Position numbers and translations under genes: made by a program
DNA from: a virus
Strand: one strand, 5' to 3'
DNA: 47,123 nt
IMG/VR virus record: IMGVR_UViG_3300025949_000038
Coordinates: 1-47,123 of that record
In this document: in pieces, positions 1-47,123 of the stretch
Numbering within the stretch: the first letter of the stretch is position 1
Layout of the letters: each line of letters opens with the position of its first letter
Notes under the pieces: generated by a model
What the model saw: only the letters and a program-made list of their open reading frames with translations
Told to the model about the DNA's origin: nothing
The model's database searches: none

Positions 1-109
1 ATTTCCGCGTGCGGAGGATCGTGACATCGTGCGTTGTCGTAGGCATAGAAGGCGCAGCGGGGGCCGCTGGTGCGGGCATTTGCGCAGGCTGCGGCATCAT
101 GGCGTTCAT
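1..109 (-). CDS. Portal protein, C-terminal subunit, haplotype A (truncated by window edge)
   Basis: Partial gene: only the first 36 codons lie in the window, and the rest runs off the left edge. The start ATG at 109 shares its A with the TGA of the upstream portal N gene (TGATG overlap). The Met/Pro/Ala-rich leader, followed by HDVTILRTRK, matches the start of the complete copy at 41685-43403. A TAG lies in this frame two codons upstream of the ATG, so the reading frame is not open into the N-terminal gene. Confidence 0.85.
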   Translation of the reverse strand, partial: MNAMMPQPAQMPAPAAPAAPSMPTTTHDVTILRTRK

Positions 110-678
110 CAACTAGTAGCCTCTGCGGGCTCGGCAGCCTCGTTGTTGACCGTATGCTCGATGATCTCCAACCCGCTATCAGGCTGCATCACAGCCTGCG
201 CCAGCAATGCAAACTGATCCTCATTGAGATCGTAATAGGTCTCTTTTTCCTCTTCCTCGCGCTCGTCCCACCAAACCTTCACAATCCCGTTCTTCAAGAG
301 CAGCGCATCCTTGATGAATGAGTACATCACCATGAAGCCAGGATTCTGCTGCATAAACACATGGTTCACATAGTCGGTTTCCTGCTGTGCGCCCTGCTCG
401 TCCTCTGGACCAACCGGCTCAAACCTGACAACCTCGTCAGAGCCCGCGAAGATGTCCATGAGGTGTGGCATTAGGCCCTCAACGACATCGGCAACGTCAG
501 ACGAAATCGCGCTGGAACGGCCGATTTCAGACGGCAGATCCATTTCCATGTCGCCATTGTAATAGCGATCGTTGCGCTCACGCTCTAGGGTCAGCTTGGC
601 TGATTGGGTAGCCGCAAGTGCGTCCGCTTTCTGCGTTGAGATCAGGGAGCGCAGCTCGGACGTGGAGAGCTTGGGCAT
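109..678 (-). CDS. Portal protein, N-terminal subunit, haplotype A
   Basis: 189 aa, nearly identical to the copy at 43403-43972. It resembles the N-terminal part of SU10/P22-type portal proteins: a charged helical start (LERERNDRYYNG), the signature GRSSAISSDVADVVEGLMP, then FAGSDEVVRFEP and the DALLLKNGIVKVWW segment. Related portals are usually single proteins of about 700 aa, whereas this ORF stops in an Ala/Glu-rich linker. The ATG at 678 overlaps the TGA of the upstream 53-aa gene and was preferred over the longer ORF starting at 714. It should form the dodecameric DNA channel at the portal vertex with the downstream C-terminal subunit. Confidence 0.85.
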   Translation of the reverse strand: MPKLSTSELRSLISTQKADALAATQSAKLTLERERNDRYYNGDMEMDLPSEIGRSSAISSDVADVVEGLMPHLMDIFAGSDEVVRFEPVGPEDEQGAQQETDYVNHVFMQQNPGFMVMYSFIKDALLLKNGIVKVWWDEREEEEKETYYDLNEDQFALLAQAVMQPDSGLEIIEHTVNNEAAEPAEATS

Positions 679-839
679 CAGGCCATAACCCCACGACGAG
701 GCCATTCCTTGCATTCAGGAAGAATCCGGACGGCCGGCACAAAATGAACAGGCATCGTTAGATTGTCGGCAAAAGACATAACTAGCCGCCGCACTATCTC
801 CCCATCAGACAGGTCACGACCGAGCTGCGCGTACATCAT
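678..839 (-). CDS. Small protein between terL and portal, haplotype A
   Basis: 53 aa, not recognised. ATG at 839 overlaps the terL stop (TGATG), and its own stop overlaps the portal start, so it is translated in a coupled series. It begins MMYAQLGRDLSDGEIVRR and is mildly basic, with no membrane segment. The same slot in haplotype B (43972-44136) holds an unrelated 54-aa ORF. The slot is therefore conserved while the content differs. Confidence 0.6.
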   Translation of the reverse strand: MMYAQLGRDLSDGEIVRRLVMSFADNLTMPVHFVPAVRILPECKEWPRRGVMA

Positions 840-2152
840 CAGGCCACGCCAATTCGCGGGTAATTGATCGAGCGGTTGAAGTTCGCAGCCCTGCCCGGCT
901 CCTCGTAGCAAACAGCCATCAGGCCGAGCGAGTCCGCAGCATGCGACGACCAATCATGATCAGGACCGAGACCAACATTGCGTGTTTCGTCTTTCCGTTC
1001 GTGATAAAACCCGACCGCTTGCCGGCCAGATTCCGTTGTTGCTTCATTCCACCACATCTTGGGACCAAGCCGTCTGACGGCCTCAATCCTCATAGACGCG
1101 GCGCCCTTGCCCTGGTTCTTGACCGGGGGCTCAACCTTGAAGCCGGCATCGCGAAGATGATCTTCGTAGCGCTTGCCGGTAATATTGTTTTCGTTCACGC
1201 CGTCGTGTGGCAGATACAGCACGGCGTTTTCATAGCCGCTCTTGCGTAGCCAAGCGACGTGAGCAGACAGCACTTGGCCGACCGCCTCGTAATAGTCGAG
1301 AATGCGGATTTCCTGCCCCACCCACTGGACAATCCAGATGGTGAAGGCGTCAGCGTTGGCGCCAGAGCCGCCGATGTCGATAAACGCTCGAAGCGGCAAC
1401 AGGGGATCGGCAGTGACAACGCCTATGCGGCCTTGGCGCTTGGCCTCAGAGAGCATTGCGGCGTAGTAGGCGCCCTCGAAGGCTGCGGCATAACCGCCTT
1501 CGTAGGTATGGTCGTAGCGCTCTGGATAGCGCTCCAGTTCGATCTTGCGTTCTTCCTCAAGCTCAGCAGTCCAGAACGGATTGTCCCGCCAGTTGGCCTG
1601 GACAACCGTTGCACCCTTCGGCAGCCCAAGTGGACCACGAAAGAAATCATCAACCGCGTCACTCTTGCGGGTTGGGTTCCAGCTCGCCCATATTTCAGAG
1701 CCAGGCGAGCGGATCGTAGGCCTGAGCAACGATAGCGACCGCGCTGAGATCGATTGCGCCTCTTCCATCCAGGCCCGATGAAAGCCCTCCAGCGATTTCA
1801 CCGAGTCCGCCGAATAGTCCTTCATGCCCTTGAAGATCGCCACCCCATCCTTGGGTAGCTCGATCCTGTCATTCCAGATCTTGAAGCCGTCAGCTTCCGT
1901 AAGCCTTAGCCTCCTGATCTTGTCCTCGATCAGCAGTTTGGAGCTCTGCGTCAGGTCGCGTTGAACCTCTCGGATGCACACCATCCGCAGGCCCTCGCCG
2001 TAATCGCCTGGCGCCCTTAGCGCGTCCTCAACTGCAAGCTCACCGAAGAAGTGAGACTTGCCAGAGCCGCGTCCTCCATGCGCTCCCTTGTATCGGGAGG
2101 GATGAAGTAGCGGCTCGAATACCTTAGCCGTCTTGATTTGAAGGGCTGACAA
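839..2152 (-). CDS. terL: Terminase large subunit, haplotype A
   Basis: 437 aa, full length for the family. It is the ATP-driven packaging motor and headful/end-cutting nuclease. Walker A is GGRGSGKS (residues 26-33) and a Walker B-like AWMEEA lies at 127-132. The C-terminal RNase-H-like nuclease is marked by FIDIGG with D260, the LPHDG segment (D318) and HAADSLG (D408). The start overlaps terS by 29 nt. It differs from the haplotype B copy (44133-45446) at only six residues (152, 173, 275, 297, 434, 435) despite many silent base changes, showing purifying selection. PBSX/P22-type terminase is my family-level reading. Confidence 0.95.
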   Translation of the reverse strand: MSALQIKTAKVFEPLLHPSRYKGAHGGRGSGKSHFFGELAVEDALRAPGDYGEGLRMVCIREVQRDLTQSSKLLIEDKIRRLRLTEADGFKIWNDRIELPKDGVAIFKGMKDYSADSVKSLEGFHRAWMEEAQSISARSLSLLRPTIRSPGSEIWASWNPTRKSDAVDDFFRGPLGLPKGATVVQANWRDNPFWTAELEEERKIELERYPERYDHTYEGGYAAAFEGAYYAAMLSEAKRQGRIGVVTADPLLPLRAFIDIGGSGANADAFTIWIVQWVGQEIRILDYYEAVGQVLSAHVAWLRKSGYENAVLYLPHDGVNENNITGKRYEDHLRDAGFKVEPPVKNQGKGAASMRIEAVRRLGPKMWWNEATTESGRQAVGFYHERKDETRNVGLGPDHDWSSHAADSLGLMAVCYEEPGRAANFNRSINYPRIGVA

Positions 2153-2435
2153 TCACGCGCTCGATGCGGTGGAGCATCTTGACGGCCGGGTCATCGTCCT
2201 CACCGCCAATGACCGCTTGGGGGACCTTGCCGTCCAACCTGTCTGCAATTTCCTTAATCGCCGGAACGTCACCATCCTTGGCTTTCGTCACCAGCGCCAA
2301 GGCCACAGTCCTCAGCATTTCGTCATTGTCGCCAGCGGCCTTTAGAGCCTCCTGGAGAGCGTTCTTGAAAGGCTTGCTCTTGGGACGCCCGGCAGGATTG
2401 CCGCTCTGTCCGGGCTGGAATGGGCGTCCTACCAT
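2124..2435 (-). CDS. terS: Terminase small subunit, haplotype A (DUF5681-type N-terminus)
   Basis: 103 aa directly upstream of terL and overlapping it by 29 nt. The N-terminus FQPGQSGNPAGRPKSKPF is the basic motif typical of DUF5681 proteins, which commonly precede terL. A helical middle follows. The last residues, HRIERVIVSPSNQDG, are shared with the otherwise different haplotype B protein. The assignment as the DNA-recognition subunit is by position and motif. The shared tail partly reflects overlap with terL, but the conservation starts a few codons before the overlap. Confidence 0.75.
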   Translation of the reverse strand: MVGRPFQPGQSGNPAGRPKSKPFKNALQEALKAAGDNDEMLRTVALALVTKAKDGDVPAIKEIADRLDGKVPQAVIGGEDDDPAVKMLHRIERVIVSPSNQDG

Positions 2436-2439
2436 GCTG

Positions 2440-2679
2440 CTAGTTCGCTGTTACCAGCGGGGCCTTGTAAGCATCCAGAGCGCATTGTGCGAGCCTTTCA
2501 GCCCATTCGGGGGCTATGGCCAGCGAAGTAGGATTCGGCACGGCGCCATAACCATACAGCGGATGCCAAACGACCTTGTTCGGCTCAGCCTTCGGGTTCT
2601 TGTCCTCGAAGTCGGCTTTCTGCTCTTGACAGTTGAGCTTGCGGGCAATTGCCTTGAAGTCGAACACGCCCACTGTCAT
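2440..2679 (-). CDS. Conserved small protein upstream of terS, haplotype A
   Basis: 79 aa. The first half (VFDFKAIARKLNCQEQKADF, then NPKAEPNKVVWHP) and the end (WAERLAQCALDAYK) match the 127-aa protein at 45706-46089, but the middle of about 50 residues present in B is missing here. One haplotype has therefore undergone an in-frame internal deletion or insertion. ATG at 2679 overlaps the preceding gene's end by 4 nt. No function is recognised. Confidence 0.65.
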   Translation of the reverse strand: MTVGVFDFKAIARKLNCQEQKADFEDKNPKAEPNKVVWHPLYGYGAVPNPTSLAIAPEWAERLAQCALDAYKAPLVTAN

Positions 2680-2882
2680 TTCTTCACTCCGTCCAATAGA
2701 CCGCGAGCCTTCGATTTGATCTTGTTCTCTTCGGACTTGGAGATATTGCCGGCGTTGTATGACCGGGTTGCGCCTGAGATCGCCATACGCTGGTGGGTGG
2801 CATCGTTCACAGGGAACGATTTACCAGGGCCAGCGAATGAGCTCTTGGGCATTGACTTGCGCTTGCCGGATGAAAGTTTCAT
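2676..2882 (-). CDS. Small basic protein, haplotype A only
   Basis: 68 aa, rich in Lys and Ser. It contains SFAGPGKSFPVNDATHQRMA and a Lys/Ser-rich end, KSKARGLLDG. I associate this pattern with small conserved phage and prophage proteins of unknown role (DUF6582-like). ATG at 2882 overlaps the TGA of the upstream 52-aa gene by 4 nt. In haplotype B the same position is occupied by an HNH endonuclease gene (46086-46634). Confidence 0.65.
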   Translation of the reverse strand: MKLSSGKRKSMPKSSFAGPGKSFPVNDATHQRMAISGATRSYNAGNISKSEENKIKSKARGLLDGVKK

Positions 2883-3037
2883 GCTGGGTCCTTCTCAGGT
2901 GCTTGGTAGTTCGGCTGTACGGGCGGCATTTCGCAGGGGGCAATCTCAGCCCATGAATCAGCAACAAGCTTATCCATGGTTGCCTTGCGTTCTTCGCGGC
3001 GCTTCCAATCGCGTAGCTGGACTACGTTTTCAGCCAT
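2879..3037 (-). CDS. Small conserved protein, haplotype A
   Basis: 52 aa starting MAENVVQLRDWKRREERKA, with a charged helical N-terminus and a Pro-rich end. It is nearly identical to 46631-46789 in haplotype B over 45 residues, and only the last few codons differ, at the point where the neighbouring gene changes. Its conservation in both haplotypes and start/stop overlaps support it as real. Function unknown. Confidence 0.65.
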   Translation of the reverse strand: MAENVVQLRDWKRREERKATMDKLVADSWAEIAPCEMPPVQPNYQAPEKDPA

Positions 3038-3053
3038 CAAATCAAACCGCCCA

Positions 3054-3167
3054 TCAGTGGCCGCTCCGAAACGGATTGAATACCGTCAGCAGCAAAATAA
3101 AACCAATGATCGAACCAACCCCTGCGAGCCCGATTAGGACGAACAGGACGGTGATCGCGGTTTCCAT
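3054..3167 (-). CDS. Tiny membrane protein, haplotype A only
   Basis: 37 aa. METAITV is followed by an uninterrupted hydrophobic stretch (residues about 5-30) with Gly-rich turns, then a short polar tail. A single-pass or hairpin inner-membrane peptide is likely. ATG at 3167 overlaps the stop of the upstream 33-aa gene. Haplotype B lacks it entirely: there the 33-aa and 52-aa genes abut directly. Confidence 0.55.
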   Translation of the reverse strand: METAITVLFVLIGLAGVGSIIGFILLLTVFNPFRSGH

Positions 3168-3268
3168 CAGATCTTGCTCACCGGCACGAGCTTGCCGCCC
3201 TTCTCAACGATCTTGGCCTGACCGTCTCGGATCATGCGGGCGAGTAACTTGAGCTGGTCGGTGGTCAT
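3167..3268 (-). CDS. Tiny conserved protein, first gene of late operon, haplotype A
   Basis: 33 aa, MTTDQLKLLARMIRDGQAK and a basic end. The same peptide with three substitutions near its ends begins the late operon in haplotype B (46789-46890), so this short ORF is under selection. It is the most promoter-proximal gene of the leftward late unit. Function unknown; small charged helical peptide. Confidence 0.6.
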   Translation of the reverse strand: MTTDQLKLLARMIRDGQAKIVEKGGKLVPVSKI

Positions 3269-3271
3269 CTG

Positions 3272-3301
3272 GTTATACTCTTTTCGCGGTTTTAGTATAA
3301 C
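3272..3301. promoter_or_regulatory. Dyad GTTATACT-N14-AGTATAAC before the late operon
   Basis: A perfect 8-bp inverted repeat (3272-3279 and 3294-3301) lies just upstream of the first late gene of haplotype A. Each arm contains TATACT, which resembles a -10 hexamer on either strand. It may be an operator or an activator site. Haplotype B lacks it and carries an unrelated hairpin at 46910-46935. Confidence 0.4.
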
Positions 3302-3308
3302 GAAGGGG

Positions 3309-3399
3309 TTTCGCGCGCCGCCTCGCCTAATGAGCGCTCTCGCGTTCTATCGCGGCAGGGGAGCTTTAGGCGCTGCGGGTGGCTGAGGGGCGCGCGAAA
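3309..3399. other. Nested inverted-repeat element (possible structured RNA) at the early/late junction
   Basis: The outer arms TTTCGCGCGCC (3309-3319) and GGCGCGCGAAA (3389-3399) pair perfectly. After a one-base bulge, CCTC (3321-3324) pairs with GAGG (3385-3388). Inside, GCCTAA (3325-3330) pairs with TTAGGC (3366-3371), and CGCG (3341-3344) with CGCG (3351-3354). Haplotype B (46958-47048) has two changes here: A3329 becomes G, which keeps a G-U pair if read on the plus strand, and C3347 becomes T in a hairpin loop. No ORF is supported in this stretch. Confidence 0.5.
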
Positions 3400-3404
3400 T
3401 GGAA

Positions 3405-3435
3405 ACGCCCGCTCTGGATTTCTCCATGCGGGCGT
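3405..3435. terminator. Strong hairpin between early and late leftward operons
   Basis: ACGCCCGC (3405-3412) pairs with GCGGGCGT (3428-3435). Inside, TGGA (3415-3418) pairs with TCCA (3423-3426) around a TTTC loop. It lies downstream of the last early leftward gene (stop at 3502). The following tract is T-poor in both directions (TAATTT on plus, TTTCCATTT on minus), so efficient intrinsic termination is uncertain. Identical at 47054-47084 in haplotype B. Confidence 0.5.
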
Positions 3436-3501
3436 AATTTCGGATGCTGAATGCGCGTATAGATGATTCGTTAAAGGACGAGAATCCGGTCGAATACGGC
3501 T

Positions 3502-4011
3502 TCATGCGATTTTCCAAAAATCAACGAGGCGCTTCGCAGAGTCACGAAGCATCTTGCGGAAAATGTGCGGACTGATCGCAATGCCAAAAGCGGAGCACTG
3601 CGAAATCTGGCGATCCAGGCAAACGATGTGCTCGACCACATGCGACGGCCACATTCCCAGCATTGCTACGGCCTTCTTGTAAACGTGCATGTGGTGCGCT
3701 TGCCTTTCCCCACCCGACAATGCACCGGCCGAGGTCTGCACTCTGTCCATGTCAATTGCTCCGACGCGCGCCTCAAGGCCGGAATAATACCAGTGATCGC
3801 GGTATTTCATCAGGGCGACAAACTCATGCCGGATCTGGTCTGTAGCGGCATCGGATTTATCTTCCGCTCCCAAGCGCTTGTAGAAGCGCGCCAAGGGCGT
3901 ATCCAAAAAATGGTAGACCTTGGTGCCCTGCTTGTCGTCGCCTACTACGAAGTCGCCCTGCGCCTTGGCGAGGCGTTCGGCCGTGGGACCAAATGTTTCA
4001 ATTCGTCCCAT
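3502..4011 (-). CDS. Unknown early protein, possible late regulator
   Basis: 169 aa from ATG 4011, which overlaps the end of the LuxR-type gene by 14 nt. I preferred this over the longer ORF starting at 4032. The sequence is basic and helical, ending FRKMLRDSAKRLVDFWKIA. The DTPLARFYKRLG, YSGLEARVGAIDMDRVQTS and CSAFGIAISPHIF segments remind me of DUF6456-like phage proteins, at low certainty. It is the last gene of the leftward early unit, immediately before the late operon, where late activators often sit. Function inferred from position only. Confidence 0.55.
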   Translation of the reverse strand: MGRIETFGPTAERLAKAQGDFVVGDDKQGTKVYHFLDTPLARFYKRLGAEDKSDAATDQIRHEFVALMKYRDHWYYSGLEARVGAIDMDRVQTSAGALSGGERQAHHMHVYKKAVAMLGMWPSHVVEHIVCLDRQISQCSAFGIAISPHIFRKMLRDSAKRLVDFWKIA

Positions 4012-4234
4012 GCATCGCCTCCAGCTCAGCAATGCGAGCGCTCAGGATCTTGTGAACCAAGGCTGCGACATTCGGGACAGCCAATTTCCGGGTAATGCCC
4101 AATCGATGGTCCTCAACTGTTCTGGGACTGATCTCCAGAGCGCGGGCTATTTCCTTGTTTGACTTGCCCTGGCAAATCAGATCGCAAACCTCGCGCTGCC
4201 GCCGCGTTAGAACATTCGTTACCAAGTTAGCCAT
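3998..4234 (-). CDS. Stand-alone LuxR-type HTH transcriptional regulator
   Basis: 78 aa consisting almost solely of a GerE/LuxR HTH: LTRRQREVCDLICQGKSNKE, then IARALEISPRTVEDHRLGIT and KLAVPNVAALVHKI. The recognition helix region (SPRTVEDHR) is canonical. There is no receiver or autoinducer domain, so it probably binds DNA constitutively or works with a partner. It overlaps both neighbours by a few nt in the early leftward operon. A role in turning on late transcription is an inference from position. Confidence 0.85.
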   Translation of the reverse strand: MANLVTNVLTRRQREVCDLICQGKSNKEIARALEISPRTVEDHRLGITRKLAVPNVAALVHKILSARIAELEAMHGTN

Positions 4235-4835
4235 GTGATGCCCCCGTGGGTTGTGGATAATCCTCGATCTCGCCGCGCATCACGCGCTTGCGGTCGGCAA
4301 GCCATTGCAGATAGCCAGGCTTAGCCCCGTAATGATCCTGAAGTTTTTCAATCGTTGGCGCCTGAAAAGTGGCTCGTTTGGCCTCATCTTTGACGAAGCC
4401 AATTCCCCAATCAGCGCCATACTTCGCTTTCAATTGCTCCATCGTTGGCTTTTCGTGACGCTCCTCACGCTCGCGCTGTTCAATCTGTTCCTTGATACGC
4501 TTCAATCGAAGTTCGTTTTGCAGGATAGGCTCATGAGCTTCATTGCATGCATCGACGACTTCCTTGACGGTCGGAAGCCAGCCCTTCTTCGATGGAAGGC
4601 CCGTCGCCGGATGCGTCACAGCGGTCATAACCTCCTGCGGATATCTCGCAAGGATTGCCGCTATCGCTGCAACATAGGTATCTGGATCGTTGGCCTCACC
4701 CGTGCGATAGCAGCCGAGGAGGATCTTGGCCCGCATCGCTGCGTATGTCGTCAGGTCTTGCCGGCCCGTCGAACTCGGCAAGTTTTGCGATGAGATTGTC
4801 AGCGGCTTGAATGATTCCGGCTTTCGGTTTTCCAT
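4227..4835 (-). CDS. Unknown protein downstream of DUF1376 gene, possible helicase-loader role
   Basis: 202 aa from ATG 4835. The ORF overlaps the end of the DUF1376 gene by 140 nt in another frame. A shorter start at ATG 4736 (residue 34) would reduce that to 41 nt, and no clear Shine-Dalgarno favours either. It has an N-terminal helical region with CYRTGEANDPDTYVAAIAAI, a central coiled-coil-like acidic/basic stretch (residues about 110-130) and GYLQWLADRKRVMRG near the end. Its place next to a replication protein suggests replisome recruitment, but I recognise no loader motif. Confidence 0.6.
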   Translation of the reverse strand: MENRKPESFKPLTISSQNLPSSTGRQDLTTYAAMRAKILLGCYRTGEANDPDTYVAAIAAILARYPQEVMTAVTHPATGLPSKKGWLPTVKEVVDACNEAHEPILQNELRLKRIKEQIEQREREERHEKPTMEQLKAKYGADWGIGFVKDEAKRATFQAPTIEKLQDHYGAKPGYLQWLADRKRVMRGEIEDYPQPTGASHG

Positions 4836-5517
4836 GGGTCACCGTTAGAGTTTCAGCTTGGCGGATTTCGACAATCGGAAGCGGCGCCTGCCGTTTGGCA
4901 AAAGCACTCGCGAAGCATTTTTCGTAGTAGTTGAGCGGCTTTCCAGGCCCTACGCGGCGAGTCTCGACCTCGACCAGATCGATAGTCCATCCAGCGCGCT
5001 CCCACTCGATCGCTCGCCAATCGGCGCCGGCGAGTTCGGGGGGTATCTCCAAGGGGCTTCCGATCGAGAGCCCACGAAACAGCGCCGCACTCAGCGCTTT
5101 CGAGCCATCGGTAAAAGCGCTCCGGGTCGCACGCGCGTCTACTATCCTATCTTCTTCCTGTAGATGTGATTGTGATTGTGTATGCGTTCGCTCTGCGTCC
5201 GCTGTGCGTTCGCCGTGCCGTCGCTGTGCGTTCGCAGAATTGACCTTAGACTTTTCAATGGCTTTGCCCAACTCCTCGTCAATTCGCTTGTGACACCATC
5301 CGTCTCCAAAAAGCGACCTTAGAACGTCGCGAGATTGCGACCATTGACGGGTCGTGAGCCTCGTAATTCTCCGAATGGCCTCTTCATCGTCAGGCAGCTT
5401 TCCCTTCGTCCAATAGTGCATGATGAGCAAAAGATATGCTCCATGCTCCGCCGCACTAAGGTGCGCCGTGTCTGCCAGATAGTCGGCCACATAAAGGGGC
5501 ATCCAAGGTCTGCTCAA
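4696..5517 (-). CDS. DUF1376 phage replication protein
   Basis: 273 aa. The N-terminus WMPLYVADYLADTAHLSAAE, then GAYLLLIMHYW and ITRLTTRQW, is the winged-helix-like DUF1376 (YdaU-type) signature found in phage replication initiators. The middle is polar and His/Gln/Arg-rich (residues about 95-120). The C-terminal half contains NYYEKCFASAFAK. The start is TTG at 5517, overlapping the rusA stop; ATG 5502 is the alternative. It probably binds the phage origin and directs the host replisome. No phage polymerase or clear helicase is present in the window. Confidence 0.8.
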   Translation of the reverse strand: MSRPWMPLYVADYLADTAHLSAAEHGAYLLLIMHYWTKGKLPDDEEAIRRITRLTTRQWSQSRDVLRSLFGDGWCHKRIDEELGKAIEKSKVNSANAQRRHGERTADAERTHTQSQSHLQEEDRIVDARATRSAFTDGSKALSAALFRGLSIGSPLEIPPELAGADWRAIEWERAGWTIDLVEVETRRVGPGKPLNYYEKCFASAFAKRQAPLPIVEIRQAETLTVTHGKPKAGIIQAADNLIAKLAEFDGPARPDDIRSDAGQDPPRLLSHG

Positions 5518-5921
5518 GCTGCCTCCGCGCCATCCTGCGGGGATTGAACGCGGTTGAAAAACTCAAACACGGTTACTCGGACGCCATTGACATCAGGCGC
5601 CCATTTCAGCTTGATCTCGCGAACGATCGTATTGTCATCTGCCTGGATGATCTGGTGGCTCACCAGAAGGTCCGTCAGTGCCTTCTCCCGGTTACCCAGA
5701 TCAAACTTGCGCTTACCAGCGGGCTCCTGAACCTCATAGGAGAGCACAACAGGCCCGACGAACTTCTTGGGCCGCTGCCGCATGATCTCAGCGCCCGCTT
5801 CGTAGATCCAGCTATCATAGTTCTGCGTGCGGAAGCGGCGGCCATGCTTGCCGTTGGCCCAAAGGCCGTTCACGCTCGGCGGCATTGGAAGGATAAAGGT
5901 GCTCAAGCCGCGCCCCTGCAT
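5514..5921 (-). CDS. rusA: RusA-type Holliday-junction resolvase
   Basis: 135 aa, full family length. LPMPPSVNGLW opens the fold. The metal-binding region RKFDLGNREKALTDLL contains D74, N77, K80 and D84, followed by IIQADDNTI with D95/D96. In E. coli RusA the first motif is DLDN. Here the second Asp is Gly76, a variation I recall in other phage copies, so loss of activity should not be assumed. It cuts branched DNA before packaging. It overlaps the upstream gene by 19 nt. Confidence 0.9.
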   Translation of the reverse strand: MQGRGLSTFILPMPPSVNGLWANGKHGRRFRTQNYDSWIYEAGAEIMRQRPKKFVGPVVLSYEVQEPAGKRKFDLGNREKALTDLLVSHQIIQADDNTIVREIKLKWAPDVNGVRVTVFEFFNRVQSPQDGAEAA

Positions 5922-6085
5922 TCCCGGCGCAACTGCTTCAAAACCTCAACCTGAAGCAAGTCTTCGAGCTCGGCTCGGCGCTGGCTATATGGCTTCTCGA
6001 CAGCCAGGAGCGATTTGATGTGCGCAATGCGATGCTTGACAGGAAGACGTTGCATCCTGCGGATCATGACGTGAAGCGGAGTCAT
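5903..6085 (-). CDS. Small basic helical protein
   Basis: 60 aa from ATG 6085, which overlaps the upstream gene's TGA (ATGA). This start is preferred to the longer ORF beginning at 6181. It is Arg/Lys/Leu-rich and predicted all-helical, with MIRRMQRLPVKHRIAHIKSL and RRAELEDLLQVEVLKQLRR. No family is recognised. It lies between a GcrA-like DNA-binding protein and rusA. Confidence 0.6.
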   Translation of the reverse strand: MTPLHVMIRRMQRLPVKHRIAHIKSLLAVEKPYSQRRAELEDLLQVEVLKQLRRECRGAA

Positions 6086-6543
6086 GGGCGCCTCTTGTCC
6101 AGAGCTGAGCACCCCGGCAGCGGATCGCCGAAGAACGCCGCAGTCAGGTTCGCCGGCGAAAGCGACATGCGATGCAGCCACTCGCGATGCGTCTCAGCAG
6201 CCACTGGCTCACGCGGCGCAACCCTGTTCTTCGGAGGAGCCCGCTTGAGGTCATAATATTTCTGGTAGCAAGTGGAATGAGGCCGGCCAAGCCGTCGCCC
6301 GATCTCATCAAAATTCAGCCGCACCTTGTCGCGAAGATAGCAAAGCTGGGCGATCTCTTCGGGAGGCCAGTTCCTCTGCGGGCGAGTACGCGCCGGCAGA
6401 AGCATACGTGACAGTTTGGCCTTGACTGACGATACCGTGCGTCCGGTGCGCTCCGCGATTTCAGCGTTTGAGAGATTGTCAGCCACGTATTTGCGTAGCT
6501 GATCGACCTCAGTATCATACCAAAGCCTGATCGGCTCTTTCAT
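6082..6543 (-). CDS. GcrA/Myb-like DNA-binding protein
   Basis: 153 aa from ATG 6543, preceded by AGGGG at good spacing; the upstream in-frame ATG at 6570 lacks this. The N-terminal YDTEVDQLRKYVADNLSNAE plus IAERTGRTVSSVKAKLSRM is a GcrA/SANT-type helix-turn-helix. A second similar unit follows (NWPPEEIAQLCYLRDKVRLN, then DEIGRRLGRPHSTCYQKYY). Two tandem HTHs suggest a sequence-specific regulator. GcrA in Alphaproteobacteria works at methylated promoters, but whether this one reads methylation is unknown. Confidence 0.75.
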   Translation of the reverse strand: MKEPIRLWYDTEVDQLRKYVADNLSNAEIAERTGRTVSSVKAKLSRMLLPARTRPQRNWPPEEIAQLCYLRDKVRLNFDEIGRRLGRPHSTCYQKYYDLKRAPPKNRVAPREPVAAETHREWLHRMSLSPANLTAAFFGDPLPGCSALDKRRP

Positions 6544-6596
6544 GTCCCCTGCTCCTATACTGGCCCGCATGTGTGATGCTGGCGGGCTATTCAGCG

Positions 6597-6986
6597 TTAT
6601 GGGTCAACCCCAAGGAACGGACCTACCGGCGCCGCTCCAGGCGCTTGCGCTCTCTGCGCAGTCGCCACCATTCGATTAACAGGCGAAGTAGCCGCATCGA
6701 TTTCCCTTTTGAGATCTTCAATTCGAAGACGCTCTGTCTCGATCTCCTGTTCAACGCGCGTACACAGCACCCTGTTGCAGTGTTCGATCAGGTTCCACCC
6801 AACCGTCCATTTCGGCTCCTTTGCTTCCGAGCCGTTCCCATTCACGAATTTCCTGATCCAGTCGGCCGAAGTGCCGGCGGCTTTCGCAACAACCTCATAT
6901 GCGACCATTCTCGAGCCGGTCTGGCGCTCTGCGCGATCGACGAGAAACTGAGCTGCTATCCGGGGCGTTGTTGCTGCCATAGACAT
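6597..6986 (-). CDS. Putative HTH protein at head of leftward early operon
   Basis: 129 aa from ATG 6986 (ATG 6980 is also possible). The longer frame to 7082 would cover the divergent gene's start. VVAKAAGTSADWIRKFVNGN (about residues 30-49) looks like a helix-turn-helix. A coiled-coil-like helix follows (TRVEQEIETERLRIEDLKRE), then an Ala/Pro-rich tail. It is the first gene of the leftward unit, divergent from 7048. A regulator or DNA-binding accessory protein is likely; I cannot assign a family. Confidence 0.6.
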   Translation of the reverse strand: MSMAATTPRIAAQFLVDRAERQTGSRMVAYEVVAKAAGTSADWIRKFVNGNGSEAKEPKWTVGWNLIEHCNRVLCTRVEQEIETERLRIEDLKREIDAATSPVNRMVATAQRAQAPGAAPVGPFLGVDP

Positions 6987-7047
6987 TGGCGATTTCCGAC
7001 CATTCTTTGGTGACACTTGCACAATCCTCCATGCGATTAATCCCGGC

Positions 7048-7245
7048 ATGGAAGCACTCAACGATAACGACACATGGAGCACGCTGGGCCTGGCCGCCCT
7101 GCGAGTCCTAGAACGATGCGAAGAACAGAAGAAAGACAGCGAGCGGGACGCTCAGCAGAAGAGTTACGACGAAGCAGACGCAGAACAGCAGCGCAAAGGA
7201 ATCGACCAGCGCTTGCTGTACGCGGGAATAAAAGGACGCCTGTAA
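7048..7245 (+). CDS. Small charged protein divergent from early leftward operon
   Basis: 65 aa, strongly charged and Gln/Lys/Asp/Glu-rich (EEQKKDSERDAQQKSYDEAD), predicted helical or coiled coil. It starts at ATG 7048, 61 nt from the divergent gene's ATG. No family is recognised, and the Shine-Dalgarno is poor. The hydrophobic antisense frame here is a mirror of the charged codons. Confidence 0.45.
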   Translation: MEALNDNDTWSTLGLAALRVLERCEEQKKDSERDAQQKSYDEADAEQQRKGIDQRLLYAGIKGRL

Positions 7246-7565
7246 CAATGGCGCCAAGTTTGCCAGCAGAGAGGACGCCGGAAACCGAATTGCGTTAGGC
7301 GATGCGTATTTGTCGCCCTGAGAGCCGCCGACTGTGTTGGTTCCCCCGTCAAGCAGTCGGCGGCGGCTCAATTCTGACTTGGAAGTTATAATGCCGAAGT
7401 TCCGCGTCATGATTGCAGTTCCTTCGTCGGAACATCGCAAATTGAATCAACTTCGACGGGTAAACCCTCGTAATAAAACGGATACGACAAGAGTTCACTT
7501 GCCATCGCCGTTAACCGGGTGCCAATATTTCCCGCTGCAACTAATGCGTCGGGGAGACAAAAATA
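7246..7565. other. 320-nt non-coding stretch in the switch region
   Basis: No ORF here has convincing coding character. It contains the imperfect inverted repeat at 7322-7369 and a possible promoter near 7500-7525 (TTGCCA, about 18 nt, CAATAT) ahead of the gene at 7566. A frame opening at ATG 7391 (MPKFRVMIAVPSSEHRKL) runs on through 7566-8086 in the wrong register for the neighbouring gene, so I do not call it. Confidence 0.5.
7322..7369. repeat. Long inverted repeat in the switch-region gap
   Basis: GAGCCGCCGACTG (7322-7334) pairs with CAGTCGGCGGCGGCTC (7354-7369), with a 3-nt bulge in the right arm and a 19-nt loop. It follows the 7048-7245 gene by 77 nt and precedes 7566. It could act as a terminator, since AATTCTGACTT follows with no T run, or as part of a small RNA. 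No direction is proven. Confidence 0.5.
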
Positions 7566-7826
7566 ATGAGCGCCTTGGAGGAGCCGACAGCCACTATTCC
7601 AGACACTTTCGGGCTGCCAGAATACCTGATCAGCGAGGTCGTTACCGAGATCGATGGGCCGAATGTCCGCATGGTCTGCGGTATCAGACGAGGAGGCACG
7701 GTCCATTGGCTGTTCAGTTGCGTGATGCGAGCGGATCAGCTCGTCGTCAGCAGCCGAGAAGTGAATGCTGCGGCCCAGGAAGCCTACAACCTCACTCAAA
7801 TGATGGATCGGCGCGGGAGTCATTAA
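7566..7826 (+). CDS. Unknown small protein convergent with Cro-like gene
   Basis: 86 aa. GGGGAGAC lies upstream as a Shine-Dalgarno. The sequence MSALEEPTATIPDTFGLPEY, then VTEIDGPNVRMVCGIRRGGT and VHWLFSCVMRADQL, reads as a small beta-rich domain. The stop overlaps the end of the convergent HTH gene by 4 nt. The family pattern is familiar from rhizobial prophages but carries no function I know. Confidence 0.6.
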   Translation: MSALEEPTATIPDTFGLPEYLISEVVTEIDGPNVRMVCGIRRGGTVHWLFSCVMRADQLVVSSREVNAAAQEAYNLTQMMDRRGSH

Positions 7827-8026
7827 ACCGACTCCGCAAAGAAATCTGGCCGAAGTTTCTGGCGCGGGATGCCAGTTTTTTTCTCGATCTGGAAAACCCG
7901 AACAAGCGGTATTCCGCGCTCAGCCCATCGCGTCACCGTGCTTTTCTCAACGTCGCATTTGCGCGCGAGATCGGCGGGGCGAAGGCCGTATTCGGCCAAA
8001 AGAAGCTTGAGGTAGTCGTTGTCCAT
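7823..8026 (-). CDS. Small Cro/YdaS-type HTH regulator
   Basis: 67 aa from ATG 8026. A TTG 18 nt upstream opens the longer frame, but it lies inside an operator-like site. It is a single HTH: LLLAEYGLRPADLARKCDVE, then KSTVTRWAERGIPLVRVFQI and EKKTGIPRQKLRPDF, as in YdaS/Cro proteins. It is divergent from the other HTH gene at 8122, the classic arrangement of a lysis/lysogeny switch. Whether it acts as Cro or as repressor cannot be decided from sequence. Confidence 0.8.
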   Translation of the reverse strand: MDNDYLKLLLAEYGLRPADLARKCDVEKSTVTRWAERGIPLVRVFQIEKKTGIPRQKLRPDFFAESV

Positions 8027-8034
8027 GACCGGAT

Positions 8035-8080
8035 AGTTGCACAACTAGCAACCGAGGTCAAGCACCTTGGTTGCGCAAGT
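8035..8080. promoter_or_regulatory. Operator-like sites between divergent regulators
   Basis: Two 12-bp near-palindromes, AGTTGCACAACT (8035-8046) and GGTTGCGCAAGT (8069-8080), fit RGTTGYRCAAST. Both lie between the divergent regulator genes. Two more lie upstream of the rightward operon (8571-8582 and 8604-8615). A related TTGTCGCAAC at 8111-8120 has a longer spacer. They are likely binding sites for one or both HTH proteins. Confidence 0.6.
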
Positions 8081-8121
8081 CGATAACGACATGGCAAGAA
8101 AGAATCGCCATTGTCGCAACC

Positions 8122-8508
8122 ATGTCTAGGACACCCCACAACAAGCCCGGCGGGGCCGTCATGGCGGAGATATTCGCCAAGCGCCAGGTCAGGCGCCCGC
8201 ACTATTTGGCGAAGCTCATGGCCCGCCACAACGTCTCCAGGGGCAAGTTGGTTGAGGACCTCGGAGTAGACAAAAGCCAGTTGTCGCGCTGGCTCGATGA
8301 GGAGCGGCCGGCGACACCCTCCCCTGCTTGGGCTAAGAAGTTGGGGCAATACTTCGCAGTCGGTCCCGATGAAGACGACATCGTTGATATCTTCGCCGAT
8401 CCAGACGTGCAGCGGTTCCAGCGCATGGTAAGGGGACGAGACCCGGAAGAGGTTGACCGGATGTTGGCTACCCTGGAGGCAGCATTCCCCCTCAAACGCG
8501 CTCAATAA
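8122..8508 (+). CDS. Cro/CI-type HTH regulator of the switch region
   Basis: 128 aa from ATG 8122; ATG 8161, preceded by GGCGGGG, is a plausible shorter start, and TTG 8071 a longer one. The HTH is HYLAKLMARHNVSRGKLVED, then LGVDKSQLSRWLDEERPATP. The C-terminal part is acidic (GPDEDDIVDIFADPDVQRF) and helical, without a LexA-type peptidase domain. Any induction would therefore not be by RecA-stimulated self-cleavage. A terminator follows directly, separating it from the lytic-looking operon, which fits a repressor role (inference). Confidence 0.75.
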   Translation: MSRTPHNKPGGAVMAEIFAKRQVRRPHYLAKLMARHNVSRGKLVEDLGVDKSQLSRWLDEERPATPSPAWAKKLGQYFAVGPDEDDIVDIFADPDVQRFQRMVRGRDPEEVDRMLATLEAAFPLKRAQ

Positions 8509-8529
8509 GTACCATTTCGGACCAAATGA

Positions 8530-8548
8530 CCCGCTCCGGCGGGTTTTT
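8530..8548 (+). terminator. Intrinsic terminator after the switch regulator
   Basis: CCCGC, TCCG loop, GCGGG and five T residues (8530-8548), 21 nt after the stop at 8508. It isolates the regulator gene from the rightward operon starting at 8646, implying a separate promoter in 8550-8640. Confidence 0.85.
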
Positions 8549-8570
8549 ATTTGCCTCAAAAAAAGTTGCT

Positions 8571-8615
8571 AGTTGCGCATCTTGCCTATTGCAGAGTGTT
8601 GCGACTTGTGCAACT
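8571..8615. promoter_or_regulatory. Operator-like sites before the rightward early operon
   Basis: AGTTGCGCATCT (8571-8582) and ACTTGTGCAACT (8604-8615) match the 12-bp sites between the divergent regulators at 8035-8080. Their position between the terminator and the first rightward early gene marks this as the controlled early promoter region. No confident -35/-10 pair is visible. Confidence 0.6.
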
Positions 8616-8645
8616 ATCCTCTCCATCGAAACGGGGAGACGACAG

Positions 8646-8864
8646 ATGGCACTCAGCGCAGCACGGCAAGACCTCCTGAACGCTCTGGCTCAAGTCCAGA
8701 ACCATCCCGCCTGCATCGATCAGGACATCATGACGATCACTGGCTGCGGCATGACGGATGATGAAGTCCGTCGCCACCTCGAAGTGAACATCGAGTGGAT
8801 CGCCAAGTGGAATTTCTTGGAAGCTCAGAAGCCCGCAAAGCGCAACCGGAGGAAGGCGGCTTAG
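8646..8864 (+). CDS. First gene of rightward early operon, small helical protein
   Basis: 72 aa from ATG 8646, with GGGGAGAC upstream; the ORF's earlier start at 8526 lies inside the terminator. ALSAARQDLLNALAQVQNHP, then TDDEVRRHLEVNIEWIAKWN and a basic Lys/Arg tail. Unknown family. As the first product after the controlled promoter it could be an antirepressor or takeover protein, but nothing in the sequence shows it. Confidence 0.6.
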   Translation: MALSAARQDLLNALAQVQNHPACIDQDIMTITGCGMTDDEVRRHLEVNIEWIAKWNFLEAQKPAKRNRRKAA

Positions 8865-8887
8865 GCCGCCTGAACGGGGAGACCATC

Positions 8888-9265
8888 ATGAACCAGCATC
8901 TTCCGCCAGAGAGCGTCAAAGAGATCGGAACTATTCCGGCCGGCACGATCGCTTCTCGCCACAACGAGAAGTTCCTTCTTGTTCGCGGCAAATGGTCAGC
9001 CTGGATCGACGGCGACCTGATGAGCCGCGCCGAGGTCATCAAGGAAGTTGATGGCGATGCATACGAAGACCTCCGCTGCATCATTGCCCTATCCGACCTC
9101 TCCGGCGAGACCGGAACGTGGCGCAAGGCTACCGATGAAATCACCTCGATCGTTATCGAGCGCTGGGCTCAGGACGACAAGGAGTTGACCGAGAAACAGC
9201 GCAACTTCGTCGCGATGTGTAAGGGCGAGGCGTTCGCCAATTCCTTCAGGATGGAGAACATCTAA
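8888..9265 (+). CDS. Unknown early protein
   Basis: 125 aa from ATG 8888, preceded by GGGGAGACC. An upstream in-frame start at 8795 overlaps the previous gene and lacks such a site. Contains HNEKFLLVRGKWSAWIDGDL and a C-terminal helix with LTEKQRNFVAMCKGEAFANS. No family recognised. TAATG joins it to the next gene. Confidence 0.6.
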   Translation: MNQHLPPESVKEIGTIPAGTIASRHNEKFLLVRGKWSAWIDGDLMSRAEVIKEVDGDAYEDLRCIIALSDLSGETGTWRKATDEITSIVIERWAQDDKELTEKQRNFVAMCKGEAFANSFRMENI

Positions 9266-9477
9266 TGCCGCGCTATTCAGTAAGAATGCCCATCGCCGGC
9301 TATGCCGTAATCGAAGTCGAGGCCTCGAATGAAAAAGAGGCCATTGGCGAGGCTCAATCATCCATCTCGATGGAGCACGTCGAAAATTGGGATGCTCTGA
9401 AGATCATCACAGAGGGCAACGTTTGTCGTGCCCCGCTCAACCGCGCAGAGGTTGAGCTCATCGAGGATGCCGAATGA
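9265..9477 (+). CDS. Small DpnD/PcfM-like protein
   Basis: 70 aa. MPRYSVRMPIAGYAVIEVEA, then SNEKEAIGEAQ, resembles the small beta-alpha pattern of DpnD/PcfM-like phage proteins, at low certainty. It starts within the TAATG overlap of the previous stop, and its own stop overlaps the ATG of a 29-aa membrane peptide. Role unknown. Confidence 0.55.
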   Translation: MPRYSVRMPIAGYAVIEVEASNEKEAIGEAQSSISMEHVENWDALKIITEGNVCRAPLNRAEVELIEDAE

Positions 9478-9563
9478 CCCGCCAAGAGATCATCGAGAAC
9501 AGCCTTTGTCTATTGGGCTTTGGCCTGTGCGTGTTCGCAACTCTCACTTGGGGCCTGTTGTGA
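9474..9563 (+). CDS. 29-aa membrane peptide
   Basis: ATG 9474 overlaps the previous TGA (ATGA), and its TGA overlaps the next gene's GTG (GTGA). MTRQEIIENS is followed by a hydrophobic segment, LCLLGFGLCVFATLTWGLL. A single inner-membrane helix is likely. Coupled starts on both sides support it despite its size. Confidence 0.5.
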   Translation: MTRQEIIENSLCLLGFGLCVFATLTWGLL

Positions 9564-9673
9564 GCGCCGTTCTGTACGACATCGCCGCAGAACGAGCCAA
9601 GCGCCGCCCTGTAGCGACACCATGGGATTTCTACCTGCAATTCTGGATGTTCTGGCTGGGGAGCATGCGATGA
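9560..9673 (+). CDS. 37-aa protein with aromatic C-terminus
   Basis: GTG 9560 overlaps the TGA of the preceding peptide. SAVLYDIAAERAKRRPVATP is followed by an aromatic stretch (WDFYLQFWMFWLGSMR) that may associate with membrane. Its stop overlaps ATG 9670. No family recognised. Confidence 0.5.
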   Translation: MSAVLYDIAAERAKRRPVATPWDFYLQFWMFWLGSMR

Positions 9674-9954
9674 CAAATCTGGAGGATGTGATGCGCGATG
9701 CAATGTTTGAGGATATGGGAGACCCGCTAACTCCACGGGAGCAAGCTCAGTACAAGGTCGAGATGGCCGCGCGTGATGCGTGGCTGGCGACCGCCGAGCT
9801 GGTCAAGCTGCGCGCTGATGCAATCGCCGCGCCGTGCTTCACACCGAAGGTCGAAGCCGATCTATGGTCGATCAAGGGGAGGATTGACCTGCTCATTTCC
9901 GAGCTGCGCGCGATGGATACCGAAGCCTCGAACGTGGTGGGATTCCGGCGATGA
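9670..9954 (+). CDS. Unknown helical protein
   Basis: 94 aa from ATG 9670, coupled to both neighbours by ATGA overlaps. Acidic start (NLEDVMRDAMFEDMGDPLTP), then EQAQYKVEMAARDAWLATAE and a long helix. It could be a structural or partner subunit of the recombination proteins that follow; this is only proximity. Confidence 0.55.
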   Translation: MTNLEDVMRDAMFEDMGDPLTPREQAQYKVEMAARDAWLATAELVKLRADAIAAPCFTPKVEADLWSIKGRIDLLISELRAMDTEASNVVGFRR

Positions 9955-10661
9955 GCAGGCTCCCGAGGGAAATCTCTGACTTCATGGAAAAGTACGGAGT
10001 CGGCGCAGACGAGGTATGGCCTGTTCCTGGTGGCAAGGCTTATGCCGTCAAGCACAAGGCGCTGGAGCGTATCGCGCTAGAAGCCCGCATAAAGTTTGAG
10101 CGTCCTTCTGTGATCGCCTGCGACCTTGAGCGCCGTAGCATGGTCATTTGCACGTTTGCCACGATGGGCGATGTGACGGAGTGGTCATTTGGCGAGGCGG
10201 CACCGGAGAATTGCAAGAACGCCTATATGGCAGCCATGGCTGAGAAAAGGTCGCGAGATCGAGTGATCCTGAAGCTTCTGTCAGCTCATGGCGATCTCTA
10301 TTCCGAGGACGAGGCGGAGGACTTCAAGCGGCCGAACCCGCATGTCACGCGGCCAGAAGATGTCTTTGCACCCGTCGAGCGGGATCAGCACGGCCAGCCC
10401 GTTGACAACATTCAACAGGTCGAGCCCGGCAAGAAGCTTACCGTTGCTGAGCAGCGGCCGATCTTCTCCGCGCTTCAGTCCGAGCTCCAAGCGACAGATA
10501 GCCTCAAGGCGCTCCGGGCATACGGCGAGAGCAAAACGTTCCTGGATCGCTTCGCGCTTCTCAAGTCTGACTGGCAGGAGTTTCTGCGCGGCGTCTACGA
10601 CGAACATAAACAAGCACTTCGCCAGCTTGAGATTGGCGACGACATGAGGATGGCTGGCTAA
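9951..10661 (+). CDS. Candidate recombination (ssDNA-annealing) protein
   Basis: 236 aa. The centre, with VIACDLERRSMVICTFATMG, then AEKRSRDRVILKLLSAHGDL and YSEDEAEDF, has the layout I associate with ERF/Rad52-like phage annealing proteins, in which helices rich in Arg/Ala precede a short acidic end. I cannot name the family. Context supports a recombination role: its stop overlaps the start of an SSB-tail protein, and NinB and HNH genes follow. The alternative is a nucleoid or replication accessory protein. Confidence 0.5.
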   Translation: MSRLPREISDFMEKYGVGADEVWPVPGGKAYAVKHKALERIALEARIKFERPSVIACDLERRSMVICTFATMGDVTEWSFGEAAPENCKNAYMAAMAEKRSRDRVILKLLSAHGDLYSEDEAEDFKRPNPHVTRPEDVFAPVERDQHGQPVDNIQQVEPGKKLTVAEQRPIFSALQSELQATDSLKALRAYGESKTFLDRFALLKSDWQEFLRGVYDEHKQALRQLEIGDDMRMAG

Positions 10662-10954
10662 TGGCCTATGAGCAGCGCGACAACAGTGGATCGGTTTTCG
10701 TAAACGATCGGAAGGAGAAGGACACGCATCCTGATCGAACCGGCACGGCGATGATTGACGGGGTGATGTACTACGTCTCCGGCTGGATCAAGCAGGGCAG
10801 CAAGGGGCAGTTTCTGTCTCTCGCCTTCAAGCGCAAGGACGATCAGTCGCGTCAGCAATCCCTTGGCAGCAAGGGGCGGCCAGCGCCGGCAAAGAGGCCC
10901 GATCCTATTTCATCCGGCCGCAATGCCGATATGGACGACGATATTCCTTTTTGA
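10661..10954 (+). CDS. Small protein with SSB-type acidic C-terminal tail
   Basis: 97 aa. The compact beta-rich N-terminus (VMYYVSGWIKQGSKGQFLSL) is followed by a basic, Gly/Ser/Pro-rich linker and the terminus ADMDDDIPF. The D-D-D-I-P-F end is the signature by which bacterial SSB recruits partners such as replication and recombination proteins. It starts in TAATG overlap with the upstream gene. A phage ssDNA-binding or partner-recruiting protein is likely; classical OB-fold motifs are not obvious at this length. Confidence 0.65.
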   Translation: MAYEQRDNSGSVFVNDRKEKDTHPDRTGTAMIDGVMYYVSGWIKQGSKGQFLSLAFKRKDDQSRQQSLGSKGRPAPAKRPDPISSGRNADMDDDIPF

Positions 10955-10978
10955 TCTGCCGACGCTTCGGGGGAAGCA

Positions 10979-11371
10979 ATGACACGCGCCGTTATAGTTC
11001 TCACACAAGACACCGAACGCCAGAAGGCCGCCCGCTGGGCAGCCAAGCTGCCGGAGGGAACGCGCGTCGAATTCAAGGCGCCAAAGCGCTCGCTTCCTCA
11101 GAATGATCGTATGTGGGCCATGCTGACAGATCTTGCATCGCAAGTGAAGTGGCACGGGCTCCGGCTGACCGCCGACGACTGGAAGCTGATCTTCCTCGAC
11201 GCATTGAGGCGCGAGGTTCGCATGGTTCCGAACCTGGATGGCAACGGCTTTGTGAGCCTTGGCCGGTCGTCGTCTGATCTGTCCAAGGCTGAGATGACGG
11301 ATTTGATCGACCTCATCAGCGCATTCGGCGCTAACCATGGCGTGGTGTTTCACGATGGGGCGGCGGCATGA
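10979..11371 (+). CDS. ninB: NinB-family recombination protein
   Basis: 130 aa. KRSLPQNDRMWAMLTDLASQ is the NinB/Orf signature, followed by LTADDWKLIFLDALRREVRM, FVSLGRSSSDLSKAEMTDLI and a FGANHGV end. NinB proteins bind single-stranded DNA and help load or replace RecFOR functions. It lies 24 nt after the SSB-tail gene and overlaps the HNH gene start by 4 nt, making a recombination cluster. Confidence 0.9.
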   Translation: MTRAVIVLTQDTERQKAARWAAKLPEGTRVEFKAPKRSLPQNDRMWAMLTDLASQVKWHGLRLTADDWKLIFLDALRREVRMVPNLDGNGFVSLGRSSSDLSKAEMTDLIDLISAFGANHGVVFHDGAAA

Positions 11372-11697
11372 GGCGAGAATTTAGCAAGGCCGTCAAGCGC
11401 GAGGCGATCAAGCGTGCGGGCGGCAAGTGCGAGAATGAGAATTGCGGCGCATTGTTTGGCGTCAAGTTTCACTTCGATCACGACATTGCAGACGGGCTTG
11501 GCGGTGAACCAACATTGGATAACTGCAAGGTACTCTGCCACGCCTGCCACGACGAGAAGACACGTAAGCATGACGTTCCGTTGATCGCAAAGACCAAGCG
11601 CATCCAGGATCGCCACAACGGCATCAAGAGGCCTCGCACCATCAGGTCTTGGCGGAAGTTTGACGGGACTATCGTTCACGCAGATCGCGAAAGATGA
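11368..11697 (+). CDS. HNH endonuclease
   Basis: 109 aa. It has a basic N-terminus with the zinc-type pair CENENC, the catalytic FDHDIADGLGG region, NCKVLCHACH and DEKTRKH. All H-N-H residues appear present. In lambdoid-type clusters a NinG or HNH nuclease accompanies NinB, and a nicking or junction-processing role fits. It could also pair with the methyltransferase 226 nt downstream. Confidence 0.85.
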   Translation: MRREFSKAVKREAIKRAGGKCENENCGALFGVKFHFDHDIADGLGGEPTLDNCKVLCHACHDEKTRKHDVPLIAKTKRIQDRHNGIKRPRTIRSWRKFDGTIVHADRER

Positions 11698-11864
11698 ACC
11701 CTCAAACCGCACTCGTCATGTTCGCAATGGCTAGCTTCGCGGTAATGCCGGTTCTGATTGCAAAGCAAATCGTAGAGCTAAGGAGCAAGAAGATGTGGTG
11801 GCTGATCTTGGGTTTGGTCGTGGTTGCCGGGGTTGTTTGGTTCATCAACGGCGCGGACATCTGA
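11694..11864 (+). CDS. 56-aa two-helix membrane protein
   Basis: ATG 11694 overlaps the HNH stop (ATGA). It has two hydrophobic segments, TALVMFAMASFAVMPVLIA and MWWLILGLVVVAGVVWFI, separated by a basic turn (VELRSKK). Predicted inner-membrane hairpin with both ends outside. Unknown role; small membrane proteins in early operons sometimes block superinfection. Confidence 0.55.
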   Translation: MNPQTALVMFAMASFAVMPVLIAKQIVELRSKKMWWLILGLVVVAGVVWFINGADI

Positions 11865-11922
11865 GGGCATAACGAGTCTCGCTACGTATGTGCGCCACCC
11901 CTGTTAACAAAGGGATTTTGAC

Positions 11923-12684
11923 TTGAGCCGAATTGAGACCATAGCCGAAGGCGTGACCTTATACCTGGGGGATTGCAGGGAGATCATGCCGACGCTCCGC
12001 AAGGTGGACGCCGTGGTGACGGACCCACCCTATTTGGTCTCGAAGGGAGGATTCGCCTCGAACCTGCAGCTTGAAGGTGGCTTCGGCGGCTGGATGAAGG
12101 ATTACGGAAACCAGGGCGACATCGTCACCTGCGACATTTCGTTCGATGACTGGCTTCCCCTCGTATTCGGCGCGCTGCGCGACAATGCCCAAGCTTATTT
12201 CATGTCGAACGGGCGCAATATTAAGTCCATGCAAACGGCTGCAGAGGTCGCCGGATTCCGGCTGCACACGATCCTCGTTTGGGACAAGAGGGCCGCGCTT
12301 CCGAACAAGTACTATCAGAATGTGACCGAATTCGCCTTGTTCATGTTCAAGGGGAAAGCCTTCACGATCTACGACCCCTCCTCAAAGAACCTCACCTCAC
12401 TATTCCAGAAGGATGACAGCGAACATCCTACCGAGAAGCCTGTCCCGCTCATGGAAGTGTGGGTCAAAAACTCGTCCAAGCCCGGCGAGACTATCCTAGA
12501 TCCGTTCATGGGTAGTGGAACGACCGGCGTTGCTGCAGTCCGCCATGCGCGCAATTTTGTCGGGATCGAGATCGAGCCGAAATATTTCGACATCGCATGC
12601 AAGCGCGTGTCCGATGCTCTGCGTCAGCCTGACATGTTCGTTGAACCGTCGAAGCCCGCCAAGCAGGAGGCATTCGAGCTATGA
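11923..12684 (+). CDS. Orphan DNA methyltransferase (beta-type, N6-adenine or N4-cytosine)
   Basis: 253 aa. The catalytic motif DPPY lies at 34-37, HPTEKP at 168-173, and the AdoMet motif DPFMGSGTT at 193-201. That order (catalytic before AdoMet) defines the beta group, as in CcrM. The start is TTG at 11923 with AAAGGGA upstream; no ATG fits the conserved N-terminus. No classical restriction gene adjoins it except the HNH protein at 11368. Protection from host restriction, or mimicry of CcrM-type cell-cycle methylation, are both possible. Target not predictable. Confidence 0.9.
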   Translation: MSRIETIAEGVTLYLGDCREIMPTLRKVDAVVTDPPYLVSKGGFASNLQLEGGFGGWMKDYGNQGDIVTCDISFDDWLPLVFGALRDNAQAYFMSNGRNIKSMQTAAEVAGFRLHTILVWDKRAALPNKYYQNVTEFALFMFKGKAFTIYDPSSKNLTSLFQKDDSEHPTEKPVPLMEVWVKNSSKPGETILDPFMGSGTTGVAAVRHARNFVGIEIEPKYFDIACKRVSDALRQPDMFVEPSKPAKQEAFEL

Positions 12685-12860
12685 CCTTCCACCGCTGGGT
12701 CATTCACTCGCGCGTGCCGGACTACCTGCTTTGCGGGTGGATGGCGCTGCCGACGCTGGAAGGCACTGGCCACGGCATCTACTCGGCGCACTGCGTTTGG
12801 CTTTGCGCGTGCCCCCTCGCCGAGCCCAGGGGTTCGGCGCTCTCATCGCCTGACCTCTGA
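12681..12860 (+). CDS. 59-aa protein coupled to methyltransferase
   Basis: ATG 12681 overlaps the methyltransferase stop (ATGA). MTFHRWVIHSRVPDYLLCGW, then LPTLEGTGHGIYSAHCVWLC and a Pro/Ser end. His/Cys/Trp-rich, no clear zinc site. Unknown; start coupling is the main support. Confidence 0.5.
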   Translation: MTFHRWVIHSRVPDYLLCGWMALPTLEGTGHGIYSAHCVWLCACPLAEPRGSALSSPDL

Positions 12861-12886
12861 ATTCCGAAAAAACGCAGGAGAGACCA

Positions 12887-13192
12887 ATGCTTTACAACAA
12901 GGACTGGGAAAAGACGCACATCAAGGCTGATCCATTCTCGCTGGAGAGCCTGATCGCATGGGCCGAGAAGCAGCCGACAGACAAGGAATACGATTTCTGG
13001 TGCAACGAGTGCTATCTCGGGCAGTACTTCGAAGATCACGGCTTCAAGATCAATATGATCGGAACGGGCACTGTAACCTTCAGCGATAGCACCTGCCGTG
13101 AACTGCCACGCCACTTCAACCGGATCGCTCAGACGACGCCGCACACCTTCGGTGCAGCGCTGGAGCGCGCCCGCAAGATCGCAGAGCGCTGA
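12887..13192 (+). CDS. Unknown early protein
   Basis: 101 aa with GCAGGAGAG upstream. DPFSLESLIAWAEKQPTDKE, YDFWCNECYLGQYFEDHGF and a C-terminal FGAALERARKI. Two Cys in CNEC could bind metal, but only one pair is present. Reminiscent of small conserved phage proteins without known role. Confidence 0.6.
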   Translation: MLYNKDWEKTHIKADPFSLESLIAWAEKQPTDKEYDFWCNECYLGQYFEDHGFKINMIGTGTVTFSDSTCRELPRHFNRIAQTTPHTFGAALERARKIAER

Positions 13193-13232
13193 ACCCCGGC
13201 ACGATACTTCCCTCTCCGAACCGAGCATAGCC

Positions 13233-13511
13233 ATGACTCACTGGATCACGAAATACGCGCTCACTGAAGGTATCCTCGCCCTGGAGGGTGCCGAGGAAAC
13301 CGGCGATGGCTATCTCTCGAAGAAGGGAAGTCACTTTGGCGAATGGCACGAACGCAGCCACTTCTATGGCGGCAACGATTGGCACGCCAATGAGGCTCAG
13401 GCGGTCGCCCATGCCGAACAGATGCGGCTCAAGAAGATTGCGTCCCTCAAAAAGTCCCTCAGAAAAATGGAGGGGCTGTCGTTCTCTCTCCAACAGCATC
13501 AAGGCGGCTGA
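13233..13511 (+). CDS. Unknown small protein
   Basis: 92 aa from ATG 13233; the ORF's earlier start would cover the end of the previous gene. HWITKYALTEGILALEGAEE and SHFGEWHERSHFYGGNDWHA, then a Lys-rich helix (MRLKKIASLKKSLRKMEGL). No family recognised. Confidence 0.55.
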   Translation: MTHWITKYALTEGILALEGAEETGDGYLSKKGSHFGEWHERSHFYGGNDWHANEAQAVAHAEQMRLKKIASLKKSLRKMEGLSFSLQQHQGG

Positions 13512-13512
13512 C

Positions 13513-13593
13513 ATGTACACATTCCTCGGACTTCTCGGCGAGATCGTCGGCCTAACGATTTTACTGGCAATCATTGCGGGAGCGCTACGATGA
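13513..13593 (+). CDS. 26-aa hydrophobic peptide
   Basis: MYTFLGLLGEIVGLTILLAI and a short basic end: one membrane helix. Its ATG is 1 nt after the preceding stop, and its TGA overlaps the next ATG (ATGA). Coupling on both sides is the only support at this length. Confidence 0.4.
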   Translation: MYTFLGLLGEIVGLTILLAIIAGALR

Positions 13594-14339
13594 CCGGGCA
13601 TCACGACAGATCCGCTGACATCGTGGATAGGCTGCGCGATCGTGACGCCATGGTTATTGGCGGAATGTTCCACGCCATTCCGGCCTTGAGGGAAGCCGCC
13701 GACGAGATCGAGCGATTACGCGAACGCAATCGCCTTCAGGCCCAGGACATCATGACGCTCGGCCAAGAGGTGGGGCGGCTCGGTGGTGTCCAACAACCGG
13801 CGAAGCCGTATGCCCTAAACCTCGCGGAAGAAGAAGCCCTCATCAGGACGATAGAGACGCAATCCGAGAGAATTAAGGAACTGGAAGCCGACCTCGCCGC
13901 CCAACCGCCAGCCGCTCCGGTCGAGATCATTCCCGAGACATGTCCTGACTGCGGAGTACGTGAGCCCTGCGACGAGGATTGCCCTAACCACGTTGAGCCG
14001 GAGCCGGTCACCAACGACCGCGAAACACGCACGGGCGCGTATCTGCTCCAAATGGCTAAGTCTCTAGGCTGGCCGGACGATGGAGAAGGTGCGCTGGAGT
14101 TCATGCTTCGGCGCGCACGCGAAGTCGCGTTCGAAGATTGCGGGGTCTCGCGCTGTTCTGCCGGCAATGTGGGAGTGGCTAAAGCGGCCATTGCGCAGAA
14201 CTATCAGCCGCTTAAAGCGGCAAAAGAACCGGCGCTCGCCGAAGGATGCTGTTCAGCAACGCGCCCATGCTCGCATCAAAAGGCTGACCCCGGTTCGGTA
14301 TGTGATACCTGCCAAGCCGCTCATGGAGGCGCACAATGA
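13590..14339 (+). CDS. Cys-rich coiled-coil protein
   Basis: 249 aa. The N-terminus DIVDRLRDRDAM, then LREAADEIERLRERNRLQ, is a pattern common in alphaproteobacterial phages and continues as a coiled coil to about residue 100. CPDCGVREPCDEDCPNH (about 117-133) and CCSATRPCSH / CDTCQAAH near the C-terminus look like zinc-binding clusters. Role unknown. Coupled to both neighbours by 4-nt overlaps. Confidence 0.6.
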   Translation: MTGHHDRSADIVDRLRDRDAMVIGGMFHAIPALREAADEIERLRERNRLQAQDIMTLGQEVGRLGGVQQPAKPYALNLAEEEALIRTIETQSERIKELEADLAAQPPAAPVEIIPETCPDCGVREPCDEDCPNHVEPEPVTNDRETRTGAYLLQMAKSLGWPDDGEGALEFMLRRAREVAFEDCGVSRCSAGNVGVAKAAIAQNYQPLKAAKEPALAEGCCSATRPCSHQKADPGSVCDTCQAAHGGAQ

Positions 14340-14614
14340 GCGGGTGCAGCCACGGTAAGACGTTCAAGGAGCCGTGCGTCGAGTGCCAGCTTGTATTAGC
14401 GCGCGAGGGTTTGGCGTGGGCTCTTCAGAGTGTTGAGAGATACAGCAAGTTCATTGCCGAACTTGCGCCCGATCTGCCAGCGCCTTGGGTTGAGCATGGC
14501 ACCGGCTGGATAAAGGTGCACGGCCTCACTTCCCCGCTCTCGCGCCCAGAGCATCGCGCCCCTAGCGCTTCTTCTCCCGCCGAAGCAGCTCCTTCTCAAC
14601 GGCTTCCCGAATGA
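14336..14614 (+). CDS. Small Cys/His protein, end overlaps antisense cassette
   Basis: 92 aa. Early CSHGKTFKEPCVEC may bind zinc, then LAWALQSVERYSKFIAELAP and a Pro/Ser/Ala tail. The last 53 nt overlap the end of the minus-strand cassette gene 14562-15011, so the low-complexity tail may be read through from an interrupted gene. Function unknown. Confidence 0.5.
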   Translation: MSGCSHGKTFKEPCVECQLVLAREGLAWALQSVERYSKFIAELAPDLPAPWVEHGTGWIKVHGLTSPLSRPEHRAPSASSPAEAAPSQRLPE

Positions 14615-15011
14615 AATCCGAGCGCTTTTCATTCGTGTCCGGGTCCAGCACCCGGTCGATACGGTCCAGCGTGCCGCCTGGAAAGCGGGTTGCATTGTGC
14701 CTGTCTGGCATCGGCGGTATCCGCCCGATCGTCGTCAGGTCTAGCTTCATAGTTTTTTCAACGGCCTCGATCGCCACACTTGGCTCAACCGAGAACCATT
14801 CATTCCGGTAGTGATGATCATGCAAAAGCCAATGAGCATAGCGCTCGGCCTTCAGCGCAAGATTATGGGCCACTTCAGCAATATAGATCGGCTCGACGGC
14901 GCCAGCGGGATCATAAATTCTTTCCATCCTGGATTTGATGCTGGCGGTCCATCCGATTTTGCAAGGACCACCGGGTCCCCCAAGAACGTAAATGAAGGCG
15001 TTAGCGGCCAT
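14562..15011 (-). CDS. GIY-YIG-like (T5orf172/MUG113) nuclease fused to ribbon-helix-helix domain
   Basis: 149 aa from ATG 15011, overlapping the upstream RHH gene by 11 nt. Residues 5-90 form a T5orf172-type domain: FIYVLGGPGGPCKIGWTASI with Y8 and K18-I-G20, R28, E56 in LKAERYAHWLLHDHHYRNEW, and the typical EWF end. Residues about 109-146 (RFPGGTLDRIDRVLDPDTNE, then KRSDFIREAVEKELL) form an RHH DNA-binding domain. The core residues of the GIY-YIG superfamily are kept. Read antisense to the operon around it. A site-specific nicking/cleaving enzyme, toxin or regulator are all possible. Confidence 0.75.
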   Translation of the reverse strand: MAANAFIYVLGGPGGPCKIGWTASIKSRMERIYDPAGAVEPIYIAEVAHNLALKAERYAHWLLHDHHYRNEWFSVEPSVAIEAVEKTMKLDLTTIGRIPPMPDRHNATRFPGGTLDRIDRVLDPDTNEKRSDFIREAVEKELLRREKKR

Positions 15012-15216
15012 GCTTGCCGCCCTTCTTGGCACCTTCTAGCCCCATTTCAACGAGCCTCCGGATTGCTTCCGAAATGTTTGGCAAATCCGGCTGTTGCCGT
15101 CGCCAGTCGTCGATTTTCTTCACCCACGAAGCCGGGGCAACCATGTTCAGGCGCTTGGTCTCGTCATCCAGTTTTGGGGGCATTTGTCCGTCCGGAAGAT
15201 TCGGAAGATTTCTCAT
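15001..15216 (-). CDS. Ribbon-helix-helix DNA-binding protein, first gene of antisense cassette
   Basis: 71 aa, with a good Shine-Dalgarno (AAGAGGGTG) before ATG 15216. The core MVAPASWVKKIDDWRRQQPD and LPNISEAIRRLVEMGLEGAK is a CopG/Arc-type RHH: a strand, then two helices. It lies upstream of and overlaps the nuclease-RHH gene, as antitoxins often do. A perfect palindrome 28 nt upstream is its likely autoregulatory site. Confidence 0.75.
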   Translation of the reverse strand: MRNLPNLPDGQMPPKLDDETKRLNMVAPASWVKKIDDWRRQQPDLPNISEAIRRLVEMGLEGAKKGGKHGR

Positions 15217-15243
15217 ATCACCCTCTTGCGTATCTGCCTATCA

Positions 15244-15258
15244 TATGTATGATACATA
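15244..15258. promoter_or_regulatory. 15-bp palindrome, likely operator of the RHH cassette
   Basis: TATGTAT-G-ATACATA is a perfect odd palindrome in the 98-nt gap between the minus-strand RHH gene (start 15216) and the plus-strand gene at 15315. It is AT-rich in a GC-rich genome. Palindromes of this type upstream of RHH genes are usually bound by the RHH product. Confidence 0.6.
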
Positions 15259-15314
15259 CTATCAGATGATGCGCAAGACCAGATATCTTCTATTCATCAG
15301 AACGGAGCAAGCAA

Positions 15315-15605
15315 ATGGCTAAGATCAAGCACTTCGCAGGAACCACCGAGTTGCAGGGCGTACACCAGCGCGATGGCAAGCTCGTCGGCTACGTCACCAA
15401 GGCCGATTTGTTCTTCGTCGCTGGTCAGGGCTGGCAGGGCTATACCGCCGTCGAGCGCACCATCGAGTACAAGAGCAACCCTTCGAAGCACGTTTGTGAC
15501 GCCCGCTGCATCAATGCCACTGGCCGCATCATGAAGTGCGAGTGCTCCTGCGGCGGCAAGAACCACGGCAAGGGCGCCTTCAACTGCGAGGAGGCCGCAG
15601 CATGA
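15315..15605 (+). CDS. Cys-rich small protein
   Basis: 96 aa starting MAKIKHFAGTTELQGVHQRD. The C-terminal half has CDARCINATGRIMKCECSCG and later NC, giving six Cys that probably coordinate zinc. I know similar sequences from phages as conserved proteins without function. AACGGAGC lies upstream. Stop overlaps ATG 15602. Confidence 0.65.
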   Translation: MAKIKHFAGTTELQGVHQRDGKLVGYVTKADLFFVAGQGWQGYTAVERTIEYKSNPSKHVCDARCINATGRIMKCECSCGGKNHGKGAFNCEEAAA

Positions 15606-15838
15606 AGCGGGACCTCCTTCCGGTCGCTGAGACCTATCTCCGCGACGAATTCAGGTTCAAGCCGGGCGATAGGCTGCACCGCTTAGTCGCCCGCCTTTGC
15701 GATACCTATTACGATGATCTGAGCGACGAGAATATCATCAAGCTCGAACATCTGGCCGACACGTGGCGCATCACGCACGCGGACGGTAGCCGCATGACTC
15801 CGGCGGTGACTTCGCATCACCAAGCACAGGGGGAATAA
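15602..15838 (+). CDS. Unknown small protein
   Basis: 78 aa from ATG 15602 (ATGA overlap with the previous gene, chosen over the longer frame from 15536). MKRDLLPVAETYLRDEFRFK and ARLCDTYYDDLSDENIIKLE. No family recognised. Confidence 0.55.
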   Translation: MKRDLLPVAETYLRDEFRFKPGDRLHRLVARLCDTYYDDLSDENIIKLEHLADTWRITHADGSRMTPAVTSHHQAQGE

Positions 15839-15840
15839 CC

Positions 15841-16287
15841 ATGGGTTACACGACCGAATTTACTGGCGCCATCCGGCTCGGCCGCAAGTTGACGATGGCT
15901 GAGGCGAAAGAGCTTCTGGAGATCGCCGCCAGCGACAAGTCCGAGAAGATCACCGGCATTCGTGCCTATTTCCAGTGGGTGCCGGCCGACACGCTGGAGC
16001 ACATCGTTTGGGACGGCAACGAGAAGTTCTATGAATACGTCCCCCAACTGAAATGGCTTTGCGGTTGGCTTCTGGAACGTGGCATCGCTGCCAACGGCGA
16101 ACTCTACTGGAGCGGCGAGGAAACCGGAGACACCGGGACCATCACCGTCACGGCTAACATCGTGTCTGTTGCCGAACACGCAAAGCCCGTAGGCAAGGAC
16201 CCGCGCCCGCTCAGTCTTGACGACCTCGGCAAGATCGCGCTGGACCAGCTCACGCGCACTCCCCAGGGAAGCACCGATGCCCCGTAA
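15841..16287 (+). CDS. Conserved phage protein of unknown function
   Basis: 148 aa. MGYTTEFTGAIRLGRKLTMA, then YFQWVPADTLEHIVWDGNEK, YEYVPQLKWLCGWLLERGIA and GELYWSGEETGDTG. This layout (MGYTTEF start, W-rich middle, YWSGEE) recurs in unrelated phages, so it is probably a widely useful early protein, but no activity is known to me. Confidence 0.65.
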   Translation: MGYTTEFTGAIRLGRKLTMAEAKELLEIAASDKSEKITGIRAYFQWVPADTLEHIVWDGNEKFYEYVPQLKWLCGWLLERGIAANGELYWSGEETGDTGTITVTANIVSVAEHAKPVGKDPRPLSLDDLGKIALDQLTRTPQGSTDAP

Positions 16288-16663
16288 CATCTCGTTCTCA
16301 ATGACAACGCCGCAATTCCTCGACGGGTCGAAGGATGTCACCCGTCGCATGGGTTGGACGCACCTGAAGACCGGTGACGTACTCCAGGCTGTTGAGAAGG
16401 CTATGGGGCTGAAGAAGGGGGAGAAGATCAAGCCGCTCGGCCTGATCCGTGTCGTCAATGTGCGCCGCGAGCCATTGAACCAAATGTGCGCCGATTTGGC
16501 CTATGGCGAAAAGGAAGTCGCTCGCGAAGGCTTCCCTGGGCGCAGTGAGACGGATTTCGTTCTGTGGTTTGCCGATAGTCACCATTGCAAGCCGGACGCA
16601 ATCGTCACTCGGATCGAGTTCGAGCGGTTGCCGATTGATGTCAAAGGAGTGCCGCAGCCATGA
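16277..16663 (+). CDS. ASCH/PUA-like conserved phage protein
   Basis: 128 aa from ATG 16277 (11-nt overlap with the previous gene; the upstream extension is out of family pattern). SFSMTTPQFLDGSKDVTRRM and GWTHLKTGDVLQAVEKAMGL, then LIRVVNVRREPLN and REGFPGRSETDFVLWFADSH. The start, with its conserved VTRR, resembles ASCH-type RNA-binding-like folds; moderate certainty. Role unknown. Confidence 0.55.
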   Translation: MPRNISFSMTTPQFLDGSKDVTRRMGWTHLKTGDVLQAVEKAMGLKKGEKIKPLGLIRVVNVRREPLNQMCADLAYGEKEVAREGFPGRSETDFVLWFADSHHCKPDAIVTRIEFERLPIDVKGVPQP

Positions 16664-16926
16664 CCACCCTTGCATCCGAACCTTGCCCCGGCTGCGCCGA
16701 GGGTTGGCGTCTGATCGGCGATCTCTTCTGCGCCGAATGTTATGATGGCAAAATTGAACAGTTTCGCAAGGCTCTCAAGCCGTTCGCTGGCGACACAATG
16801 CCGTCGCTAAAGAAGACGGAGATTTCCTACAATCGCTTTGGCCTGCGCTGCCTCATGAGCCCCATGGAGATTGCCATGGTCGAGGCATGGAAGGCTTTCA
16901 ATGCTCCTGTGGGAACACCGAGGTAG
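16660..16926 (+). CDS. Small protein with zinc-ribbon-like N-terminus
   Basis: 88 aa. CPGCAEGWRLIGDLFCAECY is two Cys pairs 13 residues apart, likely a zinc ribbon. Then a helical C-terminus with MEIAMVEAWKAFN. ATG overlaps the previous TGA (ATGA). Unknown role. Confidence 0.6.
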   Translation: MTTLASEPCPGCAEGWRLIGDLFCAECYDGKIEQFRKALKPFAGDTMPSLKKTEISYNRFGLRCLMSPMEIAMVEAWKAFNAPVGTPR

Positions 16927-16928
16927 CC

Positions 16929-17120
16929 ATGACCGAACGAGAAGACTTGATCGAAGATTTGATGTGGATTCGCCAGCGCGTGAGAAACTGCCGCGGCGCT
17001 ATCGAAACGGGGCAAACCAGTGACAAAGACGTTCGCGGCGCATTGCTTCGCGTTACGGAGCGCTTAGACCTGATTTTGTGGCGCCTTCAGCCGCCTGTTG
17101 GAAATGCGGTGAAGCCATGA
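16929..17120 (+). CDS. Small helical protein
   Basis: 63 aa from ATG 16929, 2 nt after the previous stop. MTEREDLIEDLMWIRQRVRN and VRGALLRVTERLDLILWRLQ form two amphipathic helices. No family recognised; coupled to the next gene by ATGA. Confidence 0.55.
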   Translation: MTEREDLIEDLMWIRQRVRNCRGAIETGQTSDKDVRGALLRVTERLDLILWRLQPPVGNAVKP

Positions 17121-17341
17121 AGCAGACAATTTACAACTGCGACCACTGCTGGAAGCAGGTTCAGAAGACAGGCATCGTCGAATGCGTGGAAGTCGTATTC
17201 GGCGGCGATGGCGCGGCGCGCAGCAAGGTGGACGGCATAGATCTTTGCCGGGAGTGCTATGGCGAGTTGGTCAGCGCAATCCGCGGCGCTACCGACAAGC
17301 CGCCGTTGGCGCACCCCTCCGGCAGAACGCACACACGATGA
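17117..17341 (+). CDS. Small zinc-finger-like protein
   Basis: 74 aa from ATG 17117 (ATGA overlap). CDHC near the N-terminus and CREC at about residue 46 frame a beta-rich stretch, ECVEVVFGGDGAARSKVDGI. This looks like a four-Cys zinc ribbon as in phage DksA-like or DNA-binding proteins. Function not assignable. Confidence 0.6.
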   Translation: MKQTIYNCDHCWKQVQKTGIVECVEVVFGGDGAARSKVDGIDLCRECYGELVSAIRGATDKPPLAHPSGRTHTR

Positions 17342-17398
17342 AACCACTCGCTGAAGTCAGTCATTCCAATTTCTGATTTACGTTAGTAAGATAGGCCC

Positions 17399-17719
17399 AT
17401 GAATCCAGGTGAAGACGATCCGGTTACGTTGCAAGAGGCCGTCGATATCGTCTATCGGGGGAAGATCAAGGTTTCGACCTTGCGCCTGATGGCTGAACGA
17501 GATCAGGTTCACATTTTCAAAGTCGGCCGGCGCTGGTTCACGACGCTGCGCAGCGTGCGAGAGATGAAAGACCGATGCCCAGGAAATCGAAAGGTGCCCG
17601 CCTCTATCTCGATGAGGAGCGAGGCCAGTGGGTTATCCGAGACGGATCGCGTTTCATCCGCACTAGTTGCGCTGAGTCAGACCACGAGGGCGCTGAAGCG
17701 AAACTCGCGGAGTACATAG
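17399..17719 (+). CDS. xis: Excisionase-like HTH protein
   Basis: 106 aa. VTLQEAVDIVYRGKIKVSTL, then RLMAERDQVHIFKVGRRWFT and SVREMKDRC, is a MerR/Xis-type winged helix as found upstream of phage integrases. The reading frame continues 145 nt into the integrase gene in another register; the extra Ser-rich tail may be nonfunctional overlap. It is expected to bend attachment-site DNA and promote excision. Only a weak Shine-Dalgarno is seen. Confidence 0.7.
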   Translation: MNPGEDDPVTLQEAVDIVYRGKIKVSTLRLMAERDQVHIFKVGRRWFTTLRSVREMKDRCPGNRKVPASISMRSEASGLSETDRVSSALVALSQTTRALKRNSRST

Positions 17720-18588
17720 CCAAGAAGTACAAGCCGCCCGCTGTTGCGTCGCCGCTGATTGCTGATGTGCTCCTGGTCTATGCGCAGGAGAAGTTGCCGA
17801 AGACGAGAGCCGCCGACAAGGCGGCGCATAACATATCCAACCTGACGCCCTTCTGGGGCCGGAAGAAAGCCGACGACGTGAACATTGCGACCTGCGAGGA
17901 ATACGCGAAGACCCGGCCACAGGCCGCGGCTCGGCGCGACCTCGAAGTTCTGCGCGCGGCGCTCTATTACTGGCACGAACACAAGGCCCAGCTCGCCAAG
18001 GCGCCGCTAGTCGCTCTGCCAGGCAAGGGCGCTCCGCGCGAGCGCTGGTTGACGCAGGAGGAGGCCAAGCGCCTGCGCAAGGCCGCGATGAAGTGGCCGC
18101 ACCTCTACCGCTTCGTGATACTCGGCCTGAAGACCGGCTCGCGGTCGGGCGTTCTACTCGATCTCAAATGGGATCAGATCAACCTCCGCAGCGGCGTGAT
18201 GGACCGGAAGGCTGCCGGCGAGACCGAGGCCGCCAACAAGCGCAAGCCGCCCGTCAGGCTCGGCCGATCCGTGGTGCGCCTGATGCGTCGCTGGAAGGCA
18301 AAGGACGTGGTCGAGGTGGACGGCAAGAAGGTCCAGATCCCGCACGTCATCCACTACAACGGCAAGCCCGTGGACTCGCTCAAGAAGTCATGGGCGCTCG
18401 CGTGCGAGGCCGCCAAGCTGGAGGATGTCAGCCCGCACACGATGCGCCACACCCGCGCGACCTGGCTGATGCAGGCCGGCGTCGATCTGTGGGAAGCCGC
18501 GGGCCATCTCGGAATGACTGTGAAAGTGTTAGAAACAACCTACGGGAAGCACCATCCTGACTTCCAATCCGAAGCGTCTGAGGTATGA
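17575..18588 (+). CDS. int: Tyrosine recombinase integrase
   Basis: 337 aa, compact phage type. The N-terminal part (1-55) resembles an arm-binding domain, 55-145 a core-binding SAM-like domain, and 155-330 the catalytic domain. Catalytic residues are R190 (TGSRSG), H288 and R291 (HTMRHTR), H311 (GHLGM) and nucleophile Y323. It inserts the circular phage into the tRNA-Val gene through the attP site that begins 56 nt downstream. The gene overlaps the excisionase frame at its start. All key residues are present, so it should be active. Confidence 0.95.
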   Translation: MPRKSKGARLYLDEERGQWVIRDGSRFIRTSCAESDHEGAEAKLAEYIAKKYKPPAVASPLIADVLLVYAQEKLPKTRAADKAAHNISNLTPFWGRKKADDVNIATCEEYAKTRPQAAARRDLEVLRAALYYWHEHKAQLAKAPLVALPGKGAPRERWLTQEEAKRLRKAAMKWPHLYRFVILGLKTGSRSGVLLDLKWDQINLRSGVMDRKAAGETEAANKRKPPVRLGRSVVRLMRRWKAKDVVEVDGKKVQIPHVIHYNGKPVDSLKKSWALACEAAKLEDVSPHTMRHTRATWLMQAGVDLWEAAGHLGMTVKVLETTYGKHHPDFQSEASEV

Positions 18589-18591
18589 TAA

Positions 18592-18609
18592 CTGTGCCGA
18601 AACTGATCC
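18592..18609. repeat. Left 18-bp direct repeat, probable integrase arm-type site
   Basis: CTGTGCCGAAACTGATCC occurs here and exactly again at 18775-18792, in the same orientation, one on each side of the attP core (18645-18690). Flanking repeats around a core are typical of integrase arm-binding sites. Confidence 0.65.
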
Positions 18610-18644
18610 GAACCGAAATGGAGTGGCGCTAAGTCCTTGAAATA

Positions 18645-18690
18645 TGGTGGGCGGTCACGGATTCGAACCGCGGACCCTCTCGGTGTAAAC
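18645..18690 (-). other. attP core: 3' half of tRNA-Val(UAC)
   Basis: On the minus strand this reads as a tRNA from the anticodon loop to CCA. It comprises a TTTACAC-type loop with anticodon TAC, anticodon-stem 3' strand CGAGA, variable region GGGTC, T-arm CGCGG-TTCGAAT-CCGTG, acceptor strand ACCGCCC, then ACCA. The 5' half of a tRNA is absent, so this is not a gene. It is the phage copy of a tRNA 3' end that rebuilds the host tRNA on integration. Its presence uninterrupted next to int indicates the circular, non-integrated form. Confidence 0.85.
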
Positions 18691-18745
18691 GAACCGAGCC
18701 ATCATGATTTCAATGGCTTAGCCCTCAAAACAAGGGCTAAAAACC

Positions 18746-19003
18746 ATGAACGACTCACGAACAAACGGCTCAATCTGTGCCGAAACTGATCCAGCGGGGT
18801 GGCCCGTTCTCCGCGCCGCGATGATCAAGCGCCGGGAGATCGAGAAGGCCGACAGCCCCAAAGGGCACGCCTACTCCAACCTGATCGAGATGGGCGACAA
18901 CGCCGAAAGCTATGTCCGGCCAGAATGGGCAAAGGACCGCCGGCAGACGCTGCCCTACTGCATGGAGCGAGAGGCTGCCCGGCTCGCACGGTTGGGAGGC
19001 TGA
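18746..19003 (+). CDS. Small protein beside attP
   Basis: 85 aa. The N-terminus (NGSICAETDPAGWPV) is encoded by the right arm-type repeat. Then IKRREIEKADSPKGHAYSNL, IEMGDNAESYVRPEWAKDRR and REAARLARLGG. Unknown family. After integration this gene lies at the opposite prophage end from int and is cut off from the early promoter. Confidence 0.5.
   Translation: MNDSRTNGSICAETDPAGWPVLRAAMIKRREIEKADSPKGHAYSNLIEMGDNAESYVRPEWAKDRRQTLPYCMEREAARLARLGG
18775..18792. repeat. Right 18-bp direct repeat, probable integrase arm-type site
   Basis: Exact second copy of the sequence at 18592-18609, 84 nt beyond the attP core and inside the beginning of the 85-aa ORF. Confidence 0.65.
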
Positions 19004-19006
19004 GAG

Positions 19007-19237
19007 ATGAAGCCCGACCAGATCGAAATTGGAAAGGTCTACCGGATGCGCGGGCGCAAGATGGACAAGCGCGTCCTGGACATCATCTCGCTGCCGGACC
19101 TCGACACCAAGGGCAACTATCGGGGCGAATACCGGATGGCAGTCGTCGAGACCATCAGCATGAAGCCGGGGCGGCCGACCAAGGAATATCTGCCTTGGTT
19201 CGCGGCCGATGCAATCGCGCCGCTTGAGGCGCTGTAA
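19007..19237 (+). CDS. Unknown small basic protein
   Basis: 76 aa with GAGAG just before ATG 19007, 3 nt after the previous stop. MKPDQIEIGKVYRMRGRKMD, RVLDIISLPDLDTKGNYRGE and SMKPGRPTKEYLPWFAADAI: a small beta-rich fold in the pattern 'how to display or set X' proteins common in phage accessory blocks. No function known. Confidence 0.55.
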   Translation: MKPDQIEIGKVYRMRGRKMDKRVLDIISLPDLDTKGNYRGEYRMAVVETISMKPGRPTKEYLPWFAADAIAPLEAL

Positions 19238-19266
19238 CCCTGCGATGTGAGGAGCGAGGAACCCCT

Positions 19267-19485
19267 ATGATGACCGAAGCACAGATCAAATACATGGTTG
19301 ATCGATTCCTGATGTGGCGGTTGCCACCAAACTTCAGTCCCGACAACGGGATCAGCTTCAGCCCGATCGCCGGAGAGGACGGGCCATTCCCGTTCACGCG
19401 CAAGCCGAGCGGGACCAACCTACTCGACGCCAGTCAGGCCGACGCGATGGTCCGGCACATGATCGAAGGGATGCCAGAGCTATGA
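19267..19485 (+). CDS. Conserved small phage protein
   Basis: 72 aa. MTEAQIKYMVDRFLMWRLPP and NFSPDNGISFSPIAG, then PSGTNLLDASQADAMVRHMI is a pattern I know from many proteobacterial phages as a conserved protein without function. GAGCGAGGAA precedes the two ATGs. Stop overlaps ATG 19482. Confidence 0.65.
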   Translation: MMTEAQIKYMVDRFLMWRLPPNFSPDNGISFSPIAGEDGPFPFTRKPSGTNLLDASQADAMVRHMIEGMPEL

Positions 19486-19676
19486 CCACCAGCATCAAGG
19501 TTGTGAACGACGGGCACTATCCGGTCGTCGTCAAGGTGGTCGAGTGCGAGCGCCCTCGCGATCTAGGCACCGCCGTGGATCAACACGACTTGCAGCCGGG
19601 CGAATCCTCGCCGTCGATTACCGTCTACGGATGGCGACGCTATGTCATCGTCGGCGAGATGGACCCCGGCACCTAA
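19482..19676 (+). CDS. Small beta-rich protein
   Basis: 64 aa from ATG 19482 (ATGA overlap). SIKVVNDGHYPVVVKVVECE, then LQPGESSPSITVYGWRRYVI: alternating strands, possibly a single beta-sandwich. No family recognised. Confidence 0.55.
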   Translation: MTTSIKVVNDGHYPVVVKVVECERPRDLGTAVDQHDLQPGESSPSITVYGWRRYVIVGEMDPGT

Positions 19677-19696
19677 CTGCGACGAGGAGAGTGAGC

Positions 19697-19903
19697 ATGA
19701 CGCTAGTGAAGCACAGCACCTTTGGTTACTTGCCATTCTGCACGCCGAAGAAGGGCACTCCTTGGTTCGCCGGGAATGTCCAGATTGGCTACACAGCGGC
19801 CGATGCTCGCGCGGCTTTCGTGCGGGCCTGCGGACAGGAATGGGATTCCCTCAAGAAAGAAGGATGGCGCATTGTGCGCGTGGAAATCAGACTTGCAAAC
19901 TGA
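19697..19903 (+). CDS. Unknown small protein
   Basis: 68 aa from ATG 19697, with GAGGAGAG upstream. MTLVKHSTFGYLPFCTPKKG, WFAGNVQIGYTAADARAAFV and EGWRIVRVEIRLAN. No family recognised; the good ribosome site supports it. Confidence 0.55.
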   Translation: MTLVKHSTFGYLPFCTPKKGTPWFAGNVQIGYTAADARAAFVRACGQEWDSLKKEGWRIVRVEIRLAN

Positions 19904-19938
19904 CCGGTTCAGCGGTGAAGCGGGGACAGGAGGACAGC

Positions 19939-20223
19939 ATGGCGACCAAGCAGAACAAGTCGATGCGCGAGACGTTCGGATCTGACGCCAACTGCTTGGC
20001 GATGCTGATCCACCTTGCCTCTGCCATCAAAGGGTTCGATGACGGCCCGTTCAAGCAGGGATTCGAGGCCGCGATCGAAGAGGCCGGCGCCTATCTCGAC
20101 CACCTCAACGGCGATGGCAACGACGTGGCGCAGACCTTGATGGAGCATATGTGCGGCCTGATCAATGGATGCTATGCCCTAACCGAGATCAACGGACCGC
20201 TCGGGGTCGTCAACAAGGACTAG
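19939..20223 (+). CDS. Unknown helical protein
   Basis: 94 aa from ATG 19939, with ACAGGAGG upstream. SMRETFGSDANCLAMLIHLA, FKQGFEAAIEEAGAYLDHLN and VAQTLMEHMCGLINGCYALT. Mostly amphipathic helices. No family recognised. Confidence 0.55.
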   Translation: MATKQNKSMRETFGSDANCLAMLIHLASAIKGFDDGPFKQGFEAAIEEAGAYLDHLNGDGNDVAQTLMEHMCGLINGCYALTEINGPLGVVNKD

Positions 20224-20254
20224 GGGCCAATGGTGAGGCAAGGACAGTAGGCAC

Positions 20255-20485
20255 ATGGCAACAATCTGGATTATCGGCCGCAAGGTTGAACTGCCGAATG
20301 GCCACAAGTACATGGCCGAACCATTTATCGCTTTCGGCTCAAACGAGGCGGCGCAGGAAGCCTGCGATATGATCGAGAGGGTTTCAGGGGAGCGGCCGAT
20401 TATCACCAGCGCTCCAATCAACGATTTTAGCGCGACCGCAGTATCGAATGGAGAGCGCGGCGCAGATAACGGAGAGCTAACATGA
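20255..20485 (+). CDS. Unknown small protein
   Basis: 76 aa. ATIWIIGRKVELPNGHKYMA, EPFIAFGSNEAAQEACDMIE and SGERPIITSAPIN. Compact alpha/beta pattern. ATGA overlap joins it to the next gene. No family recognised. Confidence 0.5.
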   Translation: MATIWIIGRKVELPNGHKYMAEPFIAFGSNEAAQEACDMIERVSGERPIITSAPINDFSATAVSNGERGADNGELT

Positions 20486-20808
20486 GCAACGTTACGGACT
20501 TCCCGAGCGAGCCTAAGCGTGATCTGATCGCTGAGATGACCGGGCCAGAGAACGGAGGCTGTTCTGTCATTATCGATGGTCGGCTTATGCCTCACGTCGC
20601 CATGTATGACCGTGGCGGGGAAATAGAGTTCGTGATCGACCATCGCCTGGCATTCGGCTTCCCGCGCGATCTGGCCTACCAAGCCGCATCGTTCGCTTTT
20701 GCAGCTATGGCCGTCGCCGCTGGATTCCGTCACCCGAGCGGGCTTCACAAAACGCAGCATCCTTATGCAAGCGAGTGCGTAAGGCTCGACGGACTCCCGC
20801 GATCCTGA
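20482..20808 (+). CDS. Conserved small protein
   Basis: 108 aa. KRDLIAEMTGPENGGCSVII, RLMPHVAMYDRGGEIEFVID and LAYQAASFAFAAMAVAAGFR. The helix around residues 76-90 is hydrophobic but interrupted by polar residues; membrane insertion is uncertain. No family recognised. Confidence 0.55.
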   Translation: MSNVTDFPSEPKRDLIAEMTGPENGGCSVIIDGRLMPHVAMYDRGGEIEFVIDHRLAFGFPRDLAYQAASFAFAAMAVAAGFRHPSGLHKTQHPYASECVRLDGLPRS

Positions 20809-20818
20809 GCAGGGAGCG

Positions 20819-21001
20819 ATGATGAAGGTCCGAGTTTACCAAGACGAACGCTACCCAGATTATGGCCTGCTTGAATACACATCAGGCACTTATGACACAG
20901 TTGATGTCAGCGACGAGTTTTACGCAGAGTGGAAACGCGTCAATGACCTGTACGATGAAATGCAGGACAAACTGGAAAAGCTGTACCTACAGCGATCATA
21001 A
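20819..21001 (+). CDS. Small acidic protein
   Basis: 60 aa. MKVRVYQDERYPDYGLLEYT and VDVSDEFYAEWKRVNDLYDE then a helix. GCAGGGAG precedes tandem ATGs. Beta strand start plus C-terminal coiled coil. Unknown. Confidence 0.55.
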   Translation: MMKVRVYQDERYPDYGLLEYTSGTYDTVDVSDEFYAEWKRVNDLYDEMQDKLEKLYLQRS

Positions 21002-21018
21002 ACAGGGAGGGAAAGACC

Positions 21019-21279
21019 ATGGACGAGATTGAGACGCAAGCCTGCGAGCACTGCAACAAGGAAGTGCCTTTGGAGGACATGACGCGCCAATCTGACGGCT
21101 GGTTCTGCGAAGACTGTTATGCGGAGTTCAAAGCCAACTTCGATGCCTGCGACCACCTATGGTCCCCTGACGTGGACGACATGGGAGACGAGGGTCAGTA
21201 TTGTCCAAAGTGCTGCGGGTTCGTCGCCGACGGTAACTTCGAATCCCTCTTCGGCAAGCCCGCACCCGCGCGATCCTAA
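21019..21279 (+). CDS. Double zinc-ribbon protein
   Basis: 86 aa. CEHCNKEVPLEDMTRQSDGW then CEDC, and CDHLW with CPKCCGF: two likely zinc-binding sites. AGGGAGGG lies upstream. Such proteins often bind nucleic acid or partners. Function not assignable. Confidence 0.6.
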   Translation: MDEIETQACEHCNKEVPLEDMTRQSDGWFCEDCYAEFKANFDACDHLWSPDVDDMGDEGQYCPKCCGFVADGNFESLFGKPAPARS

Positions 21280-21318
21280 GCGACAAGTTCTGTACCCCCA
21301 CAAACACAGGAGAAAATC

Positions 21319-21957
21319 GTGACGGCCAAAGGTGAAGGCAAATGCTATCAGTGGCTCTTAGACCATCGAGAGTACAGCGGCGACTATTGCCTGATTTGGC
21401 CGTTCTCAACGACGCGGGGCTATGGGCGCTTCAGCCACCTAGGCAAAGCCTATTATGCGCACACCTTCATGTGCGAACTGGCTCACGGGCCAGCGCCATC
21501 GCCGGACCATCAGCCGGCGCATTCGTGCGGGATGGGCGACGAAGGATGCACTAACCCGCGCCACCTCTCATGGAAAACGGCTTCTGAGAACCAGCTCGAC
21601 AAGCGCAAGCATGGAACGTCCATGCCGATGGGGCGCGCTCGCTTCAAGCTGAAGCCGGAAGACGTTCTATACATTCGGTCACAGGCGGGGCAGAAAACTC
21701 AGGCTGAGCTTGCCAGGGCCTTCGGGGTCAGCAGGAGGAACATCGGCGCCATCTTGGACGGCCGCTCCTGGGGGCCGACGTGGAAGGTGCCCTTCTACAC
21801 GCCAGAGGATGAGGCCAAGATCCGCGAGGGCATCGAGCGCGGCTTGAACTTCTCCCAAATCGGGAATCTCGTCGGCCGGTCACCCGCTGCGGTGTCAGGC
21901 TGGGCCTATCGCAACGGTCTGCGATCTGGCATGCCGTGCGAGCGGAAGACGGGGTAA
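21319..21957 (+). CDS. HNH homing-type endonuclease with C-terminal HTHs
   Basis: 212 aa from GTG 21319 with ACAGGAG upstream. Residues about 20-95 form an HNH domain: CLIWPFSTTRGYGRF, AHTFMCELAHG, HQPAHSCGMGDEGCTNPRHL and SWKTASEN. The remainder holds helix-turn-helix units (KTQAELARAFGVSRRNIGAI and LNFSQIGNLVGRSPAAVSGW), which resemble NUMOD-type DNA-binding modules. It is a free-standing mobile endonuclease type, likely to cut phage genomes lacking it and spread with flanking DNA. Confidence 0.8.
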   Translation: MTAKGEGKCYQWLLDHREYSGDYCLIWPFSTTRGYGRFSHLGKAYYAHTFMCELAHGPAPSPDHQPAHSCGMGDEGCTNPRHLSWKTASENQLDKRKHGTSMPMGRARFKLKPEDVLYIRSQAGQKTQAELARAFGVSRRNIGAILDGRSWGPTWKVPFYTPEDEAKIREGIERGLNFSQIGNLVGRSPAAVSGWAYRNGLRSGMPCERKTG

Positions 21958-21988
21958 CAATTTTTGGGCAATCATCGCAAGTGAGGGA

Positions 21989-22210
21989 ATGATGGACGAA
22001 CGAACTAAGCGAGTCGCCATGGCGATCTGCACCCGCGAGGCTTCCTATCAACATAACGGCAGCGAATGCAAGGCATGCCAAGAAGCGCACTTCCGCTATG
22101 ACCCAGTCGAAAACGAAGACATTTACCTTCCAGATGTGCCAGAGGGCTGCAAGGGACTTGGCTATGAATATTTAGCCGAAGTAGCCATCAAAGCGGCGGA
22201 TGGCTCATAA
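21989..22210 (+). CDS. Small Cys-containing protein, last rightward gene
   Basis: 73 aa. ERTKRVAMAICTREASYQHN, CKACQEAHFRYDPVENEDIY and YEYLAEVAIKAADGS. CxxC plus an upstream Cys could bind metal. It ends at the convergent junction with the late operon. Unknown. Confidence 0.55.
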   Translation: MMDERTKRVAMAICTREASYQHNGSECKACQEAHFRYDPVENEDIYLPDVPEGCKGLGYEYLAEVAIKAADGS

Positions 22211-22227
22211 CCGCTTACCCTGAGCCA
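22201..22227. terminator. Inverted repeat at convergent operon ends
   Basis: TGGCTCA (22201-22207) and TGAGCCA (22221-22227) can form a 7-bp stem between the last rightward gene and the end of the leftward tail gene (stop 22258). There is no T run, so termination is only plausible by position. Confidence 0.35.
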
Positions 22228-22257
22228 CCACCGATCAGGTCCCTTGAAGGGAGTGGA

Positions 22258-24045
22258 CTAGCTCGTGCGAGCGTAGGCAGCCAGTATCGACGGGCGGGCC
22301 GCGCCAGCCCCGGTCCAGAAGTGCTCAAATGTGGCGTATCTGCCGCCGTAAGCCCCGAACCGGCTATCAACGACAGAAGCAATCGTACCGTCCGGCATGA
22401 ACACCAAAATTGCATTGGAGGCCGGGACGAGACGCCATCCGATGGCGTAGACCGTACCGTCATGGGCCATTGCGGTCGGATAGGTGAGCGTCACGATCGA
22501 GCTGATGACGCCGCTCAAATACACCGAGACGATGACTGCCGAGTCCGTGAAGGACAGATGGACGGTTGGGCCGGTCGTGATGTTAGCGACGGCGGATAGG
22601 CCATTCGGGTTCGCGATCAGCGTCACCGATCCATTGTTCGACGTACCAGCGCCCCACGAGACCAGAGCATCCATTTGCAGGATGTTGGCCCCGCAATCGA
22701 CGCCGTTATAGGCCGCCGTCGTCGCCTGCCCGCTGTCCGCAGCGACCAGCGCATTCGTCGAAATCGTCGCAGCGACGATGTTGGCCGCTGCCGGGACCTG
22801 CGCCCACGCCTGCCCCGTCCAGAGATTCCCGATCGCGCCATCAGCACGGTAAAAGTCGTCAAAAAGCCCGACGACGGTTGGTGAAATGACTGGCGAGCCA
22901 TTCCACTGACCCAGTGTAGTGATCGTCCCGTCCCATTGGTTAGAGCCGTCAGACTTGCAGCCGACGTAGACGGTCGTGTAGGTGACGGCGCCCGTGATCG
23001 TAACGGCAGCCTTTCCGTTGAACTTGACGGAGGCATTTCCGCCCGGCGTCGCTGTGACAGCAATTGTGCCCGTCATGCCATCGGGCCAGCGCCCTAATAG
23101 TTGTGGAGTACCCTCAACGCCGGCAGTCGCGACGACTGCATACAGCAATTTCGTCGCCTTATAGATGCGCAGCGCGTTGCTGGAGCCGTCAACAACGTGC
23201 AGCAGTGTTCCGTCATACGCCGATGCGACCGCCTGGATTTGAAACGAGTTTCCTTGTGCTGGCGTCTGGATGGCGTCCGCGGCGCGGCTCGCGGCAGAGC
23301 TATAAGACAGAACCTTACTCGATAGGAACGTGTTTGGCTTGCCGATGCGGAGGGTGATGTTGACAGGGCTCGTGCCGAGCCCGATCCAGATCATCGGAGA
23401 AAGCCGCGCCGTGTTTGTTGTCACGACTGTTTTAGTTGAACTCTGGAGCGTCGAATAGGACGACAAAAACGAGTTGATGGCCTTGTATTGATTGTTGAGA
23501 TAGCCGCCCGCCGCCGTTCGTTCGATGAACCCGAGCAAGATCGAACTGACGTTTGTTTGATCGCCGCCCACGATCGAAATTTGGGCTTCGGTCGTCCAGA
23601 CATCGTTGATCGCGCAGGTGATCTGCGTCGTGCTTTCAAATTGAAGGATATATTGCCCGGCGGAAGACGGCGCTCCTGTCAGCGTCACGTCGATGGCTGG
23701 AGAGCCGTCAGCAAGGGTTGAGGGAGCGACGGCGACGGCAAGCGTTCCGCCGCTGGAGCTATTCGCCGTCTGCCAGTTCGTCGGGAGAGATCCACCAGAT
23801 CCGATGGTGCCCGCAACAAGCCCGGCCATAGTGCTGTTGCGGATGCTGTTGCCGTAGGCTTCCTCGGAATACGCGCCGACGCCGCTGGCAACCCTAAGCC
23901 CCGCAATGTTCGCGGTTCGATAGTAGGTGGGGACAGTAAAATTGATCCCAGACTGCGCGCCAGGTGCGAATGGGATGCTCAGTCCCCCAAGGGGAATGCC
24001 CATCCCCCCAAAGCGCCTTCCAGCGCCCATTCCTCCAAAGCCCAT
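22258..24045 (-). CDS. Tail fibre or receptor-binding protein
   Basis: 595 aa. The Gly/Met-rich N-terminus (MGFGGMGAGRRFGGMG) resembles virion-attachment tails of late-region fibre genes. The rest is Ser/Thr/Gly/Ala-rich with alternating beta strands, and LamG-like segments such as ASVKFNGKAAVTITGAVTYT and NQWDGTITTLGQWNG. There is no enzymatic motif. Last gene of the late operon, distal to lysis genes, where host-range genes are often exchanged. Adhesin role inferred from composition and position. Confidence 0.65.
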   Translation of the reverse strand: MGFGGMGAGRRFGGMGIPLGGLSIPFAPGAQSGINFTVPTYYRTANIAGLRVASGVGAYSEEAYGNSIRNSTMAGLVAGTIGSGGSLPTNWQTANSSSGGTLAVAVAPSTLADGSPAIDVTLTGAPSSAGQYILQFESTTQITCAINDVWTTEAQISIVGGDQTNVSSILLGFIERTAAGGYLNNQYKAINSFLSSYSTLQSSTKTVVTTNTARLSPMIWIGLGTSPVNITLRIGKPNTFLSSKVLSYSSAASRAADAIQTPAQGNSFQIQAVASAYDGTLLHVVDGSSNALRIYKATKLLYAVVATAGVEGTPQLLGRWPDGMTGTIAVTATPGGNASVKFNGKAAVTITGAVTYTTVYVGCKSDGSNQWDGTITTLGQWNGSPVISPTVVGLFDDFYRADGAIGNLWTGQAWAQVPAAANIVAATISTNALVAADSGQATTAAYNGVDCGANILQMDALVSWGAGTSNNGSVTLIANPNGLSAVANITTGPTVHLSFTDSAVIVSVYLSGVISSIVTLTYPTAMAHDGTVYAIGWRLVPASNAILVFMPDGTIASVVDSRFGAYGGRYATFEHFWTGAGAARPSILAAYARTS

Positions 24046-24053
24046 GATGTCTC

Positions 24054-24335
24054 CTAAAGCTTTATGATTTTGAGTTTTAGATACCGGGCCAGCATGTACT
24101 CAATGCGAGCTCCACCGCTGCGCCACCAGCCAGGGAGCAAAGCGATTGCATCCGTCTGTTCGCAGATCTGCGGCAGCAGGTAGCCCATGATCATATTGAG
24201 CGGCCTGCCCTCTTGATTGGCTGCGGCGGGATTAAAAACGTTGTGCCCCTGCATTCTCAGCCTGTCGGCAGCGCGGCTGAACTGCTCAGCGTATTTAGGA
24301 TTGCCTCGGATTCTGCCGGCGATGTAGATCCTCAT
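24054..24335 (-). CDS. DUF4406 (nucleoside deoxyribosyltransferase-like) protein
   Basis: 93 aa. MRIYIAGRIRGNPKYAEQFS, RMQGHNVFNPAAAN, AIALLPGWWRSGGARIEYML: the AGRI/P-loop-like start, the LLPGW strand and GARIEYM match DUF4406, related to 2'-deoxyribosyltransferases. It may bind nucleotides; activity unproven. ATG overlaps the upstream stop by 4 nt. Confidence 0.8.
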   Translation of the reverse strand: MRIYIAGRIRGNPKYAEQFSRAADRLRMQGHNVFNPAAANQEGRPLNMIMGYLLPQICEQTDAIALLPGWWRSGGARIEYMLARYLKLKIIKL

Positions 24336-24535
24336 TCCTCACGAAACCTTGTGCGAGCGCCGCCAGTGGCGCGGTGATCCCGGAAGGTTTGAATGTGGAT
24401 GCGGCCTTTCTCATCCACCTTGAAGTTCATTTTGTGAACCAGGCCGCAATCGCAACATTGCTCTTTGTAACCGCGCTTTGGCACTACGATCCATTCGCCA
24501 TGGCTGACTTGGTAGTAGTCCGGCTTCTTAGACAC
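24332..24535 (-). CDS. Small conserved Cys protein
   Basis: 67 aa. YYQVSHGEWIVVPKRGYKEQ, CCDCGLVHKMNFKV and FRDHRATGGARTRFREE. The CCDCGL-H pattern with the TGxxR end is familiar from alphaproteobacterial phages as a zinc-ribbon-like protein paired with DUF4406 and phosphoesterase genes. Unknown role. Confidence 0.65.
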   Translation of the reverse strand: MSKKPDYYQVSHGEWIVVPKRGYKEQCCDCGLVHKMNFKVDEKGRIHIQTFRDHRATGGARTRFREE

Positions 24536-25484
24536 GATGCAGCGCCCCTCTGAACCACACGGTCTTGGCGTCTATCTTGGTAATCAGTTCTGGCGGCATC
24601 AAAACGCCGTCCTTGTACGTCAGGAGAGCAAAGCCAGATCGCCAATCTAATGCGGAGTCTTCGGTGTACCCGAACGCGCGATGTTCCTTGTCAGCCACGC
24701 AACCAGTATCAACGCCATAACGATCATGGCGATTATAATCAGAAAGAGGTCGAACATTTTGCGAATGAAGGTGGCCCGTGACCATCGAGACGCCGGCATT
24801 GAGCGCGTTCGCCCTTGTCGCATTCATGCCGCCCTTCCAGCGGTGCTTGACCATGGTTGCTCCACCAGAAACGCCTTCGTTGATGAAGCACGACATAGCT
24901 TTCTGCCAAATCGCGAAGTGATCTGAGAGATGTACGCCCTTCACGCCGCGATACTGAGGCGCAGAGTTGGCAATCATCGACTCGAAACGGGCATCGTGAT
25001 TACCCAAAGTCCAGATCTTGTGTGAGCCGCGCTTGCAAACCTGCACAATGTCGTTGAGGTGGTCCTGTGCGGCCTCGATCTCTTCCTGTGGATCTGGCGC
25101 GGTCTCCCAATTCTGTGGATGCCGGCTGATCCTGGGGAAGTCCATCACGTCCCCATTGAGGATGACGGCGGACGGCTTGATGTCATCGCAGAACTTCTTG
25201 AAGGCGCGGAGACAGGTTGAAGCCTCACCGGGCCAGATATGGAAATCGCTGCCAATCAGGACAGACCCATTCTGGATGTTGATGCGATAGCGGCCCGGAT
25301 AATCGATTAACTGTGTCGTGGGGGCGGCGATTAAGCCGCCCGCCTTCTCAAGATTGCGGCGGCGTTTGTATACGCTGCGCTCGTTTATTTTCAGCTTTAC
25401 CGCCGTCTCCGTTGCGCCGTAGCGCTTGAACAGCGCCATAAATTCTTCATCGGAGCAACTTTCGCTGCGATTAGTACTGCCCAT
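24528..25484 (-). CDS. Calcineurin-like metallophosphoesterase with N-terminal HTH
   Basis: 318 aa. Residues about 11-47 form a helix-turn-helix (EEFMALFKRYGATETAVKLK, then INERSVYKRRRNLE). The phosphoesterase follows: D80-x-H82 (GSDFH), G-D112 (NGDVMDF), GNHD with D164, and GHLH at 237-240. All metal ligands are present. The pairing suggests a DNA-directed phosphatase or nuclease. Related proteins in phage late/accessory regions have no settled substrate. Confidence 0.85.
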   Translation of the reverse strand: MGSTNRSESCSDEEFMALFKRYGATETAVKLKINERSVYKRRRNLEKAGGLIAAPTTQLIDYPGRYRINIQNGSVLIGSDFHIWPGEASTCLRAFKKFCDDIKPSAVILNGDVMDFPRISRHPQNWETAPDPQEEIEAAQDHLNDIVQVCKRGSHKIWTLGNHDARFESMIANSAPQYRGVKGVHLSDHFAIWQKAMSCFINEGVSGGATMVKHRWKGGMNATRANALNAGVSMVTGHLHSQNVRPLSDYNRHDRYGVDTGCVADKEHRAFGYTEDSALDWRSGFALLTYKDGVLMPPELITKIDAKTVWFRGALHRV

Positions 25485-25811
25485 TTAGGTCAGTGCATCC
25501 GGGAGGAAGCAACGAACCTTAGCGTGCCCATCTGCGTAGTAGTGCCACACGCGAGCGCCGCCAACCTTGTTCTCGCCCTGCACGATGGCGTCTTCGGGGA
25601 CCGCGACCCATTCATCACCGATCCGTACCCGGTAGTGGTCTCCTACCAGATCATAATCCGCGATATCTGCATCGTCGCCCGTGCAGCACCATGCGCCACC
25701 CTTGCTATGCAGAGACTTGAACCAATCGTTCATATCCGGGTGATTGTGATCGTGGGCATAGGCGCCCGCGCAAAGAAAAAGGCCCGTTAGGGCCATCATC
25801 GCTTTAAGCAC
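25485..25811 (-). CDS. Exported small protein downstream of lysis genes
   Basis: 108 aa from GTG 25811; ATG 25799 is the alternative. A signal peptide (MMALTGLFLCAGAYAHDHNH) is evident, then HSKGGAWCCTGDDADIADYD, RVRIGDEWVAVPEDAIV and a YADGHAKVRCFLPDA end. Periplasmic. The pattern resembles widespread Hyphomicrobiales exported proteins, so it may be host-derived. It overlaps the upstream 55-aa gene by 16 nt. Confidence 0.7.
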   Translation of the reverse strand: MLKAMMALTGLFLCAGAYAHDHNHPDMNDWFKSLHSKGGAWCCTGDDADIADYDLVGDHYRVRIGDEWVAVPEDAIVQGENKVGGARVWHYYADGHAKVRCFLPDALT

Positions 25812-25963
25812 TTAGCCTCCGCTGCTTTGATTTGGTCGTCGCTGTACCACTTGCGCGCGATACGCAGCGCTTCTGATCGGCCATATGTTTGGACGAAGAA
25901 CCTAACTTTGCTGCAATCAATGTCTGGTGTGCCGGCGAGGAGAAGCCCAACCAGGAAGATCAT
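25796..25963 (-). CDS. 55-aa protein with N-terminal export signal
   Basis: Starts at ATG 25963 and stops at 25796, overlapping both neighbours. MIFLVGLLLAGTPDIDCSKV is a short hydrophobic signal, then RFFVQTYGRSEALRIARKWY and a helix. It might be a spanin-like or signal-anchored accessory of lysis, judged only from location. Confidence 0.55.
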   Translation of the reverse strand: MIFLVGLLLAGTPDIDCSKVRFFVQTYGRSEALRIARKWYSDDQIKAAEAKCLKR

Positions 25964-26157
25964 CCTCTACGCCGCACTTCCAGTATCTTGAGAGTGATCT
26001 GAAGCAGGAGCCACGCCACACCGAGGATAGGCAGGATCAGCGCTGCGTCATCTGAGATATGCTTCAACCAAGGCAACCACCAAGGGCTTGCGGCAGCGGC
26101 GACCGCGCCCGTATCAGTGACCATTTCGAATTTGCTCTGTGGTAGAAGGTTGTTCAT
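25960..26157 (-). CDS. Single-pass membrane protein of lysis cassette
   Basis: 65 aa. A polar N-terminus (MNNLLPQSKFEMVTDTGAVA), then ALILPILGVAWLLLQITLKI and a basic end. One clear membrane helix. Four-nt overlaps link it to both neighbours. Holin accessory or antiholin is possible. Confidence 0.6.
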   Translation of the reverse strand: MNNLLPQSKFEMVTDTGAVAAAASPWWLPWLKHISDDAALILPILGVAWLLLQITLKILEVRRRG

Positions 26158-26546
26158 TTGCGGATGATCCGAGCAACATTCTCGAAACCGCGCTTGGCGA
26201 AGTAGAATGACACGACAAGATTTGCCGTGACTGCGGCGAAGCCCGCCAGCGGATCAGTCGTGCCGAGGCCCAACACCTTGTCCCAGATCAGGAGCTTTCC
26301 GAAGTAAGCCGCCACAAAGTAGCCCATCAATTTGTCAGGCTCCGACCAGTGCCCGAGCTCTGCGATGCGGTATTGCGTGATGGCCTGTGTCTCGGCGATC
26401 TGGGCGCCGATCTCCTTGCCAGCGAGTTCGGCAGCCGTCTGGTTGTCTGTCGTCGTCGCCGTAAGATGCGCCTGATATGCCGATACCAGCGCTTTGGCGA
26501 CAGGGCCGCCAAGAAACTGGAATATCAGGGATGCGAAGGCGAACAC
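26154..26546 (-). CDS. Putative holin
   Basis: 130 aa. FASLIFQFLGGPVAKALVSA, HWSEPDKLMGYFVAAYFGKL, LAGFAAVTANLVVSFYFAKR: N-terminal, central and C-terminal hydrophobic stretches with a charged loop between. This resembles holin-like proteins of alphaproteobacterial phages and GTAs. Located beside the endolysin. It should permeabilise the inner membrane. Confidence 0.65.
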   Translation of the reverse strand: MFAFASLIFQFLGGPVAKALVSAYQAHLTATTTDNQTAAELAGKEIGAQIAETQAITQYRIAELGHWSEPDKLMGYFVAAYFGKLLIWDKVLGLGTTDPLAGFAAVTANLVVSFYFAKRGFENVARIIRK

Positions 26547-26773
26547 TAGGTTTTAGCCTTCTGGGCGTTGTAGGCCGCCACGATACCCTTGGTGAGGGCC
26601 ACGGTGAGCGAGATTTGGGCCGCGCGTCGTTGGGTCATGATCTGAGTGAGATCGACGCCGGCCAACTGATCGAGGTAATCAATCGCAATAGATAGAAAGC
26701 CGAGCACGGTCACAGTAAGCACCGTGATCCAATTCCAGACCCACTTGGCGGCAGCTTTGGCCTTATCCCACAT
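26546..26773 (-). CDS. Small membrane protein of lysis cassette
   Basis: 75 aa. MWDKAKAAAKWVWNWITVLT continues as one hydrophobic helix to about residue 32, then an amphipathic region with RRAAQISLTVALTKGIVAAY. Lies between endolysin and holin. A second holin/antiholin component is plausible. Confidence 0.6.
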   Translation of the reverse strand: MWDKAKAAAKWVWNWITVLTVTVLGFLSIAIDYLDQLAGVDLTQIMTQRRAAQISLTVALTKGIVAAYNAQKAKT

Positions 26774-26774
26774 G

Positions 26775-27455
26775 CTATTTTCTCCGAAAGATGGCGTTGA
26801 AGATGGATGCGATGAACGCGCCGATCGAACCAGGCGCAGGGTTGGTGACTGATGGTGTCGAGGGCTTGGGCTGGATCGGGATAATCTTGGCGCCCGTGAA
26901 TGTAATGGTCGGGTCGAGTGCCATCAGCGCCTTCAGGAGCGCGGCGCAGCCCATCTGGGAATCGACCTTGCTTGGGTCGTACACGCCATCCCGGACATAT
27001 TTCCCAGAGCGGTATTGATCTGTGCCGGCCCATAGGTAGGGAGACGGGACACCCTTGGCCGCATAGCCAATGCCGTTATAGGTCTCCAAGGCCGTCAGAG
27101 CGGCCCCGAGAGACCAGTCCTTTTGTCGGGCCAGATGAGGAGCGCAGTTGACCAGGGCGTCATAGGCGCCCTCCTCCCAGGTCTTAAACGGCCCTCTGCC
27201 GGCGGGGACATGGACCGAGACCGAGTTGAGCGGATCGCCCTGCCCGAGCTGGGTATTCCAGTTCTGGGACGCTTCCCGTTCATGAATGACCGCAATAACC
27301 GGCCATGGAACGCCCGTTTTGGCTTCAACCGCCTGATACCGTGCCTTGGCCTTGAACAGGTGCAGCGCGATATTGTTCGCTTCCACCACGCGGGTCAGCT
27401 TAGCAGCGGCCCAGCGCTTCACATTCGCCGCAGTGAGGGCGTTGAGGTCTACCAT
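26775..27455 (-). CDS. Endolysin (lysozyme/transglycosylase-like) with C-terminal membrane segment
   Basis: 226 aa. GVPWPVIAVIHEREASQNWN holds a candidate catalytic Glu (E59 or E61). Then LGQGDPLNSVSVHVPAGRGP, WEEGAYDALVNCAPH, LETYNGIGYAAKGVPSPYLW and GTDQYRSGKYVRDG: a lysozyme-like domain known from phage late operons. The C-terminal 17 residues (IGAFIASIFNAIFRRK) form a hydrophobic or amphipathic tail that may tether it. It degrades peptidoglycan at lysis. Confidence 0.8.
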   Translation of the reverse strand: MVDLNALTAANVKRWAAAKLTRVVEANNIALHLFKAKARYQAVEAKTGVPWPVIAVIHEREASQNWNTQLGQGDPLNSVSVHVPAGRGPFKTWEEGAYDALVNCAPHLARQKDWSLGAALTALETYNGIGYAAKGVPSPYLWAGTDQYRSGKYVRDGVYDPSKVDSQMGCAALLKALMALDPTITFTGAKIIPIQPKPSTPSVTNPAPGSIGAFIASIFNAIFRRK

Positions 27456-27506
27456 TGCTATTCCGTAGGTTGTGGGGTTAGACTCGCTCCCGGCTGGGAG
27501 GAGTCT

Positions 27507-27710
27507 ATGAGATTGCTTTTGAATAGTTTGGCTCTTTTGACCGTGGGCGTCGTCGCAGGGTCAAATATCTATTGGCAGTGGGCTAATGCTTGGATTGCCT
27601 GTATCGTTGCCCTGAGCGCCGCCTTTACGATCTGTCTTACTGTCGAGAAGATCGCCGCAAGGATGGCTTACAGAGACCTCAAGAAGGAATACGGAGCTGA
27701 CTGGCAGTAG
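27507..27710 (+). CDS. Antisense-oriented small membrane protein
   Basis: 67 aa from ATG 27507 with GGGAGGAG upstream. Two membrane helices, LLLNSLALLTVGVVAGSNIY and WIACIVALSAAFTICLTVEK, then a charged tail (RMAYRDLKKEYGADW). It reads opposite to the late operon, divergent from the endolysin. It aligns with the plus-strand protein at 29424-29606 through SNIY/ANIY plus a similar second helix. It may be expressed in the lysogen as a superinfection or membrane-conversion factor (inference). Confidence 0.65.
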   Translation: MRLLLNSLALLTVGVVAGSNIYWQWANAWIACIVALSAAFTICLTVEKIAARMAYRDLKKEYGADWQ

Positions 27711-28715
27711 TTAGATGATCCTCACCAGATAATTCATGATAATGGTCGGCTGCGCGATAGCGAATGCCGTGCTGCTGCCGCCTTGTGCTGTACCAGTAAA
27801 TGACGAACTCGCGGACAGAAGAGAGACTAGAGTAAAGTCCGCCGCGCCAGTTTCACCGCCGCCATAGCCGACGACAGCGCCACCAGGCACGAATCCGTGG
27901 CCTCCGCTTGGCGACGAAATGGTTGTGGTCACCGAGCCAGCCGGGGTGTAAGGTGGCAGGTTTGAGGTGACAAGAACTTGTGATTGCGAACCACCCGTCG
28001 CGCCGAGAGCGGCGGCCGACGTTCCAAAATAACTTGCGGTCAAACGAGAGGCCGCAGACCCTCCCATGTCATCCTTGCCCGCCGGGATGCGCCCTCGCAG
28101 ATCGGGGAGATTGAACGTTGTGCTGCCATCGCCCGTGCCGAATGAAGTTCCGCAAAGCGCGAACAGGACAGAGTAGGTTGTTCGGCTGATCGCCTGACCG
28201 TATGGCAACACAAAGCTTGAATTGGGCGCGGTCGTGCCGATGAATGGCATCATCCCGCCGATCGGGATGCTATAGGGAGTTCCGTAAAAATTCTGAAGAT
28301 AGAAAATGCCGGCGCTGGCGTTATAGAGTGCTACATAAGGAACGCCGCTAACGAGCGTGCCGGCTGGCAGATCAACCCCAGGTGAAAGCTGAATTGTTTT
28401 ATTGCCAAGGCTATCGACGTTTAACGCGCACGCTCCGGTATTCGTGAAACTAGCCGTGAACGCGACAATCTGCCCGTTCATTTCGGCTAGGCTTTGAAAT
28501 TGCTGATAAGTCGCTAGAGTGTAGACACTGCCACCACCACCCGTAACAGTCGCGCCTGCAATGTCATCGCGATACTTCGCGACGGAGGCCATCATGGCGC
28601 GGGCGGAGTCGTTGACGGTTGAGGGTGCCTGTCCTTCTGCCCAATTGACCGTGCTGTCGGCGCTCGCATTCGTAGCGGCCGTCTGGGACCACGATTTGAC
28701 TCCAGTCGTAGACAT
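27711..28715 (-). CDS. Tail collar-domain protein
   Basis: 334 aa. The N-terminal part (about 1-60) starts SWSQTAATNASADSTVNWAE, then ALNVDSLGNKTI. The collar domain begins GGMMPFIGTTAPNSSFVLPY and has STTFNLPDLRGRIPAGKDD, the classic Phage_tail_collar signature. Gly/Ser-rich C-terminus. A virion-associated fibre or collar component involved in adsorption. It abuts the endolysin side after the antisense gene. Confidence 0.9.
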   Translation of the reverse strand: MSTTGVKSWSQTAATNASADSTVNWAEGQAPSTVNDSARAMMASVAKYRDDIAGATVTGGGGSVYTLATYQQFQSLAEMNGQIVAFTASFTNTGACALNVDSLGNKTIQLSPGVDLPAGTLVSGVPYVALYNASAGIFYLQNFYGTPYSIPIGGMMPFIGTTAPNSSFVLPYGQAISRTTYSVLFALCGTSFGTGDGSTTFNLPDLRGRIPAGKDDMGGSAASRLTASYFGTSAAALGATGGSQSQVLVTSNLPPYTPAGSVTTTISSPSGGHGFVPGGAVVGYGGGETGAADFTLVSLLSASSSFTGTAQGGSSTAFAIAQPTIIMNYLVRII

Positions 28716-28720
28716 TTAGA

Positions 28721-29425
28721 TTATCCTCTTGGGAATACGGGAGCGCGGAAGGCGCTCTTGAGGGCGGAAAGGGCAACCGGCTTGCGCGGTGCGTAGAAGA
28801 TCGGAGGCGCCTGCATATCGGGGATCTGAGCAAAGGCGGGCATTGGGGCGTCCTGTACCTGCTGTTGCGGAGCCTGCGGAGGCGGGGCAAAGACGGGAGC
28901 GGATGGTAGTTGCGGGGTGATCGCCATGGGCGGGGCTAAAGGGGCGCCAGGAGCCGCAGCGGGGCTTGCCTGTGCGGTCTGTGGCACGGTCTGGGGACTG
29001 CCCCCGAACCACTGCGCCTCTCTCTGGCGCCTCGCGACAAGGCCGGGGTTAACCTCACCGCCAGCCTTGTTGTATTGAAGGAAAATCTGCTGGGCCTTGT
29101 CGAGATCGCCGGACTTGACGGCCTGACCGAGCCCGGATTGCTGCCAAGCCGGTCCCGCGTTATATGTAAGGCTGGTTAGAGCGGCCCTGACACCCGGAGG
29201 AAGGTTCGGGGCGAAGGAATCGACGGCAGCGGCGGCTTTCCCTACTTCATCGCTAAAGCGCTGCTCGTGAATGGCCTTGAGTTGATCCGGGGGGATATTC
29301 TCGTCGCCCGGCTGGGCCTTGGTGCCATAGCCGGAACTTGACTGCTTGTAATCCCATTGCGCTTGAGGGGTGTAGCCTTCGCTGCCCTTGATCGCGTCCA
29401 GATATTGAGGATCAAGAATAGACAT
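28721..29425 (-). CDS. GH24-type lysozyme, probably virion-associated
   Basis: 234 aa. N-terminal muramidase: E16 (KGSEGYT), D25 nine residues later as in T4 lysozyme, GYGT (32-35), and SLTYNAGPAWQQSG. Residues about 150-215 form a Pro/Gln/Ala-rich tail, and the end (ALSAFKSAF-like) is basic. Its place among ejection-protein genes, away from the holin and endolysin, suggests it opens peptidoglycan during DNA entry. Confidence 0.8.
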   Translation of the reverse strand: MSILDPQYLDAIKGSEGYTPQAQWDYKQSSSGYGTKAQPGDENIPPDQLKAIHEQRFSDEVGKAAAAVDSFAPNLPPGVRAALTSLTYNAGPAWQQSGLGQAVKSGDLDKAQQIFLQYNKAGGEVNPGLVARRQREAQWFGGSPQTVPQTAQASPAAAPGAPLAPPMAITPQLPSAPVFAPPPQAPQQQVQDAPMPAFAQIPDMQAPPIFYAPRKPVALSALKSAFRAPVFPRG

Positions 29426-29606
29426 GTGGTGGCTCGTTCAGTCCTTGATCGTGTTTGCTGTGATTTCGGCGAACATCTATTTCGACCTGACACCAAACAA
29501 GATGCTGGCGGCTGTTATCGGCGGCGGCTTCGCGCTACTTGCTACGCTGATCTGGAACGACGTTGCCGAAATATGGGCTCGTAAGAAGCGCCGGCCGCAG
29601 CGCTGA
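29424..29606 (+). CDS. Second antisense-oriented small membrane protein
   Basis: 60 aa; ATG 29424 overlaps the divergent lysozyme ATG by 2 nt (CATG). WWLVQSLIVFAVISANIYFD and MLAAVIGGGFALLATLIWND are two helices, with a basic end (WARKKRRPQR). It overlaps the end of the ejection-protein gene by 72 nt on the opposite strand. Similar layout and ANIY motif to 27507-27710, indicating relatedness. Ribosome site weak (GAGG at long spacing). Confidence 0.55.
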   Translation: MWWLVQSLIVFAVISANIYFDLTPNKMLAAVIGGGFALLATLIWNDVAEIWARKKRRPQR

Positions 29607-31076
29607 GAGCGCCACGCTCGTCTTTGGAGGCAAGATCGCAGGATTGGCTTGACCCAGCGGAGAGCGGCGCCGAATAGCTTCCGCTGCACGTTCTGCCTGC
29701 TTCACGACAGCCCGGTTGTTGAACATCTTCGCGGCTCTACCAGCGGCGGCGCCGGCAATAGCGCCAGGCAACCCGCCGGCCTCATAACCAGCCGTACCGC
29801 CGGCAAGCATTCCTAGACCGCCACCGCCGCCGAGCAGGTTTGCGACGTGGCGAACAAAGTTCTGGCTCGCCGTCCCTTTGACGATCTTTTCGAGGTCGGC
29901 CTTGGTTTCGGGCGAGAGATACTTGGCCTCATTGCTCAGCAGGTAGTTCGCCACGTGCTGCCTGATCTTGTTGCCGACGTTCATGCCGGAGTGTTCGCCG
30001 GCCGCCCTGAGATCAGCCCGAGCCAATCGCTTGTCGAGGGCTTCCGTTGCCTTCGCGGCCGCGTAGTTTTTATCAGCTTCGCGGATCTTCGCCATCGTGC
30101 CTGGCGAGTTCTGCTCGATCGCGTTCTCGATCTTGCCGAGAGCGACAAATGCTCCGGCCTTATTGGCGTCAGGAGCGCCGAGCAGGCTTTTCACGTTCTG
30201 GCGAGCCGCAACAAGATCAGCCACATCGGAAGCGCCAGCCGTAGCGGGGCTTTTGATCTCGGCAACTGCCTTGTGGATGCTATCGGCTGTCGAGGGTCGG
30301 ATACCTTTGTTGTTCAAGGCCTGGGTAATATCGTCGGCTAGGTTGTCCAGCGTCGATTGATGGATTGGCGTTGCCACGTTGCGGCTGGTCATGGCGTCGT
30401 AAGCGTTGGTGGCTTCCGACTTCACATCAGCCAGTGCAGGCGTTGCCGCCTTCAGCGCGCGAGCCTCTGATATCGAGTTGATGGCCTTGGCAACCCCAGC
30501 GCCGCCCAGCAGTGCGCCGGCAGCGCGTGCATACGGCTCAGCCGCCGTTCCCTGTGTCAGCGCTCCAGCGCCTTCGCTGGCTAACGCAGGAGCCGCCACA
30601 CGGCTTGCAAACAGCTTGCCGGCTGTCTTGAGCAATCCCGGTCCTGCGAGCTCTGGATCAACCATCGCAGGCAGGAATTCCGCGCCGGTCTTCAAAACGC
30701 TCCCAAGTCCAGTTTGCGGCTGATAGTCGGGCGATACGATGGGATCTTTTACGGTCGATCGGATATCTTCGGACGTTGGAGCATTTGCGAGTACACCAAG
30801 ACCGGGAATGATCTTAGATGCCGCAGAAGCCGCCGACTTGATACCGGACGTATCAAAGCCAAACTTTGAGCCGGCCAGGTCAAGTCCCTTCGTCGCGAGA
30901 TCGCGGGCGTCGCCACCCATGCCAAGCGTGCTGATCGTCGCATTCCCGAGACCGGCGCCGACAGACTTCGCGGCATCCTCGCCCATCGAGGGCTTATCGA
31001 GCACGAAGCCAGCAGGCAAATCAGGGCCCGCCGGCTGATCCAACACGAAGCCCGGAGGAAGTGCGCTCACTGCCAT
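29535..31076 (-). CDS. Internal virion / DNA ejection protein
   Basis: 513 aa. It starts with a tandem repeat (LPPGFVLDQPAGPDLPAGFVLDKP), then long Ala/Gly/Leu-rich helices. The C-terminal GGGGGLGMLAGGTAGYEAGG (about 430-449), with LPGAIAGAAAGRAAK after it, is amphiphilic. Podovirus ejection proteins are large, Ala-rich and membrane-active in this way. Third of three consecutive candidates. The final 10 nt of the upstream gene overlap its start. Confidence 0.7.
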   Translation of the reverse strand: MAVSALPPGFVLDQPAGPDLPAGFVLDKPSMGEDAAKSVGAGLGNATISTLGMGGDARDLATKGLDLAGSKFGFDTSGIKSAASAASKIIPGLGVLANAPTSEDIRSTVKDPIVSPDYQPQTGLGSVLKTGAEFLPAMVDPELAGPGLLKTAGKLFASRVAAPALASEGAGALTQGTAAEPYARAAGALLGGAGVAKAINSISEARALKAATPALADVKSEATNAYDAMTSRNVATPIHQSTLDNLADDITQALNNKGIRPSTADSIHKAVAEIKSPATAGASDVADLVAARQNVKSLLGAPDANKAGAFVALGKIENAIEQNSPGTMAKIREADKNYAAAKATEALDKRLARADLRAAGEHSGMNVGNKIRQHVANYLLSNEAKYLSPETKADLEKIVKGTASQNFVRHVANLLGGGGGLGMLAGGTAGYEAGGLPGAIAGAAAGRAAKMFNNRAVVKQAERAAEAIRRRSPLGQANPAILPPKTSVALSALRPALLTSPYFGNVVPDQRSK

Positions 31077-32521
31077 TTCCCGTTGCGGAAGGTGATCTTC
31101 TGGCCGGTCTGCGGATTGGTCGCGGTCATCCCCTCCTGGATCTGAGGAGCCTGCGCGCCGCTTATGCCGCTATTACGCTCCGTCACCTTCTTAGTGATGG
31201 CATCGTTCAATTCTCTGTTGATGCCGGGAGCTTCCTTCCCGAGAATGGCCTGATGAGTTTCGTTGAGCTGGTCGCGCTTGCCGTTCAAAAGGCCAACAAA
31301 ATCATTGATGCCTTGCTTAAGCTGGCGCAGCGGAAGGTTAGAGCTCGCAAGCTTGTTCCAAGCCTCAATTTCATGGTCGGAGACGCGTCCAGCTTTGTAC
31401 GCCGCCGACATTTCATCCGTTACGGCCTTGATGTCATCTTGGACCGCCTGCACTGCCGTGCCCTGCTTGGGGTCGAGCGGCGTGTTTACCGCGATATCAT
31501 TGCGAATGGCGTTGAGGGCTGTCCAGCCCGTATCCCCCATGTTTTCGAGGTCATCACTCAGCTTGCCGATATGATGTTGGACAGTGTTTAGCGCGACGAT
31601 GGAGCGGCCGGACTGACCATTTGGTGCATAATCGCCCTGCGTCTTGAACCGAAGCGGGATGTTTGATTCGTCAAACGTCGGGTCAATCGCATGCGCAGCC
31701 GCCATGATGGCGGCGCGTGCCGGACCTCGCCCAATATTTGAGGGCAGGGCCCGACCATCCAAGACGGCTTCAACATGGCCGCGATATTCTGAGGGAACCG
31801 TTTGCAAAAGCTGCTGGCGCGATGCGCCAGATTGCGCCATTCCAGAGATCTTGTCCGTCAAGTTCTGCGCATCTCCACCAGAGGTGCCAGAAGTCAGCGG
31901 CTTGAATTCCTGAGTGATCGGATTCCAGCTATAAGGATGTTCCTGACCGAAGCCATCCTTGACCATCTTCACATCGGTCTTATTAGTCAGCGCCTCAGTA
32001 AGTAGGGTCTTGCCAGCTTCCGGGTTCATGACCGCCAAAAGCGCTTTCTGCGGGCCGAGAACCGGCACCAAAGAATCATACTGAGCCTTGAGATTCTGCT
32101 GCTGCATACCCTGCGGGTCGGTACGCTGCCCGGTAATAAGGCCAGTGATCCCGCCAGCTAGAGCCTGAAGAGGACCGCCTGCATTTACGAAGTTTTGCAG
32201 GCCAGCACCAAAATTCCCCCCAAAAGAATTACCCCCGAGAGCCGGTGGAAGAGGCTGTTGAGGCTGTTGAGGCAACGCACCCTGCGTGGGCTGAGCAGTC
32301 GGGGGCGTCATAGCCTGCTGCGGGACGAACTGATCTGGATTACCAATGCGCGGCATCTGATAGCCGCCAATAGCCATGGGCGCGGCCTGAGCCGATTGAT
32401 CCGGCTGCTGTTGCTGGAAGCCGGCCGATTGATAGCTACCGAGTGACGGCAGGAGCCGATCCAGCAAGCCGCCCTGCCCGCCATAGGTTGAAGGCTGGAA
32501 AAGAGAGTCAAGCAGCCCCAT
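31067..32521 (-). CDS. Internal virion / DNA ejection protein
   Basis: 484 aa. A Gln/Pro-rich N-terminal third with phage-structural MGLLDSLFQPSTYGGQGGLL, then GPLQALAGGITGLITGQRTD. The C-terminal helices include VQDDIKAVTDEMSAAYKAG, and the end is TNPQTGQKITFRNGKWQ. This last motif is common at C-termini of podoviral internal proteins. Likely enters the cell with DNA. Confidence 0.7.
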   Translation of the reverse strand: MGLLDSLFQPSTYGGQGGLLDRLLPSLGSYQSAGFQQQQPDQSAQAAPMAIGGYQMPRIGNPDQFVPQQAMTPPTAQPTQGALPQQPQQPLPPALGGNSFGGNFGAGLQNFVNAGGPLQALAGGITGLITGQRTDPQGMQQQNLKAQYDSLVPVLGPQKALLAVMNPEAGKTLLTEALTNKTDVKMVKDGFGQEHPYSWNPITQEFKPLTSGTSGGDAQNLTDKISGMAQSGASRQQLLQTVPSEYRGHVEAVLDGRALPSNIGRGPARAAIMAAAHAIDPTFDESNIPLRFKTQGDYAPNGQSGRSIVALNTVQHHIGKLSDDLENMGDTGWTALNAIRNDIAVNTPLDPKQGTAVQAVQDDIKAVTDEMSAAYKAGRVSDHEIEAWNKLASSNLPLRQLKQGINDFVGLLNGKRDQLNETHQAILGKEAPGINRELNDAITKKVTERNSGISGAQAPQIQEGMTATNPQTGQKITFRNGKWQ

Positions 32522-33388
32522 CTACTTCCCCCCCTTCGGCCAGAGGTTGCCGAGTGCGCCAATCCCCTGCATGATCGTGCCGAACTGCTGCGCACCGCTC
32601 ATCTGCTGCGTTCCCGTGCTAGTCCCGCTCGACTGCGAACCAAGCCCCCCAATCCCGCCGACAAGAGCAGAAAGCATGCCAAGGTTCTGCAAGGGAATGC
32701 CGAGCCGCTGGGCTTCTGCCGCAAGCGTGTTCGATGCGCCGGAATTGAGCGCTTCCTGACCAGCACCAATCGAGCTGACGCCAGCACCACGGTTGGCAAG
32801 ATCCTGCTGCTGAAGGCCGGCGAGAATGCCGGAATTGGTATTGCCAGCGTTATAGAGATTGCCGGCCGCGCCCTGCTGGTTCTGGACGTTCTGGTTATAT
32901 TGTCCGGTCAAAACCGGAGCCAATCCAGACGTAAGGCCATAGGCAAGTGCCGTGCTGTTGGCCGGCGAGAAATCACGGCCGGCTGCCGCGAACTGGCCAT
33001 TGACCGAACTCGTAATGTTGTTCTTCAGTGCCGAAAGCTGGTCTCCAATGCCCGGCGTCTGCATCGGGTCATAGTTCGTATTCGAGGCGAGCGGATTGGT
33101 CGCGTTGTAATAGTTCTGATAGTTATGGTTGACCGCGCCGGCCTGGTTCATCGCGCCGCCACCATTCAGCAGGTTCGACGTGAGACCCTGCACGGCAGGC
33201 GCATATTGACCAACGCTTGATCCGTTCTGCTCAATCGTGTTCAGCGCGTTGCTCTGCGTGCCGTTGAGTGAGGTCTGCGGCAGATAGCCATTCAACTGCC
33301 CGAGGATACCCTGAAGCTGCCCCTGCGCGGGCGCCCAAGGTGCAGTCGTAGAGCTCTGCTGTTGTGTGGAGGAAGACTGTCCGCCCAT
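32522..33388 (-). CDS. Internal virion / DNA ejection protein (gp7/gp16-like)
   Basis: 288 aa. It starts GGQSSSTQQQSSTTAPWAPA, then Asn/Gln/Gly/Ala-rich repeats; GRDFSPANSTALAYGLTSGL is a pattern seen in podoviral injection proteins. The C-terminus is glycine-rich (LGMLSALVGGIGGLGSQSSG). Stop and start abut the neighbours exactly (TAG/ATG spacing of one base). Confidence 0.7.
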   Translation of the reverse strand: MGGQSSSTQQQSSTTAPWAPAQGQLQGILGQLNGYLPQTSLNGTQSNALNTIEQNGSSVGQYAPAVQGLTSNLLNGGGAMNQAGAVNHNYQNYYNATNPLASNTNYDPMQTPGIGDQLSALKNNITSSVNGQFAAAGRDFSPANSTALAYGLTSGLAPVLTGQYNQNVQNQQGAAGNLYNAGNTNSGILAGLQQQDLANRGAGVSSIGAGQEALNSGASNTLAAEAQRLGIPLQNLGMLSALVGGIGGLGSQSSGTSTGTQQMSGAQQFGTIMQGIGALGNLWPKGGK

Positions 33389-33792
33389 TATAGTGCCTTC
33401 TCTAGAACAACGTGCTCGACGCGATAGCCATCCAGCACACGTTGCCAGCCCTTTCGGCCGTAAATTCTCATCTTCGTGCAGCCCTCATCGCGAGCGTACT
33501 GCTCGATCTTTTCAAAAAGCGGCAACCATTGCTCACGATCACGGCCGGCACACGCGGTCAACACGCAAACCTTGTTGCGCGGCTTCACAAGTTGCGTCGT
33601 GGCAACTGCCATGATCTCGGTGCCATCCCATGCAAGCCAGATAAGCTGCATGCCGGTGAACACATCGGCCTCAAGATCGTCAAAGCTTGAGAGTTCTGTA
33701 TTGTCGATTGCAGCTCGAAGCCTGTCCCTGACATGCGGCCAGATCTCGTCAACCCTTGCAGGGTCAACGCAGATCAAACTAATTGGCTTCAT
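33388..33792 (-). CDS. GNAT-like acetyltransferase fold protein
   Basis: 134 aa from ATG 33792, overlapping the upstream gene by 14 nt; the 33822 start is too far inside it. DEIWPHVRDRLRAAIDNTEL, DVFTGMQLIWLAWDGTEIMA and LFEKIEQYARDEGCTKMRIY then GRKGWQRVLDGY. This is a divergent GNAT fold found among late podovirus genes. Substrate unknown; the AcCoA loop is not canonical. Confidence 0.65.
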   Translation of the reverse strand: MKPISLICVDPARVDEIWPHVRDRLRAAIDNTELSSFDDLEADVFTGMQLIWLAWDGTEIMAVATTQLVKPRNKVCVLTACAGRDREQWLPLFEKIEQYARDEGCTKMRIYGRKGWQRVLDGYRVEHVVLEKAL

Positions 33793-34240
33793 ATTCGCCG
33801 CTGACAATGTAAGTCTTGCCATCGGCGCCCGGATACGTGCCGTCTGTCTTGAATACGTCGATATTGGAGCTTCCGGCGAGAAAGCGCCCCATCAGCAAAA
33901 TGTTGTCCGTCACGTTGTAGGAATCGAACGTGAAATTCCCCGTGCTCAACGGCGCAACCGGAGGCGTAAACCGCAGCCAACTCGATCCCGTCCCGTTGGT
34001 CGTAATGATGCCGGTCATCGAGAAGAAGATCGTCTTGCCGATCTGTTTATACCGGCCTGATGCAGAGGCCGTCGTAAGCGTTCCGCTCGCAGAGGTAAGC
34101 GTTGGCGTAAAGGCAGTCCACGCCGCCTCGTAGCCCGTCGTTTGACCCTGTACGGTATCGAGACCAGACCCAACCTGTTGCAGGCTCATGATGACCTTGG
34201 ATAGGTCTTTTTCCTGCGTGCCTGGCACATATGTTGCCAT
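33779..34240 (-). CDS. Small tail fibre / spike-tip protein
   Basis: 153 aa from ATG 34240, in TGATG overlap with the hub gene. N-terminal helix DLSKVIMSLQQVGSGLDTVQ, then the beta-rich AAWTAFTPTLTSASGTLTTA and YKQIGKTIFFSMTGIITTNG. This YKxIGKTxFF motif is frequent in tail fibre C-terminal modules. A minor tail component directly downstream of the hub. Confidence 0.65.
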   Translation of the reverse strand: MATYVPGTQEKDLSKVIMSLQQVGSGLDTVQGQTTGYEAAWTAFTPTLTSASGTLTTASASGRYKQIGKTIFFSMTGIITTNGTGSSWLRFTPPVAPLSTGNFTFDSYNVTDNILLMGRFLAGSSNIDVFKTDGTYPGADGKTYIVSGEYEAN

Positions 34241-35940
34241 CACACTTCACCATCAGGCGAAATCGAGGGTTCGACGCCAGCGCAATAGGTCCAGTTCGTT
34301 CCAGCAGGAATCCTGCCCTTGAAGCGCGAATAGCGCGTGGAAAGATGGAAGTCACAGCGCCCGGTTCGCGAGTTGATCGCGATCTCTGCCGTCTGGCCCG
34401 GTGTGGCCTGCTGCGTCTCACGCGAGGAACATGAGCCGTAAAAGCTCGCCGCATCCGTAATCGGCCGAAAGCCATCGATATGAATACGCTGGCCGTCCGT
34501 GCCCTGCTCTGCGCTCTCAAGTGTGGCTTCGAGGTTGGAACCACGGAAAAAGCCCTGCTTGTGCGTGATATCGAACTGCGCAATTTCCGGCTGAACCGCC
34601 GTCGAATAGGCATCCAGGCTCAGCGTCAAGGCGTCGATCGAGGACGAGATCGTGTCGAGGTTTTCCAGTGTCAGGCCGGTTTGCGAGATACCGAGCAGAT
34701 ATTCACCTGAGATTGTGATCGTGAAGAACCGGGCCAACGCGCCGTCATAGCCCATGATCTTATCATACACGCCGGCAGAACCGGCACCTGATTTATAGGC
34801 CCAATAAACCCGCGTGGTGCGCGGATCTGATGCGCCGATCATCAATTGCAGGCTGGTGCGGTCGAGATCATTCAGGAACGTCCGGTCAACCTTCTCGCGA
34901 CCGATCTGCTGCGGAAAGCCGCCGGGATCGATCTTCTGAAAGCCCTGGTTGGAATAGAAGAAGATCGTTGAGCCGGCCCGAACGATTGAGTATGGGGCAA
35001 ACAAGCCGACCTGATCGCTGATGCGTTCGATCTGGAAGATAATAGCGGACCCTGGGATATACGACATGCGCCGCATCGCCTGGTCCTGGAACACAATCCC
35101 GAACTCACCGCCGGCAACCCCCCGGACAATGCCGCCGTCAGGGAAATCCTGATAGTTGGAGCCGAGCGTTACGTTATCCCACGAGGTCGAGGCGTTGAAG
35201 TTATTGAGACCAGACCATTGGATGCGGTAGGGCTGCGAGAGAAGCCCGGAGAGCACGAGAAACCGGCCAACCACTGAGATGTAGGCTGCCTGCGGAGGGC
35301 TACCAAGCGAGTTCGAGAATGCAGTGGCAGACGACAGATCAAAGACCTGCAAGGGCTCGTTGGCTTGGGTTGCCCAGACAAGGCTTCCCGTCTGCACGAA
35401 CTGCCATTGAGCGTTGGAAGACAGCGAGGCATAGTGTGAAGTAACGTTGACCGTGCCAGAGCCGCCCGAGGTATTGATGGCCGTGCCACCGGGAGTCGCA
35501 GAGACGTTGAAGCTGCTGCCGCTTGGGCTTTTGGCATAGTAGACTGTGCCGGCAACAATCTGGGAAGGGAGCGTTCCCGATCCGGCGCCAAATACTATCG
35601 GCTCCTGGTCAGCGAATGAATTGGCGTAAGTTACAACGCCGGGGCTTGCGTTCGAGATCGTACAGTTTGCAATCCGGCTCACCGGAATCCAGCTAAGATC
35701 CGTGTTGTTCAGCCGATAGAGGCCGTTGCTAGTGCCGGCGAAGACCTGAACCGTGCCGTCAGATTTCAGGGCGTAGAAGGCGCCACGGCACGCGGAAGGC
35801 ATGGCTTGGGTTGCCGCTGCAAACGATGGGAACGGGCCGTAACCGTCCCCGCGAGGAATGACGTTCTGGATCGCGTGTGCAGTGTCGTTCTCATAATCCG
35901 AAGTGTCAGGCAACCACTCATTGAGTTTGAGAAGCGGCAT
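34240..35940 (-). CDS. Tail hub / packaged-DNA stabilisation protein (P22 gp10-like)
   Basis: 566 aa. N-terminal NEWLPDTSDYENDTAHAIQN typical of gp10-like hubs, then blades with YRIQWSGLNNFNASTSWDNV, YQDFPDGGIVRGVAGGEFGI, VFQDQAMRRMSYI, APYSIVRAGSTIFFYSNQGF. Residues about 95-170 (TYANSFADQEPIVFGAGSGT to NTSGGSGTVNVTSHY) look like an inserted beta-sandwich that interrupts the first blade. It seals the portal-adaptor channel. Confidence 0.8.
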   Translation of the reverse strand: MPLLKLNEWLPDTSDYENDTAHAIQNVIPRGDGYGPFPSFAAATQAMPSACRGAFYALKSDGTVQVFAGTSNGLYRLNNTDLSWIPVSRIANCTISNASPGVVTYANSFADQEPIVFGAGSGTLPSQIVAGTVYYAKSPSGSSFNVSATPGGTAINTSGGSGTVNVTSHYASLSSNAQWQFVQTGSLVWATQANEPLQVFDLSSATAFSNSLGSPPQAAYISVVGRFLVLSGLLSQPYRIQWSGLNNFNASTSWDNVTLGSNYQDFPDGGIVRGVAGGEFGIVFQDQAMRRMSYIPGSAIIFQIERISDQVGLFAPYSIVRAGSTIFFYSNQGFQKIDPGGFPQQIGREKVDRTFLNDLDRTSLQLMIGASDPRTTRVYWAYKSGAGSAGVYDKIMGYDGALARFFTITISGEYLLGISQTGLTLENLDTISSSIDALTLSLDAYSTAVQPEIAQFDITHKQGFFRGSNLEATLESAEQGTDGQRIHIDGFRPITDAASFYGSCSSRETQQATPGQTAEIAINSRTGRCDFHLSTRYSRFKGRIPAGTNWTYCAGVEPSISPDGEV

Positions 35941-36539
35941 TAGGGCGTGACGCTCAGCACGCGAATTGCCATGCCCTGACGCTCGTTGAAGTCAAGCATG
36001 GCGATCTCGTCAAATACCTCGTCCCTGCGGGCCTTCCAGAGAGCGGCTTTCGTGGCGTCCTTGGTGAAGGCAGTTGCCTCTACCAACGTTCCGAACAGAT
36101 AAGCGTCGGGATGATTGGTCCAAAGCCAATTCAGCGTTCCGCTAACCGCAGCGGTTCGCTGATAGTAGACCATTTGTAGTCCGGTATCGTCCTGGGGGTT
36201 GATCGAGATGCTTGTACCCTCGATCGTGAATTCCTGCGGCGTACCTGCAACAGAATAAGGCGTGTCATACTTGAACGCAGACGGAGCGACGTAATTCAAA
36301 TCAGTCGTGGGCTGCCCCGTCCACGTAACGCGGCGATAGCCGAGAAAATCAGTCGGGAGTGTTCCAACACCCGCCGTCGTGGCAATGGAAACAGTCGTCT
36401 CCATCGGCCGGACCTTCAACCTCCGACACGCCGACGCTTCAAACAGCGTAATCATGTCGGGAATGTAGGCTGTCAGATCAGACCGAGCGAGCCAGTTTGC
36501 TACTTGGGCCTGAAGATCGGCATAAGTGGAAAGGCTCAC
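35940..36539 (-). CDS. Head-tail adaptor (P22 gp4-like)
   Basis: 199 aa. YADLQAQVANWLARSDLTAY, then IPDMITLFEASACRRLKVRP is the helical start common to these adaptors. Then DFLGYRRVTWTGQPT and a C-terminal LVEATAFTKDATKAALWKAR. It connects the portal ring to the hub. Single-base overlap with hub start. Confidence 0.8.
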   Translation of the reverse strand: MSLSTYADLQAQVANWLARSDLTAYIPDMITLFEASACRRLKVRPMETTVSIATTAGVGTLPTDFLGYRRVTWTGQPTTDLNYVAPSAFKYDTPYSVAGTPQEFTIEGTSISINPQDDTGLQMVYYQRTAAVSGTLNWLWTNHPDAYLFGTLVEATAFTKDATKAALWKARRDEVFDEIAMLDFNERQGMAIRVLSVTP

Positions 36540-36850
36540 GATCCAAACCCCATGAAGCCCTGAACCTGGGCGCTGTCAGTGCGCAAATACGCCCACTCAG
36601 GATCTTTCAGCTTGCGTTCGACGAGCGCGTCCATCTCAGGACCGAACAGGCGAATGGTGGTGTTGCCCCTCGCCCATTCCTCGTTCAGCCAGCGCACCAT
36701 AATTACGTTTGGAATACGGGCAACGTGCCGCCCCCAATCGCTATTCTGCTTCTCGGCGCGCAAGGCTTTGTTGTGCTCTAGAATGTCCTCCACGTCCTGA
36801 ATCTGCTCGACAACGGTCTTATCGTCTTCGAGGAAGATCCTGGTTTGCAT
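36536..36850 (-). CDS. Small structural or connector protein
   Basis: 104 aa. MQTRIFLEDDKTVVEQIQDV, VEDILEHNKALRAEKQNSDW, IPNVIMVRWLNEEWARGNTT, IRLFGPEMDALVERKLKDPE. This set is recurrent in podoviruses between capsid and adaptor genes. Function unproven; head completion possible. Confidence 0.65.
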   Translation of the reverse strand: MQTRIFLEDDKTVVEQIQDVEDILEHNKALRAEKQNSDWGRHVARIPNVIMVRWLNEEWARGNTTIRLFGPEMDALVERKLKDPEWAYLRTDSAQVQGFMGFGS

Positions 36851-37131
36851 CAGACAATCTCAGTAACGTAGAGTGTGCCACCCGACGAGACCTGCACGGC
36901 CTTGACAACCTGCCCCGGCGTAACCGTGAAGTATTCCGGGGAAAGCGCGACGACGTATGCCCCGCTGGTTGCGCTCGGCGTGGTGCCGTCAGTGGTGACA
37001 AATGCATCAGTCGTCACCAAAACACGCACCTTGTATGTTTCCGTACCGACAGCGTTCACGGCGCCGGCAGTTCCGGTATAGGCAACGTTCTGGGCCGTAC
37101 CGATCCGGCCAGTGCCGATATACTGCTGCAT
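36850..37131 (-). CDS. Small beta-rich structural protein
   Basis: 93 aa. QQYIGTGRIGTAQNVAYTGT, then ETYKVRVLVTTDAFVTTDGT, FTVTPGQVVKAVQVSSGGTL. Small beta barrel resembling head decoration proteins. Between capsid and adaptor genes; virion role likely. Confidence 0.6.
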   Translation of the reverse strand: MQQYIGTGRIGTAQNVAYTGTAGAVNAVGTETYKVRVLVTTDAFVTTDGTTPSATSGAYVVALSPEYFTVTPGQVVKAVQVSSGGTLYVTEIV

Positions 37132-37134
37132 GGC

Positions 37135-37506
37135 TTAGGCCGCGATGAAGTTGATGCCGAACACGCCGGCAATGCTCGAACCAGATGCAGCAGACGGCGT
37201 GAACGTGATATAATCGTCCTCGTTCACAACAACGGTCGTCGTGGGCGTCCAGACAGCAGCAACGCCGGGCGCGGCACCCGACACAGGAAGAGTGCCGGCA
37301 AGAGCCGTGTTAGTCGTGCCATTGACCGCAACCGTAACCGTACAGTCGGCAGTCGTGATCGTGCCCTGAGGAATGACGCTGACCTTACCAATACGAGCGC
37401 GGTAGGGAACGCGGATATAGGCCGCGACAGGCGAAGAACCAATCGAGGGGCAATAAACCGTAGCAAAGTTCTCCCGCAACAGCGGGTGATTGGTGGGAAG
37501 TGCCAT
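37135..37506 (-). CDS. Beta-rich structural protein, possible head decoration
   Basis: 123 aa. RARIGKVSVIPQGTITTADC, TVTVAVNGTTNTALAGTLPV, VVVNEDDYITFTPSAASGSS: an Ig/jelly-roll-like strand pattern. Adjacent to another decoration-like gene. Exact role unknown. Confidence 0.6.
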   Translation of the reverse strand: MALPTNHPLLRENFATVYCPSIGSSPVAAYIRVPYRARIGKVSVIPQGTITTADCTVTVAVNGTTNTALAGTLPVSGAAPGVAAVWTPTTTVVVNEDDYITFTPSAASGSSIAGVFGINFIAA

Positions 37507-37520
37507 TAGTTAGACCTTTC

Positions 37521-38237
37521 TTAGGACCAATTGCCCTGCGTGCCGAGCGTCGGCACCTGCCAAATGCGGAAGAACGAACCAGCCTTGTGAACCACGCCGG
37601 GCGTGCCGCTTGCACCAGGCCGAGCACTCGCCTTCATCTGCGGAATTAACGTGCCGCCGGCCAAACATGAGATCGTGCCAGTGAGTTGAACCGCAACCTG
37701 TTCAGTTGCGGAGGTAGACGCAGCGGTAACAACAACCGCAGTCGTCATGGTCGATCCGGTAAAGAAGCCAGATAGGCCACCAGTTGCAGGCGTATTAGCG
37801 GTCGTGCCGGAATTGCCGAATGCCGAATACGAAGTGCCAGCGGCATTGAAGGTCGCCGTGCCACCGAACAAGGTCGCCCAAGTGTGAGAAGTGGTGCCGG
37901 TATTGGTGAGGAAGTAGTTCGCCTCGAAGAAGTAGACGCCGCCCGTCGAGATCGTGACAGCGCCGTTATTCGTGGTGAACATGGCGGCCGCAGTGGCCGA
38001 GTCCAAACCAGCATTGCTGTCAGCCGCGCTGTCCGCCGCCTGAATGATGTACTGCTCCGCATCGATCATCGGAGCCGTTGCAGCAGTCGCGCCTGGCGTT
38101 CCAGCAAGATACGTCGCAAGCTGGGTTGACGTGACTTTCTTGGTGCGGAGAGAGGCATCAGCATCGTAAACGTCCCAGGCCATATTGGCCGTGGCCGCTG
38201 CAATCGCCCCCTCCTGAGAGATCGTGTATTCGGTCAA
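37521..38237 (-). CDS. Structural protein (possible major head decoration)
   Basis: 238 aa. Helical N-terminus with MAWDVYDADASLRTKKVTST, QLATYLAGT. Then Ala/Thr/Ser/Gly-rich beta strands including GGVYFFEANYFLTNTGTTSH. It follows the capsid gene after an intrinsic terminator, with good position for an abundant capsid-surface protein. Confidence 0.6.
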   Translation of the reverse strand: MTEYTISQEGAIAAATANMAWDVYDADASLRTKKVTSTQLATYLAGTPGATAATAPMIDAEQYIIQAADSAADSNAGLDSATAAAMFTTNNGAVTISTGGVYFFEANYFLTNTGTTSHTWATLFGGTATFNAAGTSYSAFGNSGTTANTPATGGLSGFFTGSTMTTAVVVTAASTSATEQVAVQLTGTISCLAGGTLIPQMKASARPGASGTPGVVHKAGSFFRIWQVPTLGTQGNWS

Positions 38238-38250
38238 TTAAGCCTCCGAA

Positions 38251-38280
38251 AAGGAAAAGGGCGGCCACAAAGGACCGCCC
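38251..38280 (-). terminator. Intrinsic terminator after the major capsid gene
   Basis: On the minus strand GGGCGG...CCGCCC (38280-38275 with 38264-38259), then TTTTCCTT (38258-38251). The stop of the capsid gene is at 38305. Partial termination here would let capsid mRNA exceed that of downstream genes. Confidence 0.8.
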
Positions 38281-38304
38281 ATATGGGTTGATGATGAAGC
38301 CTAA

Positions 38305-39267
38305 TCAGCTCGTTGTGTTGTCAAATACGCCGCCGCTTGCTTTCTCGTTTCGACTGACCAATGCATATTCACTCACGACAGCGCGCCGCTCAGAGTCGCC
38401 GGTACGGGCCAGCGGGATCGAGAGCATCGCGCGACCCTTCATGGTCGCCATTGCCCACTTCTCGGTTTCGAGAACGAGCACGTCACGGGTGCGCTGGAAA
38501 CGGTTCGCCATGACCTTCAGCTTGCCGAAGTCGGATTCGTAAGCGTCAACCGACGCAACGATCTTCTTCGACGAAGCCTGCTCGATCGGCGAGGAACGGC
38601 CGGTGAAGGTCGAGAACACCTGCTTGTTGAAGGCGCCGGTATAGATGATGTCCGGCTTGCCGCCGGAGGTCCAGATCGCGGACAGGACAGTCTTCAGGCG
38701 CGCTTCGGTGAACGCAATCTGCGTGCCATCGGTACGGGTGCCCGTGCCATCGGCCGCAGACGGGTCAGCCGCGCCGCCGGCAGAGCCCTTAGAGGTGTTG
38801 GTCTTGATCCAGGACAGGATAGAGGCAGTCTTACGCACAACCGCGTCAGAGCCGGTCGCCTTGGCCTGGTTGGTGCCAACGAGCGTCGATTCCATGTCGC
38901 GCTTGAGCTCAAGGCCCTTCAACATGACCTGGTAGTCAAGCTCATTGCCACGGCCGGCGTGAATGACCGCCTGCTGGGTACCCGAGACCTGGGCCGACTT
39001 GCGCGAGATCTGGCAGATGTTGCCAAGACGAACAGTCGCGGTCGCAGCATCGGCAACGATGTCGTCGCCTTCCAGTTGGTAGTTCGCAGTGGACGCAGCG
39101 GCAAGAGCCTGGGTCTGCCATTCGTGGTTGACCGCAGTTGCAGTCTCACGGGCAATGCCCGACATGAAGGGCGTATCAGTCGGGTCGATACGATAGATGA
39201 TGTTGGAAAGATCTTCGCGGTTGCCCACGGCCTCATAGGTCGCGAGCGCATTGGTCGGGAGAGACAT
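38305..39267 (-). CDS. Major capsid protein (SU10-like, DUF5309-type)
   Basis: 320 aa. NREDLSNIIYRIDPTDTPFM, then HEWQTQALAAAS, NICQISRKSAQVSGTQQAVI, RDMESTLVGTNQAK, and C-terminal ESDFGKLKVMANRFQRTRDV with LVLETEKWAMATM. This series is diagnostic of SU10-type HK97-fold capsid proteins. No maturation cleavage site visible. It follows the scaffold gene and precedes a terminator. Confidence 0.9.
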   Translation of the reverse strand: MSLPTNALATYEAVGNREDLSNIIYRIDPTDTPFMSGIARETATAVNHEWQTQALAAASTANYQLEGDDIVADAATATVRLGNICQISRKSAQVSGTQQAVIHAGRGNELDYQVMLKGLELKRDMESTLVGTNQAKATGSDAVVRKTASILSWIKTNTSKGSAGGAADPSAADGTGTRTDGTQIAFTEARLKTVLSAIWTSGGKPDIIYTGAFNKQVFSTFTGRSSPIEQASSKKIVASVDAYESDFGKLKVMANRFQRTRDVLVLETEKWAMATMKGRAMLSIPLARTGDSERRAVVSEYALVSRNEKASGGVFDNTTS

Positions 39268-39277
39268 TGTAGTTCCT

Positions 39278-40354
39278 TTAAGCTGATTTGCGCTGGGCCA
39301 TGAGGAGCGCTAATGCGTCGTCGATGGAGCCTGAGGCGCTGAGTTTCTGATTGAGGGCTTGAACGGATTGGGCCTGCGCAGCACCTGAGGGCTGCTTGGT
39401 GCCCGGCTTCTGAACCGGCGGGAGAGGCTTGGTGACAGCAGCAACCTTGGCTTTCTGAATGTCCCGAAGCTTCAGGGATTCTGCGAGGAGTCGCTGCACG
39501 CGATGGTCGTAAATCGAGAGCTTCGACTTACCCATGGCGAGGTCAGCGAGTTCGCTTTCTTTGAAACCGAGTTCGGGTAGCAATTCAGTGGCAACGCGCT
39601 TTGTTAGCGCCTCGCCCTTGTCCTTGTCGGCAAGCTCCGGGATGAATTCGGCCGCCTTCGCATTCTCCTCTTGGACGTGCTTCGCCCAATTGGTTTGCTC
39701 GGCGGTCTGCTTCTCCTGTGCGGCCCTGTCCGATTCCTGCTTTACAGCCTGTAGGCGCATCTGATGCACCTGCCATGACTGAAACCGGAACGGATCTTCG
39801 GCTTGGAGCTTGACCACATCCTCCATCGTCCTGATGTCGCTGAATTGCGCCTGATTGACGCTTTCCAGTTCCCTCATGAGCGCGGGAAGCTGTGCTTCGT
39901 ATTGCTGTTTTACCTGCTCTGCCTTCTGGCGCTCGGCCTCGACGGCCTTGCGCTGTTCAGCGAGTTCATTTTGACGCGTGCGGAAATCGCGGTCCCGCTC
40001 CTGTTCGCGAGTGTGCAGGTATTCCTGCGTCTCACGAGGCAAGGATTGGAAACGTTCCTTCTCGGCTTGCGTCCAAGACCTCGGCGGATCGATGGGCGGA
40101 AGGTTATCTTCCGGTTCGGCCGCTTGCGGTTGTTCAGCGGGGTCCGTTGCCGGGTCGCTGTCTGCTTGCGCAGATTCGGGTTGCTCAGCAGCCTTTGCAG
40201 GCGCTTCCGCTTGTTCTTCCTTTTTCTTCTCGGGCGGCTCGGTGAAGATCCGCATTGCGTCATCGAGAGAAAGCGCCTCCTGGCTGAATGCCGGGGGCTG
40301 ATAGTCAATGGGTCCGGGCGCGGCCTCTTGGGCCACGGGAGCGGTATCAGACAT
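39278..40354 (-). CDS. Scaffold protein
   Basis: 358 aa. Highly charged: an acidic, Glu/Pro/Ala-rich N-terminal third and a long helical coiled-coil middle (EREQERDRDF-like, then QRKAVEAERQKAEQVKQQYE). The C-terminal half has KGEALTKRVATELLPELGFK and YDHRVQRLLAESLKL. Directly upstream of the capsid gene. It should drive prohead assembly and be released later. Confidence 0.85.
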   Translation of the reverse strand: MSDTAPVAQEAAPGPIDYQPPAFSQEALSLDDAMRIFTEPPEKKKEEQAEAPAKAAEQPESAQADSDPATDPAEQPQAAEPEDNLPPIDPPRSWTQAEKERFQSLPRETQEYLHTREQERDRDFRTRQNELAEQRKAVEAERQKAEQVKQQYEAQLPALMRELESVNQAQFSDIRTMEDVVKLQAEDPFRFQSWQVHQMRLQAVKQESDRAAQEKQTAEQTNWAKHVQEENAKAAEFIPELADKDKGEALTKRVATELLPELGFKESELADLAMGKSKLSIYDHRVQRLLAESLKLRDIQKAKVAAVTKPLPPVQKPGTKQPSGAAQAQSVQALNQKLSASGSIDDALALLMAQRKSA

Positions 40355-40453
40355 AAGATTTCCTTGTGTTGCGCCGGTCTTTCCCGGCTGTCACCGCAGT
40401 CCTTGCGGACTAGCCTTATAAGGGCCTGATCGAGCGCGGTTCCCCGTTGGCTC

Positions 40454-40753
40454 CTAAATCAATCCGAAACGCTTTTTACGCTCCGCGTCGGCGTGGAGCT
40501 TGTTCAGATCAGCCTGCGCCAACCTGCCGTGATCGACCACCTTGGCGAGATGATCCTTGACCTTGCCCACGATGTTAATTGCAATGAATGCCTTCTCGCG
40601 GGCCATGCTGTCTTCCGGCTTTGTAAGCCGCCAGAAGTCGATATAGGCTTGCTCCAGCGTCTTGAACGCCTCGGCTAGTAGTTCGTTGTCGAGCAGCCCA
40701 GCGGCCTTCTGAGCGCGATTAATGGCCTTCTGAAGCTCGATCTCGTCAGTCAT
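40454..40753 (-). CDS. Small helical protein between portal and scaffold
   Basis: 99 aa. EIELQKAINRAQKAAGLLDN, AFKTLEQAYIDFWRLTKPED, SMAREKAFIAINIVGKVKDH. All-alpha, similar in size and place to small proteins found between portal and scaffold genes of P22/SU10-like phages. Function unknown. The following 99-nt gap to the scaffold gene holds short hairpins (AGTCC-TTGC-GGACT and GCCTTATAAGGGC). Confidence 0.65.
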   Translation of the reverse strand: MTDEIELQKAINRAQKAAGLLDNELLAEAFKTLEQAYIDFWRLTKPEDSMAREKAFIAINIVGKVKDHLAKVVDHGRLAQADLNKLHADAERKKRFGLI

Positions 40754-40949
40754 GGATTACCGCGTACTTGTCGTAATCACCACTGCGCGCAAGCAGCTTG
40801 ATGCTGAACACTCTACCGCGATCAAATAGCTTGCCGAGTTGGCAACAAAATGCCTTGTCATACCCGCCCAAGACACGAGATACACCGCCAACCCGAAGGA
40901 TGGTCATGCGGCGCGCCTTAACGCGAACCCTTGGCTTGCTCTCAGACAT
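40746..40949 (-). CDS. Small basic protein
   Basis: 67 aa from ATG 40949 (8-nt overlap upstream; the 40970 start would overlap more). MSESKPRVRVKARRMTILRV, GGYDKAFCCQLGKLFDRGRV, SIKLLARSGDYDKYAVIHD. Basic start then beta-like. Unknown. Confidence 0.55.
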   Translation of the reverse strand: MSESKPRVRVKARRMTILRVGGVSRVLGGYDKAFCCQLGKLFDRGRVFSIKLLARSGDYDKYAVIHD

Positions 40950-41127
40950 CCACGACTTCTTCAAAGTCACCGCACCAATCGGTCAATTTGACAATCGGCC
41001 AAATCGCGTGATGGACGTTGTTGGACTTGTCTGGGCATTTGCGTCGGCAGATCAGGAGGTGATCCGCGTCGGGATGCAGATCCGAGAACCGGCAGTTATC
41101 GCAGTTGACGACGATTTCGTCAGACAT
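40942..41127 (-). CDS. Small Cys-rich protein
   Basis: 61 aa. VNCDNCRFSDLHPDADHLLI, CRRKCPDK, then TDWCGDFEE. Five Cys, likely one zinc site. ATG overlaps the upstream stop by 8 nt. Unknown. Confidence 0.55.
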   Translation of the reverse strand: MSDEIVVNCDNCRFSDLHPDADHLLICRRKCPDKSNNVHHAIWPIVKLTDWCGDFEEVVDV

Positions 41128-41323
41128 CGATCACCACGGCAAATTCAATCGGCGGCTCGGTCGGCGGATCAATGAGCGGGACAGGCTTGTGGTCGATCAT
41201 ATAGCCCTCAGCATCCAGCCGCTCGATGAAGTCCCGCACTTCCATGCGAGAAAACCTTGCAAGCTGGGTGCTGTTACGGAGGAAATGGATCATCTCCGCG
41301 TGCTTGTCGTCCTCGTCACGCAT
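41120..41323 (-). CDS. Small unknown protein
   Basis: 67 aa. HAEMIHFLRNSTQLARFSRM, EVRDFIERLDAEGYMIDHKP and a Pro-rich end. Coupled by 8-nt overlaps to both neighbours. Unknown. Confidence 0.55.
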   Translation of the reverse strand: MRDEDDKHAEMIHFLRNSTQLARFSRMEVRDFIERLDAEGYMIDHKPVPLIDPPTEPPIEFAVVIDV

Positions 41324-41510
41324 TCCTGATCTCCTTCAAGGCCGCAATGATGTTCCAGTTATGATATGCGCCGGGCAAGCGATACTCAGTGCCATCGGGC
41401 AGCGTAACGACTTGGATTTTGCCACCGTCCTCGTAGCGAAGACCAACAACTGCTTTTTCATCGAACCCAATCGCCTTGGCGATTTGACCCGTGCCGGTTT
41501 CGTGGCTCAC
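41316..41510 (-). CDS. Small unknown protein
   Basis: 64 aa from GTG 41510, with AAGGGGAACGG upstream as ribosome site. AKAIGFDEKAVVGLRYEDGG, KIQVVTLPDGTEYRLPGAYH. A copy of the 14-base TTACCGTTCCCCTT (41511-41524) also occurs at 41689-41702, in the portal stop region. Confidence 0.55.
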   Translation of the reverse strand: MSHETGTGQIAKAIGFDEKAVVGLRYEDGGKIQVVTLPDGTEYRLPGAYHNWNIIAALKEIRNA

Positions 41511-41538
41511 TTACCGTTCCCCTTGGCTTCCATCAAAA

Positions 41539-41688
41539 CTAGCCCAGCAGCGCTACGAGTGGCATAAAAACAGGCCAGAGCACGGCGACAAGGAGCTTGC
41601 TGCCCAAAGACTTTTCACCGTGTTTCCGGGCGTACCACCACACTACAGTAGAGCCCATAGCGTACAGATAAATTGCCAGCCACATCAT
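41539..41688 (-). CDS. 49-aa membrane protein
   Basis: ATG 41688 overlaps the portal C stop (ATGA). MMWLAIYLYAMGSTVVWWYA, charged loop RKHGEKSLGSK, then LLVAVLWPVFMPLVALLG. Two-helix hairpin. Unknown role; unusual place between portal and scaffold. Confidence 0.55.
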   Translation of the reverse strand: MMWLAIYLYAMGSTVVWWYARKHGEKSLGSKLLVAVLWPVFMPLVALLG

Positions 41689-43403
41689 TTACCGTTCCCC
41701 TTCGGTTGCTGTTTCATCTGCGCAAGCTTGGCTTCGTGTGCCTTATCGGCCTGCTCAAGTTTCTGGTCATGCACCTGCTGCTCGTGCGCCATTGCCATGT
41801 CGTGCTTGTGAGCATCTGCAACAACACCCACGACAGTCTCGGCGATCTTGGCGTGATGCGCTTGCTGGTCCGCGCCGGCCTTGCGCTCCATCTCCAGCGC
41901 CTTCATATGCGCGTCGATGATCTTCAGTTTGGCATCCATCTCGGCCTTGAACTGCGCCAGCTCGGCGGCGTCCTGCGCCTTCTGCTTGTCAAGCTGCGCC
42001 TTGAGTGCCAGTTCCTGCTGGTCGTTCTGCGCCTGGGCCTGGATCGCCATGACCTTGGGATCGGGCGCCGGAGGCTGCGGCGGATACTTCGGCGAGCCAT
42101 CCGGGTTCTTCTCGCTGGGATCACAGAAGAACCTATCGGGGTTCTTGTAGCCCATGATCTTGCAGAGCTCGGTCGCCATGTTGAACAGCTTGTCATCCAT
42201 GACCATGTGAGCCTTGCCGCCGGCAATAAGCTCCTTCTGGACATTCGCGAGCGCCATGACCTGGGCGAACTGCTGCGTCTTGGACCCGTTGCCGAGCCCA
42301 ACCGCAATCGTCATGTCATTGCGGGTTTTCCAGTTCCTTGGATCGACCGAAACCCACTGATTGCGAAGCCTGACCGTTTGCGCTTCCGAGCCGTGCTTTC
42401 TGATCGTGCCATGAAGCAGCGAGAACATATCCCGCACGCCTTCCGCTAGCACGCGGGCAATCAGCTTGATCCGCATCTGCGAGGCTGAAAACACCTGCGC
42501 TACAGCGGTCGCACTCTGGTTCTGGAGCGCGTTGGCGTCGATACCCTGCGTCTGCTTGGCAAGGCCCGTCTTGGCCTCCAGATCGGCATCGAGGTATTGC
42601 AGCATCGGATAAATGCTGCCGGTAATATCTGGAACAACCTGCCAATTAAGGCCGCCGGCTGTCTTGGTGCGGACAATCCCGCCCGGCCGTGAAACCAGCA
42701 AATCATCCAGTGTGTTCGGCCCGGCGTTCTGCTCGGCCACCTCAACGCGCGGATTGTTGTGCAGATACAGATTGTCGAGAGCCCCGCGCTTCATCGCGGT
42801 TTTCTCTTTCTGGATCGGAATCACCAGATCGGCAATCGCCTTGCCAAAGAACCTGTGCGGGACAGGAATCGGAGTTGCCCCGGCAAATGGCATCTGGTCG
42901 AACTCTTCAACCGCCTCCTTGCCGTCCCTCGTCAGGATCTCGCCATCGTCGCCGCCAGTGATGACCTGGTATAGCTTGGGCTTGTTGTTGCCCTCGTAAT
43001 CCATCCGAATATAGTGTTCGGTGACTTTAACGATCTGAGCGGCAATGTTGGTGGTCGAACCACCCGCTTGGGAATGTTCGTAGACGGTATCACGCGCGAT
43101 CGTCTCAGCCTGATTAAGCCCCGTGTATTCCGGGAGCTTCATCACCTGCGCTTCGTCGTAACCCTCCGCAATCCACTCAGCGCGGCTCTTGGTTACGATG
43201 TCATGATAGGCGTAGTTGCAATCCTTGATGTTGCGAGCGTTGCGCTCGATGCCGAATTCTTCCGGGGGAACGCCGAGAACCTTGGCCTGGGCATACTTGC
43301 GCGTGCGCAGGATTGTGACGTCATGCGTTACAGTTGGCATAGGAGGCGCAGCGGAGGCCGCCGGTGCGGGCATTTGCGCAGGCTGCGGCATCATAGCATT
43401 CAT
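41685..43403 (-). CDS. Portal protein, C-terminal subunit
   Basis: 572 aa from ATG 43403, which shares its A with the TGA of the N-terminal gene (TGATG); TTG 43406 is preceded in frame by TAG. After a Met/Pro/Ala leader the portal core continues: HDVTILRTRKYAQAKVLGVP, PEEFGIERNARNIKDCNYAY, DGKEAVEEFDQMPF, LVIPIQKEKTAMKRGALDNL, GLNWQVVPDITGSIYPMLQY. From about 420 it is a long Gln/Ala/Lys coiled coil (barrel region). Together with 43403-43972 it reconstructs a full portal; how two chains assemble is open. Confidence 0.85.
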   Translation of the reverse strand: MNAMMPQPAQMPAPAASAAPPMPTVTHDVTILRTRKYAQAKVLGVPPEEFGIERNARNIKDCNYAYHDIVTKSRAEWIAEGYDEAQVMKLPEYTGLNQAETIARDTVYEHSQAGGSTTNIAAQIVKVTEHYIRMDYEGNNKPKLYQVITGGDDGEILTRDGKEAVEEFDQMPFAGATPIPVPHRFFGKAIADLVIPIQKEKTAMKRGALDNLYLHNNPRVEVAEQNAGPNTLDDLLVSRPGGIVRTKTAGGLNWQVVPDITGSIYPMLQYLDADLEAKTGLAKQTQGIDANALQNQSATAVAQVFSASQMRIKLIARVLAEGVRDMFSLLHGTIRKHGSEAQTVRLRNQWVSVDPRNWKTRNDMTIAVGLGNGSKTQQFAQVMALANVQKELIAGGKAHMVMDDKLFNMATELCKIMGYKNPDRFFCDPSEKNPDGSPKYPPQPPAPDPKVMAIQAQAQNDQQELALKAQLDKQKAQDAAELAQFKAEMDAKLKIIDAHMKALEMERKAGADQQAHHAKIAETVVGVVADAHKHDMAMAHEQQVHDQKLEQADKAHEAKLAQMKQQPKGNGK

Positions 43404-43972
43404 CAACTAGCCGCCTCTGCGGGCTCGGCAGCTTCGTTATTGACCGTATGCTCGATGATCTCCAACCCGCTATCCGGCTGCATTACAGCCTGTGCCAGCA
43501 GTGCAAACTGATCCTCATTGAGATCGTAATAGGTCTCTTTTTCCTCTTCCTCGCGCTCGTCCCACCAGACCTTCACAATCCCATTCTTCAGCAACAGCGC
43601 ATCCTTGATGAATGAATACATCACCATGAAGCCAGGATTCTGCTGCATAAACACATGGTTCACATAGTCGGTTTCCTGCTGGGCGCCCTGCTCGTCCTCC
43701 GGTCCAACCGGCTCAAACCTAACAACCTCGTCAGAGCCAGCAAAGATGTCCATGAGGTGCGGCATCAGCCCTTCAACGACATCAGCAACATCGGATGAAA
43801 TAGCGCTAGACCTGCCGATTTCAGACGGCAGATCCATTTCCATGTCGCCATTGTAATAGCGATCGTTGCGCTCACGCTCCAGGGTCAGCTTGGCTGATTG
43901 AGTGGCCGCAAGCGCGTCCGCTTTCTGCGTCGAGATCAGGGCGCGCAGCTCGGACGTGGAGAGTTTAGGCAT
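43403..43972 (-). CDS. Portal protein, N-terminal subunit, haplotype B
   Basis: 189 aa, near identical to 109-678 (for example Ala for Ser in ELRxLIS near the start and A for T in the last residues). It carries the GRSSAISSDVADVVEGLMP and KNGIVKVWWDEREEEEKE segments of SU10/P22-type portals. It ends in an acidic-Ala linker before TGATG. ATG 43972 overlaps the stop of the 54-aa gene. The same split in both haplotypes argues against a sequencing error. Confidence 0.85.
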   Translation of the reverse strand: MPKLSTSELRALISTQKADALAATQSAKLTLERERNDRYYNGDMEMDLPSEIGRSSAISSDVADVVEGLMPHLMDIFAGSDEVVRFEPVGPEDEQGAQQETDYVNHVFMQQNPGFMVMYSFIKDALLLKNGIVKVWWDEREEEEKETYYDLNEDQFALLAQAVMQPDSGLEIIEHTVNNEAAEPAEAAS

Positions 43973-44136
43973 CAGAGGCCAATCGTCTCAACGGTCCACA
44001 CCGGATCGCCTGGATAGCGATGAGCGGAATGGAAAATCAACTGTCCAATTGAGATAACACCTAACCCAATAATTGGAAATTTGCAGGGATGGTCATGCCA
44101 CCCGCTGCCGCGCCGGCACATTGATATATTGATCAT
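43972..44136 (-). CDS. Small protein between terL and portal, haplotype B
   Basis: 54 aa from ATG 44136 (ATGA overlap with terL stop). It has MINISMCRRGSGWHDHPCKF, then one hydrophobic helix (PIIGLGVISIGQLIF). Unrelated to the 53-aa protein in the same slot of haplotype A. Possibly membrane-associated. Unknown. Confidence 0.55.
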   Translation of the reverse strand: MINISMCRRGSGWHDHPCKFPIIGLGVISIGQLIFHSAHRYPGDPVWTVETIGL

Positions 44137-45446
44137 GCTACAGCCGTGCGCGGGTAATTGATCGAGCGGTTGAAGTTCGCAGCCCGGCCCGGCTCCTCGT
44201 AACAAACAGCCATCAGGCCGAGCGAGTCCGCAGCATGCGACGACCAATCATGATCAGGACCGAGACCAACATTGCGTGTTTCGTCTTTCCGTTCGTGATA
44301 AAATCCGACCGCTTGCCGGCCAGATTCCGTTGTTGCTTCATTCCACCACATCTTGGGACCAAGCCGACGCACAGCCTCGATCCGCATAGACGCGGCGCCT
44401 TTGCCCTGGTTCTTGACCGGGGGTTCAACCTTGAAGCCGGCATCGCGAAGATGATCTTCGTAGCGCTTGCCGGTGATATTGTTTTCGTTCACGCCATCGT
44501 GCGGCAGATAGAGCACGGCGTTTTCATAACCACTCTTGCGCAGCCAAGCGACGTGAGCAGCCAGCACTTGGCCGACCGCCTCGTAATAGTCGAGGATGCG
44601 GATTTCCTGCCCTACCCACTGGACAACCCAGATGGTGAAGGCGTCGGCATTTGCGCCAGAGCCGCCGATGTCGATAAACGCTCGAAGCGGCAACAGCGGG
44701 TCAGCAGTAACAACCCCTATGCGGCCTTGTCGCTTGGCCTCTGAGAGCATTGCAGCGTAATAGGCGCCCTCGAAGGCTGCCGCGTAACCGCCTTCGTAAG
44801 TGTGGTCGTAGCGCTCTGGATAGCGCTCCAGTTCGATCTTACGTTCTTCTTCGAGCTCGGCCGTCCAGAACGGATTATCCCGCCAGTTGGCCTGGACAAC
44901 CGTTGCGCCCTTCGGCAGCCCAAGCGGGCCGAGAAAGAAATCATCAACCGCATCACTCTTGCGGGTTGGGTTCCAACTCGCCCATATTTCAGAGCTAGGC
45001 GAGCGGATTGTAGGCCTGAGCAATGACAGCGAGCGCGCCGAGATCGATTGCGCCTCTTCCATCCAGGCCCGATGAAAGCCCTCCAGCGACTTTACGGAAT
45101 CCGCCGAATAGTCCTTCATACCCTTGAAGATCGCCACCCCATCCTTGGGAAGTTCGATCCTGTCATTCCAGATCTTGAAGCCGTCAGCTTCCGTAAGCCT
45201 TAGCCTCCTGATCTTGTCTTCTATCAGCAGCTTGGAACTTTGCGTCAGATCGCGTTGAACCTCTCGGATGCACACCATCCGCAGACCCTCGCCGTAATCA
45301 CCTGGCGCCCTTAATGCGTCCTCAACTGCAAGCTCGCCGAAGAAATGGGACTTGCCAGAGCCGCGCCCTCCATGTGCCCCCTTGTATCGGGAGGGATGCA
45401 GTAGCGGCTCGAATACCTTAGCCGTCTTGATTTGAAGGGCTGACAA
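44133..45446 (-). CDS. terL: Terminase large subunit, haplotype B
   Basis: 437 aa, same architecture as 839-2152: Walker A GGRGSGKS (26-33), AWMEEA (127-132), nuclease D260, D318 and D408 regions. Six substitutions separate the copies, mostly conservative, while many third-codon positions differ. This is the copy contiguous with the complete portal and capsid genes, so it likely belongs to the main genome path. Overlaps terS by 29 nt. Confidence 0.95.
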   Translation of the reverse strand: MSALQIKTAKVFEPLLHPSRYKGAHGGRGSGKSHFFGELAVEDALRAPGDYGEGLRMVCIREVQRDLTQSSKLLIEDKIRRLRLTEADGFKIWNDRIELPKDGVAIFKGMKDYSADSVKSLEGFHRAWMEEAQSISARSLSLLRPTIRSPSSEIWASWNPTRKSDAVDDFFLGPLGLPKGATVVQANWRDNPFWTAELEEERKIELERYPERYDHTYEGGYAAAFEGAYYAAMLSEAKRQGRIGVVTADPLLPLRAFIDIGGSGANADAFTIWVVQWVGQEIRILDYYEAVGQVLAAHVAWLRKSGYENAVLYLPHDGVNENNITGKRYEDHLRDAGFKVEPPVKNQGKGAASMRIEAVRRLGPKMWWNEATTESGRQAVGFYHERKDETRNVGLGPDHDWSSHAADSLGLMAVCYEEPGRAANFNRSINYPRTAVA

Positions 45447-45687
45447 TCACGCGCTCGATGCGGTGGAGGATCGAAACAGGATTATCCTCGTCACCTGAGA
45501 TTTGCGTGGCGGCTAGATCCGGCATCACTTTCTTGAGCAATCCCAAGCCTGCGGATACTTGTGTTGCACTCATGTCACGCTCACCCTGAACGTGCTCGAT
45601 AAGCGCATTCAAGATATTGCTGTTTTTGATTTTAACCCGGTGCTCATCCGACATGCGGAATCCGGGCTGTCGGCCACGCTCAGCCAC
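45418..45687 (-). CDS. terS: Terminase small subunit, haplotype B (different N-terminus)
   Basis: 89 aa. It starts ERGRQPGFRMSDEHRVKIKN, then SNILNALIEHVQGERDMSAT, QVSAGLGLLKKVMPDLAATQ, unlike haplotype A. The C-terminus HRIERVIVSPSNQDG is shared. Same position and same 29-nt overlap with terL. A terminase small subunit with another DNA-binding head is the natural reading, implying altered pac/cos recognition with a conserved motor-contact tail. Confidence 0.7.
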   Translation of the reverse strand: MAERGRQPGFRMSDEHRVKIKNSNILNALIEHVQGERDMSATQVSAGLGLLKKVMPDLAATQISGDEDNPVSILHRIERVIVSPSNQDG

Positions 45688-45705
45688 TTGTCACCCGGTT
45701 ACGCA

Positions 45706-46089
45706 TCAGATCTTCACCTTGTAAGCATCCAGAGCACATTGCGCGAGCCTTTCAGCCCACTTAACCCGATCCCTTAGGTCAGGCAGATTGAAACCCTTGC
45801 TGTTCTCAGCCATGAATTTGCGGGCAGCTTCGTTGAAATCCGAGGGAGAATATGGAGGCAAATCAGCCGTCGCAATAGTGACGCTCTCACACGAGCCGCC
45901 GGTGATGCGGCCAGCCTGAGTGCTCCCGCACCCGTCAGCCAGCGGCACAGGCGCCCCATAACCCCACACAGGATGCCAAACTACCTTGTTCGGCTCGGCC
46001 TTCGGGTTCTTCTCCTCGAAGTCGGCTTTCTGCTCTTGACAGTTGAGCTTGCGGGCGATCGAGGTGAAGTCGAATACGGCTAGGGTCAT
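45706..46089 (-). CDS. Conserved protein upstream of terS, haplotype B (long form)
   Basis: 127 aa from ATG 46089 (ATGA overlap with the HNH gene). It shares VFDFTSIARKLNCQEQKADF and WAERLAQCALDAYK with haplotype A's 79-aa form, but has about 50 more residues in the middle (ESVTIATADLPPYSPSDFNE, ARKFMAENSKGFNLPDLRDR). The long form may be ancestral. Unknown function. Confidence 0.65.
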   Translation of the reverse strand: MTLAVFDFTSIARKLNCQEQKADFEEKNPKAEPNKVVWHPVWGYGAPVPLADGCGSTQAGRITGGSCESVTIATADLPPYSPSDFNEAARKFMAENSKGFNLPDLRDRVKWAERLAQCALDAYKVKI

Positions 46090-46634
46090 GCGACGTGAGC
46101 CCATACTTTGCGATTGACGGCATCGTCGATCGTTTGACGTGAAACATTGAACATCTTGGCGATGTCCTTGCGGTAAACTCCCGTAGAAGCGAGACGTCGG
46201 GCTTCCTTGACTCGATCGACACTCAGCTTCGCATTCGTGTGGTCATCGCCCAGCATAAGCGTCCCATGCAGTGATTTGTCTGCGGCATTCTCGGCGGCAG
46301 TTCCCCATGCAAGATTAGAGGGTCGATTGTTCCTTTTGTTGCCATCCAAGTGGCGGATCTGAGCGTCATCAAACGGCTTTGATCCAATGAACGCCTCAGC
46401 AACCAATTGATGGGCTGAGGTCCTTACCCGCTCACCCTCAAGTGGATATAGATCGTATTGGTCATACCAGTCTTCGCTTTTGCGATATGGAGCCCTGAGA
46501 GCCGTATCAAGAATACCCCTCCGGTTAGGCAAGCGCCTGCGAATGTGACCTAGTTCGCTTACCTCGTACTCCGGGCAGCATACGGCAGTACGCCACTCCA
46601 ACCCGTCAATTGGCATCTCAACAGTCTTGATCAC
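46086..46634 (-). CDS. HNH homing endonuclease, haplotype B only
   Basis: 182 aa from GTG 46634. A NUMOD4-like N-terminus (YEVSELGHIRRRLPNRRGIL), HNH core (SAHQLVAEAFIG, QIRHLDGNKRNNRPSNLAWG, TAAENAADK) and C-terminal HTH (VYRKDIAKMFNVSRQTIDDA). It replaces the 68-aa gene of haplotype A with 4-nt overlaps to both neighbours, so it entered without breaking the operon. It could drive the exchange seen around terS. Confidence 0.9.
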   Translation of the reverse strand: MIKTVEMPIDGLEWRTAVCCPEYEVSELGHIRRRLPNRRGILDTALRAPYRKSEDWYDQYDLYPLEGERVRTSAHQLVAEAFIGSKPFDDAQIRHLDGNKRNNRPSNLAWGTAAENAADKSLHGTLMLGDDHTNAKLSVDRVKEARRLASTGVYRKDIAKMFNVSRQTIDDAVNRKVWAHVA

Positions 46635-46789
46635 GCGGGGTCATCCGATGGTGCCTGGTAGTTCGGCTGTACGGGCGGCATTTCGCAGGGGGCAATCTCA
46701 GCCCATGAATCAGCAACCAGCTTGTCCATGGCTGCCTTGCGTTCTTCGCGGCGCTTCCAATCGCGTAGCTGGACTACGTTTTCAGCCAT
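46631..46789 (-). CDS. Small conserved protein, haplotype B
   Basis: 52 aa, counterpart of 2879-3037, starting MAENVVQLRDWKRREERKAA. Only the last few residues (SDDPA against EKDPA) and two others differ. The stop falls where the HNH gene replaces the haplotype A gene, so the junction lies inside the last codons. Confidence 0.65.
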   Translation of the reverse strand: MAENVVQLRDWKRREERKAAMDKLVADSWAEIAPCEMPPVQPNYQAPSDDPA

Positions 46790-46890
46790 CAAATCAAACT
46801 CACCGGAACGATCTTGCCGCCCTTCTCAACGATCTTGGCCTGACCGTCTCGGATCATGCGGGCGAGTAACTTGAGCTGGTCGGTGGACAT
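46789..46890 (-). CDS. Tiny conserved protein, first gene of late operon, haplotype B
   Basis: 33 aa, MSTDQLKLLARMIRDGQAK and a basic end, counterpart of 3167-3268. Its stop overlaps the ATG of the 52-aa gene (TGATG); the 37-aa membrane gene of haplotype A is absent here. Confidence 0.6.
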   Translation of the reverse strand: MSTDQLKLLARMIRDGQAKIVEKGGKIVPVSLI

Positions 46891-46909
46891 TCGTCAGACC
46901 CATGCGTTG

Positions 46910-46935
46910 AGGAGGCCTCAGTTTTGAGGGCTCCT
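46910..46935. promoter_or_regulatory. Hairpin before late operon, haplotype B
   Basis: AGGAGGCCTCA and TGAGGGCTCCT form an 11-position stem with one mismatch around GTTT. It replaces the TATACT dyad of haplotype A. No T run, so termination is doubtful; operator or attenuator possible. Confidence 0.4.
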
Positions 46936-47123
46936 AATTACAAAGGATTTCCAAGGGTTTCGCGCGCCGCCTCGCCTGATGAGCGCTCTCGCGTTTTATC
47001 GCGGCAGGGGAGCTTTAGGCGCTGCGGGTGGCTGAGGGGCGCGCGAAATGGAAACGCCCGCTCTGGATTTCTCCATGCGGGCGTAATTTCGGATGCTGAA
47101 TGCGCGTATAGATGATTCGTTAA

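Follow-up and report, generated by a model that had tools for sequence, protein, structure and literature searches.

An SU10-type phage portal encoded in two genes, side by side or with cargo between them, in a large family of mainly Bradyrhizobium phages

Introduction

Phage heads begin on the portal, a nearly universal twelve-fold machine of single chains, which also gates the DNA and links the head to the tail. It is among the most conserved machines of tailed viruses, which makes a portal encoded in two genes unexpected. The portals most like the one described here are those of SU10 and PaP3/Pa223 (PDB 7z44, 7sxk and 9nwm; Pfam PF23899), which resemble it in sequence, in fold and in their place in the head module. 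They are, however, single chains of approximately 700–750 aa, whereas the portal described here is cut at a loop corresponding to about residues 170–180 of 7sxk.

Genes divided in two have been described in relatives of phage T4, namely Aeh1 nrdA with mobE, the T4 topoisomerase genes gp39/gp60 with mobA, and the DNA polymerase genes 43A/43B (PMC2988022). Aeh1 NrdA and 43A/43B are active as two chains, and the stop and start codons of nrdA and mobE overlap as UAAUGA (PMC2988022). The literature searched, which did not extend to most papers in subscription journals or to bioRxiv preprints, yielded no previous description of a split portal.

Results

The two open reading frames are consecutive parts of one portal

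The DNA analysed, which we refer to as the window, is a whole virus contig of 47,123 bp. The upstream of its two portal genes (43403..43972, minus strand) encodes a 189-aa protein, the N-half, that matches the SU10_portal profile PF23899 (6.6e-56) over model positions 2–168 with 190 bits (curated cut-off 30), as well as the portal family phrog_1216 and residues 30–169 of PDB 7sxk; it contains the start of the wing domain, with strands up to ...EIIEHT. The downstream gene (41685..43403, minus strand) encodes the C-half, of 572 aa if it starts at the ATG at 43403, or 573 aa if it starts at the alternative TTG at 43406. This matches PF23899 (2.1e-124) over model positions 171–593 with 417 bits (same cut-off of 30) and aligns with residues 180–647 of 7sxk. 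It begins with an Ala/Pro-rich leader, followed by HDVT... and, judged by position in the fold, the rest of the wing, the stem, the clip and the crown. The phrog_1216 family divides between the N-half and C-half as PF23899 does. Because the two halves cover consecutive, complementary parts of the profile, no conserved part of the portal is missing.

An initial annotation, made without database searches, had described these ORFs as a portal split into two coupled genes. The portal identity is borne out by PF23899, phrog_1216 and the solved portals, all of which match both halves, and the split into ORFs of 189 aa and 572 aa is indeed present in the sequence. With two ORFs in two frames, the locus does not share the single-polypeptide character of SU10-type portals.

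The two ends of the contig match one another (3-3474 against 43297-47123), each being a terminase–portal stretch, with 88–99% identity in the aligned blocks; the alignment has gaps between 2463 and 3300. From the sequence this would fit a phage genome of approximately 43 kb at whose ends two strain variants were joined, and a tandem prophage is not excluded as the source. Copy A of the N-half gene (109..678, minus strand) has the same junction as copy B, and copy A of the C-half gene (1..109, minus strand) is cut by the contig edge. It had been claimed that this second haplotype keeps the split (678-109 and 109-1) despite base differences, and the junction is in fact identical. Between the two N-half copies 36 of the 38 changed codons are synonymous (dN 0.009, dS 0.37).

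Directly upstream of the portal genes is the gene for the terminase large subunit (44133..45446, minus strand; copy A at 839-2152), recognised from its translation and from a homologue so annotated in OP596614. The head module is complete, with genes for a head scaffolding protein (39278..40354, minus strand; phrog_3927, 2.6e-29), an SU10-type major capsid protein (38305..39267, minus strand; PF17236, 1.4e-92) and an SU10-type adaptor protein (35940..36539, minus strand; PF24175, 1.9e-27), along with collar genes. Because an integrase (17575-18588) accompanies the SU10-type capsid protein, adaptor, scaffold and collar genes, the contig represents a temperate SU10-like podovirus.

Most of the relatives also have a split portal

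Scans of viral contigs and bacterial genomes gave 146 non-redundant loci with both portal parts, the window included, and these were assigned to classes by their reading frames. In 19 the portal is a single intact ORF, in 62 it is split with the halves adjacent, and in 65 it is split with ORFs between the halves. Once loci that were broken, cut by contig ends or mere remnants had been removed, there were 58 adjacent loci, 54 with inserts and 19 intact, the 54 each having two complete portal halves with other ORFs between them. The hosts are mainly Bradyrhizobium. Among annotated phages, the portal of Bradyrhizobium elkanii phage ppUSDA76Be-2 (OP596614) is split, and those of more distant relatives, for example Microcystis phage PP496355, are intact.

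Apart from the window, 126 of the 145 non-redundant relatives have a split portal, always divided at the same place, and chance or error is therefore ruled out as the cause of the split. This agrees with the initial annotation, which had argued against a sequencing error and proposed a search for homologues with the same split. It had also held that an intact relative a single base away would refute the split. Intact relatives exist, up to approximately 80% identical, but they differ by more than this: the nearest, L160, has a 10-codon linker where split loci have about 40 codons with a stop. The split is thus a trait of a large family, which the initial annotation missed along with the cargo hotspot and the particle-producing phage described below.

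Five loci (L052, L063, L098, L139:7766-8321 and L142:7515-8072) are remnants with a truncated C gene, in which the C-half stops after about residue 137 and continues into a short membrane-like stretch that ends ...FAKRGFENVARIIKR. Neither of the two whole genomes checked yielded a further piece of portal.

The junction is suited to termination and reinitiation

At the junction (TTGATG, 43401..43406, minus strand) the N-half gene ends AGT TGA, and the A of this TGA (43405-43403) is also the first base of the C-half ATG, giving a one-base overlap (TTGATGA) and placing the C-half in the -1 frame relative to the N-half. A TAG stands two codons before this ATG in the downstream frame (TAG TTG ATG), as had been noted initially. 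A Shine-Dalgarno-like GAGG (43414..43417, minus strand) lies 14 nt upstream of the ATG, within the N-half reading frame. The -1 relation is shared by 58 of the 62 adjacent loci, with CTGATG in 41, and nearly all of the 58 have a TGATG, TAATG or TTGA overlap, mostly TGATG. A Shine-Dalgarno-like match is present at 36 of 49 ATG-overlap junctions, compared with 19.5 ± 3.2 in shuffled sequences. It is mostly at -14, where the conserved end of the N-half (...EATS or EAAS) encodes it. Insert loci show no clear enrichment of this kind at the start of the C-half (12 of 52, with 9.5 expected); their last inserted ORF overlaps the C-half start in 14 of 58.

The one-base overlap of adjacent halves and the consistent -1 frame of the downstream gene would also suit frameshifting or ribosome bypass that fuses the ORFs into a single-chain portal, perhaps along with some split product. 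However, none of the 58 adjacent loci has a canonical slippery heptamer in the permitted overlap, and the stretch in which a shift is permitted amounts to 1 nt in the window and to no more than 16 nt in 16 of the 58. Furthermore, in insert loci frameshifting cannot join the halves, because 0.2–8 kb of other genes separate them, and such separation of complete halves is seen in 54 loci. No intron family reached the Rfam gathering score in 12 insert loci, and none was found in L024/L028. We therefore rejected frameshifting, for want of a heptamer and of a long enough overlap and because the halves are apart in half of the split loci, and consider a chain fused by frameshifting or bypass very improbable. 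An intron or intein was likewise rejected, as Rfam gave no intron and each half has its own start and stop.

The initial annotation had preferred termination–reinitiation to frameshifting, and the absent heptamers, the overlaps of as little as 1 nt and the separation of the halves elsewhere support that preference. The junction also meets what reinitiation calls for, in having overlapping stop and start codons and a nearby upstream Shine-Dalgarno-like site. With no slippery heptamer, a short overlap, an enriched Shine-Dalgarno-like site and no intron, termination–reinitiation is the best reading, although its use by ribosomes is inferred.

The break falls at the turn of a beta-hairpin

It can be seen from the alignments that the break is always between ...(I/V)(I/V)EHT and HDVT..., in the same variable beta-hairpin loop, where intact relatives carry 5–71 residues. 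We examined this position in an AlphaFold model of the intact relative L160, rather than of a pair of halves; the model is of moderate quality (mean pLDDT 64). Its best PDB matches are all portals (9nwm, E 2e-34; 7z44; 7sxk), and its fold matches the portals of SU10, PaP3, Pa223, N4 and DEV. The break corresponds to the turn between strands 170-179 and 185-205 (local pLDDT 75–88), and its assignment to the wing is inferred from the fact that the stem and clip elements come after it. At the tip of a hairpin, strand pairing can keep two chains together.

We consider it highly likely that the portal subunit consists of two polypeptides from two overlapping genes, which assemble non-covalently as a ring of split subunits. 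Ribosomes would finish the 189-aa N-half at the TGA and, by an inferred restart helped by the GAGG 14 nt upstream, would begin again on the overlapping ATG to give the 572-aa C-half. With the break at a beta-hairpin turn in the wing, the two chains could rejoin through the paired strands that flank it. The ring of split subunits would presumably be 12+12, which is again an inference, there being no protein-level evidence of both chains in one ring. The same loop hosts the linkers of 5–71 aa, or whole genes, in relatives.

Both halves are maintained

For each half, dN/dS was 0.01–0.16 across ten close pairs, some of which have over 1 kb of cargo, and for the N-half it was 0.01–0.07; both halves are thus under strong purifying selection, even with cargo between them. 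Distances in the N-half and the C-half are correlated to a similar degree in intact (0.86), adjacent (0.82) and insert loci (r 0.88). The N-half is present at a conserved place in split loci, where it matches the profile no less fully than intact portals do.

The C-half carries the stem, clip and crown, again judged by position in the fold, and could be imagined to build the portal alone, with the N-half vestigial or otherwise employed. The low dN/dS of the N-half, its conserved place, its full profile match and its evolution in step with the C-half make this very improbable.

Phage ppUSDA76Be-2 bears on whether such portals work. Podophage virions were seen by TEM, and DNase-treated particles were enriched in its DNA (PMC10127595); the word "portal" is absent from the main text of that paper. 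The whole record (OP596614) has no portal other than the two halves, which meet at TGATG; the 553-aa C-half (19584-21245) is unannotated and the 184-aa N-half is called hypothetical. Since this particle-sequenced phage has only a split portal, we conclude that split portals very probably package DNA. Its B. elkanii host strain is a polylysogen that also carries a siphophage, which leaves assistance by another portal formally possible.

That an assembly or sequencing error, or a dead prophage, lies behind the split might be suggested by the mixed strains at the contig ends and by the five related remnant loci with a truncated C gene. Yet the same junction is found in independent isolate genomes, in metagenomes and in the particle-sequenced phage, and purifying selection and the complete head module also speak against it. 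We regard the chance of this as negligible, and for the family as a whole it is refuted by the independent isolates and the particle-derived genome.

Variable cargo lies between the halves

The inserts measure 0.23–3.75 kb in fetched loci with both halves complete and about 7–8 kb in some whole genomes. The ORFs in these gaps come from mechanical calling, and 87 of the 105 inserted ORFs of 100 aa or more are oriented in the phage direction. Many inserted proteins (for example L136:8138-9214, L142:6346-7455 and L120:7009-7794) share a C-terminal GGLLGxIQDYxR behind unrelated N-terminal parts, which belong to M23 peptidase, lysozyme-like and glycine-rich families. The exact pattern has 16 matches in 24 whole host genomes (191 Mb), 15 of them between portal halves (two of these at remnants whose C gene is truncated) and one approximately 150 bp upstream of an N-half; the reversed motif gave no match in the same genomes. 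It should be noted that a single group of genomes served both to find the motif and to test it. One gap holds both a two-copy Ivy-type lysozyme inhibitor (L135:5871-6716) and a lysozyme-like motif protein (L135:8097-9203), possibly an immunity pair, a role inferred from sequence.

HNH-type matches were found in very few of 81 inserted ORFs, and homing endonucleases were accordingly rejected as the general content of the gap. With no Rfam intron either, the loci do not have the marks of a split by a homing endonuclease or intron, although the original splitting event could still have been one.

In L064 and L086 the cargo is instead upstream of the N-half. Partial portal copies or duplicated N-half tails occur in or near some gaps, before the C-half start in L155 and also at G022:C25:746604-746873, G028:C76:6351-6734 and G040:C1:26771-29120. 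The partial copies of portal ends suggest, by inference, that cassettes may have been gained by recombination between repeated junctions. In four genomes (G032, G033, G037 and G040) the capsid gene is 6–11 kb from the portal C-half, compared with 2.4 kb in the window, indicating a second expanded region between these genes.

The split has a complex history

The deepest branches of the trees (Azospirillum, Kaistia and others) carry intact portals, which makes the split the derived state. The trees need 6–7 changes between intact and split, at least five of them forced by well-supported branches, and do not support a single origin that was never reversed. Intact portals also occur in some relatives that branch within the split clade, indicating that one chain also works. 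The window belongs to a small clade (with L003–L005) whose nearest neighbours are intact (L160, L040/L180, L042 and L041); its split may hence have arisen separately or, as its tail is like other split tails, come from a recombined junction. Either the split was gained again or acquired with a recombined junction in this group, or it was lost several times. Near-identical tails occur in distant split clades, which would favour shared ancestry or recombination over pure convergence, and L024/L028 look like a further independent split.

Discussion

Natural two-chain portals would show which hinge of the wing tolerates cutting and would give a ready-made handle for splitting or tagging portals, at least one being available in a spontaneously produced laboratory phage. 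The split would also explain why genome annotation loses such portals, as with the unannotated C-half of OP596614. A more tentative idea, which we think may well be wrong, is that the split made the portal gene a cargo slot, and that the GGLLGxIQDYxR tag loads proteins into the virion at or near the portal. Peptidoglycan-attacking and other proteins would then leave the virion together with the DNA or serve against competitors, and immunity genes nearby would protect the lysogen; the toxin, immunity and loading roles are all inferred. A reading of the inserts as polymorphic toxins or ejected effectors, which would call for variable N-terminal domains, a common sorting motif and immunity-like genes close by, rests here on sequence alone: the GGLLGxIQDYxR end, the M23 and lysozyme-like domains and a single Ivy. 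The linkage of the motif to the cargo makes a possible virion-loading signal directly testable.

Like the split genes of T4 relatives, the portal genes specify one protein as two polypeptides from neighbouring genes with overlapping stop and start codons. The T4-relative cases, however, are enzymes split by homing endonucleases, whereas the portal is a ring-shaped structural machine, its split is common to a large family and the inserts are mostly not endonucleases. The gap also resembles the accessory (moron) hotspots of prophages, in which variable genes likewise occupy a fixed place in otherwise conserved prophages. Unlike those hotspots, the slot interrupts a gene that is undivided in relatives, and many of the cargo proteins share a C-terminal motif.
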